Of a DNA stretch of 64,000 bases, positions 1 through 64,000 are shown piece after piece. Under the pieces are notes generated by a model that saw nothing but the letters and a program-made list of their open reading frames with translations, did no database searches and was not told where the DNA came from. Within the stretch, counting starts at the first letter, position 1; each line of letters begins with the position of its first letter. The stretch spans positions 3,800,922-3,864,921 of the forward strand of contig NC_064756.1 in the NCBI RefSeq assembly GCF_011397635.1. Reading direction: 5' to 3'. Source of the DNA: Epinephelus fuscoguttatus (taxonomy: Eukaryota > Chordata > Actinopteri > Perciformes > Serranidae). Position numbers and translations under genes: made by a program.

Positions 1-194
1 ATTTCAAATATGATTTAATAGAACAAAACTGAGAGTTTGTCTCTTCCAGCTTTATGTCACACTCATAGATTTCAGATTTAATCATGTGCACGACCTCCCC
101 ATCACAATACTACCTGGATACACCACCTGAGAGTCACATGAAAACACTGCAGCTACACAGACAGAGAGAGTGGATGGTAAAAAATTCAACTTAC

Positions 195-492
195 AGACTC
201 TGAAGCCCGGTCCATGGGAGCTGTCTCTCCTTCCTCCTCCTCCTACACCTCCTCCTCCACCCTCACTGCTGCTGTACAGCGTGGTCACGTTGCCTCGCTC
301 GCAGTAGTTGACACATCTGTCCTGGCTGCAGCGCACCTTGCAGATGGTGGGCGTGAACATCACCTGGATCCTCTCCACCCCTCCCCCTGCTCCTCCTGCT
401 CCTCCTGAGACTGTCTGTCCATCAGCTGGCAGAGAAGAGACGAAGACGATGAGGACAGAGGACAGAAAAAAGGAGAGCCGAGGCTGCAGCAT
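195..492 (-). CDS. ltbp1: ltbp1 coding exon 5; also first coding exon of the short form
   Basis: Read from ATG 492-490 the exon encodes a signal peptide, MLQPRLSFFLSSVLIVFVSS, then a Gly-rich stretch, ERIQVMFTPTICKVRC, CERGNVTTLYS (with an NVT glycosylation site) and GPGFRV before donor GTAAGT (194-189). FTPTICKV and the cysteines that follow match the start of the region shared by LTBP1L and LTBP1S. The long form enters at an internal acceptor after CTGCCAG (AG at 427-426), so its part is 195-425, and the phase-1 join with exon 4 gives TAPS-ADGQTV. An in-frame ATG at 546 is less likely because it buries the signal peptide. The next exon lies beyond the left edge. Confidence 0.85.
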
Positions 493-968
493 GTTGAGCG
501 TTGCAGTCAGAGTTTCTGAGCGTGTTGCATCGTCCGAACTCCCCAAACCTCTCTAACTCTCCCTCACCCGCCTCCCTCTCTCTGTGGCGGAGTGAAAACG
601 AGCGTCGCAGGAAAGAAAGGAGGGAAGGAAGGAAGAAGAAAACGACCAGACGCTTCCCCCTCTTGCTCCGCACTCTTGTTTTTTTCCCAAACACTCCTGA
701 GTGTGTGTGAGCGAGTGAGCAACAGTGTGTCTGAGCAGAAAGTGAGACAGAGCGGGAGAGAGGGAGGTAGAGAGATAATTGAAAGCAGTGTGCAGGACTG
801 GGCTCCACTCCAAACAAAATGTTTAGCAGGGATCTGGTCCATCAGTCCACACTGGGAGAGACAGAGTATTAGTACAGGAGTCGTTCTCTCTCTCTCTTTC
901 ACTCCTTCACTTTCTTCATTTCTTTTTTTTATTTGCCTTTTTCTTGGTATGAGCAGAGAGCTTCTTCT

Positions 969-999
<31 letters not shown>

Positions 1000-3362
1000 A
1001 ACAGTTTCATAACAGAACATTAGAGGATGTCAGGCTGATGATGCAACCCTGGTTTGGGTTTCAGAGGACGACATTCACCAAACATTTTGAAGCTAAAAGT
1101 AGCTCCTGACTGCAGAGCTGGAAGAACTTCTGAAACTAACTTTAAATAAGTGATGATTTTGTCAGCAGAAAAAATAAGTCTATGATGCTTTTAGGTTGTC
1201 ATCATTACAAAAAAAATGTTACTAAGTATGAAAGTTTTGGTTCATAAATGGAGAATAAAGCGCTGCACAACAGTTGAACCAGACTGACAGCTGAAGAGAC
1301 AGAAAAACAGAAGACATCAGCAGTCATTGGTAAAAGAAACTGGAGGCTCACCATTAAAGTGTGAGCAGATTTATATAGGAACAAGTTCCTTTTTACATGT
1401 TTTTTATCTTTGTTAAAATAGTTATTATTGAAGAAAGGAAAAAAGACATCAGTCAGCCCCTTCAGCAACTGACCTTTTGCTAAGCCCTGTGATGCTCCAG
1501 CAAGCTGCCAGAGTAAGCATGGAGCCCACACTGTAACTAACTGCACTCCCTGAAGATATATTATCATATTTTTGGAAAAATGAAAGAGTGATTCCAGAGA
1601 GAAGCAGACAGAGGGGTCTACAGTCTGTGTTTGAAGGATATATCCAGGATATCAAACTGACTCAGCAGCAACAACAGGTTAAAAAGACGAAGATAGTTAG
1701 AAGCTAAAGCCGAACTATAGGCTACAGATCACAGTGTAAAAGTGAACCACCACATCACTGCTGATCGCCACACAAGACAATGAATATGAAGGGAAACTTT
1801 GCTGATATTGAACCACAGCTGGTTGAATATGAGCAAAGTTTCCCTGCTTCCTTTCACTGGTTCCTGTACAGCAGGGTCTGCCTTTGTTTCACGGTTATAA
1901 TCATTAAAAGCAAAAGCAGCATGTGTTTACATTCAGTAGGCTATATCTTCAGTAGCTAGCTAGCTAACCCTACACTTTTCAGGGTCTGATTTTGGTTTTG
2001 GAACAGGGAAGAAACGTATATCTTTTTCCAACCTCTCCAGGTAACGAGTATCATTAATACACGACGAGCCCCAGGCACAACACTTAGCTCCAAATCCACA
2101 ACACCAGCCTGGAAATGAAGGAAATCTGAAAAAACTGCATTAGAGTCAAAGGAGCACAGCTGTGTTGGTGTCGGACCCTGGTCTGAGCCGGCCTGATGCT
2201 ACGTCTTGATTGGCCAGTCTGCATGCAGGGGCGAGATTTAGCGCAGGGTTAATTTCTGATGTGTCGATTGCAACAGTTAACGCTAATTTATCTGGCAGCT
2301 GTGAATTCAGTCAGGACCACTCAAGTTAAAGAAAATGTTATTTCTATTTGCAGTATCATATTTGGTGGTATGGCTCTGTTCTGGGGCCTCTCTGCCTTTT
2401 CCTCGGGCCTATGCAGAAAGCCTAAGGCAGAGAGAGCACACCTCTCTGCCCTTCCATGCGCCTACATGGAAAGCCTAAGGCAGAGAGAGCACAACTCCCT
2501 GCCCTTCCATGCGCCTACATGGAAAGCCTGAGGCAGACAGAGCAGCAGCAAAGACCCCCCGGAACAGAACAGAGCAGCATTAATGACAAGGAATACGCCA
2601 TCAGGAATACGTCCTGAATGAGATTTGCAAATTGGTTGCATAGAAAGGAATGGTGTGATCTATCAGCTGACTCCCTTCCATCAGTCAGCTGATCCATCAG
2701 TTGATTTGGCTGCTTGAGATCAGCTGATGTAGCTGGGGTGTGAGCTGAGCTTGGCATCGAACTAATGCTATGTTAAATTTCTGTGCAAACTTGTATTTTG
2801 TCCAATCACCGCAACTTTTCTGCAAATTTGACAAGTCATCACATCGTCTCATCCGCATGATGTCACCCAACTCACTTCCTTGTTTGTAGTTGTGAAGATG
2901 CATGTGCGACACAAATGTCTGACATTTACCAACAAAAATGCCTTGATGAAAGTTGCCTTCAGCTTTTAGTGAATTTTACAATCACTATTTCATTGCTAAA
3001 CACCTAAAAATATTTTTTTTAAGGAAAGCTGCTCTGAATTTAGACATTTTAGGCCACAACAATCCCAAAAAAAGTCAGTGAAATCCTGCTGGGACTGAAC
3101 ATAATAGCTGATAAAAACCTCATCATGTTGAACTTGACAGTCTTTAACTGTGTCAGTTTGCTGTTTGCTGCTGAGCAGGTGAAGTTCAGTGTCTTTTTAC
3201 AGCGTCTTCTCTGAAAACAACACTATGAGGGTGCTGAGAGTGAACCAGGGAAGTAAAGTTGTGGCTGAACAGATAAACAATGAGCTGAAACTCACCATAA
3301 AGCTGAGAGGAGCTGCAGGTTGAGCTGATTACTCACGGAAAAGTCATACAAATGTGTGTGTG

Positions 3363-3410
<48 letters not shown>

Positions 3411-3593
3411 TGTTTAAATCTTGTGACCTTGACCAGTCAGAGATTAAATCCTGTGCAACAATGACAGTGATTGACAGCTGTGGAAACAGGGAGTGAAAGT
3501 GTGTGAGGGATTCTTCGGAGGATTTGTTTCGTTGTGTTTGTGAGCTGATCTGAGCTGTTTAAGTCCACTCAGCTCTGCACTAACAATAACCTT

Positions 3594-3666
<73 letters not shown>

Positions 3667-6600
3667 GGTTGTGGGGTCTATTTCCTTCAGCTGCAGAATA
3701 TCATGGTAGTGACCGAATTTCAAACCTGAACTGGTTTTCCTTAACTTTAGATTTTGGTTGGATTTCTGTCGGTTTGGTTGACGTTAAACATTCAGTTTGA
3801 GGTGGAGGGTCATGACAGCCTGACATCACCAAACCAAGTTACAAATGGAACCTCTCAACAATAGACTACAACGTGCAAAGATGAGTGTCAGCAAACTGAC
3901 TTTCTTTTCACGAAAACCTAACATGCCAACTAGTTTGTTCAGAATCAATATTGACGTGACAGCTGCTTAAACAGAAAGTCCCACACTGAAAATGCCTCCA
4001 CAGTGCTCTGCTTTACGGTCGTTGTCTCAAACTTGAACGATTGTGATAAATGTTGTTAAACAACCTTCTGATGTACTCATTACACATGAGACACAAACTG
4101 AGGCTGAATGGAAACAAATCATAACCTAACAGTGTGACTGGACCAGTTCTTGTTTTACTGTAGGACCCCCCAGACTCGTCAGGGGCCCCAGCACTGCAGA
4201 GGGCCGTGGTGGTGTTTAGGTGGAATAGAGGCTGGTTGTTTCTGCTGCTGTTTGTCTATGAGCTCATGTCCTGACTGACTGCAGACTGAACACACACACA
4301 CACTGTTTCTTTATCACTCTCAAGCTTTACTGCACTCTACTGTTTCTTCACTGCACTCTACTGTGTTTCTTCATTACACTCTAATGCATTTCTTTACTAC
4401 ACTCTACTGTGTTTCTTTACTGCACTCTACTGTGTTTCTTCATTACACTCTAATGCATTTCTTTACTACACTCTACTGTGTTTCTTTACTGCACTCTACT
4501 GTTTCTTTACTGCACTCTACTGTGTTTCTTTACTGCACTCTACTGTGTTTCTTCACTACACTCTAATGCATTTCTTTACTGCACTCTACTGTGTTTCTTT
4601 ACTGCACTCTACTGTGTTTCTTTACTGCACTCTACTGTGTTTCTTTACTGCACTCTACTGTTTCTTTACTGCACTCTACTGTGTTTCTTTACTGCACTCT
4701 ACTGTGTTTCTTCACTACACTCTAATGCATTTCTTTACTGCACTCTACTGTGTTTCTTCACTACACTCTAATTCATTTCTTTACTGCACTCTGTTTCTTC
4801 ACTACACTCTAATGCATTTCTTTACTGCACTCTGCTGTGTTTCTTTACTGCACTCTACTGTGTTTCTTCACTACACTCTAATGCATTTCTTTACTGCACT
4901 CTGCTGTGTACCTTTACTGCACTCTACTGTGTTTCTTTACTGCACTCTACTGTATACCTTTACTGCACTCTACTGTGTTTCTTTACTGCACTCTACTGTA
5001 TACCTTTACTGCACTCTACTGTGTTTCTTTACTGCACTCTACTGTTTCTTTACTGCACTCTACTGTGTTTCTTCACTACACTCTAATGCATTTCTTTACT
5101 GCACTCTACTGTGTACCTTTACTGCACTCTGTGTTTCTATACTGCACTCTACTGTGGACCTTTACTGCACTCTGTGTTTCTATACTGCACTCTACTGTGG
5201 ACCTTTACTGCACTCTGTGTTTCTTTACTGCACTCTACTGTGTTTCTTCACTACACTCTAATGCATTTCTTTACTGCACTCTACTGTTTCTTTACTGCAC
5301 TCTACTGTGTTTCTTCACTACACTCTAATGCATTTCTTTACCGCACTCTACTGTGTACCTTTACTGCACTCTGTGTTTCTTCACTACACTGTACTGTGTT
5401 TCTTTACTGCACTCTACTGTTTCTTTACTGCACTCTACTGTGTTCCTTTACTGCACTCTACTGTTTCTTTACTGCACTCTACTGTGTTTCTTCACTACAC
5501 TCTAATGCATTTCTTTACTGCACTCTGCTGTTTCTTTACTGCACTCTATTGTGTACCTTTACTGCACTCTACTGTTTCTTTACTGCACTCTACTGTGTAC
5601 CTTTACTGCACTCTGTGTTTCTTTACTGCACTCTACTGTGTTTCTTCACTACACTCTAATGCATTTCTTTACTGCACTCTACTGTTTCTTCACTGCAGTC
5701 TACTGTGTTCCTTTACTGCACTCTACTGTGTTTCTTCACTACACTCTAATGCATTTCTTTACTGCACTCTACTGTTTCTTTATTACACTCTACTGTGTTC
5801 CTTTACTGCACTCTACTGTGTTTCTTTACTGCACTCTACTGTGTTTCTTCACTACACTCTAATGCATTTCTTTACTGCACTCTACTGTTTCTTTACTGCA
5901 CTCTATTGTGTACCTTTACTGCACTCTGTTTCTTCACTACACTCTACTGTGTACCTTTACTGCACCCTACTGTGTTTCTTTACTGCACTCTACTGTGTTT
6001 CTTCACTACACTCTAATGCATTTCTTTACTGCACTCTACTGTTTCTTTACTGCACTCTATTGTGTACCTTTACTGCACTCTGTTTCTTCACTACACTCTA
6101 CTGTGTACCTTTACTGCACTCTGTGTTTCTTTACTGCACTCTACTGTGTTTCTTCACTACACTCTAATGCATTTCTTTACTGCACTCTACTGTATCTTTA
6201 CTGCACTCTACTGTGTACCTTTACTGCACTCTACTGTGTTTCTTCACTACACTCTAATGCATTTCTTTACTGCACTCTACTGTGTACCTTTACTGCACTC
6301 TACTGTGTTTCTTCACTACACTCTAATGCATTTCTTTACTGCACTCTACTGTTTCTTTACTGCACTCTATTGTGTACCTTTACTGCACTCTGTTTCTTCA
6401 CTACACTCTACTGTGTACCTTTACTGCACTCTGTTTCTTCACTACACTCTACTGTGTACCTTTACTGCACTCTGTGTTTCTTTACTGCACTCTACTGTGT
6501 TTCTTCACTACACTCTAATGCATTTCTTTACTGCACTCTACTGTATCTTTACTGCACTCTACTGTGTACCTTTACTGCACTCTACTGTGTTTCTTCACTA

Positions 6601-9600
6601 CACTCTAATGCATTTCTTTACTGCACTCTACTGTGTACCTTTACTGCAAACTGTTTCTTTGCTGTTTTCACCTGTTTGTTTTTTACTGCCCTCTCCTGTG
6701 TTTCTTTATCGTCCTCTATTGGTTCCTTGGTGTTAAGAGGTGAACCCCTGCTTCACACTTCATGACATCATCTCAGAAATGATCCTTTTCTGATCAATCA
6801 ATAACCACCTTAAATTTTCATCCCTTCCTTCATCAGTTTCATAGTAAAGCAGCAGTTCTCCAGTCAGTCCCCTCCACAGCTGGACAATCACAGGAACTGT
6901 TTATGGGTCTAATCAGAGTGATCAGGCCTGCACTATGAGACTGTATTAACATTCACCTTATCTGAAGCTAACACACAGAAACAAACTGGCATTCCAGCTC
7001 CATTAAATCACAGTGAGCCTGTTTTTCCAACAATGTATGGCTAACAGATTTGACCTGACTGTGTTGTACACTTTATCTCTCCATACCTCCCTATCAGCTT
7101 CACACCAGTTATTACACTAAATAATGACCCATGTGTTTTGGTATGTGTGTTAAATACACTGTAAGCTCATGTTAACATGTCCAGACATGAGAAAGCTTGA
7201 TTATAACGTCTGCTCTCGTATCCTGAATCCCTCCAGCAGCACCAGGCAAACATTACACAACTGGTACACACACATCGTCTTCCCCTCAGGATGAATTGTG
7301 ATAACTTAATAATCCTCTGACTTTCCATGACGCACCATCACTGGGTCATCATTTTATTATATATCTAACACTTTGGCTTGTTTAATATGAAGAGATTTTA
7401 ATCTACTGCAGCTGACAGACTGTGTGTGTGTGTGTGTGTGTGATGTGTGCATTAACTGACCTGAGGGTGCGGTGACGTGGATGGTGTACTGGCCCTTCTG
7501 AGTGTAAAAGGTCTTCACGCTGGTTTTTACTGCGGACGATGACGTTGATGAGGATGAGGCGTTAGGGGAGGAGAAAGAGGAGGTCACAGTGACTTTCTTC
7601 CTCTCCTTCTCAATGTGCTTCATCAGCAGGGCGGCCATCTTGTCTCCTCTTCCTCCCCGTGACAAAGTCTTCCTCAGCAGAACCGCCTGGGCCTCCCTCA
7701 GACTGTTACAAACAATAAATACACACATATTACATACACAGAAACACACATAATATACAAAGTATACACTGAAATATTACTGCATTTGGTATAGATATGG
7801 TTACATTAGTTACTTTGTAACTTTGTTTGGTTAGTTTGGCAGTTCGTCTTTGGCTTCACCACACAGCTCTTAAAACAACACAGTCATCATCAACATGAAC
7901 TGACTGGTATGACGGTAAGAATGTTCTCAGATGGAGGGAGTATGAATGTGGGCCGGTTATTTTCTCTGTGTGATAAACTGTGTTTCTGAAAGAATGATTT
8001 AAAATGTCCTTAAATAGTCTGATGAAAAGCAGCTCGGAGAACAAACAATACACATCAATCTGCACTGATAATGAATACACACTCAGAGACACCCTGCAGT
8101 CTGATGAAAGTCTATTTTTCATCTATGATCTCACATGTTACAGCTGCTGGTTTGTTTAGAGAAGCTTTTTATTAGTGAGTTACACAATGCAGAGGTGGAC
8201 GGATAAAACTGAAATCCTTTGAGAAACTGGTTTCTAGAGGACCAGAACTATCATATTCGAACAACATGCTTATGTTCTAGCAGGCAACTCATATTTAATT
8301 CATTACATCAGCTTTATATTGCTCCAGGAGTTTGACAGAGTATAAACCAAACCTCCAATCTGGCATGAAATATGTCAACAACTATTATTGGATGAATTGT
8401 GATGAAATGTGTTTAGAGCATCCCGGTGTTCAGAGGAAAATGTTGGCATTGTTTGTTTCTGCAAACCACAGATATATTTGTACTTCTCATACGAATCATA
8501 TCAATGCTTCATAGTATTTGGGCTGACTTTGTCATCTGGAGGTGGAGGCAATGGTGGATGGTGGGTCACCGAGGCAAGACGCCTGCCAAGCTGGAGACCT
8601 CTGCAGACCAATATCCGACACCACAAAACCAAAGCACCCAACAGGTGGATGTTTTTAGCAACTTGTAGCTGTTTTTCTAGCGGGGATTATGCCCCCATAA
8701 CTGGGTATTTTAAGCCAAAACACGACCTTTTTCTGACCATAACCAAGTGGTTTTTGTAAATTAGATTTGTAAGTTTCATAAGTATTATATTAACGTTTCC
8801 AAAGTGATGCAGTATATGAGCTGACTTTGTCATCAGGAGGTGGAGGGAATGGTGGATGGCGTGACACCGTCATGACATGCCTGCCAAGCTGCAGACCACT
8901 GTTCAAGACCAACAACAAAAAGAGTTGGGTTTCCGTGAGTCTTCACTGTGCTTCCAGCAGCTTTTTAGGCACCAAACATGGGTGTTTTTACCAACTTGTC
9001 ACTGTTTTTCCAGCTGGGACTGTGCCCCCAAGTGTGAGAGTTTTTAAGGTCCTCTCCATATTTTTCCAGTGGCTCTTTGGTCACCTACACATGGGTGTTC
9101 TCTTAGCAATTTATCACTGTTTTTCCAGGCAGCACTGTGCCCCACATGTGGATGTCTTATTCCGGTAAAGTTTTAAAGTACCTGCTACATAATAATGTAC
9201 AAATGTAACATGTCCATGGTTTGCAGAAATGTACCAGTAAGACCAGTTTTTTTTAGGCAACTGGGTTCTTTGTAATCCATGTTCACCGTGATTGCCTAAC
9301 GTTGGCATACTAACATACTACACTAAAATGTTAAACATGATTAAACATAAACTGCCATTTACAGAGTCTTTGAGGGCGATTGTAACCACTGGGATTAAAA
9401 AAATATTATTGTGACAGTATATCATGTCCAGGTAGCCACAAAACTGCAGAAAATATGATTATGTCTATCTACCATCTTTGTTTGGATTACAGAAAAGGTC
9501 ACGACTTGAAAAACAGGTTAAAAATCATTTTTAATGTTCAGCAGAGAGAATATTTTGTCATCAGGACAGTGGGTTAAACACCAGGGACCATATTCACCAA

Positions 9601-11394
9601 CATTATGAGAAGACTCTCAGAGAGCTCCTAACTTAGTATAAAATATTTTAGTGGGGAGCCCTAATTTAGGAGCGACTCTGAGCAAGGACGGGACAGAGAC
9701 TTTTACCTTAGTGAGGAGGTGTAGTTGACCCCGTTGCTAGGTATGACACATTTTTTAAAAAGAAGTGACTGGTTGTCAAAGACACACCCTTCAGTGAGCC
9801 TATGAGGTGGGGACACTCAGGGGAAATTAAGTGAAGTGCTGACAGTGAAAGTGTTGTCATTGTTAGTGTGATCCCTCTGCTGATGGAAAGTTGAGACAGA
9901 CCCAAGTCATCACTGCTGCACTGTTGCATCGCTCCAGTTTTCCAAATATCTTATTGTTGTGATCATTTTATAGAGTTGTTGTGTTGTGCGGGAAATGTGA
10001 GTGTATCCCAAATCAGATTGACCACAAACATTATCTCTGCATGACCTAATCTGTAGCATCTCATTAACTCACTGTCATTCAGCGTTTGGAGAATATTTCT
10101 CCAACCTCTTTGTGTTTCCACCATTTTCTCCCGTTTAAGAAACCCATAAACCTCTTTAAAGTCCTCCTGCCTCCTCCTAAGTTTTTCACCTTAGGAGCTC
10201 TCTTAAGGGCTGAGATGCTTTGTGAATAACTTCCATCTTTACTTTAGTCTTAACTTTAAGGGGAAATTCTTACCATTCTAATGATTTTCTAAGAATTTTT
10301 TTTTTTTACAAGGAGCAACTCTTTGGACTAGGACATTTGTGAATATGGCCCCCGGACATCCACATAAGGCACACCACCACCCAGTGTCAGTCTTCCCACA
10401 GTCCGTCCTGACCCTGGCTCTGACCGCTGACCTCCACGACCTTTGACCTCTGACTCGGGGTTGTGTTGATTGTTTACACTGAGGAGAGTTTGAGAGAACT
10501 CTGCTTTCACACACTGACAGAAAACTCTTAACACATCTTCTGAGATCATTTACTGCAGTAAAAGTTCTAATACCACCCTGTCGAAATACTCCACCACCAG
10601 TAACAGTCCTAAAAATATGTATCAGCACAATGTACATAAAGTACCTAAAACAAAACTATGTATGTTGCAGTAAAAAGTTTTCCTGGTGTATCTGAGGTCT
10701 AAGTGTCATTTTACTGCTTTAGATGTTTAAGATTATGCACATTTTAACTCCTTTATATGCTGTTGGGTAGTTTAATCTACAGCAATGAATCATGGTAACT
10801 GTCTGACAAGTCTTACTCCCTGTTGCCAGTAGGTTGTGCAACCACTGTGATACCTATTTGCATGTTGATGCTTTCAGGCCTGGAGCTTTACAATAAAACA
10901 AGTCAGATTTGGGGCACATTAGACAAGGTACACAGAAGTTACAAAACTTCCTGTTTTGTGGCAAATAAGGCGTCGCCATGGCAATGTCCTTCAATGTAAA
11001 CTCAAAATCTAAACAGGTAAGCATCATCAAGTCTTTCGACCACCGTACATCATTTGTCCCACACAGCATTCAGCTCCTCAACAAGCTCTGATCGCAGGTC
11101 TGAAACTGGCACTTCTTTAACTTAATGTTCTTTATATATTTATATATTTCCACTTTGTTGTCTGGTTTTTTTAAATCCCATATTCATTAATTCATTCAGT
11201 CATTATTTGTAACTACTTATCCTGGTACAGGGTCGTAAGGGGACTGGAGCCGTTCCCAGCTGACACTGGGTGAGAGGCGGGGTTCACCCTGGACAGGTAC
11301 CCAGAGTATCACAGGACTTTTATCCCAAATTATTTATTATAATCATTTACAGACTAAAATACACTTTAATTCCATGTGTCCACAGCAGCCTGCA

Positions 11395-11438
<44 letters not shown>

Positions 11439-13786
11439 AGTACAGTATGTACCTTACAGTATTTACAGTGTATTATCAGGTGAAGAGCACCACCTGCAGT
11501 CTGAACAGAAGAATGCAAATTTATTCTCGTGTTTCCAACATAAATTCTGTCGCTGTTTTCTGGTGTTAAACTTTATCTTTCTTATTTCAAGCACAAAAAA
11601 TAGAGATTAAAATGTCTAAATATTGTAGAATTTGACAGCTTTTGAAATGAAGTATCTTATTACATTTGTCTGACAGCTTGAGCTACTTTATAAATAAAGA
11701 TGTTTGGACACAAAACATGAAAACAAACAGCTGAATTAATTAGTCAGTTAATCTATTTACAGAAAATGTATTGGCAACTATTTTGAAGTACATTTTCCTG
11801 AGCATACTTCTAATTTTTTATTCAAGTAATAATGTCAATGAAGGACTTTTAATTGGGTTAGTACAGTAGTATTTGTACAGTGTAGTATCAGTAATTGAAA
11901 ACTTCCTCCACCACTGTTAGTAACTGCAGCTGACTGACAGATAAATGTAGTGCAAACAGAGTGAGAAAAGAGAAGAGGAGCAGAGAGGAGTTACCTTACC
12001 TCAGAGGCTGCTTCTTTGCTCCTCCAGTCTTCACCTCCTCCTTCTTCTTCTTCTCCACCTCCTCTCCCGTCCCACCATCATCCACCTTTTTCTCCGACCT
12101 CTGCCCAGGATCAGACCCCAGATGAAGGCCGTACTCTTCACCAGGCTCAGCGTTCAACTCCAAGTTCAGTCTGTCCTCAGCTTTAAACCTCCACTCCAGG
12201 TTTGGGATTTTAGAGGCCGTTAATCTTTCCACCATCTCAGATTCTGAGTCAGACTGTTGGGTTAATCTTTTATCCTCTGGTTTAGAAGTTTCGTTTAAAT
12301 CTAGTGACATCTTTCCCTTAGTGTGAGACCAGGACAGAGACTCCAGCTTTGGGGTTTTGAAGGCGTGTGATTCCTCCTCTTCCTCTGCTTCTGATTTTAA
12401 CTTTGGAGTTTCTTGTGTTTTAAGCTCTGTGATGCCGGCTGTGACTTCTCCTCTCTCCTCCTCACTGTCTCCTGTCTGCAGCTGCAAGTTGTTGAACTTG
12501 GGTGTTTGCGTCCTCTCGGCTCTCCGCTCCACCTGTGGTCGTTTTGGGGAGGCTTGGTTCTCCTCCTGCATTAGAAGCTCCTTCGAAACACCTCCTCTGT
12601 CCTCAGCTTTAGTTTCAGGTTTTACTCTAAACTGTCCAGACTTCTCAGGAGCAGATTCTGGGATCTTTGCATCGCCCTGCTTGTTGTGGGTCTCAGGTGC
12701 TGGTTTGGGTTTGCTGGTTGTCATGAAGGCAGGAGGCGTTACCGTGACAGCAGGACCGGAGCGAGCTGAGAGGACTCTGGTCTTCCTGATGGCGGGGCGT
12801 TGAGCAAGTCTGGCGTCTCTGTAGGAGGTGAAGGTGAGTTCTCGGTGTGGGACGATGCTGGGAGGAACAGACGAGGTCAGCACTGCAGAGGAAACCTCAC
12901 AGCGGTTACCGTGGAAACCCCGTCGACACACACAGCGGTTAGACTGCCGGCACAATGCGCCATTTTGGCAACGAGGAACACACCTGGCTACAGGAGGAGA
13001 GGAGACAAGGAGAAGAGTGAAGGAAAGGAGAGGAGAGGAGCAGTTATTCTAGTTTTGTATTTTTCATTTGTTTTTATTTGTATTTCATTTTTCATTTTTT
13101 GTTTTCAGTTCACTTTAGTCTCAGTTAGTTCCCAGAGGGTTTGTTTGTTTCAGAGGTGAGGAGGGTTGACAAAGAGAGGAGAGAGGAGAAGGCACAAGGA
13201 GAGGAGGGGGGGAGACAAGGAAAGTAGAGGGGAGAGGAACAGCTTATTTTTAGTTTAGGTTATTTTTAGTGAACTATAATAGCCTTGGAGAGGAGGAGAG
13301 GGGGAGAGGAGACAAGAAGGAGGCAAGGAGAGAAGGGGAGAAGAGGAGACAAGAAAAAGAGAGTTAACAAGGAGAGGAAACAAAGGGGAGGGATGAGGAG
13401 AGGAGAGAAGGCAAAGAGACAAGGAGATGAAGACAGGAGACAAGGCAAAAAGACAAAGAGAGGAGAGAGGCCAAAGGAGGAGAGGAGACAAGGTGTGGTG
13501 AGGAGGAGGAGGAGGAGGAGGAGGAGGAGGAGGAGGAGGAGGAAGAGAGGAGACAAGGAGAGAAGGAAAAGAGTTAACAAAAAGAGGAAAAAGGGGGAAG
13601 AGAGGAGAAAAGGAGACAAAGAGAGGAGGAAAGGAGACAAAGAGAGGAGGAAAGGATAGAAGAGAGGGAGGAGACAAGGAGGGGTGACAGAGAGGCAAGG
13701 GGAGAGGACACAAGGTGTTGATGTTGAGTGACGACATAATTAGTTACTAAAAACCTGCACAGGACTTAAAAAAATGGACCTGACAG

Positions 13787-13842
<56 letters not shown>

Positions 13843-13963
13843 TCCAGACTCCCAACCAGCTTCCTTCTATCAGAACAATGTGACCAAACAGTAAAGCTTT
13901 ACTCTGTGGGCGCTGAGCCCAGTGGGACTTAGGTGTGTGTATGTGTATGTGTGTGTGTATGTA

Positions 13964-13994
<31 letters not shown>

Positions 13995-16900
13995 GTGTAA
14001 GCCTCCAGACAGAGAGCGTAAATCTGTTTCCATTCACGAGTTTCTACTCTCTGCAGGACATTCATAGCCGAGCTGTGTAACCCTGAAAGAAACCACTTGG
14101 ATCTGTATAAAAAACGAAGCATCTTTGAACAGTGTGTAGTTTCTGAAAAAACAACATCCTCATACGGGGACTATGGGTAATTGTTAACAGTCATGAGTAT
14201 GTAATAAAGTATAAAACTGTTTATTTCGATGCCTGAAAATACAATAATAAAGTCTCAATGTCCTCAAATGAGTTCTTTCAAGATAACTTAGCTTGTTACT
14301 ACTACTAAAATTAGTCAACTTTGTACGCCATGTTAAATGCTTGATATACGACTTTCATTGCCCAATAATCCGAGGTCTCTGTTGTCATATTTTGTGTGTC
14401 ATAATGTTTCACACTGGTTCAATGGGAGACAGGTCTGGACTGCAGCCAGGTCAGTCTAATACCTGCACTCTTTTGCCATGGGCAAATCTGGATGGTTCCT
14501 TTCCACTCTAGCCAAGAGGACACGACATCCATGATGGACTCGTCAAGACCACGGCACACTTTTCCACTCTGTGTCAAGGATGTCACACAAGCTCGGGCCC
14601 TGAGACGTCTGCTGTGCTTCTAGATGTTGTTGATGTCTGGCTTTCACTTTGCATGGTAAAGTCTTAACTTGCATTTGTAGATGCAGCGATGAACTGTCTT
14701 TACTGACAGTGGTTTCCAAAGTGTTCCTCAGCCCATGCAGTAATATCCTTTATACAGTCATGCTGGTTTTTAAGGCAGCGCTGCCTGAAACATCAGTGGA
14801 CGCTGCCATTTAAAATTGGTTTTCAGCCTTGCACCTTAAGACCTAAAACCATTTCAGAACGTTGCAGAGAGAAGTTGCAGCAGTGTGAACTGGCCGGTCA
14901 GAACTCCACTCAAGCCGGCTGATGATCACCTGCAACTCAGCTACTGAAACTGGCAGCGGCTGGTTTTAGAACGTAAAGCACTTCACCTGTTTCATTAGCC
15001 GATTGACTTCTAGTGAACTCCGCAAGTCAAAATGACCACAGACGGCGTGTTCGCTTGCTGCGGCAGGTGCTCCATCCCCGCTGAGCTCTGCTGGTTGCTG
15101 CTGCTGCTCGCTGTATGTGTTTATCTAGTGCCTGATCTAGCTGCATTGGTGTGAACCAGCAGGTTTTTACGACGTTGCAGAATGGTGCATTGCAAGTACT
15201 TGCCTGTTTGAACTCGTCTCGCCGTGAATCTTGGGTCTGAAATGGGCTTAAGACGCAGATATTTCTGAGTATACTCTGAATCCTTTGATGATATTATGGA
15301 TTGTAGATGTCACATCCTTAAATTCTTTTCAACAGTTTGTTGAGAAACGTTGTTCTAAAACTGTTGGACTTTTTGTCCACACTATTTCTCACAAATTGAC
15401 CATATCTGCTTGTGAACAATTGAACCTTTCAAGGGTGCCCCTTTATACCTATTAATGACACGATCGTTTGTTACCAGTCAACCTCTTCACCTGTGAAATG
15501 TTCAAAACTGGTGTTTTTTGAGCATTCCACAACTCTCCCGGTCTTTTGTTGCTCCTGTCCTAACTTTTTTGGAACATGTTGCAGGCATGACATTCAGAAT
15601 AAGTGTATATTTTGCAAAAAACTTTCATCAGTTTGAACATTGACCAAAAGAATTTATAATCCAAACAAAACCAAATGGAATAAGTCACATCCTCTCGGTC
15701 ATACTCAATAACCAGCCTGTAGAAAATGTAGAACAATTTAAGTACTTGGGCACAATTATTGATCAGACATTAACATTTAATAGAAACTCAGAGAGCATTT
15801 TCACGAGAGCCAATCAGTGCCTATTTATTTAATCAGAAAGCTGAAGAGTGTCAGTGTTAAGGAGCACATACCTGAAACAGCATCGAGAAGCCTGGTTAAA
15901 AGCATTTTATAATTTAACATTACAGCATGGTGCGGCAACATGAGTGCACGGAGCAAAAACAAACTCTCTAAGACTGTCAGCAATGCAGGGAAGGTGATTG
16001 GCACGTCACAGGAACAACTCAGCAATATATCTGATAAAGCTGTACGCAGGAGATGCCTCACATCAATTACACTCACAGTTGGAGCTGTTCCCATGTGGGC
16101 ATCAATTTAGGGTCCCAAGAACTTCACTATTGTATCATATCATTAAATTGTACATATTTAATGGTGTATTGTGTTGTGTGTTGGAAAAAGTGGTCAAGTT
16201 GTCCTGTAGGATCACTGGTGTTACTTTGAATAACGTCCAGCATCTGTATGAAGCGAGGGTCACCTGTTAAGCTTAGCCCGTTGTCTCAGACTCTCAACAT
16301 CCCCTTCGTGTTTGTGTTTCTATTAGGGCGGAGGTTTTGGCTCCCTAAATGCAGCACAAAGCGTTACAGATCATCTTCTGTCCGGATGTACTGTTGCTTA
16401 TTTTAACAAGCACCCTTTATGTCCATGATTTATCCCTGACAGTGTGTGATACTGGACACTTGTGTTACGTCTGTTTTGTTGGACTCATAACTACTGTCTA
16501 TATCTCAAATTGCCCCTCTGGGACCATAAAGTGTCACCTTACTTTACCTTTAAATACTTTAACTACATTTTCCTGATACATACTTTTACTGGAGGAACAT
16601 TTTCAACACAGGACTTTGACTCTAACAGAGCAGCATTAGTACTTTTACTACAGTAAAGGATGTGAGCGCTTCCTCCACCACCAGAGAAAACACAAAGAAG
16701 GCACAGTAATATTTTATTAACTGCTCACTGGGTCCTGAAATAAACAGAAACAGATCTGACTTGTGTGTGCTTCACTGTCAGCTCTCCATGTGGAATATAT
16801 AAACTTTAGATCCAGTGTGGTAACCATAAAGTACAGAATCACTGTAAATCTCTTAAGCAGCATTGATCCGGTCATAAATCCCGCTCTGCGTGTGGACTCT

Positions 16901-19900
16901 GGAGTCCACCTTTGAACCATGAACATGTGACGCAGCATCAGTCTGCTGTGTATAAAGTCACATCTGTAGTGACTCAGCAGCTTCACACTCAGGATGGATG
17001 TGACAGCGCCCGACTAACCTGCTCCACGTTGGAGGTTTGAAGTTCTTACAGCAACAGTACTACAAAATGTGATATACATGGGCAGAGCCACATTTTTAGT
17101 ATTTCTCAAGCTGTCATATGGACATTTTAAGTGTTTTATATCAGAATTGTGCAACAACGAAGAGTCATAAGAAAACTATGTCTTGAATTTTCATCGACTA
17201 ACACGTTTGGAATTTTCGTCAACTAAAACTAGACTAAAATTATGAAGGATAAAAATGACTAAAATGTGATTAAAACTCATAAGCATTTTTGTCTCAAGAC
17301 TAAGACTAATTCTAAAATAGCTGTTAAAATTAACACTGAACAGAAGCAGAATTTGTGTTTGCATAACAACCATAGCCAGCAATATCAGCGATTTTGAGCA
17401 TATGAGAGTTTTATAGCTATTCTGTATATTGTGGTAATGAGAATTACCTCACAAACTGAAATCAAACATTTCCTGGAATAACTGGAATAATAAAAATGCG
17501 TGACTCACATCCATGATTGAAACTCGGATCATGGCACAAAACTCAGATCATGACATATGGATTGTCCAAGTGGTGTAGCTGTAGGTAGCTGTCCAAGATG
17601 GCTGACCTTTTCACCCACACACATCTCACATCGACGCATGACTAACATCATGTATTGACACACCCCACCATCACAACTGAATGGCAACGCAGTCCAAAGC
17701 TCTCTGATTGGATGATCTTACAGCAGTGCACTCTGGGACTCGTAGTTGCCTTCTCTCCTTCACTTGTTAAGGAAACAGTCTTTGACTTTTTGTTCAATAA
17801 AAGTAGAATTTAAATGTGTGATTTAAACAGAATGACTAAACTGTTTCACTGTTTATAAAATAATTTAAAAAATAAATAAAATTAAATGACATGCAATTTA
17901 TACATAATCAGCTGACACATGTGACCTATCCAGCCTTTTGTGATGCTTTTATTCTATTCAGAAAGTAAAAGAACTTCAAACTAAAAGAAATCTGATGTTT
18001 CTGAGATTCAGGTGAGTTTTTACTGAGGAGCGACAGCAGTTTCCTGTTAGAGGAACTTTGATATCTGCAGCTGCTCCGCTGTTTTACTACAACATGACTG
18101 CTGCAACTGAACACAGATGAAAGATGAAAAAAAAATACAGATGTGGTGAAAATGTGTTTGAATAAATCATACTTTGATTAAATCTGTTGGACAAAACAGA
18201 GTTATTGTCATCGCAGTGTTTGTTTTCTTTACATTATATTAGTTTGAGAAGAAAAACGTAAATTCACCAGACTTTCAAATAATGACCAGTGGTGGAGGTG
18301 GACGTACTCAGATCTCAGATAACTAAGTAAAATACTATTACCACAGTGTAGAGATACTCTGTTACAATTAAAGGTCCTACATTCAAGTTAAATGGCCACA
18401 CGGCATACCAGCCAATCATAAGCCTTTGTAGCGCTGTACCTTCATGTCTCAGGAGCCATTGTGAGTCCCGAGCAGTGAGCCTGAGGTTTGATTCAGAGTG
18501 GGACGACAAATGGTGACAGCAGTCTGTACTCACGTTTGGTGCATCGTCTGGTTCTGGGTGACAAAGTCCAGCCGACACAACACCGACCACCACAGACATG
18601 AGGACTGCAGACAGACAGACAGAGAGTGAGTTATAATTTTCATTCTCTATTTAGTTTTTCTGGTCTTATATTGTTAATAATTTGGCATGTTCATTATTAT
18701 AACCGTCACCAAGAAAATTAAAAAATAAAAACATATAATTTTTCCCTAAATTAGTGAACAGACTGTCCAATAGTTTAAATAACAAATTAAGTCTTTTATG
18801 TTCCAGATAACAGTGAAAATACTGCCTATCGTGAACGCAGCATTGTACGCACGAGAGCATGATCACATCAGTGGCAGCTATCAACAAAGCAGCATGGCTG
18901 AGAGAAAGAGGTCGAAGGTGTGGCTCCATATCTCAAAGTTTGATGCAGACTACGCTCGCTGCAACATTTGCGACGCAAGGCCAGCTACGGAAATACCTCA
19001 AACCTGAGGAAGCACCTGGTCAAGCACAAGGTGTTTTTAAAGGCTGACGACTGCACAGTATTTGATAGCCTGAAAGTTAAGGCTACTTCTCCCAGCGTTA
19101 GCACACCTGCAGCTAGCGGCTCGTTGTCATCTGCAGCCAGCATCGAGGCAGAAGAAGTGGGATTAACATGCGATGATGACGACGGTGATTAAGTGGGGCA
19201 TCAGCTACATCGGTTCCAGGTAATTAATAAGCTTAGTGTTTAAGATGATTGGGCTTTGTTCTGGTCATTCTAACGTTAGCTTCACATTTTAACTTGCCTT
19301 AGTTATCATTATCAGCTCGGTTCCTCGTATTCTCTATCTTTAACGTTACACTCCCCAACACACATTTTTCCCAGAGGGGAAAGAGGAGGAATAGGAGGTA
19401 GTAGGAGTGGGTTTATTTTGTGCAATAAAAAGAACTGCTGCATAGTCAATTATATAGGCTACCTTTTGATATTATGTTACAGTGTTAGATGTCGTTTTAT
19501 CCTGTTTGATACTGAGAAATAAATGTTAGTTTTGACAAAAAAAATTCTAAATGAAATATCCTTTATTACCACACATACAAGCAAAAAAAGTAAACAGGTA
19601 CCGTTGCGTACCGGTACCGATTCCCAGGTACCGGGTATCGGTACCGTATCAGTTCAAATGTGAAAGGTACCCATCCCTACCACGGAGGCATGTGAGAAAA
19701 GTTTTCTTCGTGAATTCACCGTAACACGAGATGAGTAACTGATATACAAATGATCGTTTTTCATTTTCAACCTATAGCCTCTCTTACAGTGCCTGTTGAA
19801 GGCGGGAATATTGCTATATTCTGTTACCTCATCATTCTGTATGCAAGGCATGATCCCGTAATGGAGGATTTGACGATGTGTTATGTACATGACCCACTAT

Positions 19901-20741
19901 AGGAGATTTAAAAAGCAGCTGCTAGCAGTTAGCAGCTAACTCAAATAAGAAGAATAGCGGTCCAAAAATGCCTGCAAAGTGGGAAAACAATGAGGTCCAG
20001 GAGCTCCTTACCCTCCGAGCAGAGGACAAGATCAGCCACCATATAACAGGGACAGTAAATGATAGTTTATTGACATGTCAGGTCACTGTTATTGTTTATA
20101 AAGTGCTGCTGACGTGTGTTTTCAATGTCACATTAGAGGCCGATGCTGCTGTGTTACATGTCACACCTGTCACGCATCTTTTGATTCTGCAGTGGAATGT
20201 TAGCATGATAACTCAGCCGTTTGCTTGTGTAAAAATGCAAAGGCAACATGAACAAATAAACATCCACACTCTTAACCAACTGCATACTGACTCCGCATAT
20301 GATGGACTTTAAAATGTGTTGTTTTATACAGAGCTTGCACAGAGGAATCAGTGCTTTCCCAGAGTCCCCATGCCATCTAGGAAACCTTCCAGAAAAGCAC
20401 CAGCAGCCTGTGGCTGTTTCGGACGGTTATTCTGCAGTAAAACACTTTTAACAAGTGGATTTTTTTTTTTTTTTGGCCATCTGGTGGAGATTTGGAGCTT
20501 GTGTTCTCTGTGAAGTTATCGATGGATTTAAAGTTCCTGTCATCTGCTCCTCTCACATCGAGACCAACTGAAGTCTGTTTCCACTTATTAAACAGCTGCT
20601 TTTCTCTGAGTGTTGTGTTTTTATTAAAAATGTGTGTTTGACCTTCTGGGAAAAGCAGTTAATTAGCAGATCAACACTGGGTCGGACTACCTCCCACACC
20701 CCCACCTTCAACAAAGTGACTTCACAGCTGTGTGTAACAGG

Positions 20742-20774
<33 letters not shown>

Positions 20775-21239
20775 CTTGTTTGAGTTTCACCTCATTTATA
20801 AACATGAGGCTGATCAATTAACTTTATTTACAACGTTAGAACACAAAATGTTGCCAGGAGGGAGACACAACTACATCTTTAATGCATTTACACTGTTTTA
20901 AAAAAGAAAATCTGACAGATTCATCCGGAGACTAAGTGTTTACACATGTTGAAAGTAAAACCTAATGACAGATTTTAAAAAAGACCCAACGAGCAGAATC
21001 CAAACCGATTACGCAGTATTAAAACGGGAGCAGAGGATGGAGAGCACTGAGAGAAGGGTGTGTTTTTTAAATGCAATGTGGACTCAGCTTCTCTGCAGAG
21101 GATTTAATCATTACTCACAGTGTACTGGGTGTATTGTAGTAGCAGAGGAGGCCCCACTTCACTCACTGACACACCAAGACCCGTGTGTGTGTGTGTGTGT
21201 GTGTGTGCAGATGAGTGTGTCAAAACAGAGTTTTAGCAT

Positions 21240-21285
<46 letters not shown>

Positions 21286-24200
21286 AAACCTGTATACACA
21301 CAGACAGTCTGGTCAGAGTCCCAGTCTGTGAAATCACTCCCTATTTAATATAAAGAGCATCAACATCAACCCGCCGCCATCTGAGTGTCTGAATCTTGTT
21401 GTCCGTAAATTTATATTTTTTTATACACCGTATATGTTCATTTTTGACCCCTGATTTGCTCATTAGTTTTAGGCAAATTTCAGACAAAACCTAAATGATA
21501 TTTTTGTGAAATTCAAGTTATAATTTGTCTTTTAATTTTCACGTCTTCAAATGCTTTCTGAGGCTACAGCTGTCTTTGCTCCGCCCAGTCGCCAGAGGAA
21601 AATGTTCTGCAAACTACAAATACATTACACGTTACATCATTTCTAAAGTGACAAAGTTTTTAGTGACACAGTGTCATGACAAGTGATTGTTCTTTACCAA
21701 GATGTCGCTGTATTACCTGCCGGGATAGAGGCACAAGAAATGGCTGTTCTTTACTGTGATGTCGCTGCATTTCCTGCTGCATAGTGTCGTTAAAAAGCGG
21801 TTGGGTTTTTTTTACAGACATTGCTGCGTTTTCTGCTAAGATAGTGGCACGAAAAGCAGTTGTTTTTTACCGAGACGTGGCTGCATTTCCTGCCAGGATA
21901 GTGTCATGAAAAGGGGTTGTTCATTACCAAGACATTGCTGTTTCCTTCTGGGATAGTGGCACCAAAAGTATTTTTTGTTTTTGTCTTGTTTTTTCCTTCA
22001 GGGTGGATTTTCATTTCCAGACTGTTACTAATGTGATGCTGCCACTTTAAAGAATACTCAGACGATTTGGGAGTTATGCCATTTCTCTATCATTTTCATA
22101 TTGAGACAACATGATCGATATCTTTTTTGTGTCTGTACGTCCAGTGGCTGGGTCTCAGCGGTTAGCATTGCGGCTTAGCTTAGCGAATACAGTTGAAGTC
22201 TATAGGGGGTCAGTAGCCTACTCGGTAAAAGTTAACAAATAAACGTTACAGAAACCCTGAAGCTGGCATTTCTGCACGTGCACTTAAAATAAACATGTTT
22301 AAACATTAATTTGAAAAACGAGAGTCCTTTTTAGTCATTTTAGAAGAAGTTTGATACACGGAAGTATAGTGTGTTTACGTCCTGCGCTGTGATCCACGGA
22401 GGGATACACCGGTGAGCAGGCACTGACTGACAGCGTAGCCTGTAAACAAAATTCAGCTGTTTATTTAGTCTAGCAATATCTCCGGACTACAGTAGCTGCA
22501 ATGGACGACTTTGAACGCGATTTTGAAGAGTTTCTTGTAGCGGACACAGACCCAGAGCCATACCTGTTTGAGCCGTATACAAATGAGGAACTCCAGGTGG
22601 ATGGATGCTGAGCAGGCGAGAACAGAGGCTGAATCCTCCAAGGCAGCAAAACAGCAAGGGGTTGAGGGGAGACAGAGGTCAGGGGAGGATTGGTGGTGTA
22701 GCTGCGGGGCTTGCCAACCTATGCCTATGGAGGTGGAATCATTTTGCTGCACAGAATGGGATTCGGCGCTACCATCGTTGGGGACGCTAGAGATATATCA
22801 TCAGGAAGAAAACCGCCGCAGAGAGTGCATGACAAGGAGTGAAAACTTTGCAGCAATCACTAATCCTGGCGTGATTGAAAGATTTTTTCATGTTCCTAAC
22901 TGGAAAAAACGCCCCTGCCTGCAGGAGCTGATGGACAGCTTTCAGTCGAGTGAGTAATATCGCTTTATAATGTACATTTACAGTGCCTTTTCATCTAGCC
23001 TGTAGGTTTGCCTTGAATGTTTTTGCAAGTTGCAATAATATATTTTCGAGGCATGATCGTCCGTGTCGTCTCTTTGTTTGCTTTTACCGAGTGACCTAGT
23101 GTGCCTGTCCCAGAGCCAGCTGCAGCTGTTGCTCACCGGTGTATCCCTTCACGCAGGGCGTAAACACACTATAGTTCCGTGTATCAAACTTCTTCTAAAA
23201 TGAGTAAAAGGAACCTCGTTTTTCGAATTAATGTTTAAACATGTTTATTTTAAATGCACGTGCAGAAATGCCAGCCTCAGGGTTCCTGTAATGTTTATTT
23301 GTTAACTTTTACCGAGTAGGCTACTGACCCCCTATACACTTCAATTGTATTCGCTACGCTAAGCTGCAATGCTAACCGCTGAGACCCAGACAGACAGACA
23401 CAGACAAAAAAAGATATCGATCATGTTGTCTCAATATGAAAATGATAGAGAAGGGCATAACTCCCAAAATCGTCTGAGTATTCCTTTAATAACACCTACA
23501 TACATACATACATACATGTTGATGACTATTTTCAGTTCAGTTCAGTCTCTGCAGATCCAAACATAAATTAACACCCAAGACCTTTAGGGAGTGGTGAAGG
23601 AAAGTTTCAAGTTTCAATTTAGAGAGGGTTAATGTCCCTTTGCACCAAAAACAAACAAACAAACAAACAAACATGCAAAAAAAACAAGCTGAGATCATTA
23701 GAAATACTGTATATTAAAAGTTGGTTTTAGCAGCGGGCAAAGATGTCGGCAGTAAAACACCTCTGAGGTCATGAAAAGCCTACTAAAAGATGCAAAAAGC
23801 TGCTGGAGGTCTTTCCTTGGCTAGTTTTTGAGTGCTTTTGTCACAGTTTCTCAGTGAACAGTGGTTAAAGCTCACACAATCAGCGGTTCGCTCCTTTGAA
23901 TGAAGGCGGTCACTTCAGATCAGGTTTGAACGAGTTCACAGATGCTCTCTTGTTCTGCTCACTGAAAGTCATTGTGAGGAAGAAACACTTGTGTCAGCAG
24001 AAAGTTCTCAAAAAACAGCGTGTCGTCTGTGTTCTGCTCAACAACACCTTCAACTTCAAATAAAAAGTCTGCCTTCCTTTTTCCTGTGAGAACACTGACC
24101 GCTCTGTTGGCTCTCACTTTTCATCTTCACAGATGAAAACAGAAGCTCACACTTAAGATGCTTTATGACAGATCAAAACTCTGTCTGTTCTGTTTAAAAC

Positions 24201-25217
24201 TGTGAAAATAAAAACAGCTGTCCATGGCAACAGGTCGTTGAAAAACAGCCATGTTTGGGGCCTAAGAAGCTGCAGGAAATCCAACATCCCCTCCACCTCC
24301 TGATGACAAAGTCAGCTCATACACTTCATCACTTGAAACATTACATTAGACCAGACCGGTACAATCGTGTAGTTTGCAAAATGTCAAGGCCATGCCCCCA
24401 TCAGGGGAACTGAAAACCAAAGATCATATAGATTTCAAGGCAATTGATGTGTCTGTCTTATAATTTTGACAAGCTGTATGCATTTTTTCTCTTGTTAATC
24501 AACCATTTGTTCTACTGACATGCCTGATAATTGTTTTGCAACCTTGCCTGAACCTGAGCGTATGCATTACCCGAATAAATAGAAGGTAATCGCCATCGTG
24601 TCCCTTTAGGCTTTCCCGTCCATGTTGATCAGTGACCCAAAAGGGGACACAGCCTTGGCGATAGCCCAGTGCCAGTCTTGTCTATGTGTATCACTTGATA
24701 CTAGTGATGTTTCAATGGTAACACAACACAGCACTAGATTTTAAATTAGTGGTACTGGGAATATATTTAATGAAGCGTCCGACATGTTTTGGGATTTTTA
24801 TGAATATATTTTTAACAATCTAAAACAGCGTTTACTGTAAACTTTTCCAAACCATTTCCAGGCCTGGAAAACAGTTTTTCTAACTTCATAACTTTTCCAG
24901 GAATTTCATAACCGTGGGAACCCGGCATATACCTCCTCCAACACTGCCAACCTGTAAGATATGGCTTTGTGACTTTTCCTGTAAAAGTGATTCTGGTGCT
25001 TATTCAGACCGACATGTTAGATAGTCTTCAGATTAATGTGAAGGGGTGCTGAGGTCAGGAGGTCCATAAACTTTCAGCATATCTGAAAGAGTCCCCTGAG
25101 CACAGCCAGTCCTCACAGTGACACTAAAAACAAGTCAACAGTCCAACAGGACTTTGAAGTCAGGGAGGACTCTTTCCTCTTTTCACACACCCATACAAAC
25201 CTCTTTAAATCTGCTGT

Positions 25218-25251
<34 letters not shown>

Positions 25252-28200
25252 ATAGTTTATAAGCCCAGTCAGTCAGTTCACAGGGTTTAGGATTAGTGCG
25301 TGTGTGTGTGTTGACTTTGCATCCATCACTTGACTGTCAGTCAGACTTGCACTTGACGCTGCTTACACACACATACGCACACACACACACACACACACAC
25401 GCAAAGAATTTCACACATTCCTGAGGTGTCTGCAGTCTGACACACCTGACAGATGCTGATTGGTCGGATGCTTTCACACACAGGTACAAAAACAGCTGGA
25501 AGGTAAAATTTCTCTTCAGGTGAACTTGGTAATGACTGTAATATCTCAACGACAACTGGACGGATTTAACTTATTTCAGATGTTCATGTTCTCCAGAGGT
25601 TGAGTGATACTGACTTAAATTAAAAATGTAATAAAAAGATCGATATAACAAGGCTATAACATGATGAAGACTTTTCTTTTCTTGGTTAGTAGCAGAGAAC
25701 AGCAGAATGACTGTAGAGAACTTTAACAGTCAGAGAGCAAGAAAACGCAGCTGATTCCAGAGTATCGATACTGCAGAAAATGAGTATTGAAACCATTTCA
25801 AATATTCAGAATCGATATGTATTGATATGTCAGTCTTTCTGATCAGACTGGGGGCAATGGCCAATATTTTGGTAGATCAAGGGTCTCATGTAGACATTGT
25901 ATACACACAAAACGAGGCCCTAAACAGGTGTACACCACGTCCCGTATACGTCCTGTGATCTATAAAAACAGACATAATAGGAGAAATTTTGACCCATTTT
26001 GGAGATGGGACATTGGGAAAACAGATGGTGTGGTGGAAGCCTGATTGTAGAAATATGGTGCACATCATTTTTGGCTTTTGTTCATACATACATTTTTAGT
26101 ATAGATCCTGCACATTGTTTTATGAATGAGACCCCTGGTGTAGCCAGCAGATATTCCAGCCAAGACTTCCTCTTCTCTACGCAGCTCATTTCGGCTAATT
26201 TTTTTTTTTTTAAAAAAAACAACAACAAATATCTGCATACGAATGCAGATACATTTTAATATAAAGATCGTCGTTTTTATTTCTGGCGATTGCATGTAGA
26301 CTTCAAAAATCATAAATGTGGTGTTCATGAGTGAAGATTATCTTGCTTAACAAAACATGTAAGTGTCATAAACGTTGATTTGCCACAGAGCTTATTTTCT
26401 GCAATAATCCAAAATCCATTTGAAAACCCCATCAGCTTTTTGACAAGGGAACCAGTGCAATGCTAACTTCTGCATCGGACCACAGAAAACACACTTGAAT
26501 TTGTCCGAAACAGAGCGAGCATTCGTAAGAAACAAAGCGTCATGTGACCATACCTATAATGCAGCCTCACAGCTGCTAACATAAATCTGGTTACATGAAG
26601 TGGATTTAGACTGGGATCAGTTTTCACCAGTGACAACCTGCATTGGCACCACTGAACAACTGCAGACATACAGCAGATGTTAACGACGGTCGTAACAGTC
26701 CATTCCATGGATCTGGATCAATTTATCAGTTCAATGATCAACAATCCAGTATCATCGATGCAAAGTGAAAACATCGATTCATATCGTCATCTTTAGATTA
26801 CGCCTTTATTTTAAATTCTGCATCAAACAGCAGCAGGCAGATGGCAAACAACCAAGAAACAAACGATGAGGATAGCGTTATTTACTCGGGAATAAATACG
26901 TCAACAGACAAAGCACTGTGTAAACAGTGTCGGTAAGGGGGTGATCACACCTACAAGGAGCACTAGAAACGAATAACAAATGAAAACAAATGATTCCCTA
27001 TGATATGGCGCGTCTGACTGGTTTTCAAGCATTTTTTATGACGAGCGTCTTTCTGGCGTCTTTTTAGACGCGCATTCTTTTTCTGGCGTCTTTTTAGACG
27101 CGCGTTTGTAGAACACTGAGAATTGAAATAATCTCAACTTTTGAGCATCAGACACCAGCAGTACCATTTCGTCATTGTCGTACTTGGCCATGGCAGCCAA
27201 TCAAATCCATGGAATCAAGCAAGAGGCTGGCTTTGCTATCACGTCAACTTCATTCATGTTTTGTTGTTGAGAGTAGGTGAGGTAAATTGTATAAACACAA
27301 TGGCAATGCAGTGCAACGACGAATGGTTCATCCTGACTGTTTATAATTACGAGGAGCTATACAATCCCTCAATACCTCAGTATAGCAATAAGCACCGGAG
27401 AGCACATGCTTGGAGCTGTGTGAGCAGCCAAGTGAATTTGTCCGGTGAGTACAATGTCATTAAACGTTACTACGACGATAAACATGCTAACATTAGCTAG
27501 CTAGGTTAGCTAGCTAGATGGCTAACCCCCGCTCTACAAATGCTCCTCGTAAGGAGCGCTCATTGAAAGGGGCGTTTCAGTCATTTCATCAAGCGTCTTT
27601 GAAGCGTCAGCGTTTCTAGCGCTCCTTGTAGGTGTGATCGCCCCCTAAGGCATAAAACTTTTTTTTTTTATGATATTTTTTCGGCCATTTCTTTAGCCAT
27701 TAATTGATAGGACAGACAAGCATGAAGGGGGGAGAGAGAGAGAGGGAGTAACATGCAGCAAAGGCTGCTGCGGCAACAGCCTTGTACATGGGGCGCCTGC
27801 TCTACCACTAAGCCACCGACGCCCCCTAAGACATAAAACATGACATAGCTGCCTGGTGGTGTATCTCGCTCCACTATGTTCTCAGTACAGCAACATTAGC
27901 TACTCTGTTTTAACAATGTTTGGCAGAAAAAATGTGCATGCATGCTGAAATTCAATAAGATGTTCTGTTGAGAGATGCAGTGACTTAAACCAAAGGTAAG
28001 TAAGAAAAATAATAACAATATGTATAATTCATTAAGGTACGAGTAGAGGAAAAAGTCCGCTAGCTGCTAGGCTAATTCATGTGATGTGAACATGCTGAAG
28101 TCGTTGTTTTTATTTTTTATGGCCAAAAATAAAAAAGAAAGGGGTGGCAGCTTCTTTTGTAACAGACTGTGTTACATGGGCAGATAATATCATCTCATAT

Positions 28201-28985
28201 CAATCACAGGCCCCTGAATCAAACTGAACAGAAACCGTATCATGACAGACTTTGTTATATCGGCAAATATCGTATCGTTGTCCAAAGTATCGTGATTAAA
28301 CCAGTGATTTATACCTCTAATGTTTACGTGTTATGATATCTGTCTGTCTACTTATCTATCCATCTATGTTTTCAGGAGCATTGACCATCACCTGATTGTA
28401 ACCAGTAAATGATTTAATGGTTAACTGGGAAAAAAGTTGTATTTTTTACAGTAATTTAGCAGTTACATAAGAACTTCTTGACATATTGCTGCACAGGAAA
28501 AATATAAAACTTTTATCTTATCTTAAATATTATCATGTATATTACATGCAGTCTGTAAGAAGTGCTGCAGACACTAAATCATAAATAGATGACCTGATTG
28601 ATGGTTTTGTTTGTTTTTACGTCTTTAGCTATAAAAACAAAACTCAGTGAGGTCCTTCTTCCCCAAACTTGACATGAGTGTGTTCAGCAGGTTTTGGACC
28701 ATTTAACAAAAAGTCTGTGTGAATATTATGGCACACATACAAACACTGATTGCAACCAGGGTTCAGGGTGTTAGATGTATGTGCTGCTCACCCGTTCAAG
28801 GGTGCCCTCCTGCCGCCGAGCTTCTCCCCGGATCTCCTCACCGCCGCCGGCTGCAGCAGGGTCGGTGTACCGGTGCTCTGCCTCCTCCTCCCTCCGGACT
28901 GCACGCCTCCCTCCTGCCGCTCAGGGGGATGCTGAGCTGCGGTGTGAAGAGTTAAAATCCAAACGCACCAGAGAGAAACCAGCAT
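195..28985 (-). CDS. ltbp1: latent TGF-beta binding protein 1-like gene, 5' part (long and short forms)
   Basis: LTBPs are secreted matrix glycoproteins that bind latent TGF-beta through its propeptide and tether it to fibrillin and fibronectin. Five coding exons were found on the minus strand, and all junction phases agree (2/1, 1/2, 2/1, 1/2). In order they give a signal peptide, a VCGGRCC cysteine motif, an EGF-like domain, a long low-complexity linker, a Ser/Thr-rich stretch, and the FTPTICKV block that opens the region shared by both isoforms. The motifs VCGGRCCVGW, RCTKPRC and FTPTICKV fit LTBP1 better than LTBP2, LTBP3 or LTBP4, but LTBP2 cannot be excluded. About 575 codons of the long form lie here. 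The hybrid, TB and later EGF domains must lie left of base 1. The order of exons, the phases and the internal second start fit the known LTBP1L/LTBP1S arrangement. Confidence 0.85.
426..478 (-). promoter_or_regulatory. ltbp1: internal 3' splice site of the ltbp1 long form inside short-form coding sequence
   Basis: The roughly 50 sense-strand bases before AG 427-426 are nearly all C and T and contain no other AG. The same bases encode the hydrophobic core of the short-form signal peptide. The phase works: exon 4 ends with one base (G) and this acceptor supplies CT to complete an Ala codon. Confidence 0.75.
493..1020 (-). promoter_or_regulatory. presumed 5' UTR and promoter region of the ltbp1 short form
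   Basis: This is the sequence immediately upstream of the short-form ATG in gene direction. It is strongly purine/pyrimidine biased, with GA-rich blocks at 570-650 and 740-780 and a CTG run at 974-999. No clear TATA box was seen. The assignment rests only on position; the transcription start is unknown. The many overlapping short open frames here are low-complexity artefacts. Confidence 0.35.
2411..2560. repeat. 53-bp tandem repeat, about 2.7 copies
   Basis: The core aaagcctaaggcagagagag begins at 2417, 2470 and 2523 (the last copy diverged), giving a 53-bp period. Copies differ at only a few positions, and the second and third share the 5' side catgcgcctacatgg. Confidence 0.85.
3355..3664. 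repeat. paired TG and CA microsatellites in inverted orientation
   Basis: A (TG)n tract at 3355-3411 and a (CA)n tract at 3597-3664 lie 185 bases apart on the same strand, so they are complementary to each other. Cysteine/valine open frames across them are artefacts. Confidence 0.9.
4324..6650. repeat. 23-bp minisatellite array, about 100 units, in ltbp1 intron 4
   Basis: The main unit is tttctttactgcactctact plus gtg. Recurrent variants are one with cttcactacactctaatgca, one beginning tacctttactgc, and shorter units of 21 and 18 bases. The unit has no stop codon in any plus-strand frame and is not a multiple of three, so long open frames appear in all three frames and repeat the same FFTALYC/LLHSTV/YCTLL words. 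These are not genes. The edges decay into diverged units before 4324 and after 6650. Confidence 0.95.
6651..7460. other. ltbp1 intron 4, right end: no gene
   Basis: This stretch between the minisatellite and exon 4 appears unique and AT-rich, with a short TG microsatellite at 7423-7443 close to the exon 4 donor. No exon or named repeat was seen. Confidence 0.5.
7461..7702 (-). CDS. ltbp1: ltbp1 long form, coding exon 4
   Basis: The exon runs from acceptor GTAACAG (ending at 7703) to donor GTCAGT (from 7460). Joined to exon 3 it reads QPLSLREAQAVLLRK, which resembles a conserved QPLTxxEAxALLxR segment in other LTBPs. A Ser-rich stretch and FYTQKGQYTIHVTAPS follow. It is 242 bases long and ends in phase 1, which fits only the internal acceptor of the next exon. 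The open frame continues into the flanking intron on both sides and is not coding there. Confidence 0.72.
8431..9246. mobile_element. foldback-type repeat, copy 1 (inverted ends, internal repeats)
   Basis: The left end (8431-8483) contains tgtttctgcaaaccacagat followed by atttgtac, and the right end (9197-9240) carries the reverse complement, gtacaaatg then catggtttgcagaaat. Between them, blocks such as gctgactttgtcatc..ggaggtgga recur (8521 and 8820), and a short motif around ggtgtttttagcaacttgtc..gctgtttttc is repeated. A second copy is at 41255-42185. No transposase is visible, so it is a non-autonomous element. Boundaries are approximate. Confidence 0.65.
9584..10353. mobile_element. MITE-like DNA element with inverted ends
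   Basis: The left end gggaccatattcacc and the right end (reverse complement gggggccatattcac) are inverted copies about 770 bases apart. Inside are complementary blocks built on ctcctaacttag / cctaagtttttcaccttagg. No protein is encoded. It lies in ltbp1 intron 3. The target duplication is not clear. Confidence 0.55.
11397..11438. repeat. TG microsatellite
   Basis: An uninterrupted (TG)n tract of about 20 dinucleotides in ltbp1 intron 3. Confidence 0.95.
12000..12987 (-). CDS. ltbp1: ltbp1 long form, coding exon 3 (EGF-like domain and charged linker)
   Basis: The acceptor (TGTAG, ending at 12988) is preceded by a very long pyrimidine tract on the sense strand. The exon opens by completing the EGF-like domain, RCVPRCQNGALCRQSNRC then VCRRGFHGNRCE, with the expected cysteine spacing. 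The remaining roughly 290 residues form a Glu/Lys/Ser/Pro-rich linker with no cysteine and no recognisable fold, ending in a run of Glu and Lys. The exon ends CTG-AG before donor GTAAGG (11999-11994). At 988 bases it is much longer than I would expect from the matching part of mammalian LTBP1L. Confidence 0.8.
13150..13720. repeat. polypurine tract with an AGG triplet run
   Basis: About 570 bases on the plus strand are almost all A and G, built on gagga, gacaagga and similar words, with an (AGG)14 run at 13501-13542. On the ltbp1 sense strand this is a pyrimidine tract beginning about 160 bases upstream of the exon 3 acceptor. The Pro/Leu/Ser open frames (minus) and Arg/Glu/Gly frame (plus) at 13255-13737 are composition artefacts. 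Confidence 0.9.
13790..13998. repeat. TG microsatellites
   Basis: There is a pure (TG)n tract at 13790-13840 and a second, interrupted gtgtatgt/gtgtgt tract at 13933-13998. Both lie in ltbp1 intron 2. Confidence 0.9.
14365..15660. mobile_element. degenerate DNA-transposon-like interspersed repeat, interrupted
   Basis: Two segments (about 14365-14790 and 15220-15660) resemble one family of dispersed vertebrate repeats. The first has aatgggagacaggtctggac; the second has ctttgatgatattatgga and ends with cctaacttttttggaacatg followed by cattcagaataagtgtatat. Several frames are closed, so it is dead. The intervening 430 bases have a different character and look like a nested insertion. Family assignment is from memory of similar fish and frog repeats. 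Confidence 0.5.
14790..15220. mobile_element. probable nested insertion, unidentified
   Basis: This CG-richer stretch interrupts the flanking repeat. Near its left side are gaacgttgcagagagaag and cagtgtgaactggc; near its right side are gtgtgaaccagcagg and acgacgttgcag, which suggests imperfect inverted ends. No coding capacity was seen. Confidence 0.35.
15680..16110 (+). pseudogene. LINE reverse-transcriptase fragment (CR1/L2-like), degenerate
   Basis: A broken plus-strand frame gives VENVEQFKYLGTIIDQTLTF, a word typical of the thumb region of CR1/L2-type LINE reverse transcriptases (FKYLGxxID). Further matches follow in shifted frames to about 16110. Stops and frameshifts show it is dead. 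It lies in ltbp1 intron 2. Confidence 0.6.
17185..17342. repeat. fish-type interspersed repeat (hAT-MITE-like)
   Basis: The sequence ttttcgtcaactaaaactag, then aaaatgactaaaatgtgatt and ttaaaattaacactgaac, resembles a very common teleost short element. A related fragment appears at about 36222-36330. No open frame. Confidence 0.45.
18534..18604 (-). CDS. ltbp1: ltbp1 long form, coding exon 2 (VCGGRCC motif)
   Basis: A 71-base exon sits between a strong acceptor (CTGCAG, ending at 18605) and donor GTGAGT (from 18533). It encodes PHVCGGRCCVGW followed by a Thr/Arg-rich stretch and RCTK, the N-terminal cysteine motif just before the first EGF-like domain of LTBPs. It is too short to stand out as an open frame and was found by matching this motif. 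It enters with one base and leaves with one base, joining exons 1 and 3 in frame. Confidence 0.85.
18798..19192 (+). pseudogene. BED zinc-finger exon of a hAT-type transposase, frameshifted
   Basis: One frame reads KRSKVWLHISKFDADYARCN then ICDARPA; the next frame continues SYGNTSNLRKHLVKHKV. Together they make a BED finger (W, CxxC, then HxxxxH), the N-terminal DNA-binding domain of many hAT transposases. A one-base change near 18980 breaks the frame. A Ser/Ala-rich tail ends in an acidic run and a stop at 19190-19192. It lies less than 200 bases from ltbp1 exon 2. No catalytic domain remains. Confidence 0.65.
19590..19680. mobile_element. terminal segment of a hAT-like element
   Basis: A run of ggtaccg words (taccggtaccgattcccagg, then gggtatcggtaccgtatc) ends in ggtacccatccctac. 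Elements of this style in fish end with tagggatgggtacc-type inverted repeats. It may be the right end of the element whose BED exon lies at 18798-19192; no matching left end was found. Confidence 0.5.
19968..20085 (+). pseudogene. Myb/SANT-like exon remnant of a Harbinger-type element
   Basis: The frame MPAKWENNEVQELLTLRAED plus KISHHITGT resembles the first helix region of trihelix/Myb-like proteins that accompany PIF/Harbinger transposases in fish. The following sequence does not continue the domain, so only a first exon or a deletion derivative is left. No inverted ends were fixed. Confidence 0.4.
20743..21281. repeat. three CA/TG microsatellites
   Basis: (TG)n lies at 20743-20771 and 21184-21207, and (CA)n at 21242-21281. 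The last two are complementary and only 34 bases apart. Confidence 0.9.
21594..22010. mobile_element. foldback-type repeat, copy 3 (partial), with about 62-bp internal tandem units
   Basis: The start agaggaaaatgttctgcaaa resembles the left end of copies 1 and 2 with part deleted. Five diverged units then follow, built on gatagtggcac, aaaagcagttgttttttacc and gctgcatttcctgcc, with a period near 62. The same unit appears in reverse complement within 41400-42000. The end is cut near the TTAA-flanked element that follows. Confidence 0.55.
22051..23485. mobile_element. TTAA-flanked DNA transposon with long inverted repeats
   Basis: TTAA (22047-22050) and TTAA (23486-23489) flank a 1,435-base unit. 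It begins agaatactcagacgatttgg and ends with the reverse complement of aggaatactcagacgatttt. The inverted repeats are about 355-365 bases each (22051 to about 22415; about 23130 to 23485), with a few mismatches. TTAA target sites are known for piggyBac and Kolobok elements. Its only coding remnant is the P2X7-tail-like protein inside, so it is a deletion derivative. Confidence 0.8.
22501..22957 (+). pseudogene. P2X7-tail-like zinc-domain protein in the transposon, frameshifted
   Basis: The frame from 22501 reads MDDFERDFEEFLVADTDPEP then YLFEPYTNEEL and stops at 22609-22611. In the next frame WMDAEQARTEAES continues and leads to DWWCSCGACQPMPMEVESFC then CTEWD, a WCxCGxCxxMP...CC pattern like the intracellular tail of P2X7 receptors. 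Related domains occur in many repetitive fish genes. A single shift near 22597 separates the halves. A possible donor (GTGAGT) follows FQSS near 22950, and no downstream exon remains. Confidence 0.6.
23500..23671. repeat. short tetranucleotide repeats
   Basis: (CATA)n lies at about 23498-23516 and (CAAA)n at 23648-23672. Confidence 0.85.
24225..24395. mobile_element. foldback-type repeat, end fragment
   Basis: The words ctcctgatgacaaagtcagc and tcatacacttcatcacttg are the reverse complement of 8805-8850 in copy 1. The segment closes with gtacaatcgtgtagtttgca, a diverged form of the family's terminal repeat. Confidence 0.5.
25220..25401. repeat. CA/TG microsatellites
   Basis: (CA)n lies at 25220-25249, a short (GT)n at 25298-25311, and (CA)n at 25366-25401 with interruptions. 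Confidence 0.9.
26937..27645. mobile_element. PIF/Harbinger-type non-autonomous element
   Basis: TAA (26934-26936) and TAA (27646-27648) flank a 709-base unit. The first 35 bases (ggggg, tgatcacacctacaaggagc...) and last 35 are inverted copies with two mismatches. A TWA target duplication and a GGG start are hallmarks of the PIF/Harbinger superfamily. The remaining coding part is a MADF-like exon. Confidence 0.82.
27300..27444 (+). pseudogene. MADF-like first exon inside the Harbinger element
   Basis: From ATG 27300 the frame reads MAMQCNDEWFILTVYNYEEL then YNPSIPQYSNKHRRAHAW, with the order of hydrophobic, LYxPxxxxY, RRAxAW residues seen in MADF domains that accompany Harbinger transposases. 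A good donor (CCG then GTGAGT, 27445 on) ends the exon. The rest of the domain and the transposase are absent. Confidence 0.6.
27659..27826 (-). mobile_element. tRNA-derived SINE, copy A, lacking the B box
   Basis: In minus orientation it begins gtcggtggcttagtggtaga (A-box-like) and ends in a T/A-rich tail. The box-B segment present in the two other copies is missing between gccgcagca and gcctttgctgcatg, a deletion of about 25 bases. Flanking direct repeats taaggcataaaac (27646-27658) and taagacataaaac (27827-27839) differ by one base and are its target duplication. Confidence 0.8.
28792..28985 (-). CDS. ltbp1: ltbp1 long form, coding exon 1 (signal peptide)
   Basis: The start at 28985-28983 is followed by a hydrophobic signal peptide, MLVSLWCVWILTLHTAAQ, then a basic Arg/Gly-rich stretch. 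An in-frame ATG also lies upstream at 29027, but the downstream one places the hydrophobic core correctly. The exon is GC-rich. It ends in ...APLN-GG before donor GTGAGC (28791-28786), leaving two bases of a Gly codon that the T of the next exon completes. Proteins on the opposite strand at 28719-28999 are shadows of this exon. Confidence 0.78.
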
Positions 28986-29099
28986 GTTTACAGAGCTGAT
29001 GATGATCAATAGCTTACTGATAATCAATCAACACTGACTGATGCATCGCGTGTATCTGCAGTTCACTGAAAGTGTCGGACCTGTGACTGATTGAAAGTT

Positions 29100-29230
29100 T
29101 GACGCCACTCACACACACTTGTCCGGCCTCTTGCTTTATTGTCCTGTCAACCAATAGGAGCAGACAACAGCTGCTTCCCTGCTCCTATTGGCTGACACCA
29201 GAGGAGCCTCTGAGTAGCCAATAAGAGCCC
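29100..29230 (-). promoter_or_regulatory. CCAAT-box cluster upstream of the ltbp1 long form
   Basis: Three CCAAT/ATTGG boxes lie at 29151-29155, 29187-29191 and 29218-29222, about 31-36 bases apart and 165-240 bases upstream of the ATG. This spacing is typical of multi-NF-Y promoters. Two of them form a perfect 13-base inverted repeat (29151-29163 and 29179-29191). An ATAAAG element follows at about 29135-29140. Binding is inferred. Confidence 0.55.
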
Positions 29231-29448
29231 AGGAGGAAGGAAAGGAAACAAGGAGGGAAGTGAAGATTTTATTTTAACAGCGTTCATAGTCACACTGATG
29301 ATAATTTAACATCTTGTTGTCTGAGTGGTGAATTTAGTCCAAACTCTATTTTTAACCTTATTATTATTTTCACTAAATGGCGGAGGAAATAAACAGAAGT
29401 ATTCCATGACATGTAAAAGGCCTAAATTCAAAATGTAACCCAGGTAAA

Positions 29449-29560
29449 AGTACAGAAGTGTGGAAATACTCTGTTACATGTTAAAGCCCTGCATTTAAAT
29501 TCTTACTTGAGTAGAAGTACAAACATACTAGCATCAAAATACATTTAAAGTACCAAAATG
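29449..29560. repeat. fish-type interspersed repeat (hAT-MITE-like)
   Basis: The words gtaaaagtacagaagtgtgg, actctgttacatgttaaagc and cttacttgagtagaagtaca match a common teleost short element. Diverged relatives appear at about 10540-10680, 11820-11930, 16540-16680, 18300-18390 and 32045-32210. Confidence 0.5.
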
Positions 29561-30499
29561 AAAAGTACGCTCTATGCAGAATGGCCCATTTCAGATCAGT
29601 TTTTATTATATTATTGGATTATAAATATTGATGCATTTAATGTGGTCATCACCTCATCCCATTTTGGGATTGCCGCACCTTATACAGCTATGGTCATGAA
29701 TATTTTCGTAATTTTGCAATGCGTATTTTTTGAGAATGCAATTTAACAATAAGGATTTAAGCATTTATTCTTAATTATTTACTTATAGGGGTATGTGTAT
29801 GATTGTCTCAGTGCAGTTTTTAATTTTTACTTCTTTATTCTCTGTCTCTGTGTATAATATTGTAGGTTATCACACAAACTGGTGTTTGTGCCTTTCTACT
29901 GAACATGGGTAATGTGACTGATTGCAAACTCTCAGCCACTTCTTATGAGGGTTTCTCTTCATTACAAAACTGTTTGCCTGATGAAGGTCTAGTTACTGGG
30001 GAAGGTAACACAGTTAATGGAACTGGGATAGGAGACATAATGCTAAACCACTGTGCCATTGTCTGTTGCTCCACCCTGGTTATTGAGAGAGATACTGGTT
30101 GACATGCACCTGTTGCTAATTATTTCCAGCAGGTTACAATATGTAACTGTACATTCAGAGAGGGATCTGATCTGTGATATAACATGCAGGAAAGAGAAGA
30201 GCATGTTATTATTTATTGTTTAAAAAAAAATAAAAAGGAAAGGAAAGAGAAACCTATAAAAAGTACCACAGTGGACAACAGTGCAAAGATATACTGACCA
30301 TCACCAACACAAGACATTCATATGTACAGTGACTGCTGGATTCTTCATGCCTCATTGTTAGGAAGCATCTGTCAGTGTGCACAGCTGGATGAAGTGGAAT
30401 AATATTAGCATTACAATGGGTGGAAGAAAATAACAAACCCAGTGTCTTAATCGTCTCTGGTAGCTTGTCAGCGCTTTCAAGCATTTAGTCTGGAAAGTC

Positions 30500-31456
30500 A
30501 TCATGCAGACAGGATATTATGCATGACACTTCTCATGTGCTGCTCAGATTACACTGCAGGGGATTGTATATCGTCTTCCTTTGGTTTGCTGTCCATGTAG
30601 AGGTTGAAGGAAATGAGAAAGTAGACATATTGGCTAAACAATCACTAAAACGGCAGTTAATTGACATGTAAGTACCATTAAGTAAGGCAGAGGTTAAAAC
30701 TATCATAAAGGACTGTATGCAAAAACCAAAACATTTTGGGAATGCAGAGACACAGGGAGACATTTTTACAGTATTCAAAAACAGGTAAGTGTTGGTAGAT
30801 AACATAGTGGGAGCCCAAAGGAGGAGATGATCATTACGCGTCTGAGGATCCAGGATTAAATGAAACTGTCCATAGTATGGGGAAACATCCTACTGGACTG
30901 TATACACACTGTGACAAACTGGAAACAGTCCGACATGTACTAATATATTGCAACAGGTATGATGAAAAAAGAAGAGAGTTAATAACAAGAATAACAGAGG
31001 AAAAGCAGAGTATTACTTTAGGGAATCTACTAGGAGAGACACTGAGGAATACATCTAAGCTTCAGATTCAGAATCAGAATCAGAAATACTTAATTGATCC
31101 CCAAGAGAAAATTGTGATTTGTTACAGTTGCTCATATGTAAAGAGTAGAGAATTATAAAGAGTAAGAATGAGAGTGAAATAGAAGTGTGTAAATATAAGG
31201 TAATAAATTTAATAAAATAGAAATAAAAAATGTGCATTGTGCTACAATGTTAAAACTAGTACTTCTGTTAGTAGGTATTTATGATTATCTATTTATTGTG
31301 TATTTAATTATTTAAGAGTAACAGGAAAACTAGAGAATTTAGTTTTGTTTTATTTCCTGCCAATCTACTGCTCCACACATCATTCCAGTAGGTGGCGGTA
31401 ATGCACCTGAAAGCTGGTTTGCCAACCGCCATTAAACTCAACGAAGAAGAAGAAGC
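30500..31456 (+). mobile_element. 3' end of a LINE with RNase H (I/Nimb-like), degenerate
   Basis: From about 30585 the frame reads WFAVHVEVEGNEKVDILAKQ, the last RNase H motif (HxGxxGNExAD-like). After stops and shifts comes GKHPTGLYTHCDKLETVRHV then LIYCNRYDEKRREL, the CxxC...HxxxxC knuckle after RNase H. The 3' end is cagtaggtggcggtaatgca with cgccattaaa and a (GAA)n tail at 31443-31455, matching a common fish LINE tail. The segment 31059-31250 looks like a separate insertion. The tail ends about 275 bases before the ilkap start. Confidence 0.65.
31059..31250 (+). mobile_element. short retroposon-like insertion in the LINE
   Basis: It starts cagattcagaatcagaatca, continues tacttaattgatccccaaga and ttacagttgctc, and becomes A-rich. 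This resembles a frequent fish retroposon tail. It interrupts the frame of the surrounding LINE. Confidence 0.45.
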
Positions 31457-31730
31457 TAGCAGCAGCTAGAAATAAACCGCAATAATATTTCCACGCCGGA
31501 GCTAACGGTCCACGTTTCTGCGTTTAAAACCAACGAACCCGTTGAACGGCAGCCTGAATATTTTTGACCCGTTTAATGACACCTTTCACACATTTGTTTT
31601 ACCGTCAGCTCACACACTTACAGACACCGAGCCGTACATGCACAGGCACAGACAGGTAGCTAACTAGTTAGCTCCTTCCGAAAGCTAGGCTAGTTAGCTA
31701 GTTAGCTAGCTGCTGTGCTAACTGAGCAGA
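31456..31730 (+). promoter_or_regulatory. presumed ilkap promoter and 5' UTR
   Basis: This lies between the LINE tail and the ilkap ATG. No TATA box was seen. It contains the 16-base palindrome agctaactagttagct (31658-31673) and further gttagctagttagctagc words to 31712. The start of transcription is not known. Confidence 0.4.
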
Positions 31731-31773
31731 ATGGATCTTTTCGACGACCTGCCAGAACCGACACAGACCTCCG
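31731..31773 (+). CDS. ilkap: ilkap exon 1
   Basis: It encodes MDLFDDLPEPTQTS and one base of the next codon, then donor GTGAGT at 31774. The open frame continues into the intron but is not coding there. Confidence 0.9.
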
Positions 31774-34700
31774 GTGAGTTCAGACGAATTAACGGTGAAA
31801 TATTGATTAAAACAAAATGCATTGAACGGGGAGACGTTAGCACTGGTGATGCAGAACAATCATTGGCGTTATCAGAAATACCAGTAAGACCAGTAAGGGT
31901 TTTACCCTTCATTATCAGTTGATATTTATGTCCGTTATGTGCATGAGTAAAGTGTCTAATGTTCTTGTAATACACGGGAGTATTTTCACTTCTAAACTGG
32001 TGGAAAAATGCAGTGAAATGTTAAATAATCAATAAACTGTGTGGACTATAACTGAGTACATTTACTTAAGTACTGTACCTTACAGTGTTAGAGTATTTCC
32101 AGTAAATGCTGTTGTAACGTTATACTTCTACTCCACTAGAGCTCATTGGTAAATATTGTACTTTTTACCCCATTACATTTATGTGACAGATATACTGTTC
32201 AGATTCTGATTGAAAATATCATATATCTAACAGTGTGTGTAATATCAAATCTGCAGTACAGGGAAGTAGTATTTGTATGATTCTACTTAAGATTTAAAAC
32301 TAGGGATGCACAAGAATATTGTTGCGTCATCAGAATCAGCCAACATGCTTTTTCTTATTTTACACAATGAATGAATATAACATACACCGAAAATCACTGT
32401 TTCATGTCTCCATCTGCTGGTGGGCCATCGTGATAAAAGTATGCATGCATACTAAGATGATTCCACCACAGAAGAGACTTGATCTTTAAAATTAGGTGGG
32501 AAAGATAGTGGATATATTGATATTGGTATCGGTTATCAGCCAGAAAGTTGTTATATGGCGTGTCGGTGGCTTAGAGGTAGAGCAGGCACAGCATGTACAA
32601 GGCTGTTGCTGCAGCGGCCTTGGTTTGACTCCAGCCTGTGGCCCTTTGCTGCATGTCACTCCCTCTCTCTCTCTCTCCCCCCTTCACGCTTGTCTGTCTA
32701 TCAATTAAAGGCTTAAAAATGCCCAAAAAATATGTTTATATTAAAAAAAAAAGTTGTTATATATCAGCATGTTGGACATCAGCAAAAAATCTGATATCGT
32801 CCGTCCCTGTTTAAAACTCTTAATTATTACATCTGTACGCCTAAAGGGCTTTTACATTTAAACCACCATTTTTTACTTTTTAAATTCTGGATTCTCTCCA
32901 CACAGGTCCAGTCTCTGCAGCAGTCACAGCTCAACCACAATCCACCAAAGAAGAAGAAGAAGAAGAGGTGGAGAAAAGATTGAAACGAAAAAGAGAAGAT
33001 GCAGAGTGTGATAAAAAGGAGGGGGAGGAGGAGGTCAAAAAAGTTTGTAAAGAAGGTTTTCATCTCTTCCACCACAACGTTTGTTTGCTTTTTCTCCTCC
33101 AATTAAAGAGTATATGGAAATATGATGTCTAGAGATGATGCATTTAAGGACTGACATGTGTGTCATCATCCAGGCCTCCCCGTGCTGAAAGGCTACGTAG
33201 CCGCAAGGCGAGGCGAGCGGGACGAGATGCAGGATGCCCACGTGGTGCTGCCAGACATGAGCAGCTATCTGTCCACTTTGCCAGGACAAGTGTGAGTTCT
33301 CTGACTAGACAGCTGTCCAAAAGAAAGTCATCAGTGGAGGAAGTGTCTCTGATGTGTCCTTTGTGTCCTGCAGATCTAACGTTTCGTACTTTGCTGTGTT
33401 TGACGGTCACGGTGGAGCTCGAGCCTCTCGGTTCGCTGCAGAGCATCTCCACCACAATCTGGCCAAGAAGTTCCCCAGTGGTGAGTTTTAAAGGGGCAGT
33501 CCACTCTTAAATTATCACACAGCTCGTCTTCATGTTAAGTTTACAGATGTCAGACTGGTACTCAATTGCCTTTTAAAAGTTATGTATTTGTCCAAATTAA
33601 TGACTTGATGTCTCGAAATGATTGATGACTCGAAAAGTTTTAAATTTGATTGTAAATAGTGAGCAGGCTGTTATTTCACAGAGTGTTTTCAGGAAGGACG
33701 AGCTGTGGTATAACGAACACCGCCGCCTCCTTAATGGTTGAAACGTGTCGTCTCTTTCAGGAGAAACGGAGAACGTGGACAAGCTCATAAAGAAATGTCT
33801 CCTGGACACTTTCCGCCAGACAGATGAAGACTTTCTGAAGAAAGCTTCAAGCCAGTAAGTGTTGAAAGAGATGAAACATTTACATCCAGAATAAAGAACT
33901 TGCCTGAGAATCATCACATTTTTAAGTTTTCTTCAGTATCAGAGTGATAATTGACTGTACATCCATGAGTACACTGCAAACAGGAGCTGCTGATGGCATA
34001 CTTTTAAGAGAGACAATGTCAACAAATATTGGTGAATGTACTTTTGTCTCATGTTTTCTCTCTGTGTTGTGCAACAGGAAGCCAGCATGGAAGGACGGCA
34101 CCACAGCCACCTGTGTGCTGGTGGTGGATGACATGATATATGTGGCCAATCTGGGAGACAGCAGGGTAAACTGAGTCAGACACCTTTTTAAATATAGGTT
34201 ATCTGATGTTTGCCTCAATGCACCATCAGATAAACCTCTGCAGGACATCGTAGTTCATGTCTGTCTGCGTTTGTGTCCGCAGGCCGTGTTGTGTCGGATG
34301 GAGGCGACATCAGGAGCAGACGGACAGAGGAGGTCGGTGACTCTCGCTCTCAGTAAAGAACACAACCCAACCATCTATGAGGAGAGGATGAGGATCCAGA
34401 GGGCAGGAGGCACCGTTAGGTACACCACCTACATTCATAAACAAGGGATCTGGTCTGAAGGATGTCCTCTGGCTCTTAAGTTAGAACTTAACTTGACAGC
34501 AGATGTTAAGTTCCAAATATCTACCAAGTTTGGTGATTTTCAGTTTAAACTGTCATCAATTTAGGGCCTAATTTTGTGTAAGGCCAATGCACTTGTTTGG
34601 TTCGTTTTAAAGCAGCTGTGAGTAAATCTCCAACAGAATTAATGCTAAAAAGTAGAAAAAGGAGCATGGAAAAAACTGATAGTCAAGAAGAAAAACAAAT

Positions 34701-37453
34701 ATTTTCCACCTCTAGCTCTGAAAAAAACTTATTGAATTGTGTTTTAGGACATGCTGCAGGTTAGTTTGCATGTAAAGGACAACACTAAAACATTTGGCAA
34801 AGCAAAGTCAGGAAAACTAACCAGATCCTGATACTTTTCATACCTGACAAGCTCTTTACAGGCACAACAAAGTCCAGAGTGGCGTCTTCTTCAAATGTCT
34901 TGGTTTGTCCAACTAACAGTCCAAAACACAAAAATGTTCAGTTCACTGTGGAAACACAAAAAATATTCTCATTTGAGCAGCTGGAGATGTTTTGGCATGT
35001 TTTACTTGCTAAACTGTCATAAGGGATTGATGGATTATGAAAACAATTGCTGATTAATTTGTGTGTGTGTTACAGAGATGGCAGGGTGCTGGGTGTCCTC
35101 GAAGTGTCTCGGTCTATCGGAGATGGTCAGTACAAACGCTGTGGAGTCATTTCAACCCCCGACGTGAGGAGGTGTCAGCTCACAGCCAATGACAGGCAAG
35201 AACAGAACTTCCACTGTAGAGGATAAAAAAAATTACTTATGAATTAGTACGTAAATAATTATGTAAATAAATACAGGAATAAGTAAACAAATGTATTAAT
35301 GATGAATACAGGAGTAAATGTGGAAATAAAGAAATACATGTAAAAATAAATACAGGAATAAACTGATAAATATGTGAACAAATAAATGTTAAATTAAATG
35401 CAGGAGTAAGTAAATAAATACAGGAACAAATAAGTATGGAAATGAATATATATCAATGTATAAACAAATACAAAAATTAAATAAATAAAATGGATAAATG
35501 CAGAAATAAATACAGCAAAAATGTTTTGAATAAATAATTAAATGATGAAATAAATAGTTAAGTGCATAAATAAATCAATAAAAATGATAGTTAAACAGGA
35601 CAGCAATATCTTAGTTTTATTTCATTTTTGAAACTACATTTATTTCTGTATTTGTGTCTGTATGTTGTTGAGGTAGGAGGGCCTAACCTCTGCATTTATT
35701 TTTATGTATATGTCTTTCTTTTAGCATTTATTTATTCTTTCATTAACTTAAGAAACCCGAATCTCATGTCTGTACCTTTTTATATATAAAGCTACAGCTG
35801 GTTAGCTTAGCTTACCACAAAGACTGGTAATGAAGTGAAACGGCTAGCCTGGCTCTGGCATAATTTAATAAACCTCCACCTACCTCGAAAGCTCCCAAAA
35901 TAACATTCAATCTTGTTTGTTTAATCAAAGTGTGTGGGTGATTACGTTTGAAACTAGTTCTTGGAGAAACTGGGGGATTGCAGGTACTGATGGCTGTCTC
36001 TCGCTCTCTCTGTCAATAGGTTTATCATCCTCGCCTGTGACGGGTTGTTCAAAGTGTTTTCTGCTGATGAAGCTGTTAAATTCGTCCTCAACGTCCTGCA
36101 GGTTTCTGTCTTGTTTCTAAGGATGGTCTTGATTTGATTACAGCTCTGATGTACATGTAGTCGTGTGTGCACACAGTTGTGCTGTGCTCACTTGTTCTCA
36201 TTTAGCTTTAATGTCTAGAAGAAATTTTTTATTTAAGTAAAATTTTAGTTGTTTAGATTTTGTTGACAAAAACTACTAAAAGTGAAATTTTAGTCCAAAT
36301 TTTGAGATTAGTTTTTATTTAATTTGTCTCTTCCAAGCATTTTGAGGCTACAGCCGATGGTAATTGTCAACATGAGTCAAAAATCTTTCCCTTGGTCAAA
36401 AGACAAAACTGCACATGGCCTGCATGACTTACACTTCCTGATATTATCAGTATTTCAGATGTCCATCACATATTAATCAGCTTAGAAACCATGAAAAATA
36501 GTTGCTTCTTTTACCTGTAGAACCTGCCTGAGAATCATCATGTTTTTAAGTTTTCTTCAGTATTTAAGTAATTCAGTGATAGTTACCTGTACATCCATGG
36601 GTGCACTGCATACAGGAACTGATAACAGCTAATTTGGCATACATTTAATGGTGCGCAAAGGATTGCAGGAAGTGTAGATCCGCAAATTAAAGCATGATTA
36701 TGTGAGGGAGGAAAGGGGAGACTTTGAAAACCTTGTTTTAAAAAATCTGCTTAGAATCCATTGGCCAGAGGCGTTGGTGCCCCATATACAAGGCTGTTAC
36801 CGCAGCGGCCCGGGTTCGAATCCAGCCTGTGGCCCTTTGCTGCATGTCATCCCCTCTCTCGCTCCCCCTTCACACTTATCCTGTCCATTAAAGGCAAAAT
36901 GGCCCAAAAAATATCTTTTTTAAAAATAAAAAAAAAATAAAAAATCCATTGACCAAAAGACGCTCCTTTACGATTGCAGAACTTGTACGAGAATCATCAC
37001 ATTTTTAAGTTTTCTTCAGTATTGAAGTAATCCAGTGATTGTTCTCTGTACATCCATGGGTGCACTGCAAGCAGAAGCACCTACTGGCTAATTCTACATC
37101 CTCCAAAGCATCGTGGGAACTGTAGTTTCAAAACAGAAAGCATGATTATCCCCCAAACGGAAGTTAACACAAAGAATATTAACAAAAGCGAGAGTGAAAA
37201 CTACCAAAATAAGAGCAGAGTTATAATAAACTGGACGTTATTGTTCATATCTTCATGCCATTATTATTAGTCTGTGTTGTGCTAAGGATCCTCCCCCCTC
37301 TCCCCCTTGCAGGAAGGGAGTGTGGAGCCGAAGCCAGGGCTGACAGACAAGGAGGTGAGGTTTGAAGCTGCTTGCCAACAGTTGGCCAGTGAGGCGGTGA
37401 GGCGGGGCTGTGCCGACAACGTCACTGTGATCCTGCTCTCTATTGGCTTCTGA
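31731..37453 (+). CDS. ilkap: integrin-linked kinase-associated PP2C phosphatase (ILKAP)
   Basis: ILKAP is a Mg/Mn-dependent serine/threonine phosphatase of the PP2C (PPM) family that binds integrin-linked kinase and restrains its signalling in the cytoplasm. Ten exons join in frame to 1,080 bases (359 codons and a stop), a little shorter than the human protein because the N-terminal region is shorter. PP2C motifs appear in order: GERDEMQDAHV, YFAVFDGHGGARAS (metal-binding DGHGG), DGTTATCVLVVDD, YVANLGDSRAVLCR, LSKEHNPTIYEERMRI, VLGVLEVSRSIGDGQYKRCG, FIILACDGLFKVF (metal-binding Asp) and CADNVTVILL (final Asp-Asn). All key residues are present, so the enzyme should be active. The start MDLFDDLPEPTQTS matches the family's MDLFxDLPEP. 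Confidence 0.95.
32303..32806. mobile_element. hAT-MITE-like element split by a SINE
   Basis: It starts ctagggatgcacaagaatat and ends tctgatatcgtccgtccctg, with tattgatattggtatcggtt inside, a pattern common in fish. A related fragment is at 48405-48515 (ggtattggttatcggcca ... gtgcatccct). The SINE at 32557-32749 sits inside it. Confidence 0.5.
32557..32749 (+). mobile_element. tRNA-derived SINE, copy B
   Basis: The A box is within gtggcttagaggtagagcag and the B box is ggtttgactcc. The body ends in aattaaaggcttaaaaatgc and an A-rich tail. Perfect 13-base target duplications aaagttgttatat lie at 32544-32556 and 32750-32762. It is in ilkap intron 1. Confidence 0.88.
32906..33055 (+). CDS. ilkap: ilkap exon 2 (charged N-terminal region)
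   Basis: The acceptor CCACACAG ends at 32905. It encodes a Glu/Lys-rich stretch (six Glu codons in a row, then VEKRLKRKRED) ending VKKVCKE. The family has VEKKVCK at this point. The donor at 33056 (GTTTTC) is weak; a donor at 33047 (GTAAAG) would shorten the protein by three residues in frame. The Lys/Arg block could be a nuclear localisation signal. Confidence 0.8.
33174..33291 (+). CDS. ilkap: ilkap exon 3 (start of catalytic domain)
   Basis: Acceptor CATCCAG ends at 33173 and donor GTGAGT starts at 33292. It encodes LPVLKGYVAARRGERDEMQD and AHVVLPDMSS, including the first metal-site region. Confidence 0.92.
33374..33480 (+). CDS. ilkap: ilkap exon 4 (DGHGG motif)
   Basis: Acceptor TCCTGCAG ends at 33373 and donor GTGAGT starts at 33481. 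It encodes SNVSYFAVFDGHGGARASRF and AAEHLHHNLAKKFPS. The Asp and Gly of DGHGG coordinate metal in PP2C enzymes. Confidence 0.95.
33761..33854 (+). CDS. ilkap: ilkap exon 5
   Basis: Acceptor TCTCTTTCAG ends at 33760 and donor GTAAGT starts at 33855. It encodes ETENVDKLIKKCLLDTFRQT and DEDFLKKASS, matching the family's CLLDTFxxTDEEFLKQASS. Confidence 0.93.
33899..34010 (+). repeat. about 110-bp intronic repeat, copy 1
   Basis: It contains gcctgagaatcatcac, tttttaagttttcttcagta and gtacatccatgagtacactg. Two further copies lie at 36525-36645 and 36975-37085. No open frame. Confidence 0.8.
34078..34165 (+). CDS. ilkap: ilkap exon 6
   Basis: Acceptor GCAACAG ends at 34077 and donor GTAAAC starts at 34166. 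It encodes KPAWKDGTTATCVLVVDDMI and YVANLGDSR, a conserved PP2C core block. Confidence 0.95.
34283..34419 (+). CDS. ilkap: ilkap exon 7
   Basis: Acceptor GTCCGCAG ends at 34282 and donor GTACAC starts at 34420. It encodes AVLCRMEATSGADGQRRSVT, then LALSKEHNPTIYEERMRIQR and AGGTV. Confidence 0.94.
35076..35195 (+). CDS. ilkap: ilkap exon 8 (ends at a GC donor)
   Basis: Acceptor GTTACAG ends at 35075. It encodes DGRVLGVLEVSRSIGDGQYK, then RCGVISTPDVRRCQLTAND. The exon ends ...GACAG at 35195 and is followed by GCAAGA, a GC-type 5' splice site. No GT nearby keeps the frame with exon 9. Confidence 0.9.
35229..35600. repeat. degenerate AATAAATN repeat tract
   Basis: About 370 bases of imperfect aataaata/taaatgcagg units in ilkap intron 8, ending before atttcatttttgaaactac. 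Probably an expanded A-rich tail or an old microsatellite. Confidence 0.75.
36020..36101 (+). CDS. ilkap: ilkap exon 9 (ACDGLF motif)
   Basis: Acceptor GTCAATAG ends at 36019 and donor GTTTCT starts at 36102. With exon 8 it reads NDRFIILACDGLFKVFSADE, then AVKFVLNVLQ. The Asp of ACDG is a metal ligand in the family. Confidence 0.92.
36525..37085 (+). repeat. about 110-bp intronic repeat, copies 2 and 3
   Basis: The copies at about 36525-36645 and 36975-37085 share gagaatcatca, ttttaagttttcttcagtat and gtacatccatgggtgcactg with copy 1 in intron 5. The SINE copy C lies between them. Confidence 0.8.
36768..36942 (+). mobile_element. tRNA-derived SINE, copy C
   Basis: It is the same family as copies A and B. 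The B box is intact (gggttcgaatcc), while the A-box region is partly lost (aggcgttggtgcc). Target duplications aatccattggcca (36755-36767) and aatccattgacca (36943-36955) differ at one base. It lies in ilkap intron 9. Confidence 0.85.
37313..37453 (+). CDS. ilkap: ilkap exon 10 (last exon)
   Basis: Acceptor CCCTTGCAG ends at 37312. It encodes EGSVEPKPGLTDKEVRFEAA, then CQQLASEAVRRGCADNVTVI and LLSIGF with stop TGA at 37451-37453. The ADN motif is the last conserved metal-binding block of PP2C. Confidence 0.95.
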   Translation, partial: EGSVEPKPGLTDKEVRFEAACQQLASEAVRRGCADNVTVILLSIGF

Positions 37454-37503
37454 ACACACACACAAACATCTGGCTAATTTCCTCGATGTCTCGTCTGTTT
37501 TCC

Positions 37504-37509
37504 AATAAA
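37504..37509 (+). terminator. ilkap: ilkap polyadenylation signal
   Basis: AATAAA lies 50 bases after the stop codon, with a TG-rich stretch (ctgtgtttgtgtc) about 40 bases further. This implies a very short 3' UTR. Confidence 0.75.
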
Positions 37510-37999
37510 AATGTTTTTCTTTATCTCAACTGTACAAGTGATTTATTCATCTGTGTTTGTGTCATCACTACTGTTCACTTCTGGAAACAGTTACACACAG
37601 TGTGGGTATCTTCCAAAGTTAGTCTATTTAGTATAAGATACACTATAAATATACCACAAAGTAACAGTGTGCAGCACTGGTCTCCACCCTGGGGACTGAG
37701 AAAAATAACTGCTTCACAAAATTGTCAAGTGTGGGTGCTGCACAGACCTATTTCACGTTTTGTAACACTTCCTGTGTCCACTATTTGGTGCTGAGAACGC
37801 ACTAATTGTACATCAATGTTAGACCAAACCGTGTGAATATCATGGAAATCAAATATGATTGTCAGACAAGGATATGTATTAAATATTAAATATTTTGTGC
37901 CTCCTACATTCAGCAACATCTATTAGTTATGTGAATAGGGTAACAATATGTTAATTTCAAAGTCAGCTTTTTTGTCAATTCTACAATATGTACAGCATA

Positions 38000-39180
38000 C
38001 AGAGGATCGAAATTACTTTTTCTCTTCAGACCCTCGGTGCAGACAGTACACTGGACATAACGTGCAAATATAAAATATAATAAGTAGAGGCATAAATAAA
38101 ACCTGAGCTAAAAAGAGTTATACTCTAAAAAGTAAAAAGGCACAGTGGTAGCAACACAAACAATGTAGTGCAATGACAGTGCACTATGAGTAACAGTGGT
38201 GCAAATGGAAGCTTATGGACTGGATAAAGTGTATGTGTGCCTGTATAGTTCAGAGTTCAGTGTTGATGGGGGGAGGGGGTTCGTTGTCCAGCGATTGAGT
38301 GGGCAGGGGGCAGAGCAGGGAGAGAGTTAAGCATCCTGACATCCTGGTGGAAAAAGCTGTCTCCTCCCTGATGGCAGCGGGCTGAAGAGGCTGTGTGACG
38401 GGTGGGTGGGGTCACCGGCGATGCAGAGGGCTTTGCGGGTGAGACGGGTAGAGTATGTGTCCTGGAGGGAAGGGAGAAGGACACTGATGATCTTCTCAGC
38501 TGCTCTCACGGTGCGCTGGAGGGTCTTACGGCAGGACACGGGACAGACACCGTACCGCACCGTGATGGAGCTGGTCAGGATGCTCTCAACGGCGCCTCTA
38601 TAGAAGGTCTGCATGATGGGGACCGGGGCTCTGGCTCTTCTCAGCTTGCGGAGAAAGTAGAGGCGTTGGTGGGCTTTCTTGGCCAGTGATGTGATGTTGT
38701 TGGTCCAGGAGAGGTCCTCTGTGACGTGCACACCCAGGAACTTGGTGCTGCTCACCCTCTCCACAGCAGCCCCTTGATGGTCAGAGGGGCATGCTTGCTG
38801 GGTGTGTACTCTCCTGAAGTCCACAACAATCTCCTTCGTCTTCTCGACATTCAGAGAAAGATTGTTATGTCCACACCACAAGGACAAACGGTTCACCTCA
38901 CTCCTGTAATTTGTCTCATCATTGTTGCTGATGAGAGACCCACACGGTCGTGTCATCCGCAAACTTGATGACGAGGTTTGAGCTGTGCGACGGTGTGCAG
39001 TCGTGGGTCAGCAGAGTGAAGAGGAGGGGGCTCAGCACACATCCTTGGGGGGCCCCCGTGTTCAGTATGATGGTGCTGGATGCATTGCTGCCGACCCGTA
39101 CCGCCTGTGGTCTCCCGGTCAGGAAGTCCAGCAGCCATTTGCACTGCGAGGTGTTCAGCCCCAGCCGGTCCAGTTAAACA
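38000..39180 (-). mobile_element. 5'-truncated CR1/L2-type LINE, minus strand
   Basis: Reading down from 39180, the frames give [34 protein letters not shown] (the FADD catalytic box), then after a frameshift near 38945 SEVNRLSLWCGHNNLSLNVE, KFLGVHVTEDLSWTNNITSL and SHSLFSPLPSGRRQLF. These are the C-terminal half of a CR1/L2-like reverse transcriptase. The 3' untranslated part extends to about 38000. It is dead because of the frameshift and missing 5' half. Confidence 0.8.
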
Positions 39181-41250
39181 TACTATGAATACATATAAAT
39201 TACTGATGAAAACCTGGTGGCAAACTTTGTAGTATCAGCAAATTGCTGTCCAAAAAATCAATATATTTAAATTGAACTTGTAATCTACACCCCTCGTAAT
39301 TTTGTGTGTGTCTACAAATCAGTTGGCAGCAAGGGAATGTGAGATGACGCCAGGAAGGTCATTAGTCAGCAAGATTTCATTGGTCGCTTTATCGCAGAAA
39401 AAATAAAATAAAATGAAACTCCCATTAGGAGCTGCGTCAAAATAAATCCAAACCTATATGCCTGGACCATGTGGGACTTAATGTGAAAGGACAGACACAG
39501 GAAGTGGCTCGCTCAGTGTGTGACGTGCACCAAAATATATCATTTAATAATTACATTCATATCATGAACATGCAGGTGACTGGTTGACTGACGGCCATAA
39601 ATGACAACTGTTGGCTGCAGCCCTAGAAATAATAAAGGCTTTTGTGGAATCACTGAAAACTTGGAAAAGAATGGGATATTGTGATTAACAGTGCGGTGAA
39701 TGTAGCTGGTATCCTTGTATTTGGTTCTCCCTCTGAGCAAAAATGGGATTAATCATGAGCTGTTCTTAAAGGTTACTTCTGCAGTTGGCTGTAAGTAGGA
39801 GTGAGTCGCCACTTGATAAATGTGTCATTCTTCAATCTTAGTAAAACACCTTTCTTAAAGTTGGCTCTTTGAAGCACTCCTGGGTGTAAATCTTAGAACT
39901 TTTAAGTGTAGACAGTTAGGCACACACTGCGTTTGTCAGAATATATGTTTTTCATACTTTATTTAATGATTTTTCCTCTTTTATGTCTCTTGGATGTACA
40001 AACCTGGCAATAAAACTGTCTAACGTCTTATTCTGTAGAAGAAATGTCCTCCTCCTATCCTAATGTAGTCAAACGTTTCATCATGCTAAGATACACAATT
40101 ATATCACTTGATTACTGATGAAGTTGAACCAGTGGGCTGAACCCGGTTTATATTCTCTAACTGTTTCTCATTAACACCAAGATCATGTAACAGCATCGTG
40201 TGCCTAATTAGTATCAGGCAGGTAGCAGCCTTCAACACTGAGCTGCTGATGCTGTAACTGGCTGTTTGGGGACCAACTGCATAACAACAGTGTGTACAGT
40301 AGTTGAGTGGAGGCCGAGCAGTTATTTATACTAATGAACATGGGCTGTGCAAGGGTGTGTGGGGAGGTGACAGAACAAAGTAGAGAAAGATGGAAAGAGT
40401 CAGACTGACAGAGTGAAGGAAGAAATAAAGACTGTACACATCTGAAGATGCGAACATTAAGAAGAAGAACACAAGCCAGCCCTTTTATTGAACCGCTGCT
40501 GCCACACACACACAGATGAATGCTGCTGAACTGTATGCTAAGATTAAAACGGACCAGAAATACATCAACCTGCTCAGTCTCTGTGAACAAGACAACAAAG
40601 GAGCTGAGTTGTTTGTATGTTGATTCACAATCCTCCAATCATGCATTACTATGTCTTAGTCCCTTTCTTTTCCTCCTTATTCTTCTGCAGTGTTTCTATT
40701 CCACCCTTACATGATAAGAATTCTGGAGAAAAGCTTGTCAATTTTTCTTTTGTTGATAAATGATGTGTAAAATGAAATATGTCCCTTATGGTCACCTCCA
40801 TCAGATTCTCCAAATGGCTGCCTTCATCTGTCAGATAACTGCTCAGCCCCAGCACTGTTATTCTCTGTGGAGCCTGTACTTTAAAGACAAACACAAATCT
40901 AAAGAGCAACTAATTATTAAATCTTTATTATATTATTGTTGCCAACACTCGCATTTGTTTAATTAAAGTTTTTGTTCCCAGCATTACTTCGATCTGTTGA
41001 GCGTGTCTGTGTCGCAAGGGAGAGAGAGATAGAGATGCGGTATACAATGGAAGCAGTGAATTATGACTCATCCACTCAGTGTATTTATAGACAAAGGGAC
41101 AAAACGGAGCAATAATCATTAGGGGCGGATGTCACAAGACGATAACTTGCATGGAAACACAATTTTACTCAATATCCTTCTGCCACCAGAGTGGAGATTA
41201 ATTAAAGTAAAGAGAAAAAGCAAAAGAGAGCCAGAGAAAAACAACCCAAT
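39181..41250. other. no gene recognised
   Basis: AT-rich sequence with no convincing exon. Short open frames have no recognisable domain. No strong repeat structure was seen. Confidence 0.45.
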
Positions 41251-41254
41251 CACC

Positions 41255-42185
41255 AGAATGAATGTTGGCATTGTATGTTTCTGCAAACCACGGACACATT
41301 TGTATGTTTTCATGGAGCAGATATTTTAGACCTTAGCATTTCTTTACATTTCAACAATGCTGTTGTTAATGTTTAGTTAGGTTTAGGCATCATGCTTTTA
41401 CCCGTATTTGATGGCACAATCCTGGCTGGAGAAACAGCAATGTCTCAGTAAAAAGTAGCTGCTTTTCATGGCACTATCTCTGGTGATAACACAGTGATGG
41501 GTTGCTAAAAACACCCATGTTTCGTGGCTAAAAAGCAGCTGGTGGCACAGTTCCAGCTGAAAGCACAGCAATGTTTTGGTAAAACCAGCTGTTTTTGTGG
41601 CATCATCTCAGCAGGAAATGCAGTGATGCCTCTGTAAAAAACAAACACTTTTTTGACACTATCCCTGCTGGAAACACAGCAATGGGTTACCGAAAAAACA
41701 CCCTTGACTGGTGATTAAATAGCCTCTAGAAACAGAGCAATGACTCGCTAAAGAACAAGTTTTTGTGGCACTATTTTTACTAGAAACAGTGATCCCATCC
41801 AAGCTCGTGGCCAAAAAGCAGCTGGAAATGCAGCGATAACAACTGGTAGTAGGGGCCCAACCCTGACTGAACACGCAGCAATTTCTTTGTAAAAACTGCA
41901 GTGACATCTCAGTAAAAAACACCAGTTTTTGTGTTACTACCCCCACTGGAAATGCAGTGACAGGTCACTAAATAACACCCACGTTTGTCTTTTAAAAAGC
42001 TGCTAAAAGCCACAGAAATGGCTTGCTGAAAAACAACCAGTTTTGATGTTTATTAGTCTCAAACAGTGGTCTGCAGTTGTCTGCAGCTTTGCAGGCCTCT
42101 CACCTAGGGGACAATGCCAAAGTACGAAATGTACAAATGAAAGGCGTCTGTGGTTTGCAGAAACATATGATGCTAACATTTTCTT
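41255..42185. mobile_element. foldback-type repeat, copy 2
   Basis: The left end contains atgttggcattgtatgtttc and gcaaaccacggacacatttg; the right end (42131-42185) carries the inverted counterpart, gtacaaatg..tctgtggtttgcagaaacat. Inside, about eight diverged units carry ggcac..atc, gctggaaa.cagcaatg and aaaaacagctgtttttgtgg. It is the same family as 8431-9246. Confidence 0.65.
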
Positions 42186-45170
42186 CCATTGACAGAGGGA
42201 AAAAACAATAAATCCTCCAATCTACAACAATAACAGGTAACTGCCTTTCAAAATGGCACATTTGAGCATTCTGAGATGACACTGCTGTGGTTAGGGTCAG
42301 GAAAACACCACAGCACCTGTTAAAAGAAACCAGTGTTGACTGGTGGTAGAAGGTGAAATCAGGAAGGGATAATTTACAACATTACAGTGATTAGTAAGAG
42401 TGGATTTGTCTGTAATCCATTCATCCTGGTGGGTGAAGGAATCTCTGCTTGGCAACTCATATCTGTGATATAACGTCTTCAGTCTCCACTGAAAGCTTGT
42501 GAACAGAGCAGAGGATAAGGACCTAAGAGCTTGGCTCTGTAGCTCAGTTTTTTATTCACTAAAGTAATTAGGTATACTGTAACTCCGACATTACTTTAGC
42601 CAGTGCAGTCAGCCAGAAGTCAGAATCTGCTCCCCTCTCATCCAAACTGGGCAACAGCAAAATAAAAAGTTGGATTATGCCCTCTAGAACAACACATAGG
42701 AGTGTTTCCTGATCTGATAACAGTCCTGTGATCAGCTCAGTTTTCAGTGTTCAGTGTTTTGTCTTGAATACATGAAACAAATACAAATGCCATATTCCCA
42801 TCATGTTCCACATTGTTTTCCACAGTTTGAGGTTTGACTGTTGCTTGGTTACTGATGTCATCTCGTTATGCCCTTTCCTTATGCAACCGTTTCATGATAC
42901 CCAACTGGAGATCAAGGTCATTTTCACACCTGTTGTTGATCGATTCATTTGGTCGCACTGGAGGGAAAACATTGCTGCATTTTAGTTTTGGTTCAGTTCC
43001 TGTTCACACTGACTTTTTGCAAACGAACCAAGCGGAGTAAACACGAAGTTCTACTGACAGACAGGTAACTCATTGATTGGACAGTTTTGGTGTTTGTCAC
43101 CCTGCATCATCAGGACCCACGTGGGGAAATCAACATCTGACTGAAGTTCATGCAGCAGCACTATGATGCTTCTGAAGTGTTTATATTTATGTTCTCTGGT
43201 TTCACAAAGAGCTCATCGAGAAATAACTGATTGTAAGCATGATTAGCAGGCTATTGTTGGACTGCAAATCGATTGCATGTTATGAATAACGACTAACATA
43301 GACACAGGATGAAAGGAAGGCGTCTTGTACAGTAATGATTCGGGGCTTAATACTGTGGGATCAATAACACACACTTTTTAATGGACTTCATGACCAGACA
43401 GAGTACACTGAATCAGATACAATGTTGGCAGTTTGAACAGCGTTTGAATCAGGGAAAACACACTGACGCACATATATGTGTTACCATGGTTACATGTATG
43501 TATTAGCATAAACAGGTTACGGGATATATGTTGCCTTTATCAGGATCAGTTATGAGATCGCAGATAGATTTTATTATCAGTAGATGGATCTATTATTGGT
43601 TTAGCTGTTATCAAATCACATATCTGCTGTCAAAAAATCCTGTGGTTGGTTCGTTTTCTTTTACACCAGAAACAAACCTCACCAGAGTCCAGTTTGTCTG
43701 CACCAGGGTTTGACTGACAGCTTTCACACAAACGGACCTGAGTGCGTTTTAACTGAACCAAACATAAAGTATGAAAGCATAAGTGCCACAAACCATTCAC
43801 CTTAATGCGCTCAACTCCTAAAATATATTTAAAAAAAAAAAAAAAAAAATATGATGCACACTGAAAGTTTCCCCACAGATTTGAACTTTTGAGCAGAAGC
43901 ATTCAGTTGTTTGTGCAGCTTAAAGTGCAAATCCTTCTTTTTACTTCCACAGCTAGGTCTGTGGATTTATGACAAATGTACCTTCATACAAAAGAAAAGG
44001 TACCATTGAAAATAGGGACTGGGGATTATCCAGAGCAAATCGGACATTGTTTTTTAAAAGAAATGTTGCTTCCCAGTTCTTTGAATTTTATTTTCCATGC
44101 TGAGCACCATAAATTAAATTCCATTCAGCTCCATTGCACTGTGGTGGTGGAAGAAGTATCAGAGAAGGCCTTATCAGCATGGCGAGACACCACCAGGGGT
44201 ATATGAGAAAACATTTTCTGTGGGTGAAAGAATCCTTTTAAGTCACCTTTGAAGTGTACTATGGATAAAAGCTTGGTACTCAAAGGAGAGATTGTGGATG
44301 GAGAATCACTTCAATACTGTGAGCGTACAGGTTATAAGTGGATTGCTGCAGTGACGGCACCCTAAATGACTGCTGCACCTTCCAAAAACACCTAAGAAAA
44401 TACATTTAAATGCCTTTGCAATATAAAGAAAAAACTTAAATCCCATGACATTGATCCCAAAAGCCACACAACACCGAACAACGTGTTGACTGCAGTCGCC
44501 TGACAATTTCAAGTATTTGTGAACCAATCTCATCCACCTCCGCCACCGGGCCCCTGAGGAGTTTACTGACTACAGTGACCTCTGCAAACAAGAAAGAAAG
44601 CCTCCAACTATATTCCCATAACAGTTCAGGGGAAACTAAAAGTTACCTTTCAACCATCCACCAGTATCCCCAAATGAATTCAGTACTTCTCCACCTTTAA
44701 TGAGAACAGGCACCTTCACCCCCTAAATCACAGGATAGTTTCACTCAATGCAAAAAAAAAAGTTTAAGAGTGTGTTACCCCCACCACTCATACACACACA
44801 TTCAAGAATGGATCTCCACATCAATAGCAACCTTTGTGAAATGCCTCTTATCAATAGGCTACTGCCCTGCATTTCTCTGTCTCATTATGTTTGAACAGCA
44901 CCGTGACATTTCCAGAGAAAAGCTTACTTAAGATAAAGCCAGGTGTCAAGGCTTCTGCTTTACAGTAACTATTACATAACTGCAATGACTCGTGAGGTGT
45001 CAACATATTAGGATGTACTACATTCGACATATATCTTATGAGTCACATTGTGTCTATGTTCACAGAATAATTATTAAATCCTGAAAACCATTTTTAAAAG
45101 TTCATCAAACTCTTTTAGTAACTTGATTATTTGAATATCTTTCCTTTGTGGAGAAAAACTAAATGAATAC
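42186..45170. other. no gene; possible old DNA element at 42900-43790
   Basis: No exon recognised. At about 42920-43030 and 43640-43790 there are ttttcacacctgttg and gtttggttcagtt-type words in opposite orientation, suggesting a degenerate inverted-repeat element. A poly-A run lies at 43830-43849. Confidence 0.35.
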
Positions 45171-45179
45171 CAGTTTATC

Positions 45180-45480
45180 CAGGGTTGGAAATTGGCACCG
45201 GCCACCAGCCGAATGTTGGTAAAATATTCAAGCAGCTGCTAGATTTTGCCCATGGTCTGTAAAAATAATGGACGTACCTACTGTGATGTCACCCACTGGT
45301 TTCTGGACACCTATTTTGAAGCCTCGAGTTCTGCATTACAGCCGTCGCCATCTTGATTTTTGGAGCCAGAAGTGACCATATTTGGGTGAGAGGCTGGAGC
45401 TGTGGAGAAGCAAGGAGTGGATCTGACTGAGACTGAGGACACATCACCCAGATGTGCCGATCACCAGGACGGGGATTTTG
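45180..45480. repeat. fish-type interspersed repeat
   Basis: The words gtgatgtcacccactggttt, ctggacacctattttgaagc, ctcgagttctgcattacagc and gtcgccatcttgatttttgg match a frequent teleost repeat. The phrase acatcacccagatgtgccga (45438) recurs at 47997. Confidence 0.5.
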
Positions 45481-46649
45481 TGCATTTTAAAACCTAAGTG
45501 GAGGGAATATTAACCCCGTAACACTGGGTCATCTGCATCTGGGCTGTTCTTAGTGCTTTTGTGCAAGTTTTGCTTGCCAAACGATCACCTAACGCCATCA
45601 GGCTTTATATAGTGATTTTATTAACATAACCTCTACCCCATATTTAAATACATGTGATTACTCTTAAAAACACATTAATTCATCATCGAAGAGGCATTTA
45701 TTGTTATGGAGGCATTTCTATTGTCAAGGCTCTTGTGAGACTTGTTTCTATAAGTGAATATATTTTTATTGAATGGTCAAGGTCAGGGAACTTTTCACAC
45801 CACCGCCAAAAGTGTAACTGCATGTTCCTCATATTTACATTATGTTCTTCAAAGCACACATTTTATTTGAACATTAGATCAAAAGGATGTGTGATGTAAA
45901 AGGAGTCGCTTGTAGTGATGAACCCACAGATAATGATCACCCGACTCTGCAGCCTCCCTTAAATTAGCTTAATGGAGCGTTAAGCATCCGTAAGCTGACT
46001 GTACTGGTTTTACAGCCTGGTTTAACTGCTTTGCTCCTCTCTCAACATCCTTAGTTATCAGTGATGTTTCTTAGCAGCAACATCCAGCAAAAAAGCCCTA
46101 AAACGCACCGTGCAGCGCCTGCTCACCATCAAACTGCCAACAGAAATAGTCAGCAGCAACCTGGTAGTCATGTGGAACATTTAGCAGCTAGAGAGTTATT
46201 TTTTATTAACAGTTGTAGGAGACCAAAACAGAACTAGAGTAAAACAGTGAATTGTCTGGTGGTCAGTAAAATGACTTATTAATGCTGATGTTGATGTGTC
46301 TGCTAGATGTGCAAATAAACACAATTGAAAGCAAATGAAAGTTTATACCTAAACATGTAAAATATTATATTCCACAAATTTTCAGACATCAAGCTTGCCT
46401 ATTTAAATGAATTCAATTTTATTTTAAGTCCTAGCCTTTTGAAATTATTCAGTTACATACGCTACACTTCAATGTCTACAGCTGTAAGCTGTTGACTGAA
46501 GTCTCTGCAAAAATGATGAAAAACGATTCAATTGCGTCCTGACCACGGTAAATCCAGAAGCCGCTGCCTAACAAGGTCCTTCACATTAAAAAATGTTTTA
46601 AATCCAAAGAATGATGCCAAAAAACCTACAATATCCAGGATGTGTCCCG

Positions 46650-46990
46650 CACTTCTGATGTGGCGTTACCTTCTCTTGACCCGCCGACCGACGTCGACTC
46701 AACTGCTAAGCTAACTAACGGCAAGCTAGCTAAACGCTGCTAAAGTAGCTAGCTAGATGCTAGCAGGCTAAACCGTCCACACAGTTGTTCTTCCGGCACG
46801 GTACTGTGTCAAAATGGTTTTTTAATCATTCATAGTCACTGAACAAAAGCCTTACACCCTGCATGTTCCCGTGTTTACAGTCACTTCTTGTCGGCTAAAT
46901 ATTTAGTACTTTGTCCTGCTTACCGTTAGCTGCTGTCCTCCATGCTAACCGTCTCTTCAGGGTTGCCAGGTCTGACCCTGTTCTTCTTCT
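46650..46990. promoter_or_regulatory. CpG-richer, promoter-like stretch with no attached gene
   Basis: Against an AT-rich background this stretch has several CpGs (ccgccgaccgacgtcgac), a TTCCGGC ETS-type site at 46791-46797 and clusters of agctagctag words (46725-46755). No coding exon was found on either side, so a noncoding first exon or an element promoter are equally possible. Confidence 0.25.
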
Positions 46991-47480
46991 GCGCCCCGCG
47001 ATAGGCTGGAGGCTAATTACCATCCATTCAACTTGACCGCTACTGAATAAACTCTGTTTCACACATTTATTAAACCACCACAAAGTAAAAGAAAAGGCTG
47101 TGAATTTTTAGTTTCCTTAGGGCTTTTCAAAATTTATAGGAAACATTCTTAATAAATGCAGATAAATCTGAGAATGAAATAATAGTACTACACATAAATG
47201 AAAATACATAATAAAATACAGATAAACCAAGGTACAAGCAAACAGATAAAGAACCGTCAGAGGATTCAGGGAAGAAAGTTGCATAATTCTAAATAATATA
47301 TTTACAGTGTTGGTCAAGTTACTCTCAAAATGCACTATATTACATATTAGTAGTTACTTTAAACTACAAGTAATAAGTTACACCACAGTGTTACTCTGTG
47401 TAGAGTAATAAGTCACTCATTACATTACTAATGCATTACTTTCACCAAAGTGAGCTCAGATGAACTAATATTGATGTTAA

Positions 47481-47515
47481 ATGGATGATGGATGGATGGA
47501 TGGATGGATGGATGG
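47481..47515. repeat. GGAT tetranucleotide repeat
   Basis: (GGAT)n of about eight units, with one gatgatg interruption at the left. Confidence 0.9.
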
Positions 47516-50500
47516 GGTCATGTTGTTTCAATGCAGGTAATCGAAGTACAGAAGCTCCAGTTTATTACGATTAATTTCAAATTCAGTGCTGCAGGTCTGA
47601 TCCATTCTTACACCCACATATAGTGTTACCACTTTGTATTAAAGTATGATGATAAAGAACCATTAAATAGCCTCAACCTTTTAAAATAAATGAATATCCT
47701 TGGACACATGGAAGGCCAGGCAGAGGATCAAATTCTGATATTATGAGATATGGATAAATACGAAACACAGTAAACAAATATTGAGGTAAGCACAACACAT
47801 GGATTGGCGTGCCAGTAAATCACTACAGTGAGTGCAAATTAATACACCAGGGCTGGAGGACCCACCTGCCGGTTCCCGTTGTGCCGGTCAGCTATAGCAA
47901 CACCAGAGAAAGTTAAGCATAAGAACAGGACTGTGTGCCGGTGTTGCTCTGCAGTTGTAGGAGATGTAAATGGAAACATATCCAACATATACTAACATCA
48001 CCCAGATGTGCCGATCACTGGGACGAGGAAAAAACTAACTGGAGGCCAGCTCCTTATCCCCGCTTCTTTCAGGCAGCCTTAGGAAGGAAAAGCAGAACAG
48101 GCTAAGTTTTAACACACTGGACATGACAACGCACATGATCACTGGCCCTCTTCTATAGGTAACACATAATGAATGACATGACAACACACAACAACCTTCG
48201 GGAGATGTTTTTTCTGGTGGCGTACTGAAGGAATTGAAGCTGTGTGGATAAATTAAAAATGAAAACAATAAACGTCTACTTCGGGTGTTAATGCACTACA
48301 TGACATTGTAAATGTTATAATTTTACCCGAAATCCTGTTGATAACGTGCTATATTACTTTGTTACTACAAAACAGTAATATGTTACTGTAACACGTTGAC
48401 CGCAACACTGTATATGGATATATAGATACTGGTATTGGTTATCGGCCAAATGAGTTGATATATATTGGCATATCGGATATCGACAAAAAATCCAATACTG
48501 TGCATCCCTAATTTATATGCATCATCTTGAAGTAATACTGTAAAAGCAATCGCTCCACCTATCTCTACATAATGCTTAAAACAGTTCAAGCATGACACCT
48601 AATTTTTTTTAAAATTGCTTTACAGTATATAAAGCATTATTTTTGTCCTACATGTTACATAATATACGTTGATGGCACCTTGGACTGCTGGAACAAGCAG
48701 AGGTGAAGTGTCAGGTTTTATGGTTAATTATGAGTCACTGATATAAACATTAAGTTGTGCTGAAAAGCGACACATTTGTGTGTTTCCCCAGTGAAACAAA
48801 CAAACACTTCATGTTTAAGAGTGTGAAGATATCTAGTCCTGGGTGTAAGTGATTAGCGCATCTTTGTCTTATGCCTCCCATGAGTGTCACAGCTATTGAT
48901 ATTACATGTTAGCCACTCCTCTGGAGGGCGTCCATCCGGAGATGAGCCATCTTTGGTCTCCATGGATACCAGCTGTGCACCTGAGCAAAGTGGAATTCAT
49001 TGTTAGAGGAGGATAAAAGAGAGCCTGGAGATGACACATGAGATCAGCAGGTGTGTGTGTGTGTAGCGTTTAACTGAGTTTAACATGACGTGTAACAGTA
49101 AAACCAATGTGTAATATGTTTAACAGAACACACCCTCCTCTTGCACTTTCCCCCTCACTGTCCTTTACTTCCTCTCCTCTCTCTCTGTCCAGTGACTCAA
49201 TATAATTGCAGTCATTTTTCTCTCCCAGTAATCGACCTCTTTGTGTGGGCATCAGCATGACATGACACGAAAAGTACAGGGTCTCAGTTCTCATTCTCCA
49301 GTGCCAGGGGAGCTAATTGAATCCACAATGAACCTCTGTCAACACACCTCAGATAATCCAGTTGTTTTGACACTTTCCACAATGAATTCCTTCTCTCCTT
49401 GTGAATACGCCTGTGGGTTCTGGCAGTAGCTCTGTTCACAGTAGGGGAGACATGAAATGAAAAGATGAAACGGCTAATGAAGAGAGATATCAACCGAGTA
49501 TTTCAACAGTTCGGGCCAGGCAGCCGTCTGATGTGTGACGAGGGAGAGGAAACGGATGTGCGTATACTGATTCTCACAGCCAAGAAAGAACTAATTTGTT
49601 GGTGCGCCTGGGGTGTTTTGTTAGCTAAATGATTTCCTGACTGGTCCAAACATCCTGAGGAGAAAGATTAGAGAGACAGAAAGAGAGAGAGGACAGTTTA
49701 GTCATCCCTTGCATGGTTGTCAAAGAGTGAAGTATTTGCTTGTCTTTTTCAAATCAAAGTCAGATTTTGATTTTCAATCATTTGTTCAGTGTGGCCAATT
49801 TTTATTTAGACTTTACTAATTTAGTTATAATGATCTCTTGTATTGGAAGCCAGTCCCAAGAGGTAATGCCTTACAACTTTCTCAGATTAACAACCTTGCT
49901 CTGTCGCCGAAAATGAATGTGTGCTGCTGGATGTGTGTGCAGCTGATGTCTGCTCTGTCAAGCTGCAAATACACCCAGCTCAGTAACAAGGCAGTCAACC
50001 AGTCATGACGCACGTCAGAGCTCAGACATCCTGTATGACTCTCCCTTAGCTCTCTGAAACTATCACGCACTGAATTCATCTCATTATTTTAGTCAGTCCA
50101 GACTGAAATACTCAACAACTATTGGGTAGACTGACGGTAGCTTGGAGATTTGGTACGACATTTCATAAGGCCGAGAGGATGAGTCCCACCAACTTTGGTG
50201 ATGCCTTGACTCTTCCTTTAGTGCTGACATGAGGTTGAAAGTTGGGGTTATAGCAAAAGGTCTCGAGAACTATTTAATGAAATGCCATTAAATATGATAG
50301 ACACAATCATGTCCCCCTCAGGAGGAATTAAAAAACTGCTGATCCCTTGGATTTTGATCTAGCGCCATCATCAGGTCAAAATACATTATTTCGTTTATGA
50401 CCAAATACCTGCAAAACGTATGACACTCCCAGTCCTCTGTGTTTAGTGCTTATTAGTAAAGTTAGGTTGAGAAGTTATTTGAAAACAGTTACCATGTGTT

Positions 50501-53500
50501 CTTGGTGACCTGCCAAAGTCCAGTGTTCACTCTCTTTTTAGCTCCATTTTGGCCCCCACACCTGTCTATAGATATCTGTATATGTATGCAGAATCTGTGG
50601 GCAACCAACCCGTTCTCATCCCAACTCTTGGCTTTGTCAGTGGACCTAGATGTCAACATATGATACACAAGGTACCCTCCGGCATCAGTTTTTTTTTCTC
50701 TAAATTTAGGCAACAAAAGACTTAGAAAAAAATGTCATAATTTGGCTTAAAATAAGAGCTGTTACTCACATAAAGTCACACATCGCTAGTGTAGCATGCT
50801 ACTGGCACACTTTATTATTAAAATAACTCCACTGACTTTTAGTTTCACATGTGAAACGAACAGTGGGTTCCCAGGTGAAAGTTTGGTGTTTGTTTGATCC
50901 TATCCACCTACCTGCCTGACCATCTATACAGACTTTCTTGTTCTCTATACCACTGTAGTTACTGGCAGTGGCAAAAATAGCTCCTGCCCAGTGCATATCA
51001 TACCGCTGTGATGAATATCTCTGTGTGTTGGTGTCTGACATCAACATCCACCAACAAAGCGGTGATATTTGATGAATTTGTTGCCGGCAGTATCACAAAT
51101 AGCCGCCTCCCAGTGGGTATTATACCCGTGCAAAAGGTGCCTCTGCACATTGGTATCTGAGAGAGAGAGAGAGAGAGAGAGTATTTAAGGAGTTGGGAGT
51201 GCGAATGGGCTGAGGTTTTGGTACCAGAGTCTTTCTGGTTTTTGTTTGTTGTTGGACTAGTATTGATCAATCAAGTTTAAGCTGGCTTTCTTCGCATGCA
51301 GGTAAACAATCGTGTTGAGAGCAAAAGAGGTGGAATGCATTGGTTGAAATACAATCTTAGAGCCCATCGGTTATCGTCTAATGATGATTAAGCTTTTTGT
51401 TAGCCTTTTCTATTTTATATGCATTAATTTGCAGATATCTGTTTAGGGAGATTAGCCCAAATGTTGTCTGGACCTGTCTCATGATGCTATCAAACTGTAA
51501 ACAATTAGCAACATGGAGGAAGTGAGGGTCTTGGCTCTGCTGGTTACACCAGAAAAATTGGCTGTTGCCTTCAGAGGCTTTATCATTGTCAGAGCAATAG
51601 CAGATGCATTCCCAGATTGGGTCCCCACTATCTCCTGAGAGAAAAATCTGTCTCTTTAGCTGCTAAATATTCACCATTAACTGTCTGTGGTTTGGAGCTG
51701 GGCAGGTAGTGCACAGCTTTTCACTGAAAACATGAGACTGAGCCAAAACAGGAAAGCTGTAGGCTGTGAAACCAAAACATTCAGCTGACGGATGCTGAAA
51801 CACTCCATAGAGTTGACATAAACTGCAGAGTCTGGTGACAATTTATTTTGGTAAGCCAATATCAAAGACCTCCTTTCACATCAAACAGTCATCTGAGCCA
51901 CTGTAATTAGAAAAATCTTGATTATAGCTGCTTTAAAAGAACAGAATGTCTGTTGTGAATATCGGGAACACGGAGTCCATCGTAAAGGAATGAATCTGGT
52001 CCCTGCTCAGTATTGCTCACTGTAGCACATGGAACAAGGATCTATTTTGATCTTTGCTCCTGTCCTAACCTTTACTATTGGACTCTTGTAAATACAGTCC
52101 TGGCAGTAATTCAGAGTAATCAGGGTGGTTAGTAATACCGGAGATGGTTTCATAAGGTCTCCTCTAAATAGCTACATTTCCTGTTGAAACATCACTGAGC
52201 ATTACAGTGAAGTCTGCTGTCTCAGCCTGTGCGTAAAATATTTGTGATACGAGCATGAATGAAGCAAAAGGAGACAGACTGACACTAAAAATGCACGTGT
52301 TGTAGGAAGTAAATGTTCCATCAAACAAATATCACTTTGATGCATTTTTTCTAAAATCAGTGTTGTAAAACTGCAGTCAGTGAATGATTCACGCACTGAC
52401 GACAGAGTGGCGGGCGGAGGGACCTGAATGCTTTCTGCTCCCTCAGAAACAAATTAACACCGAGGCACAACTTTGCATAATGTGCAAATGCAGCCACATG
52501 CACACACAGGTACACACACAAACACACACACACTTTCTCATTCACTCACGCAAATCTGACCTATGAGTCATTCTGGCTGCACTTCCAGATGCCCCTCTCT
52601 CTCTCTCTCTCTCTCGCTCGCTTCCTCCCTCCCTCTCTAACCCACTGGATGTCACAGATGGATGCTGCAGACAGCCGCAGTCTTAATGCTGCTTCCTGTC
52701 TCTCTCTGGGCACTCAGCAACCACTAGGCTCAGGCCCAGTTTAACCGGCAATTAAAGGAGCGATTCATCATCGCTCAGCATCACAGAGAAGGTGCAGGCC
52801 TGGATAAACCAAAACAAAAGCTTTGAAAAATTACCCACAAACACTGAGTATGAAAGTGGATTTCAATCAATCATATCTCGAGCCCGAAAGGAGGGACTAA
52901 TGTGGGAAATCAGCTGCTAAAGGGTTTGGTTGGAATTAAAACTGGCAGACTCTTTGTTAGAAAGAGTGACTCACGGCTTTATGGGAATTTGAAATTGGTC
53001 AGTCTGTTTCCTGAATTGATTTTCTGTGGTCAGGTTATTGCTAACTGCAAGTTGAAAAGAGAAAGGCACCTTTCTGCATGCCGCTGGGCCAGTCACTTAC
53101 AAATATATCAGGCTGGTGTGAGCTCTGGTGGTCCTACGTCTTAGATTTAAAACGCCTTGACAAAAACAAAGAAATAAAGTGAAACATTGAGCAGTCATAT
53201 GTATGCATAGGTGATGCATATACATTTTGTCATAATTAAATAAACATGTTAAAAGGATAATTATTTCTGATGTTTGTGCACTGCAAAACATATTAAACCT
53301 GTAGTTTCACATTCATTGCCCTTCAAACAATTTCAGCTATGTAGGCTATGTTGCAGACATCTCTTAGCACTGGCTTATCCTCTTCCAATAAAACAGTCTC
53401 TGATTTTCTACTGTAAACTAATGCTAGCTAACCACATGTCAACACTTATGCAGAATTGTAGCAAAAATAGCCCTCTACCAAGTGGCAACCCTAAAAAATG

Positions 53501-53669
53501 AAGCCAATGCAGAAGTGACAAACAGTTCATTCAGTTACTGAAGACAAAAGGTATATAATTATACTTTAAATGTGTTTTCACGTGACTATGACATCGTAAA
53601 TAGATACATAAAAAGGAAATACCTGTTGTTATTTAGGAATAATTAAGTCTTCCTCAGTCCCAGAGCTAT

Positions 53670-55170
53670 CCATCCATCCGTCCATCCATTTCCATCCACT
53701 TATCCGGGGCCATGTCATGGGGGCAGTGGGTCAAGCAAAACATCCCAGATGTCCCTCTCCGATGCGTTCCAGCTCCTCCTGGGGGACCCCATGGTGTTCC
53801 TTGGCCAGATGAGATACATAATCCCTCCAGCATTTTCAGGGTCTGCCCCGGGGCCTCCTACCTGTTAGATGTGCCCGGAACACCTCTAACAGGAGGCGCC
53901 CAGGAGGATCCTGATCAGATGCCCGATCCACTTCAACTGGCCCCTTTTGACACGAAGGAGCAGCGGCTCTACTCCAAGCTCCCTCCTATGGCAAGTCGTT
54001 TTAATATTTAATCGCTATTCATTACTGATATCTGCAACATAATTTTGCCTAGTCAAAACTCTTATTCAAGATATCTGTAATTAGATTTTGCCTAGTCAAA
54101 ACTACAGTTACAGATATCTGTAATTCAGTTTTGACTAGTAAGATTCAAACTATTTTTGCCATTCATGTGTATGGGGTTTGTCATTACAGATATCTCCAAT
54201 GTAGTTGCGGATATCTGCAACTGAATTGTGGATATCTGTAATTCCAGTTTGAGATATCTACAATTTAATTTTGACTAGTCATAATTCGAGTTCAAGATAT
54301 CTTTAATTATCATCAATTGAAGATATCTACATGGTCCTTTCTAGATATCTTGAATTGAGTTTCAGATAGTCAAAATGACGTTGTAGATATCCGCAACTGA
54401 ATTATGACTAGTCAAAATGACATTGTAGATATCTGTAACTGAATTATGACTAGTCAAAATGATGTTATAGATATCCGCAACTGAATTATGACTAGTCAAA
54501 ATGACGTTGTAGATATCCGCAACTGAATTATGACTAGTCAAAATGACGTTGTAGATATCTGTAACTGAATTATGACTAGTCAAAATGACGTTGTAGATAT
54601 CTGTAACTGAATTATGACTAGTCAAAATGATGTTATAGATATCCGCAACTGAATTATGACTAGTCAAAATGACGACTAGTCAAAATGATGTTGTAGATAT
54701 CCGTAACTGAATTATGACTAGTCAAAATGACGACTAGTCAAAATGACATTGTAGATATCCGTAACTGAATTATGACTAGTCAAAATGACGACTAGTCAAA
54801 ATGATGTTGTAGATATCCGCAACTGAATTATGACTAGTCAAAATGACGTTGTAGATATCTTAAATTAAAATTCATACTAGTCACAAAGACATTACTACTA
54901 GTCAAAATGACGTTATAGATATCTATAATGGTAATTCCGGATAGTCAAACTTAGTGATTAAATGTTAAAACGGCTTGCCATACCCTCCTGATGTCTGAGC
55001 TCCTCACCTTCTCTCTAAGGCTAAGCCCAGACACCCCACAGTGAAAACTCATTTTGTATCCACGATCTCATTCTTTCAGTCACTACCCAAATCTCATGAC
55101 CACAGATGAGGGTTAGGACGTAGATGGACCAGTGAATCGAGAGCTTTGTCTTCCACACTAAGAGTGATTC
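53670..55170 (-). mobile_element. LINE reverse-transcriptase fragment, minus strand, split by an insertion
   Basis: The minus strand near 55150-55030 reads KTKLSIHWSIYVLTLICGHE then IWVVTERMRSWIQNE, like the KAKLSIYRSIYVPTLTYGHE end of an abundant fish LINE reverse transcriptase (probably RTE-related). The segment 53986-53690 is its 3' continuation, ending in a (GGAT)n-type tail (tatccatccatccgtccatc on the plus strand). A 996-base element separates the two parts. Confidence 0.65.
53987..54982. mobile_element. inverted-repeat DNA element with 42-bp internal tandem repeats
   Basis: CCCTCC at 53981-53986 and 54983-54988 is the 6-base target duplication. The ends are inverted copies, tatggcaagtcgttttaata with tttaatc and its counterpart gattaaa.gttaaaacggct with tgccata. 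From about 54360 to 54850 the interior is an array of 42-bp units built on gactagtcaaaatgacgttg and tagatatccgcaactgaatt. No transposase is present. A six-base target duplication recalls IS3EU-type elements; that assignment is a guess. Confidence 0.82.
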
Positions 55171-55369
55171 AAGATGACTTTGATGGCTTGGCATATTTGG
55201 ACTTTGAGTACCTCGCCGGGTATGAGGACACCTGCCGCCCTGTGAGTCCACCACCCACAGGGACAGAAATCAGGGTCAAGTGCATTGCATGCCAGGCGGC
55301 AGGCAGGGGCAGGGCCCCAGGTGTGCTGATTCCCGGCATCACAGGCAGTCCCAGAGCAAGTTAAAATAA

Positions 55370-58300
55370 TCTTGAAAATGCTTGAATTCGTCTTTGGTGC
55401 TCATTTAGTTGTGTTGTTTATTTGCATAAACAACAGAATTATGATAAGGGTCTCTATTTGGATGCCACTGCCTCACTGATTCACACGTGAAGAGGCCAAC
55501 AAAGGGCAGCCTATGTCCTTTACATCAGCTGAGTCATACTGTCATATCTTAACAGCTTCTAATGAGCCTGAACATGTGTACACTTAAAAAGTGTTAGACC
55601 TGTCAAGTTGATGTTATTCCCATATGACAGCAGTGTGGCATTCCAGACACTGAGTTCAAAACAGGAAGTGTCACAGCTGTGGATGTAATGTGTTATGGCA
55701 GGTTTTTGGTCCGAGCCAAGTCTAGAGGGACGTCTGGCAAACTCGAGGATGTGTTTGTGAGGATGGGAGCAGCTGCAGACAGATCCCGAAATTATTTATA
55801 CTTTTTTAAAGATGAGTATTTTGGGGCATTTTTGCCTTTACATAGTTGACAGAATGGACTGAGAAGAAACACTGGGAGACAGCGAGGTGGAAAGTGCGAG
55901 GTGGGTACACAGGGGTGCCCCACAAACATGTAGACGTTAGTTAATGATGGCATTCAGTGCCCAATGAAGGCAGCACCAAAAAGAAGTTAAAACAACTTGC
56001 ATGATTTATTTTCTCATTCAGGATCAACAGGTAATGTGCACAATAAACCAACAATCTCACCACAAGTTTGTTTCTAAGAATGATATCTCAATATCAAGTT
56101 CAAGCCAACTCGAATAAGAAGTCCTTGAAATTGATCTGCTGAGGAGGTGCATGTGATCGGAAGCTCAAGAACAACTTTACAATATCCAAAGTTGCCAAAT
56201 ACCACAGCTTTGTCAGTGATTTTGGTGTCAGATGCCAAAAGCCACCATTCACAGTGGTTTGATAAGCTGCCAGGCGGCGTCAGTTTGTAAGGCGACTGGA
56301 TGGAATCTTTCGGGGAATAATGATACGCTGCCAGTTGGCCACAGCACCTCTTGCCGCAGTATTATATGCGGATCAGTATATAACACAGCCAAATGATACC
56401 TGTCCAGGTGGTACGGTACATGGCTGGACAGCAGGCGTTAGTTTCACATGCTTCCGTGATGACGTAATGTAAGGAAAGTCTCTATAGGGTGGGCTGGACA
56501 GGTGGTGGATGGGTCCAACAAACCCCAGACTTTCACCAGGGAGCCCGGTGTTCACTTTAACAGGCCAAACCATGACGCTCTTTGAGACATCCCCGCATTG
56601 GTTGCAGAGTCCTGGAACATTAACAGCAGACACAGGAGGATACCCAGCATGTAATATGTAGCCTTGAAAGTCCTCTGACAAAGCAGCGATATGTGATGAC
56701 TTGGGATGAGAACATGTTGCACTATAATAAAATCTTAGACAACTGGCCTTCAAGAATAAATGTTATGCCTTTATGATAGTAGAGATGATAGGACATGAGG
56801 GCTGAGAGAGATCCAATTAAACTTGTCTGTGCCCCCAGTATTATGTGTAAAGATAGGGCAGTACTTCCTTTATGACAAACTCGACATTGAACCTCCTGCC
56901 ATCCATCAACAGCTTGCTGGAGAGCATCAGGGCTGAGAGCTTACAGCCTTGCCAGCGTCCGAAGATCACAGACGATATTGTTGACTGTTATTTTCTGACA
57001 GCTCCGACTGAGGAACCTGTGATCTTTATGGTGCTGCAGCAAGATACTGCACAGCAATACTTTGACCACTTTGTGTACCTGTGGGGTGTTGAAGGCTGAG
57101 GAGAAGCCAAGGGGAAAAAACAAAGTGAGAATCTTGACAAAAGGTATTTGAGTCTTGTGTGTTGTTAAACCAGCCTGAGGGGTTCACAGCGGCTGCTGTT
57201 CTTACTGGAAGTGGCGTTTGACCTTCATAAGGTGAGTGCTGCTCATGTGAGGTTTGCAGGAAAACAAAAACAGGTTGTTCATCCCTGAGATTCAGTTTAC
57301 ATTCACACAGTCAGATTCAGTTATAAACAAAACTGACCCTATGATAAACCCTTAGCCTTGGACCAAGACGTTCATGCAATGCAATAAACGCCTCTGCTGG
57401 ACATTTTCTTTAAATTCTGTTGGAAACACTGAAGCGTCAACCAACTCAACATTAGCTTAACTAGGTAGCTACAGCTGATTAAATCTGCCTGTGACAACCA
57501 TCACAGCTGCAAAATCAAGTCACCAGCAAGCAGTGATATGCCTGCCTCTGTCTGAAGAAAAAGTAAAAAATGACTTCTTCTTGTTTCCCTGCCTCCTACC
57601 CAATGCATGATGGGTTTGACTCCAACAGAGAAGAGGGTTTTTTTTCACTGATGCCACTACAAACATAATTAAGATAATTAAAAGTAGTGAAGGAACAGAT
57701 GTAAAAAATGCATGCACAAGAGACATTTTGTGGCTTTTTTTAATTTAAAATGGTCTAGTGTTTGTGTTTTTATGGCTGCTCTGATTCTCAGCTTGTGTAG
57801 ATCTCACTGCAAGAGGCGATAAAGGCCAGCACTACATGATCTAGACGTCTGTGTGGTTTTCATAAAACAAACATATCAGATACCTGCAGATGTGCCAGGC
57901 TACAGTGTGAGCGACCCGAGGCTTTGATAGTCTGCGTTCTCATTATGCCTTTGGTAATGCAATAGGTCAGCACGGAGCAGGATCATCCTAAATGTCTGAC
58001 TGGTACACTTTGATCTCTGAAAACTGGTAGAGGTCACCTAAAATGAACCCAACTGCTTCTGCATGAGAGTTAGCTTGACTTGTCTATCAGTTTTAATTCC
58101 TTAATTTCAGGTTGGTTTTTTTGTCTATATTGTCACCTGAGATTTATTGTGTAGGAAAATATTAGCATGTTAGGGAAACACATGCGTCAGAATGCTCAGT
58201 ATCCTATTCCTGCTCACCGTCCCTGCATTCCTGACATTATTGAATCAGTACATCAATTTAATGTTTCATCCCCCGCAGACTGTCTCCAGAGTACGAGCTG

Positions 58301-59160
58301 TTTGTTCGAGTAACATGGATCAGACAATAAATAATTTGAGAACCTCTCTCTCCTTCACTTCATGATGTGAATGAAAATAACGAGCAGCATGAAAAATATA
58401 AATATCCAACAAAGAAACAAGACACAATGACAGTCTCAAACGTGGCAACTCAGACTGTTCTAAAAAATAAAGTCTATATCAAAAACAATGAGAAATGTTT
58501 CATCACAAATGACTTTGAGTAGAAACCTCCAACATCTCTAATCAAAGGAGAAATAAATAGAGATCAGTGTCTCTATATTACATTAAAACCCAGCTATATG
58601 ATGGTGTTCTACTCCAACAGCATAACATGCCAACAGATCTCCTGTCTCGCGCCTTTGGGAGCAATTGTCAAGTCCGACCACAAGGATCTCTACATCTGTT
58701 ACACTTCCTCTGGCTATGTGTCTAAGAATTTATTGCTACAGCTTAATTTGTACTACAGATGGTGGAGGCCAGAGAGTAGGGCTGACTTGCCTCTACCCTG
58801 ACCTGAGAAGGGACATAGCTGATAATAAATGATTCAAGAGATCTGTGCAGAGGGAGCTCTGGTATCGAGAGGAGAATCAATAACCAGGAGCAACAGACAC
58901 CAGATCTGCTGCAAATTTATGAAATGGGATAAAAAAAGGAAGGTTGTGGCAGCTGAAGGTCAAAAAGTGCAACAAAACTGAAATGGGAGGGTTGAACAAC
59001 AGAATTCAGCTCAAGTATAAATGAATCAAGTTATGATTCCCGTTATTTTTTAATGTCTGTGTTTAAGAGATGCTGGGTTGAATCAGCCACGTTTGGTAGT
59101 ATTTCAAATTTCTACAGCTGTCAACTTTGAACCCTTCTAGCTCATTGTGGTTGCACCAGC
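55370..59160. other. no gene recognised; possible repeat at 56100-56680
   Basis: No exon was supported. The stretch 56100-56680 (ataccacagctttgtcagtg, ccaggcggcgtcagtttgta, ctgccagttggccacagcac) looks like a dispersed fish repeat from memory, but no boundaries were found. The rest appears unique. Confidence 0.35.
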
Positions 59161-59161
59161 T

Positions 59162-59290
59162 CAGGGGTCGGCAACCTTTATTATCAAAAGAGCCATATTT
59201 GCACTTTTTAGTTGACTAAATGTCAAAACATTTTTTATCAGGTGTATAGGCTACACATTTTTACAGTTGGGTAATGCAAGAATCACATTA
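59162..59290 (+). mobile_element. 5' end of a hAT-type element
   Basis: The sequence caggggtcggcaacctttat is a classic hAT (Charlie-like) terminal inverted repeat. The sequence after it is AT-rich and noncoding. No matching right end was seen, so the length is uncertain. Confidence 0.55.
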
Positions 59291-59905
59291 GGCCTATGAC
59301 AATGATGATCAGTAGGCCTATTGTACAAACTGGCTCAGGGAATGCAGTTTAGCAACCAACAAAGACCACGGAGTGTTTTGCAGCCTTCACAGGTTGCACG
59401 TTACCTCTGCTGCAACCTTTTATTCCCAGGACTCTCCCTGCTGCTCTCTCCTTCGATTATCTCTGTGACAGCAATAACGGGCACTCATGCCTCAGGTCTG
59501 GCACCCTAAAACCAGACAAAAACCCAGCTGCAGTTTCACACTTGCTGTATCATATGTTGTGGTATCAGCAGTCCCTTAAAACTTATCCTACAACTCTTTC
59601 CACTGCGAAAAACAAATCTCCAGTCTGGAACACCTCGGCTACTACGGCCAACAGCACAACAACATGAAGCTCCAGGAAATACACCCCACCACAGGTGGGT
59701 CTTCCTCAGCCACAAAAGTCAGCTGTAGCTCTGCACTGGCTAAACAACCAAAACTGGATTTTACTCATGCAAAGCTGCAGGTTGCAAAAAACTAATAAAG
59801 CTTATGATTGGATATGCTGTGGATGAAATGTTGCTCCACAAGTGACTCTCCATCTTTCAGACAGAGCCTTGGGGAAATACCAGCCACAGCCAACTGACCC
59901 CCAGT

Positions 59906-59932
59906 TAAAAAAAAAAAAAAAAAAAAAAAAAT
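59906..59932. repeat. poly-A tract
   Basis: A run of about 26 A residues after ccagtt, possibly a retroposon tail; no retroposon body was recognised next to it. Confidence 0.85.
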
Positions 59933-60695
59933 CATTTGCACGCTATTTCGCCTTCGTCACACTTACCAGTGATTACCAGCTGACATTCATACAGAGGCTG
60001 AGGCACACATCTGAATTTTGGAGAGATACACAAGTACCAGTTTTATGGGGTGTAACAAAAAAGAAGTATAACGAGTAGTGTAACGAATTACTGTTGGAGG
60101 GAGTAATAAGTAACATACTATTATTACTTTTGAAAAGAGTAACAAGTAATGAGTAAAATATTACATTTTTAGAGTAACAAGCCAAACACTCCCACAACTT
60201 GCACAGCAAAATCCAAGTGTCATTTATCCAGTCAGTACTTCCTAAACACATGCGTTTTTGCTTAAAAAAAAAAACCTTAGTATTGGAGTCCTGCTCTGAA
60301 GAGAGCATAGATAAGTTTCACTTTTAGAAGAGTTTTAAATACCGATGTTTTTGGGAGGTACTGAGGATTGGTTTTCCTAACACTATTAGATGATGACATA
60401 CTTAAAAGGGGGAAAAACATGTTTAAATGACTTATGAACTGCGTTTAATGGGCCAAACACACTAAACAAACTCACTGGAGTAACCTGCTCACCAAACCAT
60501 GGCTGTATAGTAGACTGGTCCAGCTTATTTGACATGTTTATCACTAAAGTAGGGGTATAATAATTAAAATATAATAATAATAATTATAGCTGCTGCGCAG
60601 TGATGGGTCGGGTCCGGGCATTTTTAGGCAATTCTGAGCAACAAGCAGAAGAACTGGAAGACATTTAGGAATTTAGCAACACAATCTGCCTTTTG

Positions 60696-60775
60696 CATCA
60701 GCTGAGGTTTGAACTCACAACCTCTGAGACTAAGGATCAATTTCTATCTCGCTGAGCTAATTAGTCAGTGACAAT
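60696..60775 (-). pseudogene. tRNA-like sequence (SINE head or tRNA pseudogene)
   Basis: On the minus strand, ctaattagctcagcgagata resembles an A box and gttgtgagttcaaacctcag a B box, with spacing close to that of a tRNA. The stems do not pair well. It probably belongs to a larger repeat covering about 60590-61720, which includes (GAA)n at 61622-61638 and (AAT)n at 61663-61702. Confidence 0.45.
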
Positions 60776-61719
60776 TCATATGTAGCTTCACAAATTGACT
60801 AAGCCAGACGTGCAGGTTTAGCAGCCGTCCATGCATGGAAAAGCAGATTTCAAACCACTGTAAAAAATTCAGTTATTAAGACAAAAATCTGAAAATCCAC
60901 ATATTGCATCTAGACAGCATGGAGATGTTGGTAATTTGTTTGTAACAATGATTGATATGCTCCATAAGTGAAAAACTGATGTTTAAAATTGCCATTTTTA
61001 CATTGAGTCCAATTGTTCACATTAGAGCAAAATTCAAAATGCTGTCAAAAATTCAGTTTTTGAGATAAAATTCTGAAATCTGCCACACATCATCTACCAT
61101 GACTCTAGAATTTTGACATTTTTTCATGAACACTGAAGATTTATTTAGCAAGAATTTGCATGTATATGTTTACAGTACCATTTACAGTCAAACATTTTGA
61201 TGCACTGTAGGCTCAATTTTTGATAAATCAAAAATCTGAGAAACATAATTTGTGTAGGACAGTCTGAAGATGCTCTGTAGCAAGTTTGGTGTCAATTGAG
61301 CAAAAATTGTGGGAGGAGATAGGTTTAAGAAGTTTTACAGTTTTTGAAAAAAAAAAACAGTGATGAACTTCATAATTTTTAATAGGTTTAAATGTACAAA
61401 AGTTTCTTCAGTATTGGGGCTACATTTTGATGAAAGGTGTGAAGTTGTAGCACGTATGGTTGATTTGTTATGAATTTCCAAAGTTTTGAACTTTAGACGC
61501 TTGCTGTAGTGCCACCATCAGGACTATTGGCTTGAGTTTACAGCTGAGGATATCTGGCATGAGACTGGACCTTTGTGCAAAGTTTGGTGAGGTTTCACCC
61601 ATGGAAAGTACGATTTCCTCGGAAGAAGAAGAAGAAGAATACCTAGGATTACAATAGTGACCCTAATAATAATAATAATGCTAATAATAATAATTATTAT
61701 AAAAGCCTAACCAGGGACA

Positions 61720-62550
61720 GGGGTTTGGGGTTTGAAACCTGTATGCATTGCATCTACTTTGTTTTTTACTTTTGAAGAAATGTCTCATGCATCTGTCTCA
61801 AATTTGTCAAGTAAATAAAATAAATAAAAATAGAGATCCTCAAATCATTTGTCAGACAACCTGTTCCTCCTCAGAGTCAGCGCAGGTCTGCACACGTTGA
61901 AGTCACTGTTGTCGGCATGTCTGATGAGTTTCAGCCCAGTAGGATAGTGACTGTAATGTGATTATTGACTTCAGTAGCAGTAATTCATTAGTGCTCTAAA
62001 GAGAGATGCAATATGATTATAACAAACACTGGTGGTGAGAGCAGGTATGGATATGACTGGCTTTGTTATGGGCCTAATGAAAAACAAAAACTCAACCTAA
62101 TGGATGAGGCAGCCTTCACAAACACAACCTCATAACATTTACATGCTGGATTATAAACAGTGCTTCCTGACTAATGTCTCAGGCTGCGTTCAGAAGGCAG
62201 GAAAATCAGATTTGTTTCTTAAATCAGATCTTAAGGACAGACTGTCTGCGCTGTTATTTGCAAGTGATCAGATCGGATTTGTGTGTCCAGACATCACCAA
62301 CGTAGAGGCCTATGCATGGGTTGCTGCGGTCAGTGGGCAATTTTATGACCTAAATGCCTCCCCCTTTGTCAACCTGCAATCCCTCTCCATTTCCCAGGTG
62401 CAGACCCAGACAGCATCCTATCAGGACCCCGACCTTTACCTGATAAATTATTAAGAATTAACACATGTTGACGGAGCATTTCTATTTTAACTGGCGCTGC
62501 ATTTGTAGCAACGGTTAAGTGACAAGGAAACTCAGAGACCAGGAAGTGCC
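61720..62550. other. no gene recognised
   Basis: The 116-codon open frame at 62104-62454 (MRQPSQTQPHNIYMLDY...) has no domain I recognise and no splice or regulatory support. Otherwise the stretch is unremarkable. Confidence 0.4.
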
Positions 62551-62552
62551 AA

Positions 62553-64000
62553 CACACCTGGAGGAACCCAGGGCCCTCTGCACCAGGAGGAACCCAGGGC
62601 CCTCTGCACCAGGAGGAACCCAGGGCCCACTGCACCAGGAGGAACCCAGAGCCCTCTGCACCAGGAGGAACCCAGGGCCCACTGCACCAGGAGGAACCCA
62701 GGGCCCTCTGCACCGGGAGGAACCCAGGGCCCTCTGCACCGGGAGGAACCCAGGGCCCTCTGCACCAGGAGGAACCCAGGGCCCTCTGCACTGGGAGGAA
62801 CCCAGGGCCCTCTGCACCAGGAGGAACCCAGGGCCCTCTGCACCAGGAGGAACCCAGGGCCCACTGCACCAGGAGGAACCCAGGGCCCTCTGCACCAGGA
62901 GGAACCCAGGGCCCTCTGCACCAGGAGGAACCCAGGGCCCACTGCACCAGGAGGAACCCAGGGCCCTCTGCACCAGGAGGAACCCAGGGCCCTCTGCACC
63001 AGGAGGAACCCAGGGCCCTCTGCACCAGGAGGAACCCAGGGCCCTCTGCACCAGGAGGAACCCAGGGCCCTCTGCACCTGGAGGAACCCAGGGCCCTCTG
63101 CACCAGGAGGAACCCAGGGCCCTCTGCACCAGGAGGAACCCAGGGCCCTCTGCACCAGGTGGAACCCAGGGCCCTCTGCACCAGGAGGAACCCAGGGCCC
63201 TCTGCATCAGGAAGAACCCAGGGCCCTCTGCACCTGGAGGAACCCAGGGCCCTCTGCACCAAGAGGAACCCAGGGCCCACTGCACCTGGAGGAACCCAGG
63301 GCCCTCTGCACCTGGAGGAACCCAGGGCCCACTGCACCAAGAGGAACCCAGGGCCCACTGCACCAGGAGGAACCCAGGGCCCTCTGCACCAAGAGGAACC
63401 CAGGGCCCTCTGCACCAAGAGGAACCCAGGGCCCTCTGCACCAGGAGGAACCCAGGGCCCACTGCACCAGGAGGAACCCAGGGCCCTCTGCACCAAGAGG
63501 AACCCAGGGCCCACTGCACCAGGAGGAACCCAGGGCCCTCTGTACCAAGAGGAACCCAGGGTCCTCTGTACCAAGAGGAACCCAGGGCCCTCTGCACCAG
63601 GAGGAACCCAGGGCCCTCTGCACCAGGAGGAACCCAGGGCCCTCTGCACCAAGAGGAACCCAGGGCCCACTGCACCAGGAGGAACCCAGGGCCCACTGCA
63701 CCAAGAGGAACCCAGGGCCCACTGCACCAGGAGGAACCCAGGGCCCACTGCACCAAGAGGAACCCAGGGCCCACTGCACCAAGAGGAACCCAGGGCCCTC
63801 TGTACCAAGAGGAACCCAGGGCCCTCTGCATCAGGAGGAACTCCGGGCCCTCTGCACCAGGAGGAACCCAGGGCCCTCTGCACCAGGAGGAACCCAGGGC
63901 CCTCTGCACCAGGAGGAACCCAGGGTCCTCTGCATCAGGAGGAACCCAGGGCCCTCTGCACCAGGAGGAACCCAGGGCCCTCTGCACCAGGAGGAACCCA
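62553..64000. repeat. 26-bp minisatellite array, continuing past the window edge
   Basis: The unit is aggaacccagggccctctgc plus accagg, exactly 26 bases, with more than 50 copies in the window. Variants recur at set positions: ccctctgc or cccactgc, accagg, accaag or acctgg, and gtacc for gcacc. Since 26 is not a multiple of three, minus-strand frames of 490-504 codons repeat the same words (GPWVPPGAE, QRALGSSWC, GPGFLLV) in rotation. They are not genes. Confidence 0.97.

Follow-up and report, generated by a model that had tools for sequence, protein, structure and literature searches.

The long forms of LTBPs have other N-termini than the short ones and anchor latent TGF-beta in the matrix in a different way. 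For mouse Ltbp1, the Figure 1 legend of PMC3978911 describes the first four exons as encoding sequence unique to Ltbp1L and places the Ltbp1S promoter, start site, and signal peptide within the fourth intron of Ltbp1L. Exon 5 is the first exon common to Ltbp1L and Ltbp1S (PMC7695435). Two predicted promoters with CpG islands have been described for human LTBP4L and LTBP4S (PMC3669142), and exons that open some transcripts but lie inside others are known as hybrid first-internal exons (PMC10256964). Since mouse Ltbp1S was published inside Ltbp1L intron 4, the layout reported below was already known. New in the present work are a branch-point candidate and a prediction of exon 1, together with the probable identity of the gene and a test of synonymous sites that includes comparisons between paralogues.

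We analyzed a window (the whole stretch of 64,000 nucleotides [nt] of DNA under study) from Epinephelus fuscoguttatus. At its low-numbered end lies an exon of an LTBP gene which, in our view, probably functions as a hybrid first/internal exon; the gene itself is most likely the orthologue of LTBP4. The features on which the analysis is based are as follows:

28792..28985, minus strand: predicted exon 1 of the long form, encoding a separate signal peptide (MLVSLWCVWILTLHTAA); donor CGG/GTGAGC, phase 2, fitting exon 2
18534..18604, minus strand: long-form exon 2, CGGRCC module
12000..12987, minus strand: long-form exon 3, first EGF-like module (weak EGF match, below the cut-off)
7461..7702, minus strand: long-form exon 4, donor CAG/GTCAGT
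493..700, minus strand: putative short-form 5'UTR/promoter (CpG o/e 0.81, GC 0.54; mean o/e of the window, 0.38)
426..492, minus strand: start codon of the short form (492-490) with the signal-peptide codons after it, up to and including a CCAG acceptor (429-426); bases that would serve both jobs
428..483, minus strand: AG-free, pyrimidine-rich tract, 56 nt, 86% C/T
449..453, minus strand: branch-point-like CTCAT (yUnAy), in which A450 lies 24 nt upstream of the last intron base
195..425, minus strand: exon 5 itself (231 nt), flanked by phase 1 on either side, donor TCT/GTAAGT

The frame opened on the minus strand by the ATG at 492-490 reads MLQPRLSFFLSSVLIVFVSSLPADGQ and has an in-frame stop upstream. 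Bases 492-424, from ATG to GCT, translate as MLQPRLSFFLSSVLIVFVSSLPA. The same bases contain a candidate acceptor, whose CCAG occupies 429-426, with 426 as the last intron base. The preceding AG is located at 485-484, and the tract between the two is C/T-rich, not pure (87.5% C/T in a 48-nt part, 475-428). CTCAT is the only yUnAy motif between these two AGs, and the position of its A, 24 nt before the intron end, is at the usual branch-point distance. The end of exon 4 at 7461 is predicted to join 425 in phase 1, with GCT (Ala) at the junction. At the level of sequence, the exon thus contains an internal acceptor with a fitting phase and an open frame, as is characteristic of a hybrid first/internal exon.

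To rank this acceptor, all minus-strand AGs were scored with a matrix built from consensus frequencies. The acceptor at 426 reached a score of 8.9 and rank 6 of 4388; with the same matrix, the acceptors of exons 3, 2, and 4 were found at ranks 11, 41, and 526, respectively. The AG at 516, an alternative acceptor in frame by inspection, was rejected (score -7.4, rank 2178 of 4388), as was the AG at 484 (rank 1053, out of frame by inspection). Further good AGs are present upstream at 582, 731, and 1291 and could serve a spliced 5'UTR. Concerning the signal peptide, the -3/-1 rule fits VSS/L and ADG/Q in addition to the candidate cleavage site LPA/DGQ, and the proline at position -2, which is unfavourable for cleavage, counts against the latter. 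A PDB search with the short-form exon gave 10 matches up to an E value of 10, none of which was an LTBP.

A preliminary description of this DNA is upheld in part by these results. Its claim that signal-peptide codons starting with the ATG at 492 overlap an acceptor at CCAG 429-426 was confirmed, and so was the phase fit of this acceptor to exon 4, the frame across 7461 and 425 being open. It had also described an AG-free C/T tract of about 50 bases; the lack of AG holds over 56 nt, but at 86% C/T the tract is rich rather than pure. The C/T excess that it proposed stood as well (see below), but the gene name LTBP1 did not.

When exons 2 to 5 were joined, one frame contained no stop codons versus 27 and 24 in the other two. 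The region upstream of exon 2 was scanned for a Met followed by hydrophobic residues and a donor in phase 2, and two candidates for exon 1 were obtained. One of them (28985-28792) is located inside a CpG cluster (28705-29049), and its frame continues into exon 2; the other is at 53291. Predicted exons 1 to 5, joined with 7461-425, give 575 codons in one frame without a stop. Thus, predicted exon 1 and exons 2 to 4 make four long-specific exons before the exon in which the short form starts. Exon 5 would belong to the short form, and to the long form as well should the acceptor at 426 be used. Because its 231 nt can be skipped in frame, the 7461-425 junction is given here as predicted.

Several other features of the window were recorded. 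Exon 4 (7702-7461, minus strand) reads LREAQAVLLRKTLSRGGRG, which resembles a stretch of human LTBP4L and is consistent with LTBP4. Intron 4 of the long form contains, between exon 4 and the putative promoter of the short form, a 23-bp minisatellite (4325-6648, approximately 104 copies, 78% matches). A 26-bp minisatellite (62555-64000, approximately 56 copies, 95% matches) runs to the end of the window, and a 42-bp tandem array (approximately 7 copies, 93% matches) is located at 54367-54674. A 226-aa open frame at 38327-39007 on the minus strand has a Pfam ALKBH8_N match (7.7e-18); judging by its sequence, it is more probably the tail of a LINE-type reverse transcriptase than the repair gene. 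Rfam and tRNA scans of the window gave no hits.

Next to the short-form start, the putative promoter region stands out by its CpG content. Among 7974 segments of 208 nt, 15 had an o/e of at least 0.8 together with a GC content of at least 0.5, and they fell at three places: 433-704, 12721-13000 (around the start of exon 3), and 56257-56472. When CpGs are simply counted, the window has 15 clusters, of which the short-form region is one, and therefore this promoter hint is supportive, not decisive. A seven-codon uORF (530-507, minus strand) directly precedes the short-form ATG and could dampen short-form translation.

Any pyrimidine tract will spell codons for Leu, Phe, Ser, and Pro, which makes overlaps of this kind cheap. 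In 20,000 shuffles of the region, a signal-peptide-like frame with an in-frame Met was present in 5.9% and a hydrophobic 13-mer alone in 37.7%. Read in frame, the intron tail at the 426 acceptor has a hydrophobicity of 2.65; of the three other tails, those of intron 2 (1.83) and intron 3 (2.72) are likewise hydrophobic, and that of intron 1 is at 0.02. The phase match by itself is a one-in-three event. The choice of codons was analyzed with a synonymous null, in which the codons of the 16-codon core (477-430) were re-drawn. The core is 87.5% C/T versus a mean of 72-74% after re-drawing, and the observed C/T content was reached by 0.07% of the draws with equal codons and by 0.08-0.15% with the codon use of the gene's own exons. 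The P value of the excess was 0.0007-0.0015 for the 16-codon core, 0.0012 for 18 codons, and 0.0022 for all 21 codons (up to Leu21). None of the 495 sixteen-codon windows of exons 2-5 matched it (core z 3.08, window maximum 2.88); this z is not standard normal, because its spread across the exon windows is 1.32. The long-form signal peptide of the same gene, for which no acceptor is proposed, has a mild C/T bias (P 0.04-0.06). The absence of AG from the core was unremarkable under synonymous re-drawing (P 0.07-0.20). The C/T content of the signal-peptide codons thus exceeds what the protein needs, and their synonymous sites are biased toward the splice signal, a pattern consistent with dual constraint.

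The genome (1.05 Gb, 26 contigs) was searched with the exon 5 segment, and the best candidates were scored. Five places were found among the matches listed: the window gene on contig C5 and further matches on C16, C14, C12, and C1. Only the C1 match (L008, E 1.6) was dropped from the comparisons, as the stretch viewed contained no LTBP sequence. The downstream exons of the four genes were located by local tblastn. Pfam TB (1.7e-8) and EGF (1.7e-6) matches, both above the cut-offs, in exons downstream of the window assign the window gene to the LTBP family; NCBIfam gave no hits on the downstream EGF and TB exons. As references, we used fragments of human LTBP1 to LTBP4. According to these fragments, the gene on C16 is LTBP1 (105/129 identical), that on C14 is LTBP2-like (89/126), and that on C12 is LTBP3-like (85/118).

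The same measures were then applied to the homologous exon of the four LTBP genes, a comparison within one genome and not a phylogenetic test. The window gene combines 56 nt without AG, a C/T bias with P 0.0007-0.0012, and an acceptor score of 8.9. In LTBP1 (C16, L005), the start reads MDQRVTRMLLSLPLLLVSAMFSTAVG, a phase-1 acceptor (GGCAG/TG, score 1.73) follows 51 nt without AG, and the C/T bias is weaker than in the window gene (P 0.0035-0.0042); yUnAy was absent from the 90 nt before the junction. LTBP3 (C12) has a signal peptide at the same place in the exon, with AGs inside it, a best acceptor score of 0.68, and no C/T bias (P 0.35-0.71 in two overlapping cores). Given the scores of 1.73 and 0.68, the matrix alone does not separate LTBP1 from LTBP3. 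In LTBP2 (C14), an in-frame ATG and an acceptor (3.35) are present; with 17 nt free of AG and no bias (P 0.78-0.83), this ATG is probably fortuitous. The LTBP2-like locus (L006, approximately 1411-1480) also shows a hydrophobic run up to the acceptor without C/T bias, which may be due to chance or to an undescribed short LTBP2. A search for long-form exons 2-4 over 20 kb of upstream sequence at both the C16 and the C14 gene gave a best E value of 0.53, which we took as chance. For LTBP3, the search for upstream exons reached approximately 0.5 kb; LTBP3 is not known to have an upstream long form. A mouse stretch derived from oligonucleotides in PMC3978911 is AG-free and has 22/25 C/T, which for its 7 codons is within chance (P 0.26). 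In this genome, C/T bias and overlap occur together in the two genes that seem to need both readings. Together, the synonymous-site test and the paralogue comparisons support dual constraint.

According to the hybrid-exon reading, transcripts initiated in the CpG-rich region immediately 5' of 492 would keep 492-426 as signal-peptide codons and would give rise to a short secreted protein. Transcripts from the upstream promoter (exon 1, 28985) would treat 492-426 as the end of intron 4: U2AF would bind the C/T tract, A450 would act as the branch point, and exon 4 would be joined to 425. Such splicing would remove the short-form signal peptide, with the boundary no more than a few codons away from the cleavage site. 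We propose that the need for both readings to function keeps the synonymous sites of the signal peptide rich in C/T. Counting against the hybrid exon are the in-frame product of exon 5 skipping (see below), the frequency of in-frame hydrophobic intron tails in this gene, and LTBP2, whose in-frame ATG and acceptor come without C/T bias. The layout and bias of LTBP1 versus the lack of bias in LTBP3 count in support of the hybrid exon, and the high-ranking acceptor together with the codon bias argues that 426 is used at least partly.

The name LTBP1, under which the gene was described at first, was rejected as probably wrong: a clear LTBP1 is present on C16, and the window gene is identical to it at 61/105 positions (three fragments). 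Compared with the human sequences over four fragments, the window gene is as near to LTBP4 (74/129) as to LTBP1 (73/130), a tie. In the reciprocal comparison of the four genes with the human references, however, the LTBP4 fragments are best matched by the window gene (57% vs. 49, 45, and 43%). TB1 (22/34 for LTBP4 vs. 15/34 for LTBP1) and TB2 (33/40 vs. 23/40) are nearer to LTBP4, and the GFRVFLCPL junction (GFRAFLCPL in human LTBP4) favours it too. The PPEAS stretch matches LTBP4 at 15/24, LTBP1 at 14/24, and LTBP2 highest, at 17/24. The exon 5 segment is nearer to LTBP1 (21/38 vs. 15/37 for LTBP4), as is, by one residue, the EGF fragment (23/34 vs. 22/34). The tie and the latter two fragments would suit a fast-evolving second LTBP1 copy, a fish-specific duplicate, which would change the name only and is compatible with any splicing reading. 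We consider such a copy improbable, since both TB domains and the junction favour LTBP4, and since 61/105 to the genome's own LTBP1 seems too distant for a fish-specific duplicate. As that LTBP1 itself is at 105/129 to human LTBP1, the split seems older than the divergence of fish and mammals. By elimination, reciprocal comparison, and the two TB domains, the window gene is most likely the LTBP4 orthologue.

If the window gene is LTBP4, its long form may bypass the short-form exon entirely, just as human LTBP4L skips its short-form first exon. The first exons would then be mutually exclusive, as in human LTBP4: exon 4 would be joined to exon 6, the 426 acceptor would be unused or minor, and the tract would be an ancestral relic or plain signal-peptide composition. 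The length of exon 5 and its phase 1 on both sides would allow this. The exon 4-exon 6 product is in frame and reads APSVLCPLLCKNGG, the exon 6 acceptor has a score of 6.4, and the sequence resulting from the skip, APS-VLCPLLCKNGG, is very like human LTBP4L (APVLCPLICHNGG). However, the acceptor at 426 scores higher and is accompanied by the branch-point-like motif and the AG-free zone, and skipping leaves the synonymous C/T excess unexplained. We therefore regard mutually exclusive first exons as unlikely, while granting them an appreciable chance. It has also to be considered that the exon is an ordinary internal one in a long-form-only gene, in which the ATG and the hydrophobic run are a chance translation of the polypyrimidine tract and no short form is made. 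The frequency of signal-peptide-like frames and hydrophobic runs in the shuffles and the hydrophobic tails of introns 2 and 3 are in line with this, and zebrafish ltbp1 is reported with the long isoform alone in the review PMC10669475. The CpG peak over the short-form 5' region speaks against it, as does an in-frame start that is placed as in mouse Ltbp1S and in LTBP1 and LTBP3 of the same genome; a gene with a long form alone thus appears to us a poor prospect.

Building on the hybrid exon, we tentatively suggest an ancestral LTBP device, a proposal that may well turn out to be wrong. Before LTBP1 and LTBP4 split, the signal peptide would have been written into the polypyrimidine tract, a single stretch thereby serving the choice of promoter as well as secretion and splicing. 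LTBP4 of the window would still use the LTBP1-type acceptor, which mammalian LTBP4 is not known to use. Purifying selection for splicing would be legible in the signal-peptide codons, with LTBP3 as a built-in control. Provided that the overlap is real, silent single-base changes in the signal peptide could shift the ratio between the isoforms, and the set of LTBP paralogues within a single genome is a natural experiment. The result also bears on the statement that zebrafish ltbp1 is made as a long isoform alone (PMC10669475): in the genome studied here, an open start of the short form is retained by LTBP1 as well as by the window gene. The LTBP1 locus of this genome (L005 1411-1620, C16) retains the short-form start together with the signal peptide, in contrast to the zebrafish statement.

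In the literature searched and the papers cited here, we found no description of a signal-peptide tract as an acceptor. Like mouse Ltbp1L/Ltbp1S, the window gene is predicted to have four long-specific exons, with the short-form start and signal peptide in intron 4. Unlike mouse Ltbp1, it is probably LTBP4, and its transcripts are predicted from the sequence; the portion of PMC3978911 drawn on here says nothing about codon choice or the tract as an acceptor. LTBP1 of the same genome is similar in having a phase-1 acceptor that overlaps with the start and signal peptide of the short form, and it differs by the weaker acceptor and the lack of a yUnAy motif before the junction. With human LTBP4L/LTBP4S, the window gene would share the two forms from two predicted promoters with CpG islands, and its TB1 and TB2 match LTBP4 best; human LTBP4L skips the short-form first exon, within which an acceptor-like site lies in the window gene. 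Finally, in comparison with the other hybrid exons, as described in PMC10256964, the part predicted to be dropped from the long form of the window gene is coding and comprises a signal peptide.
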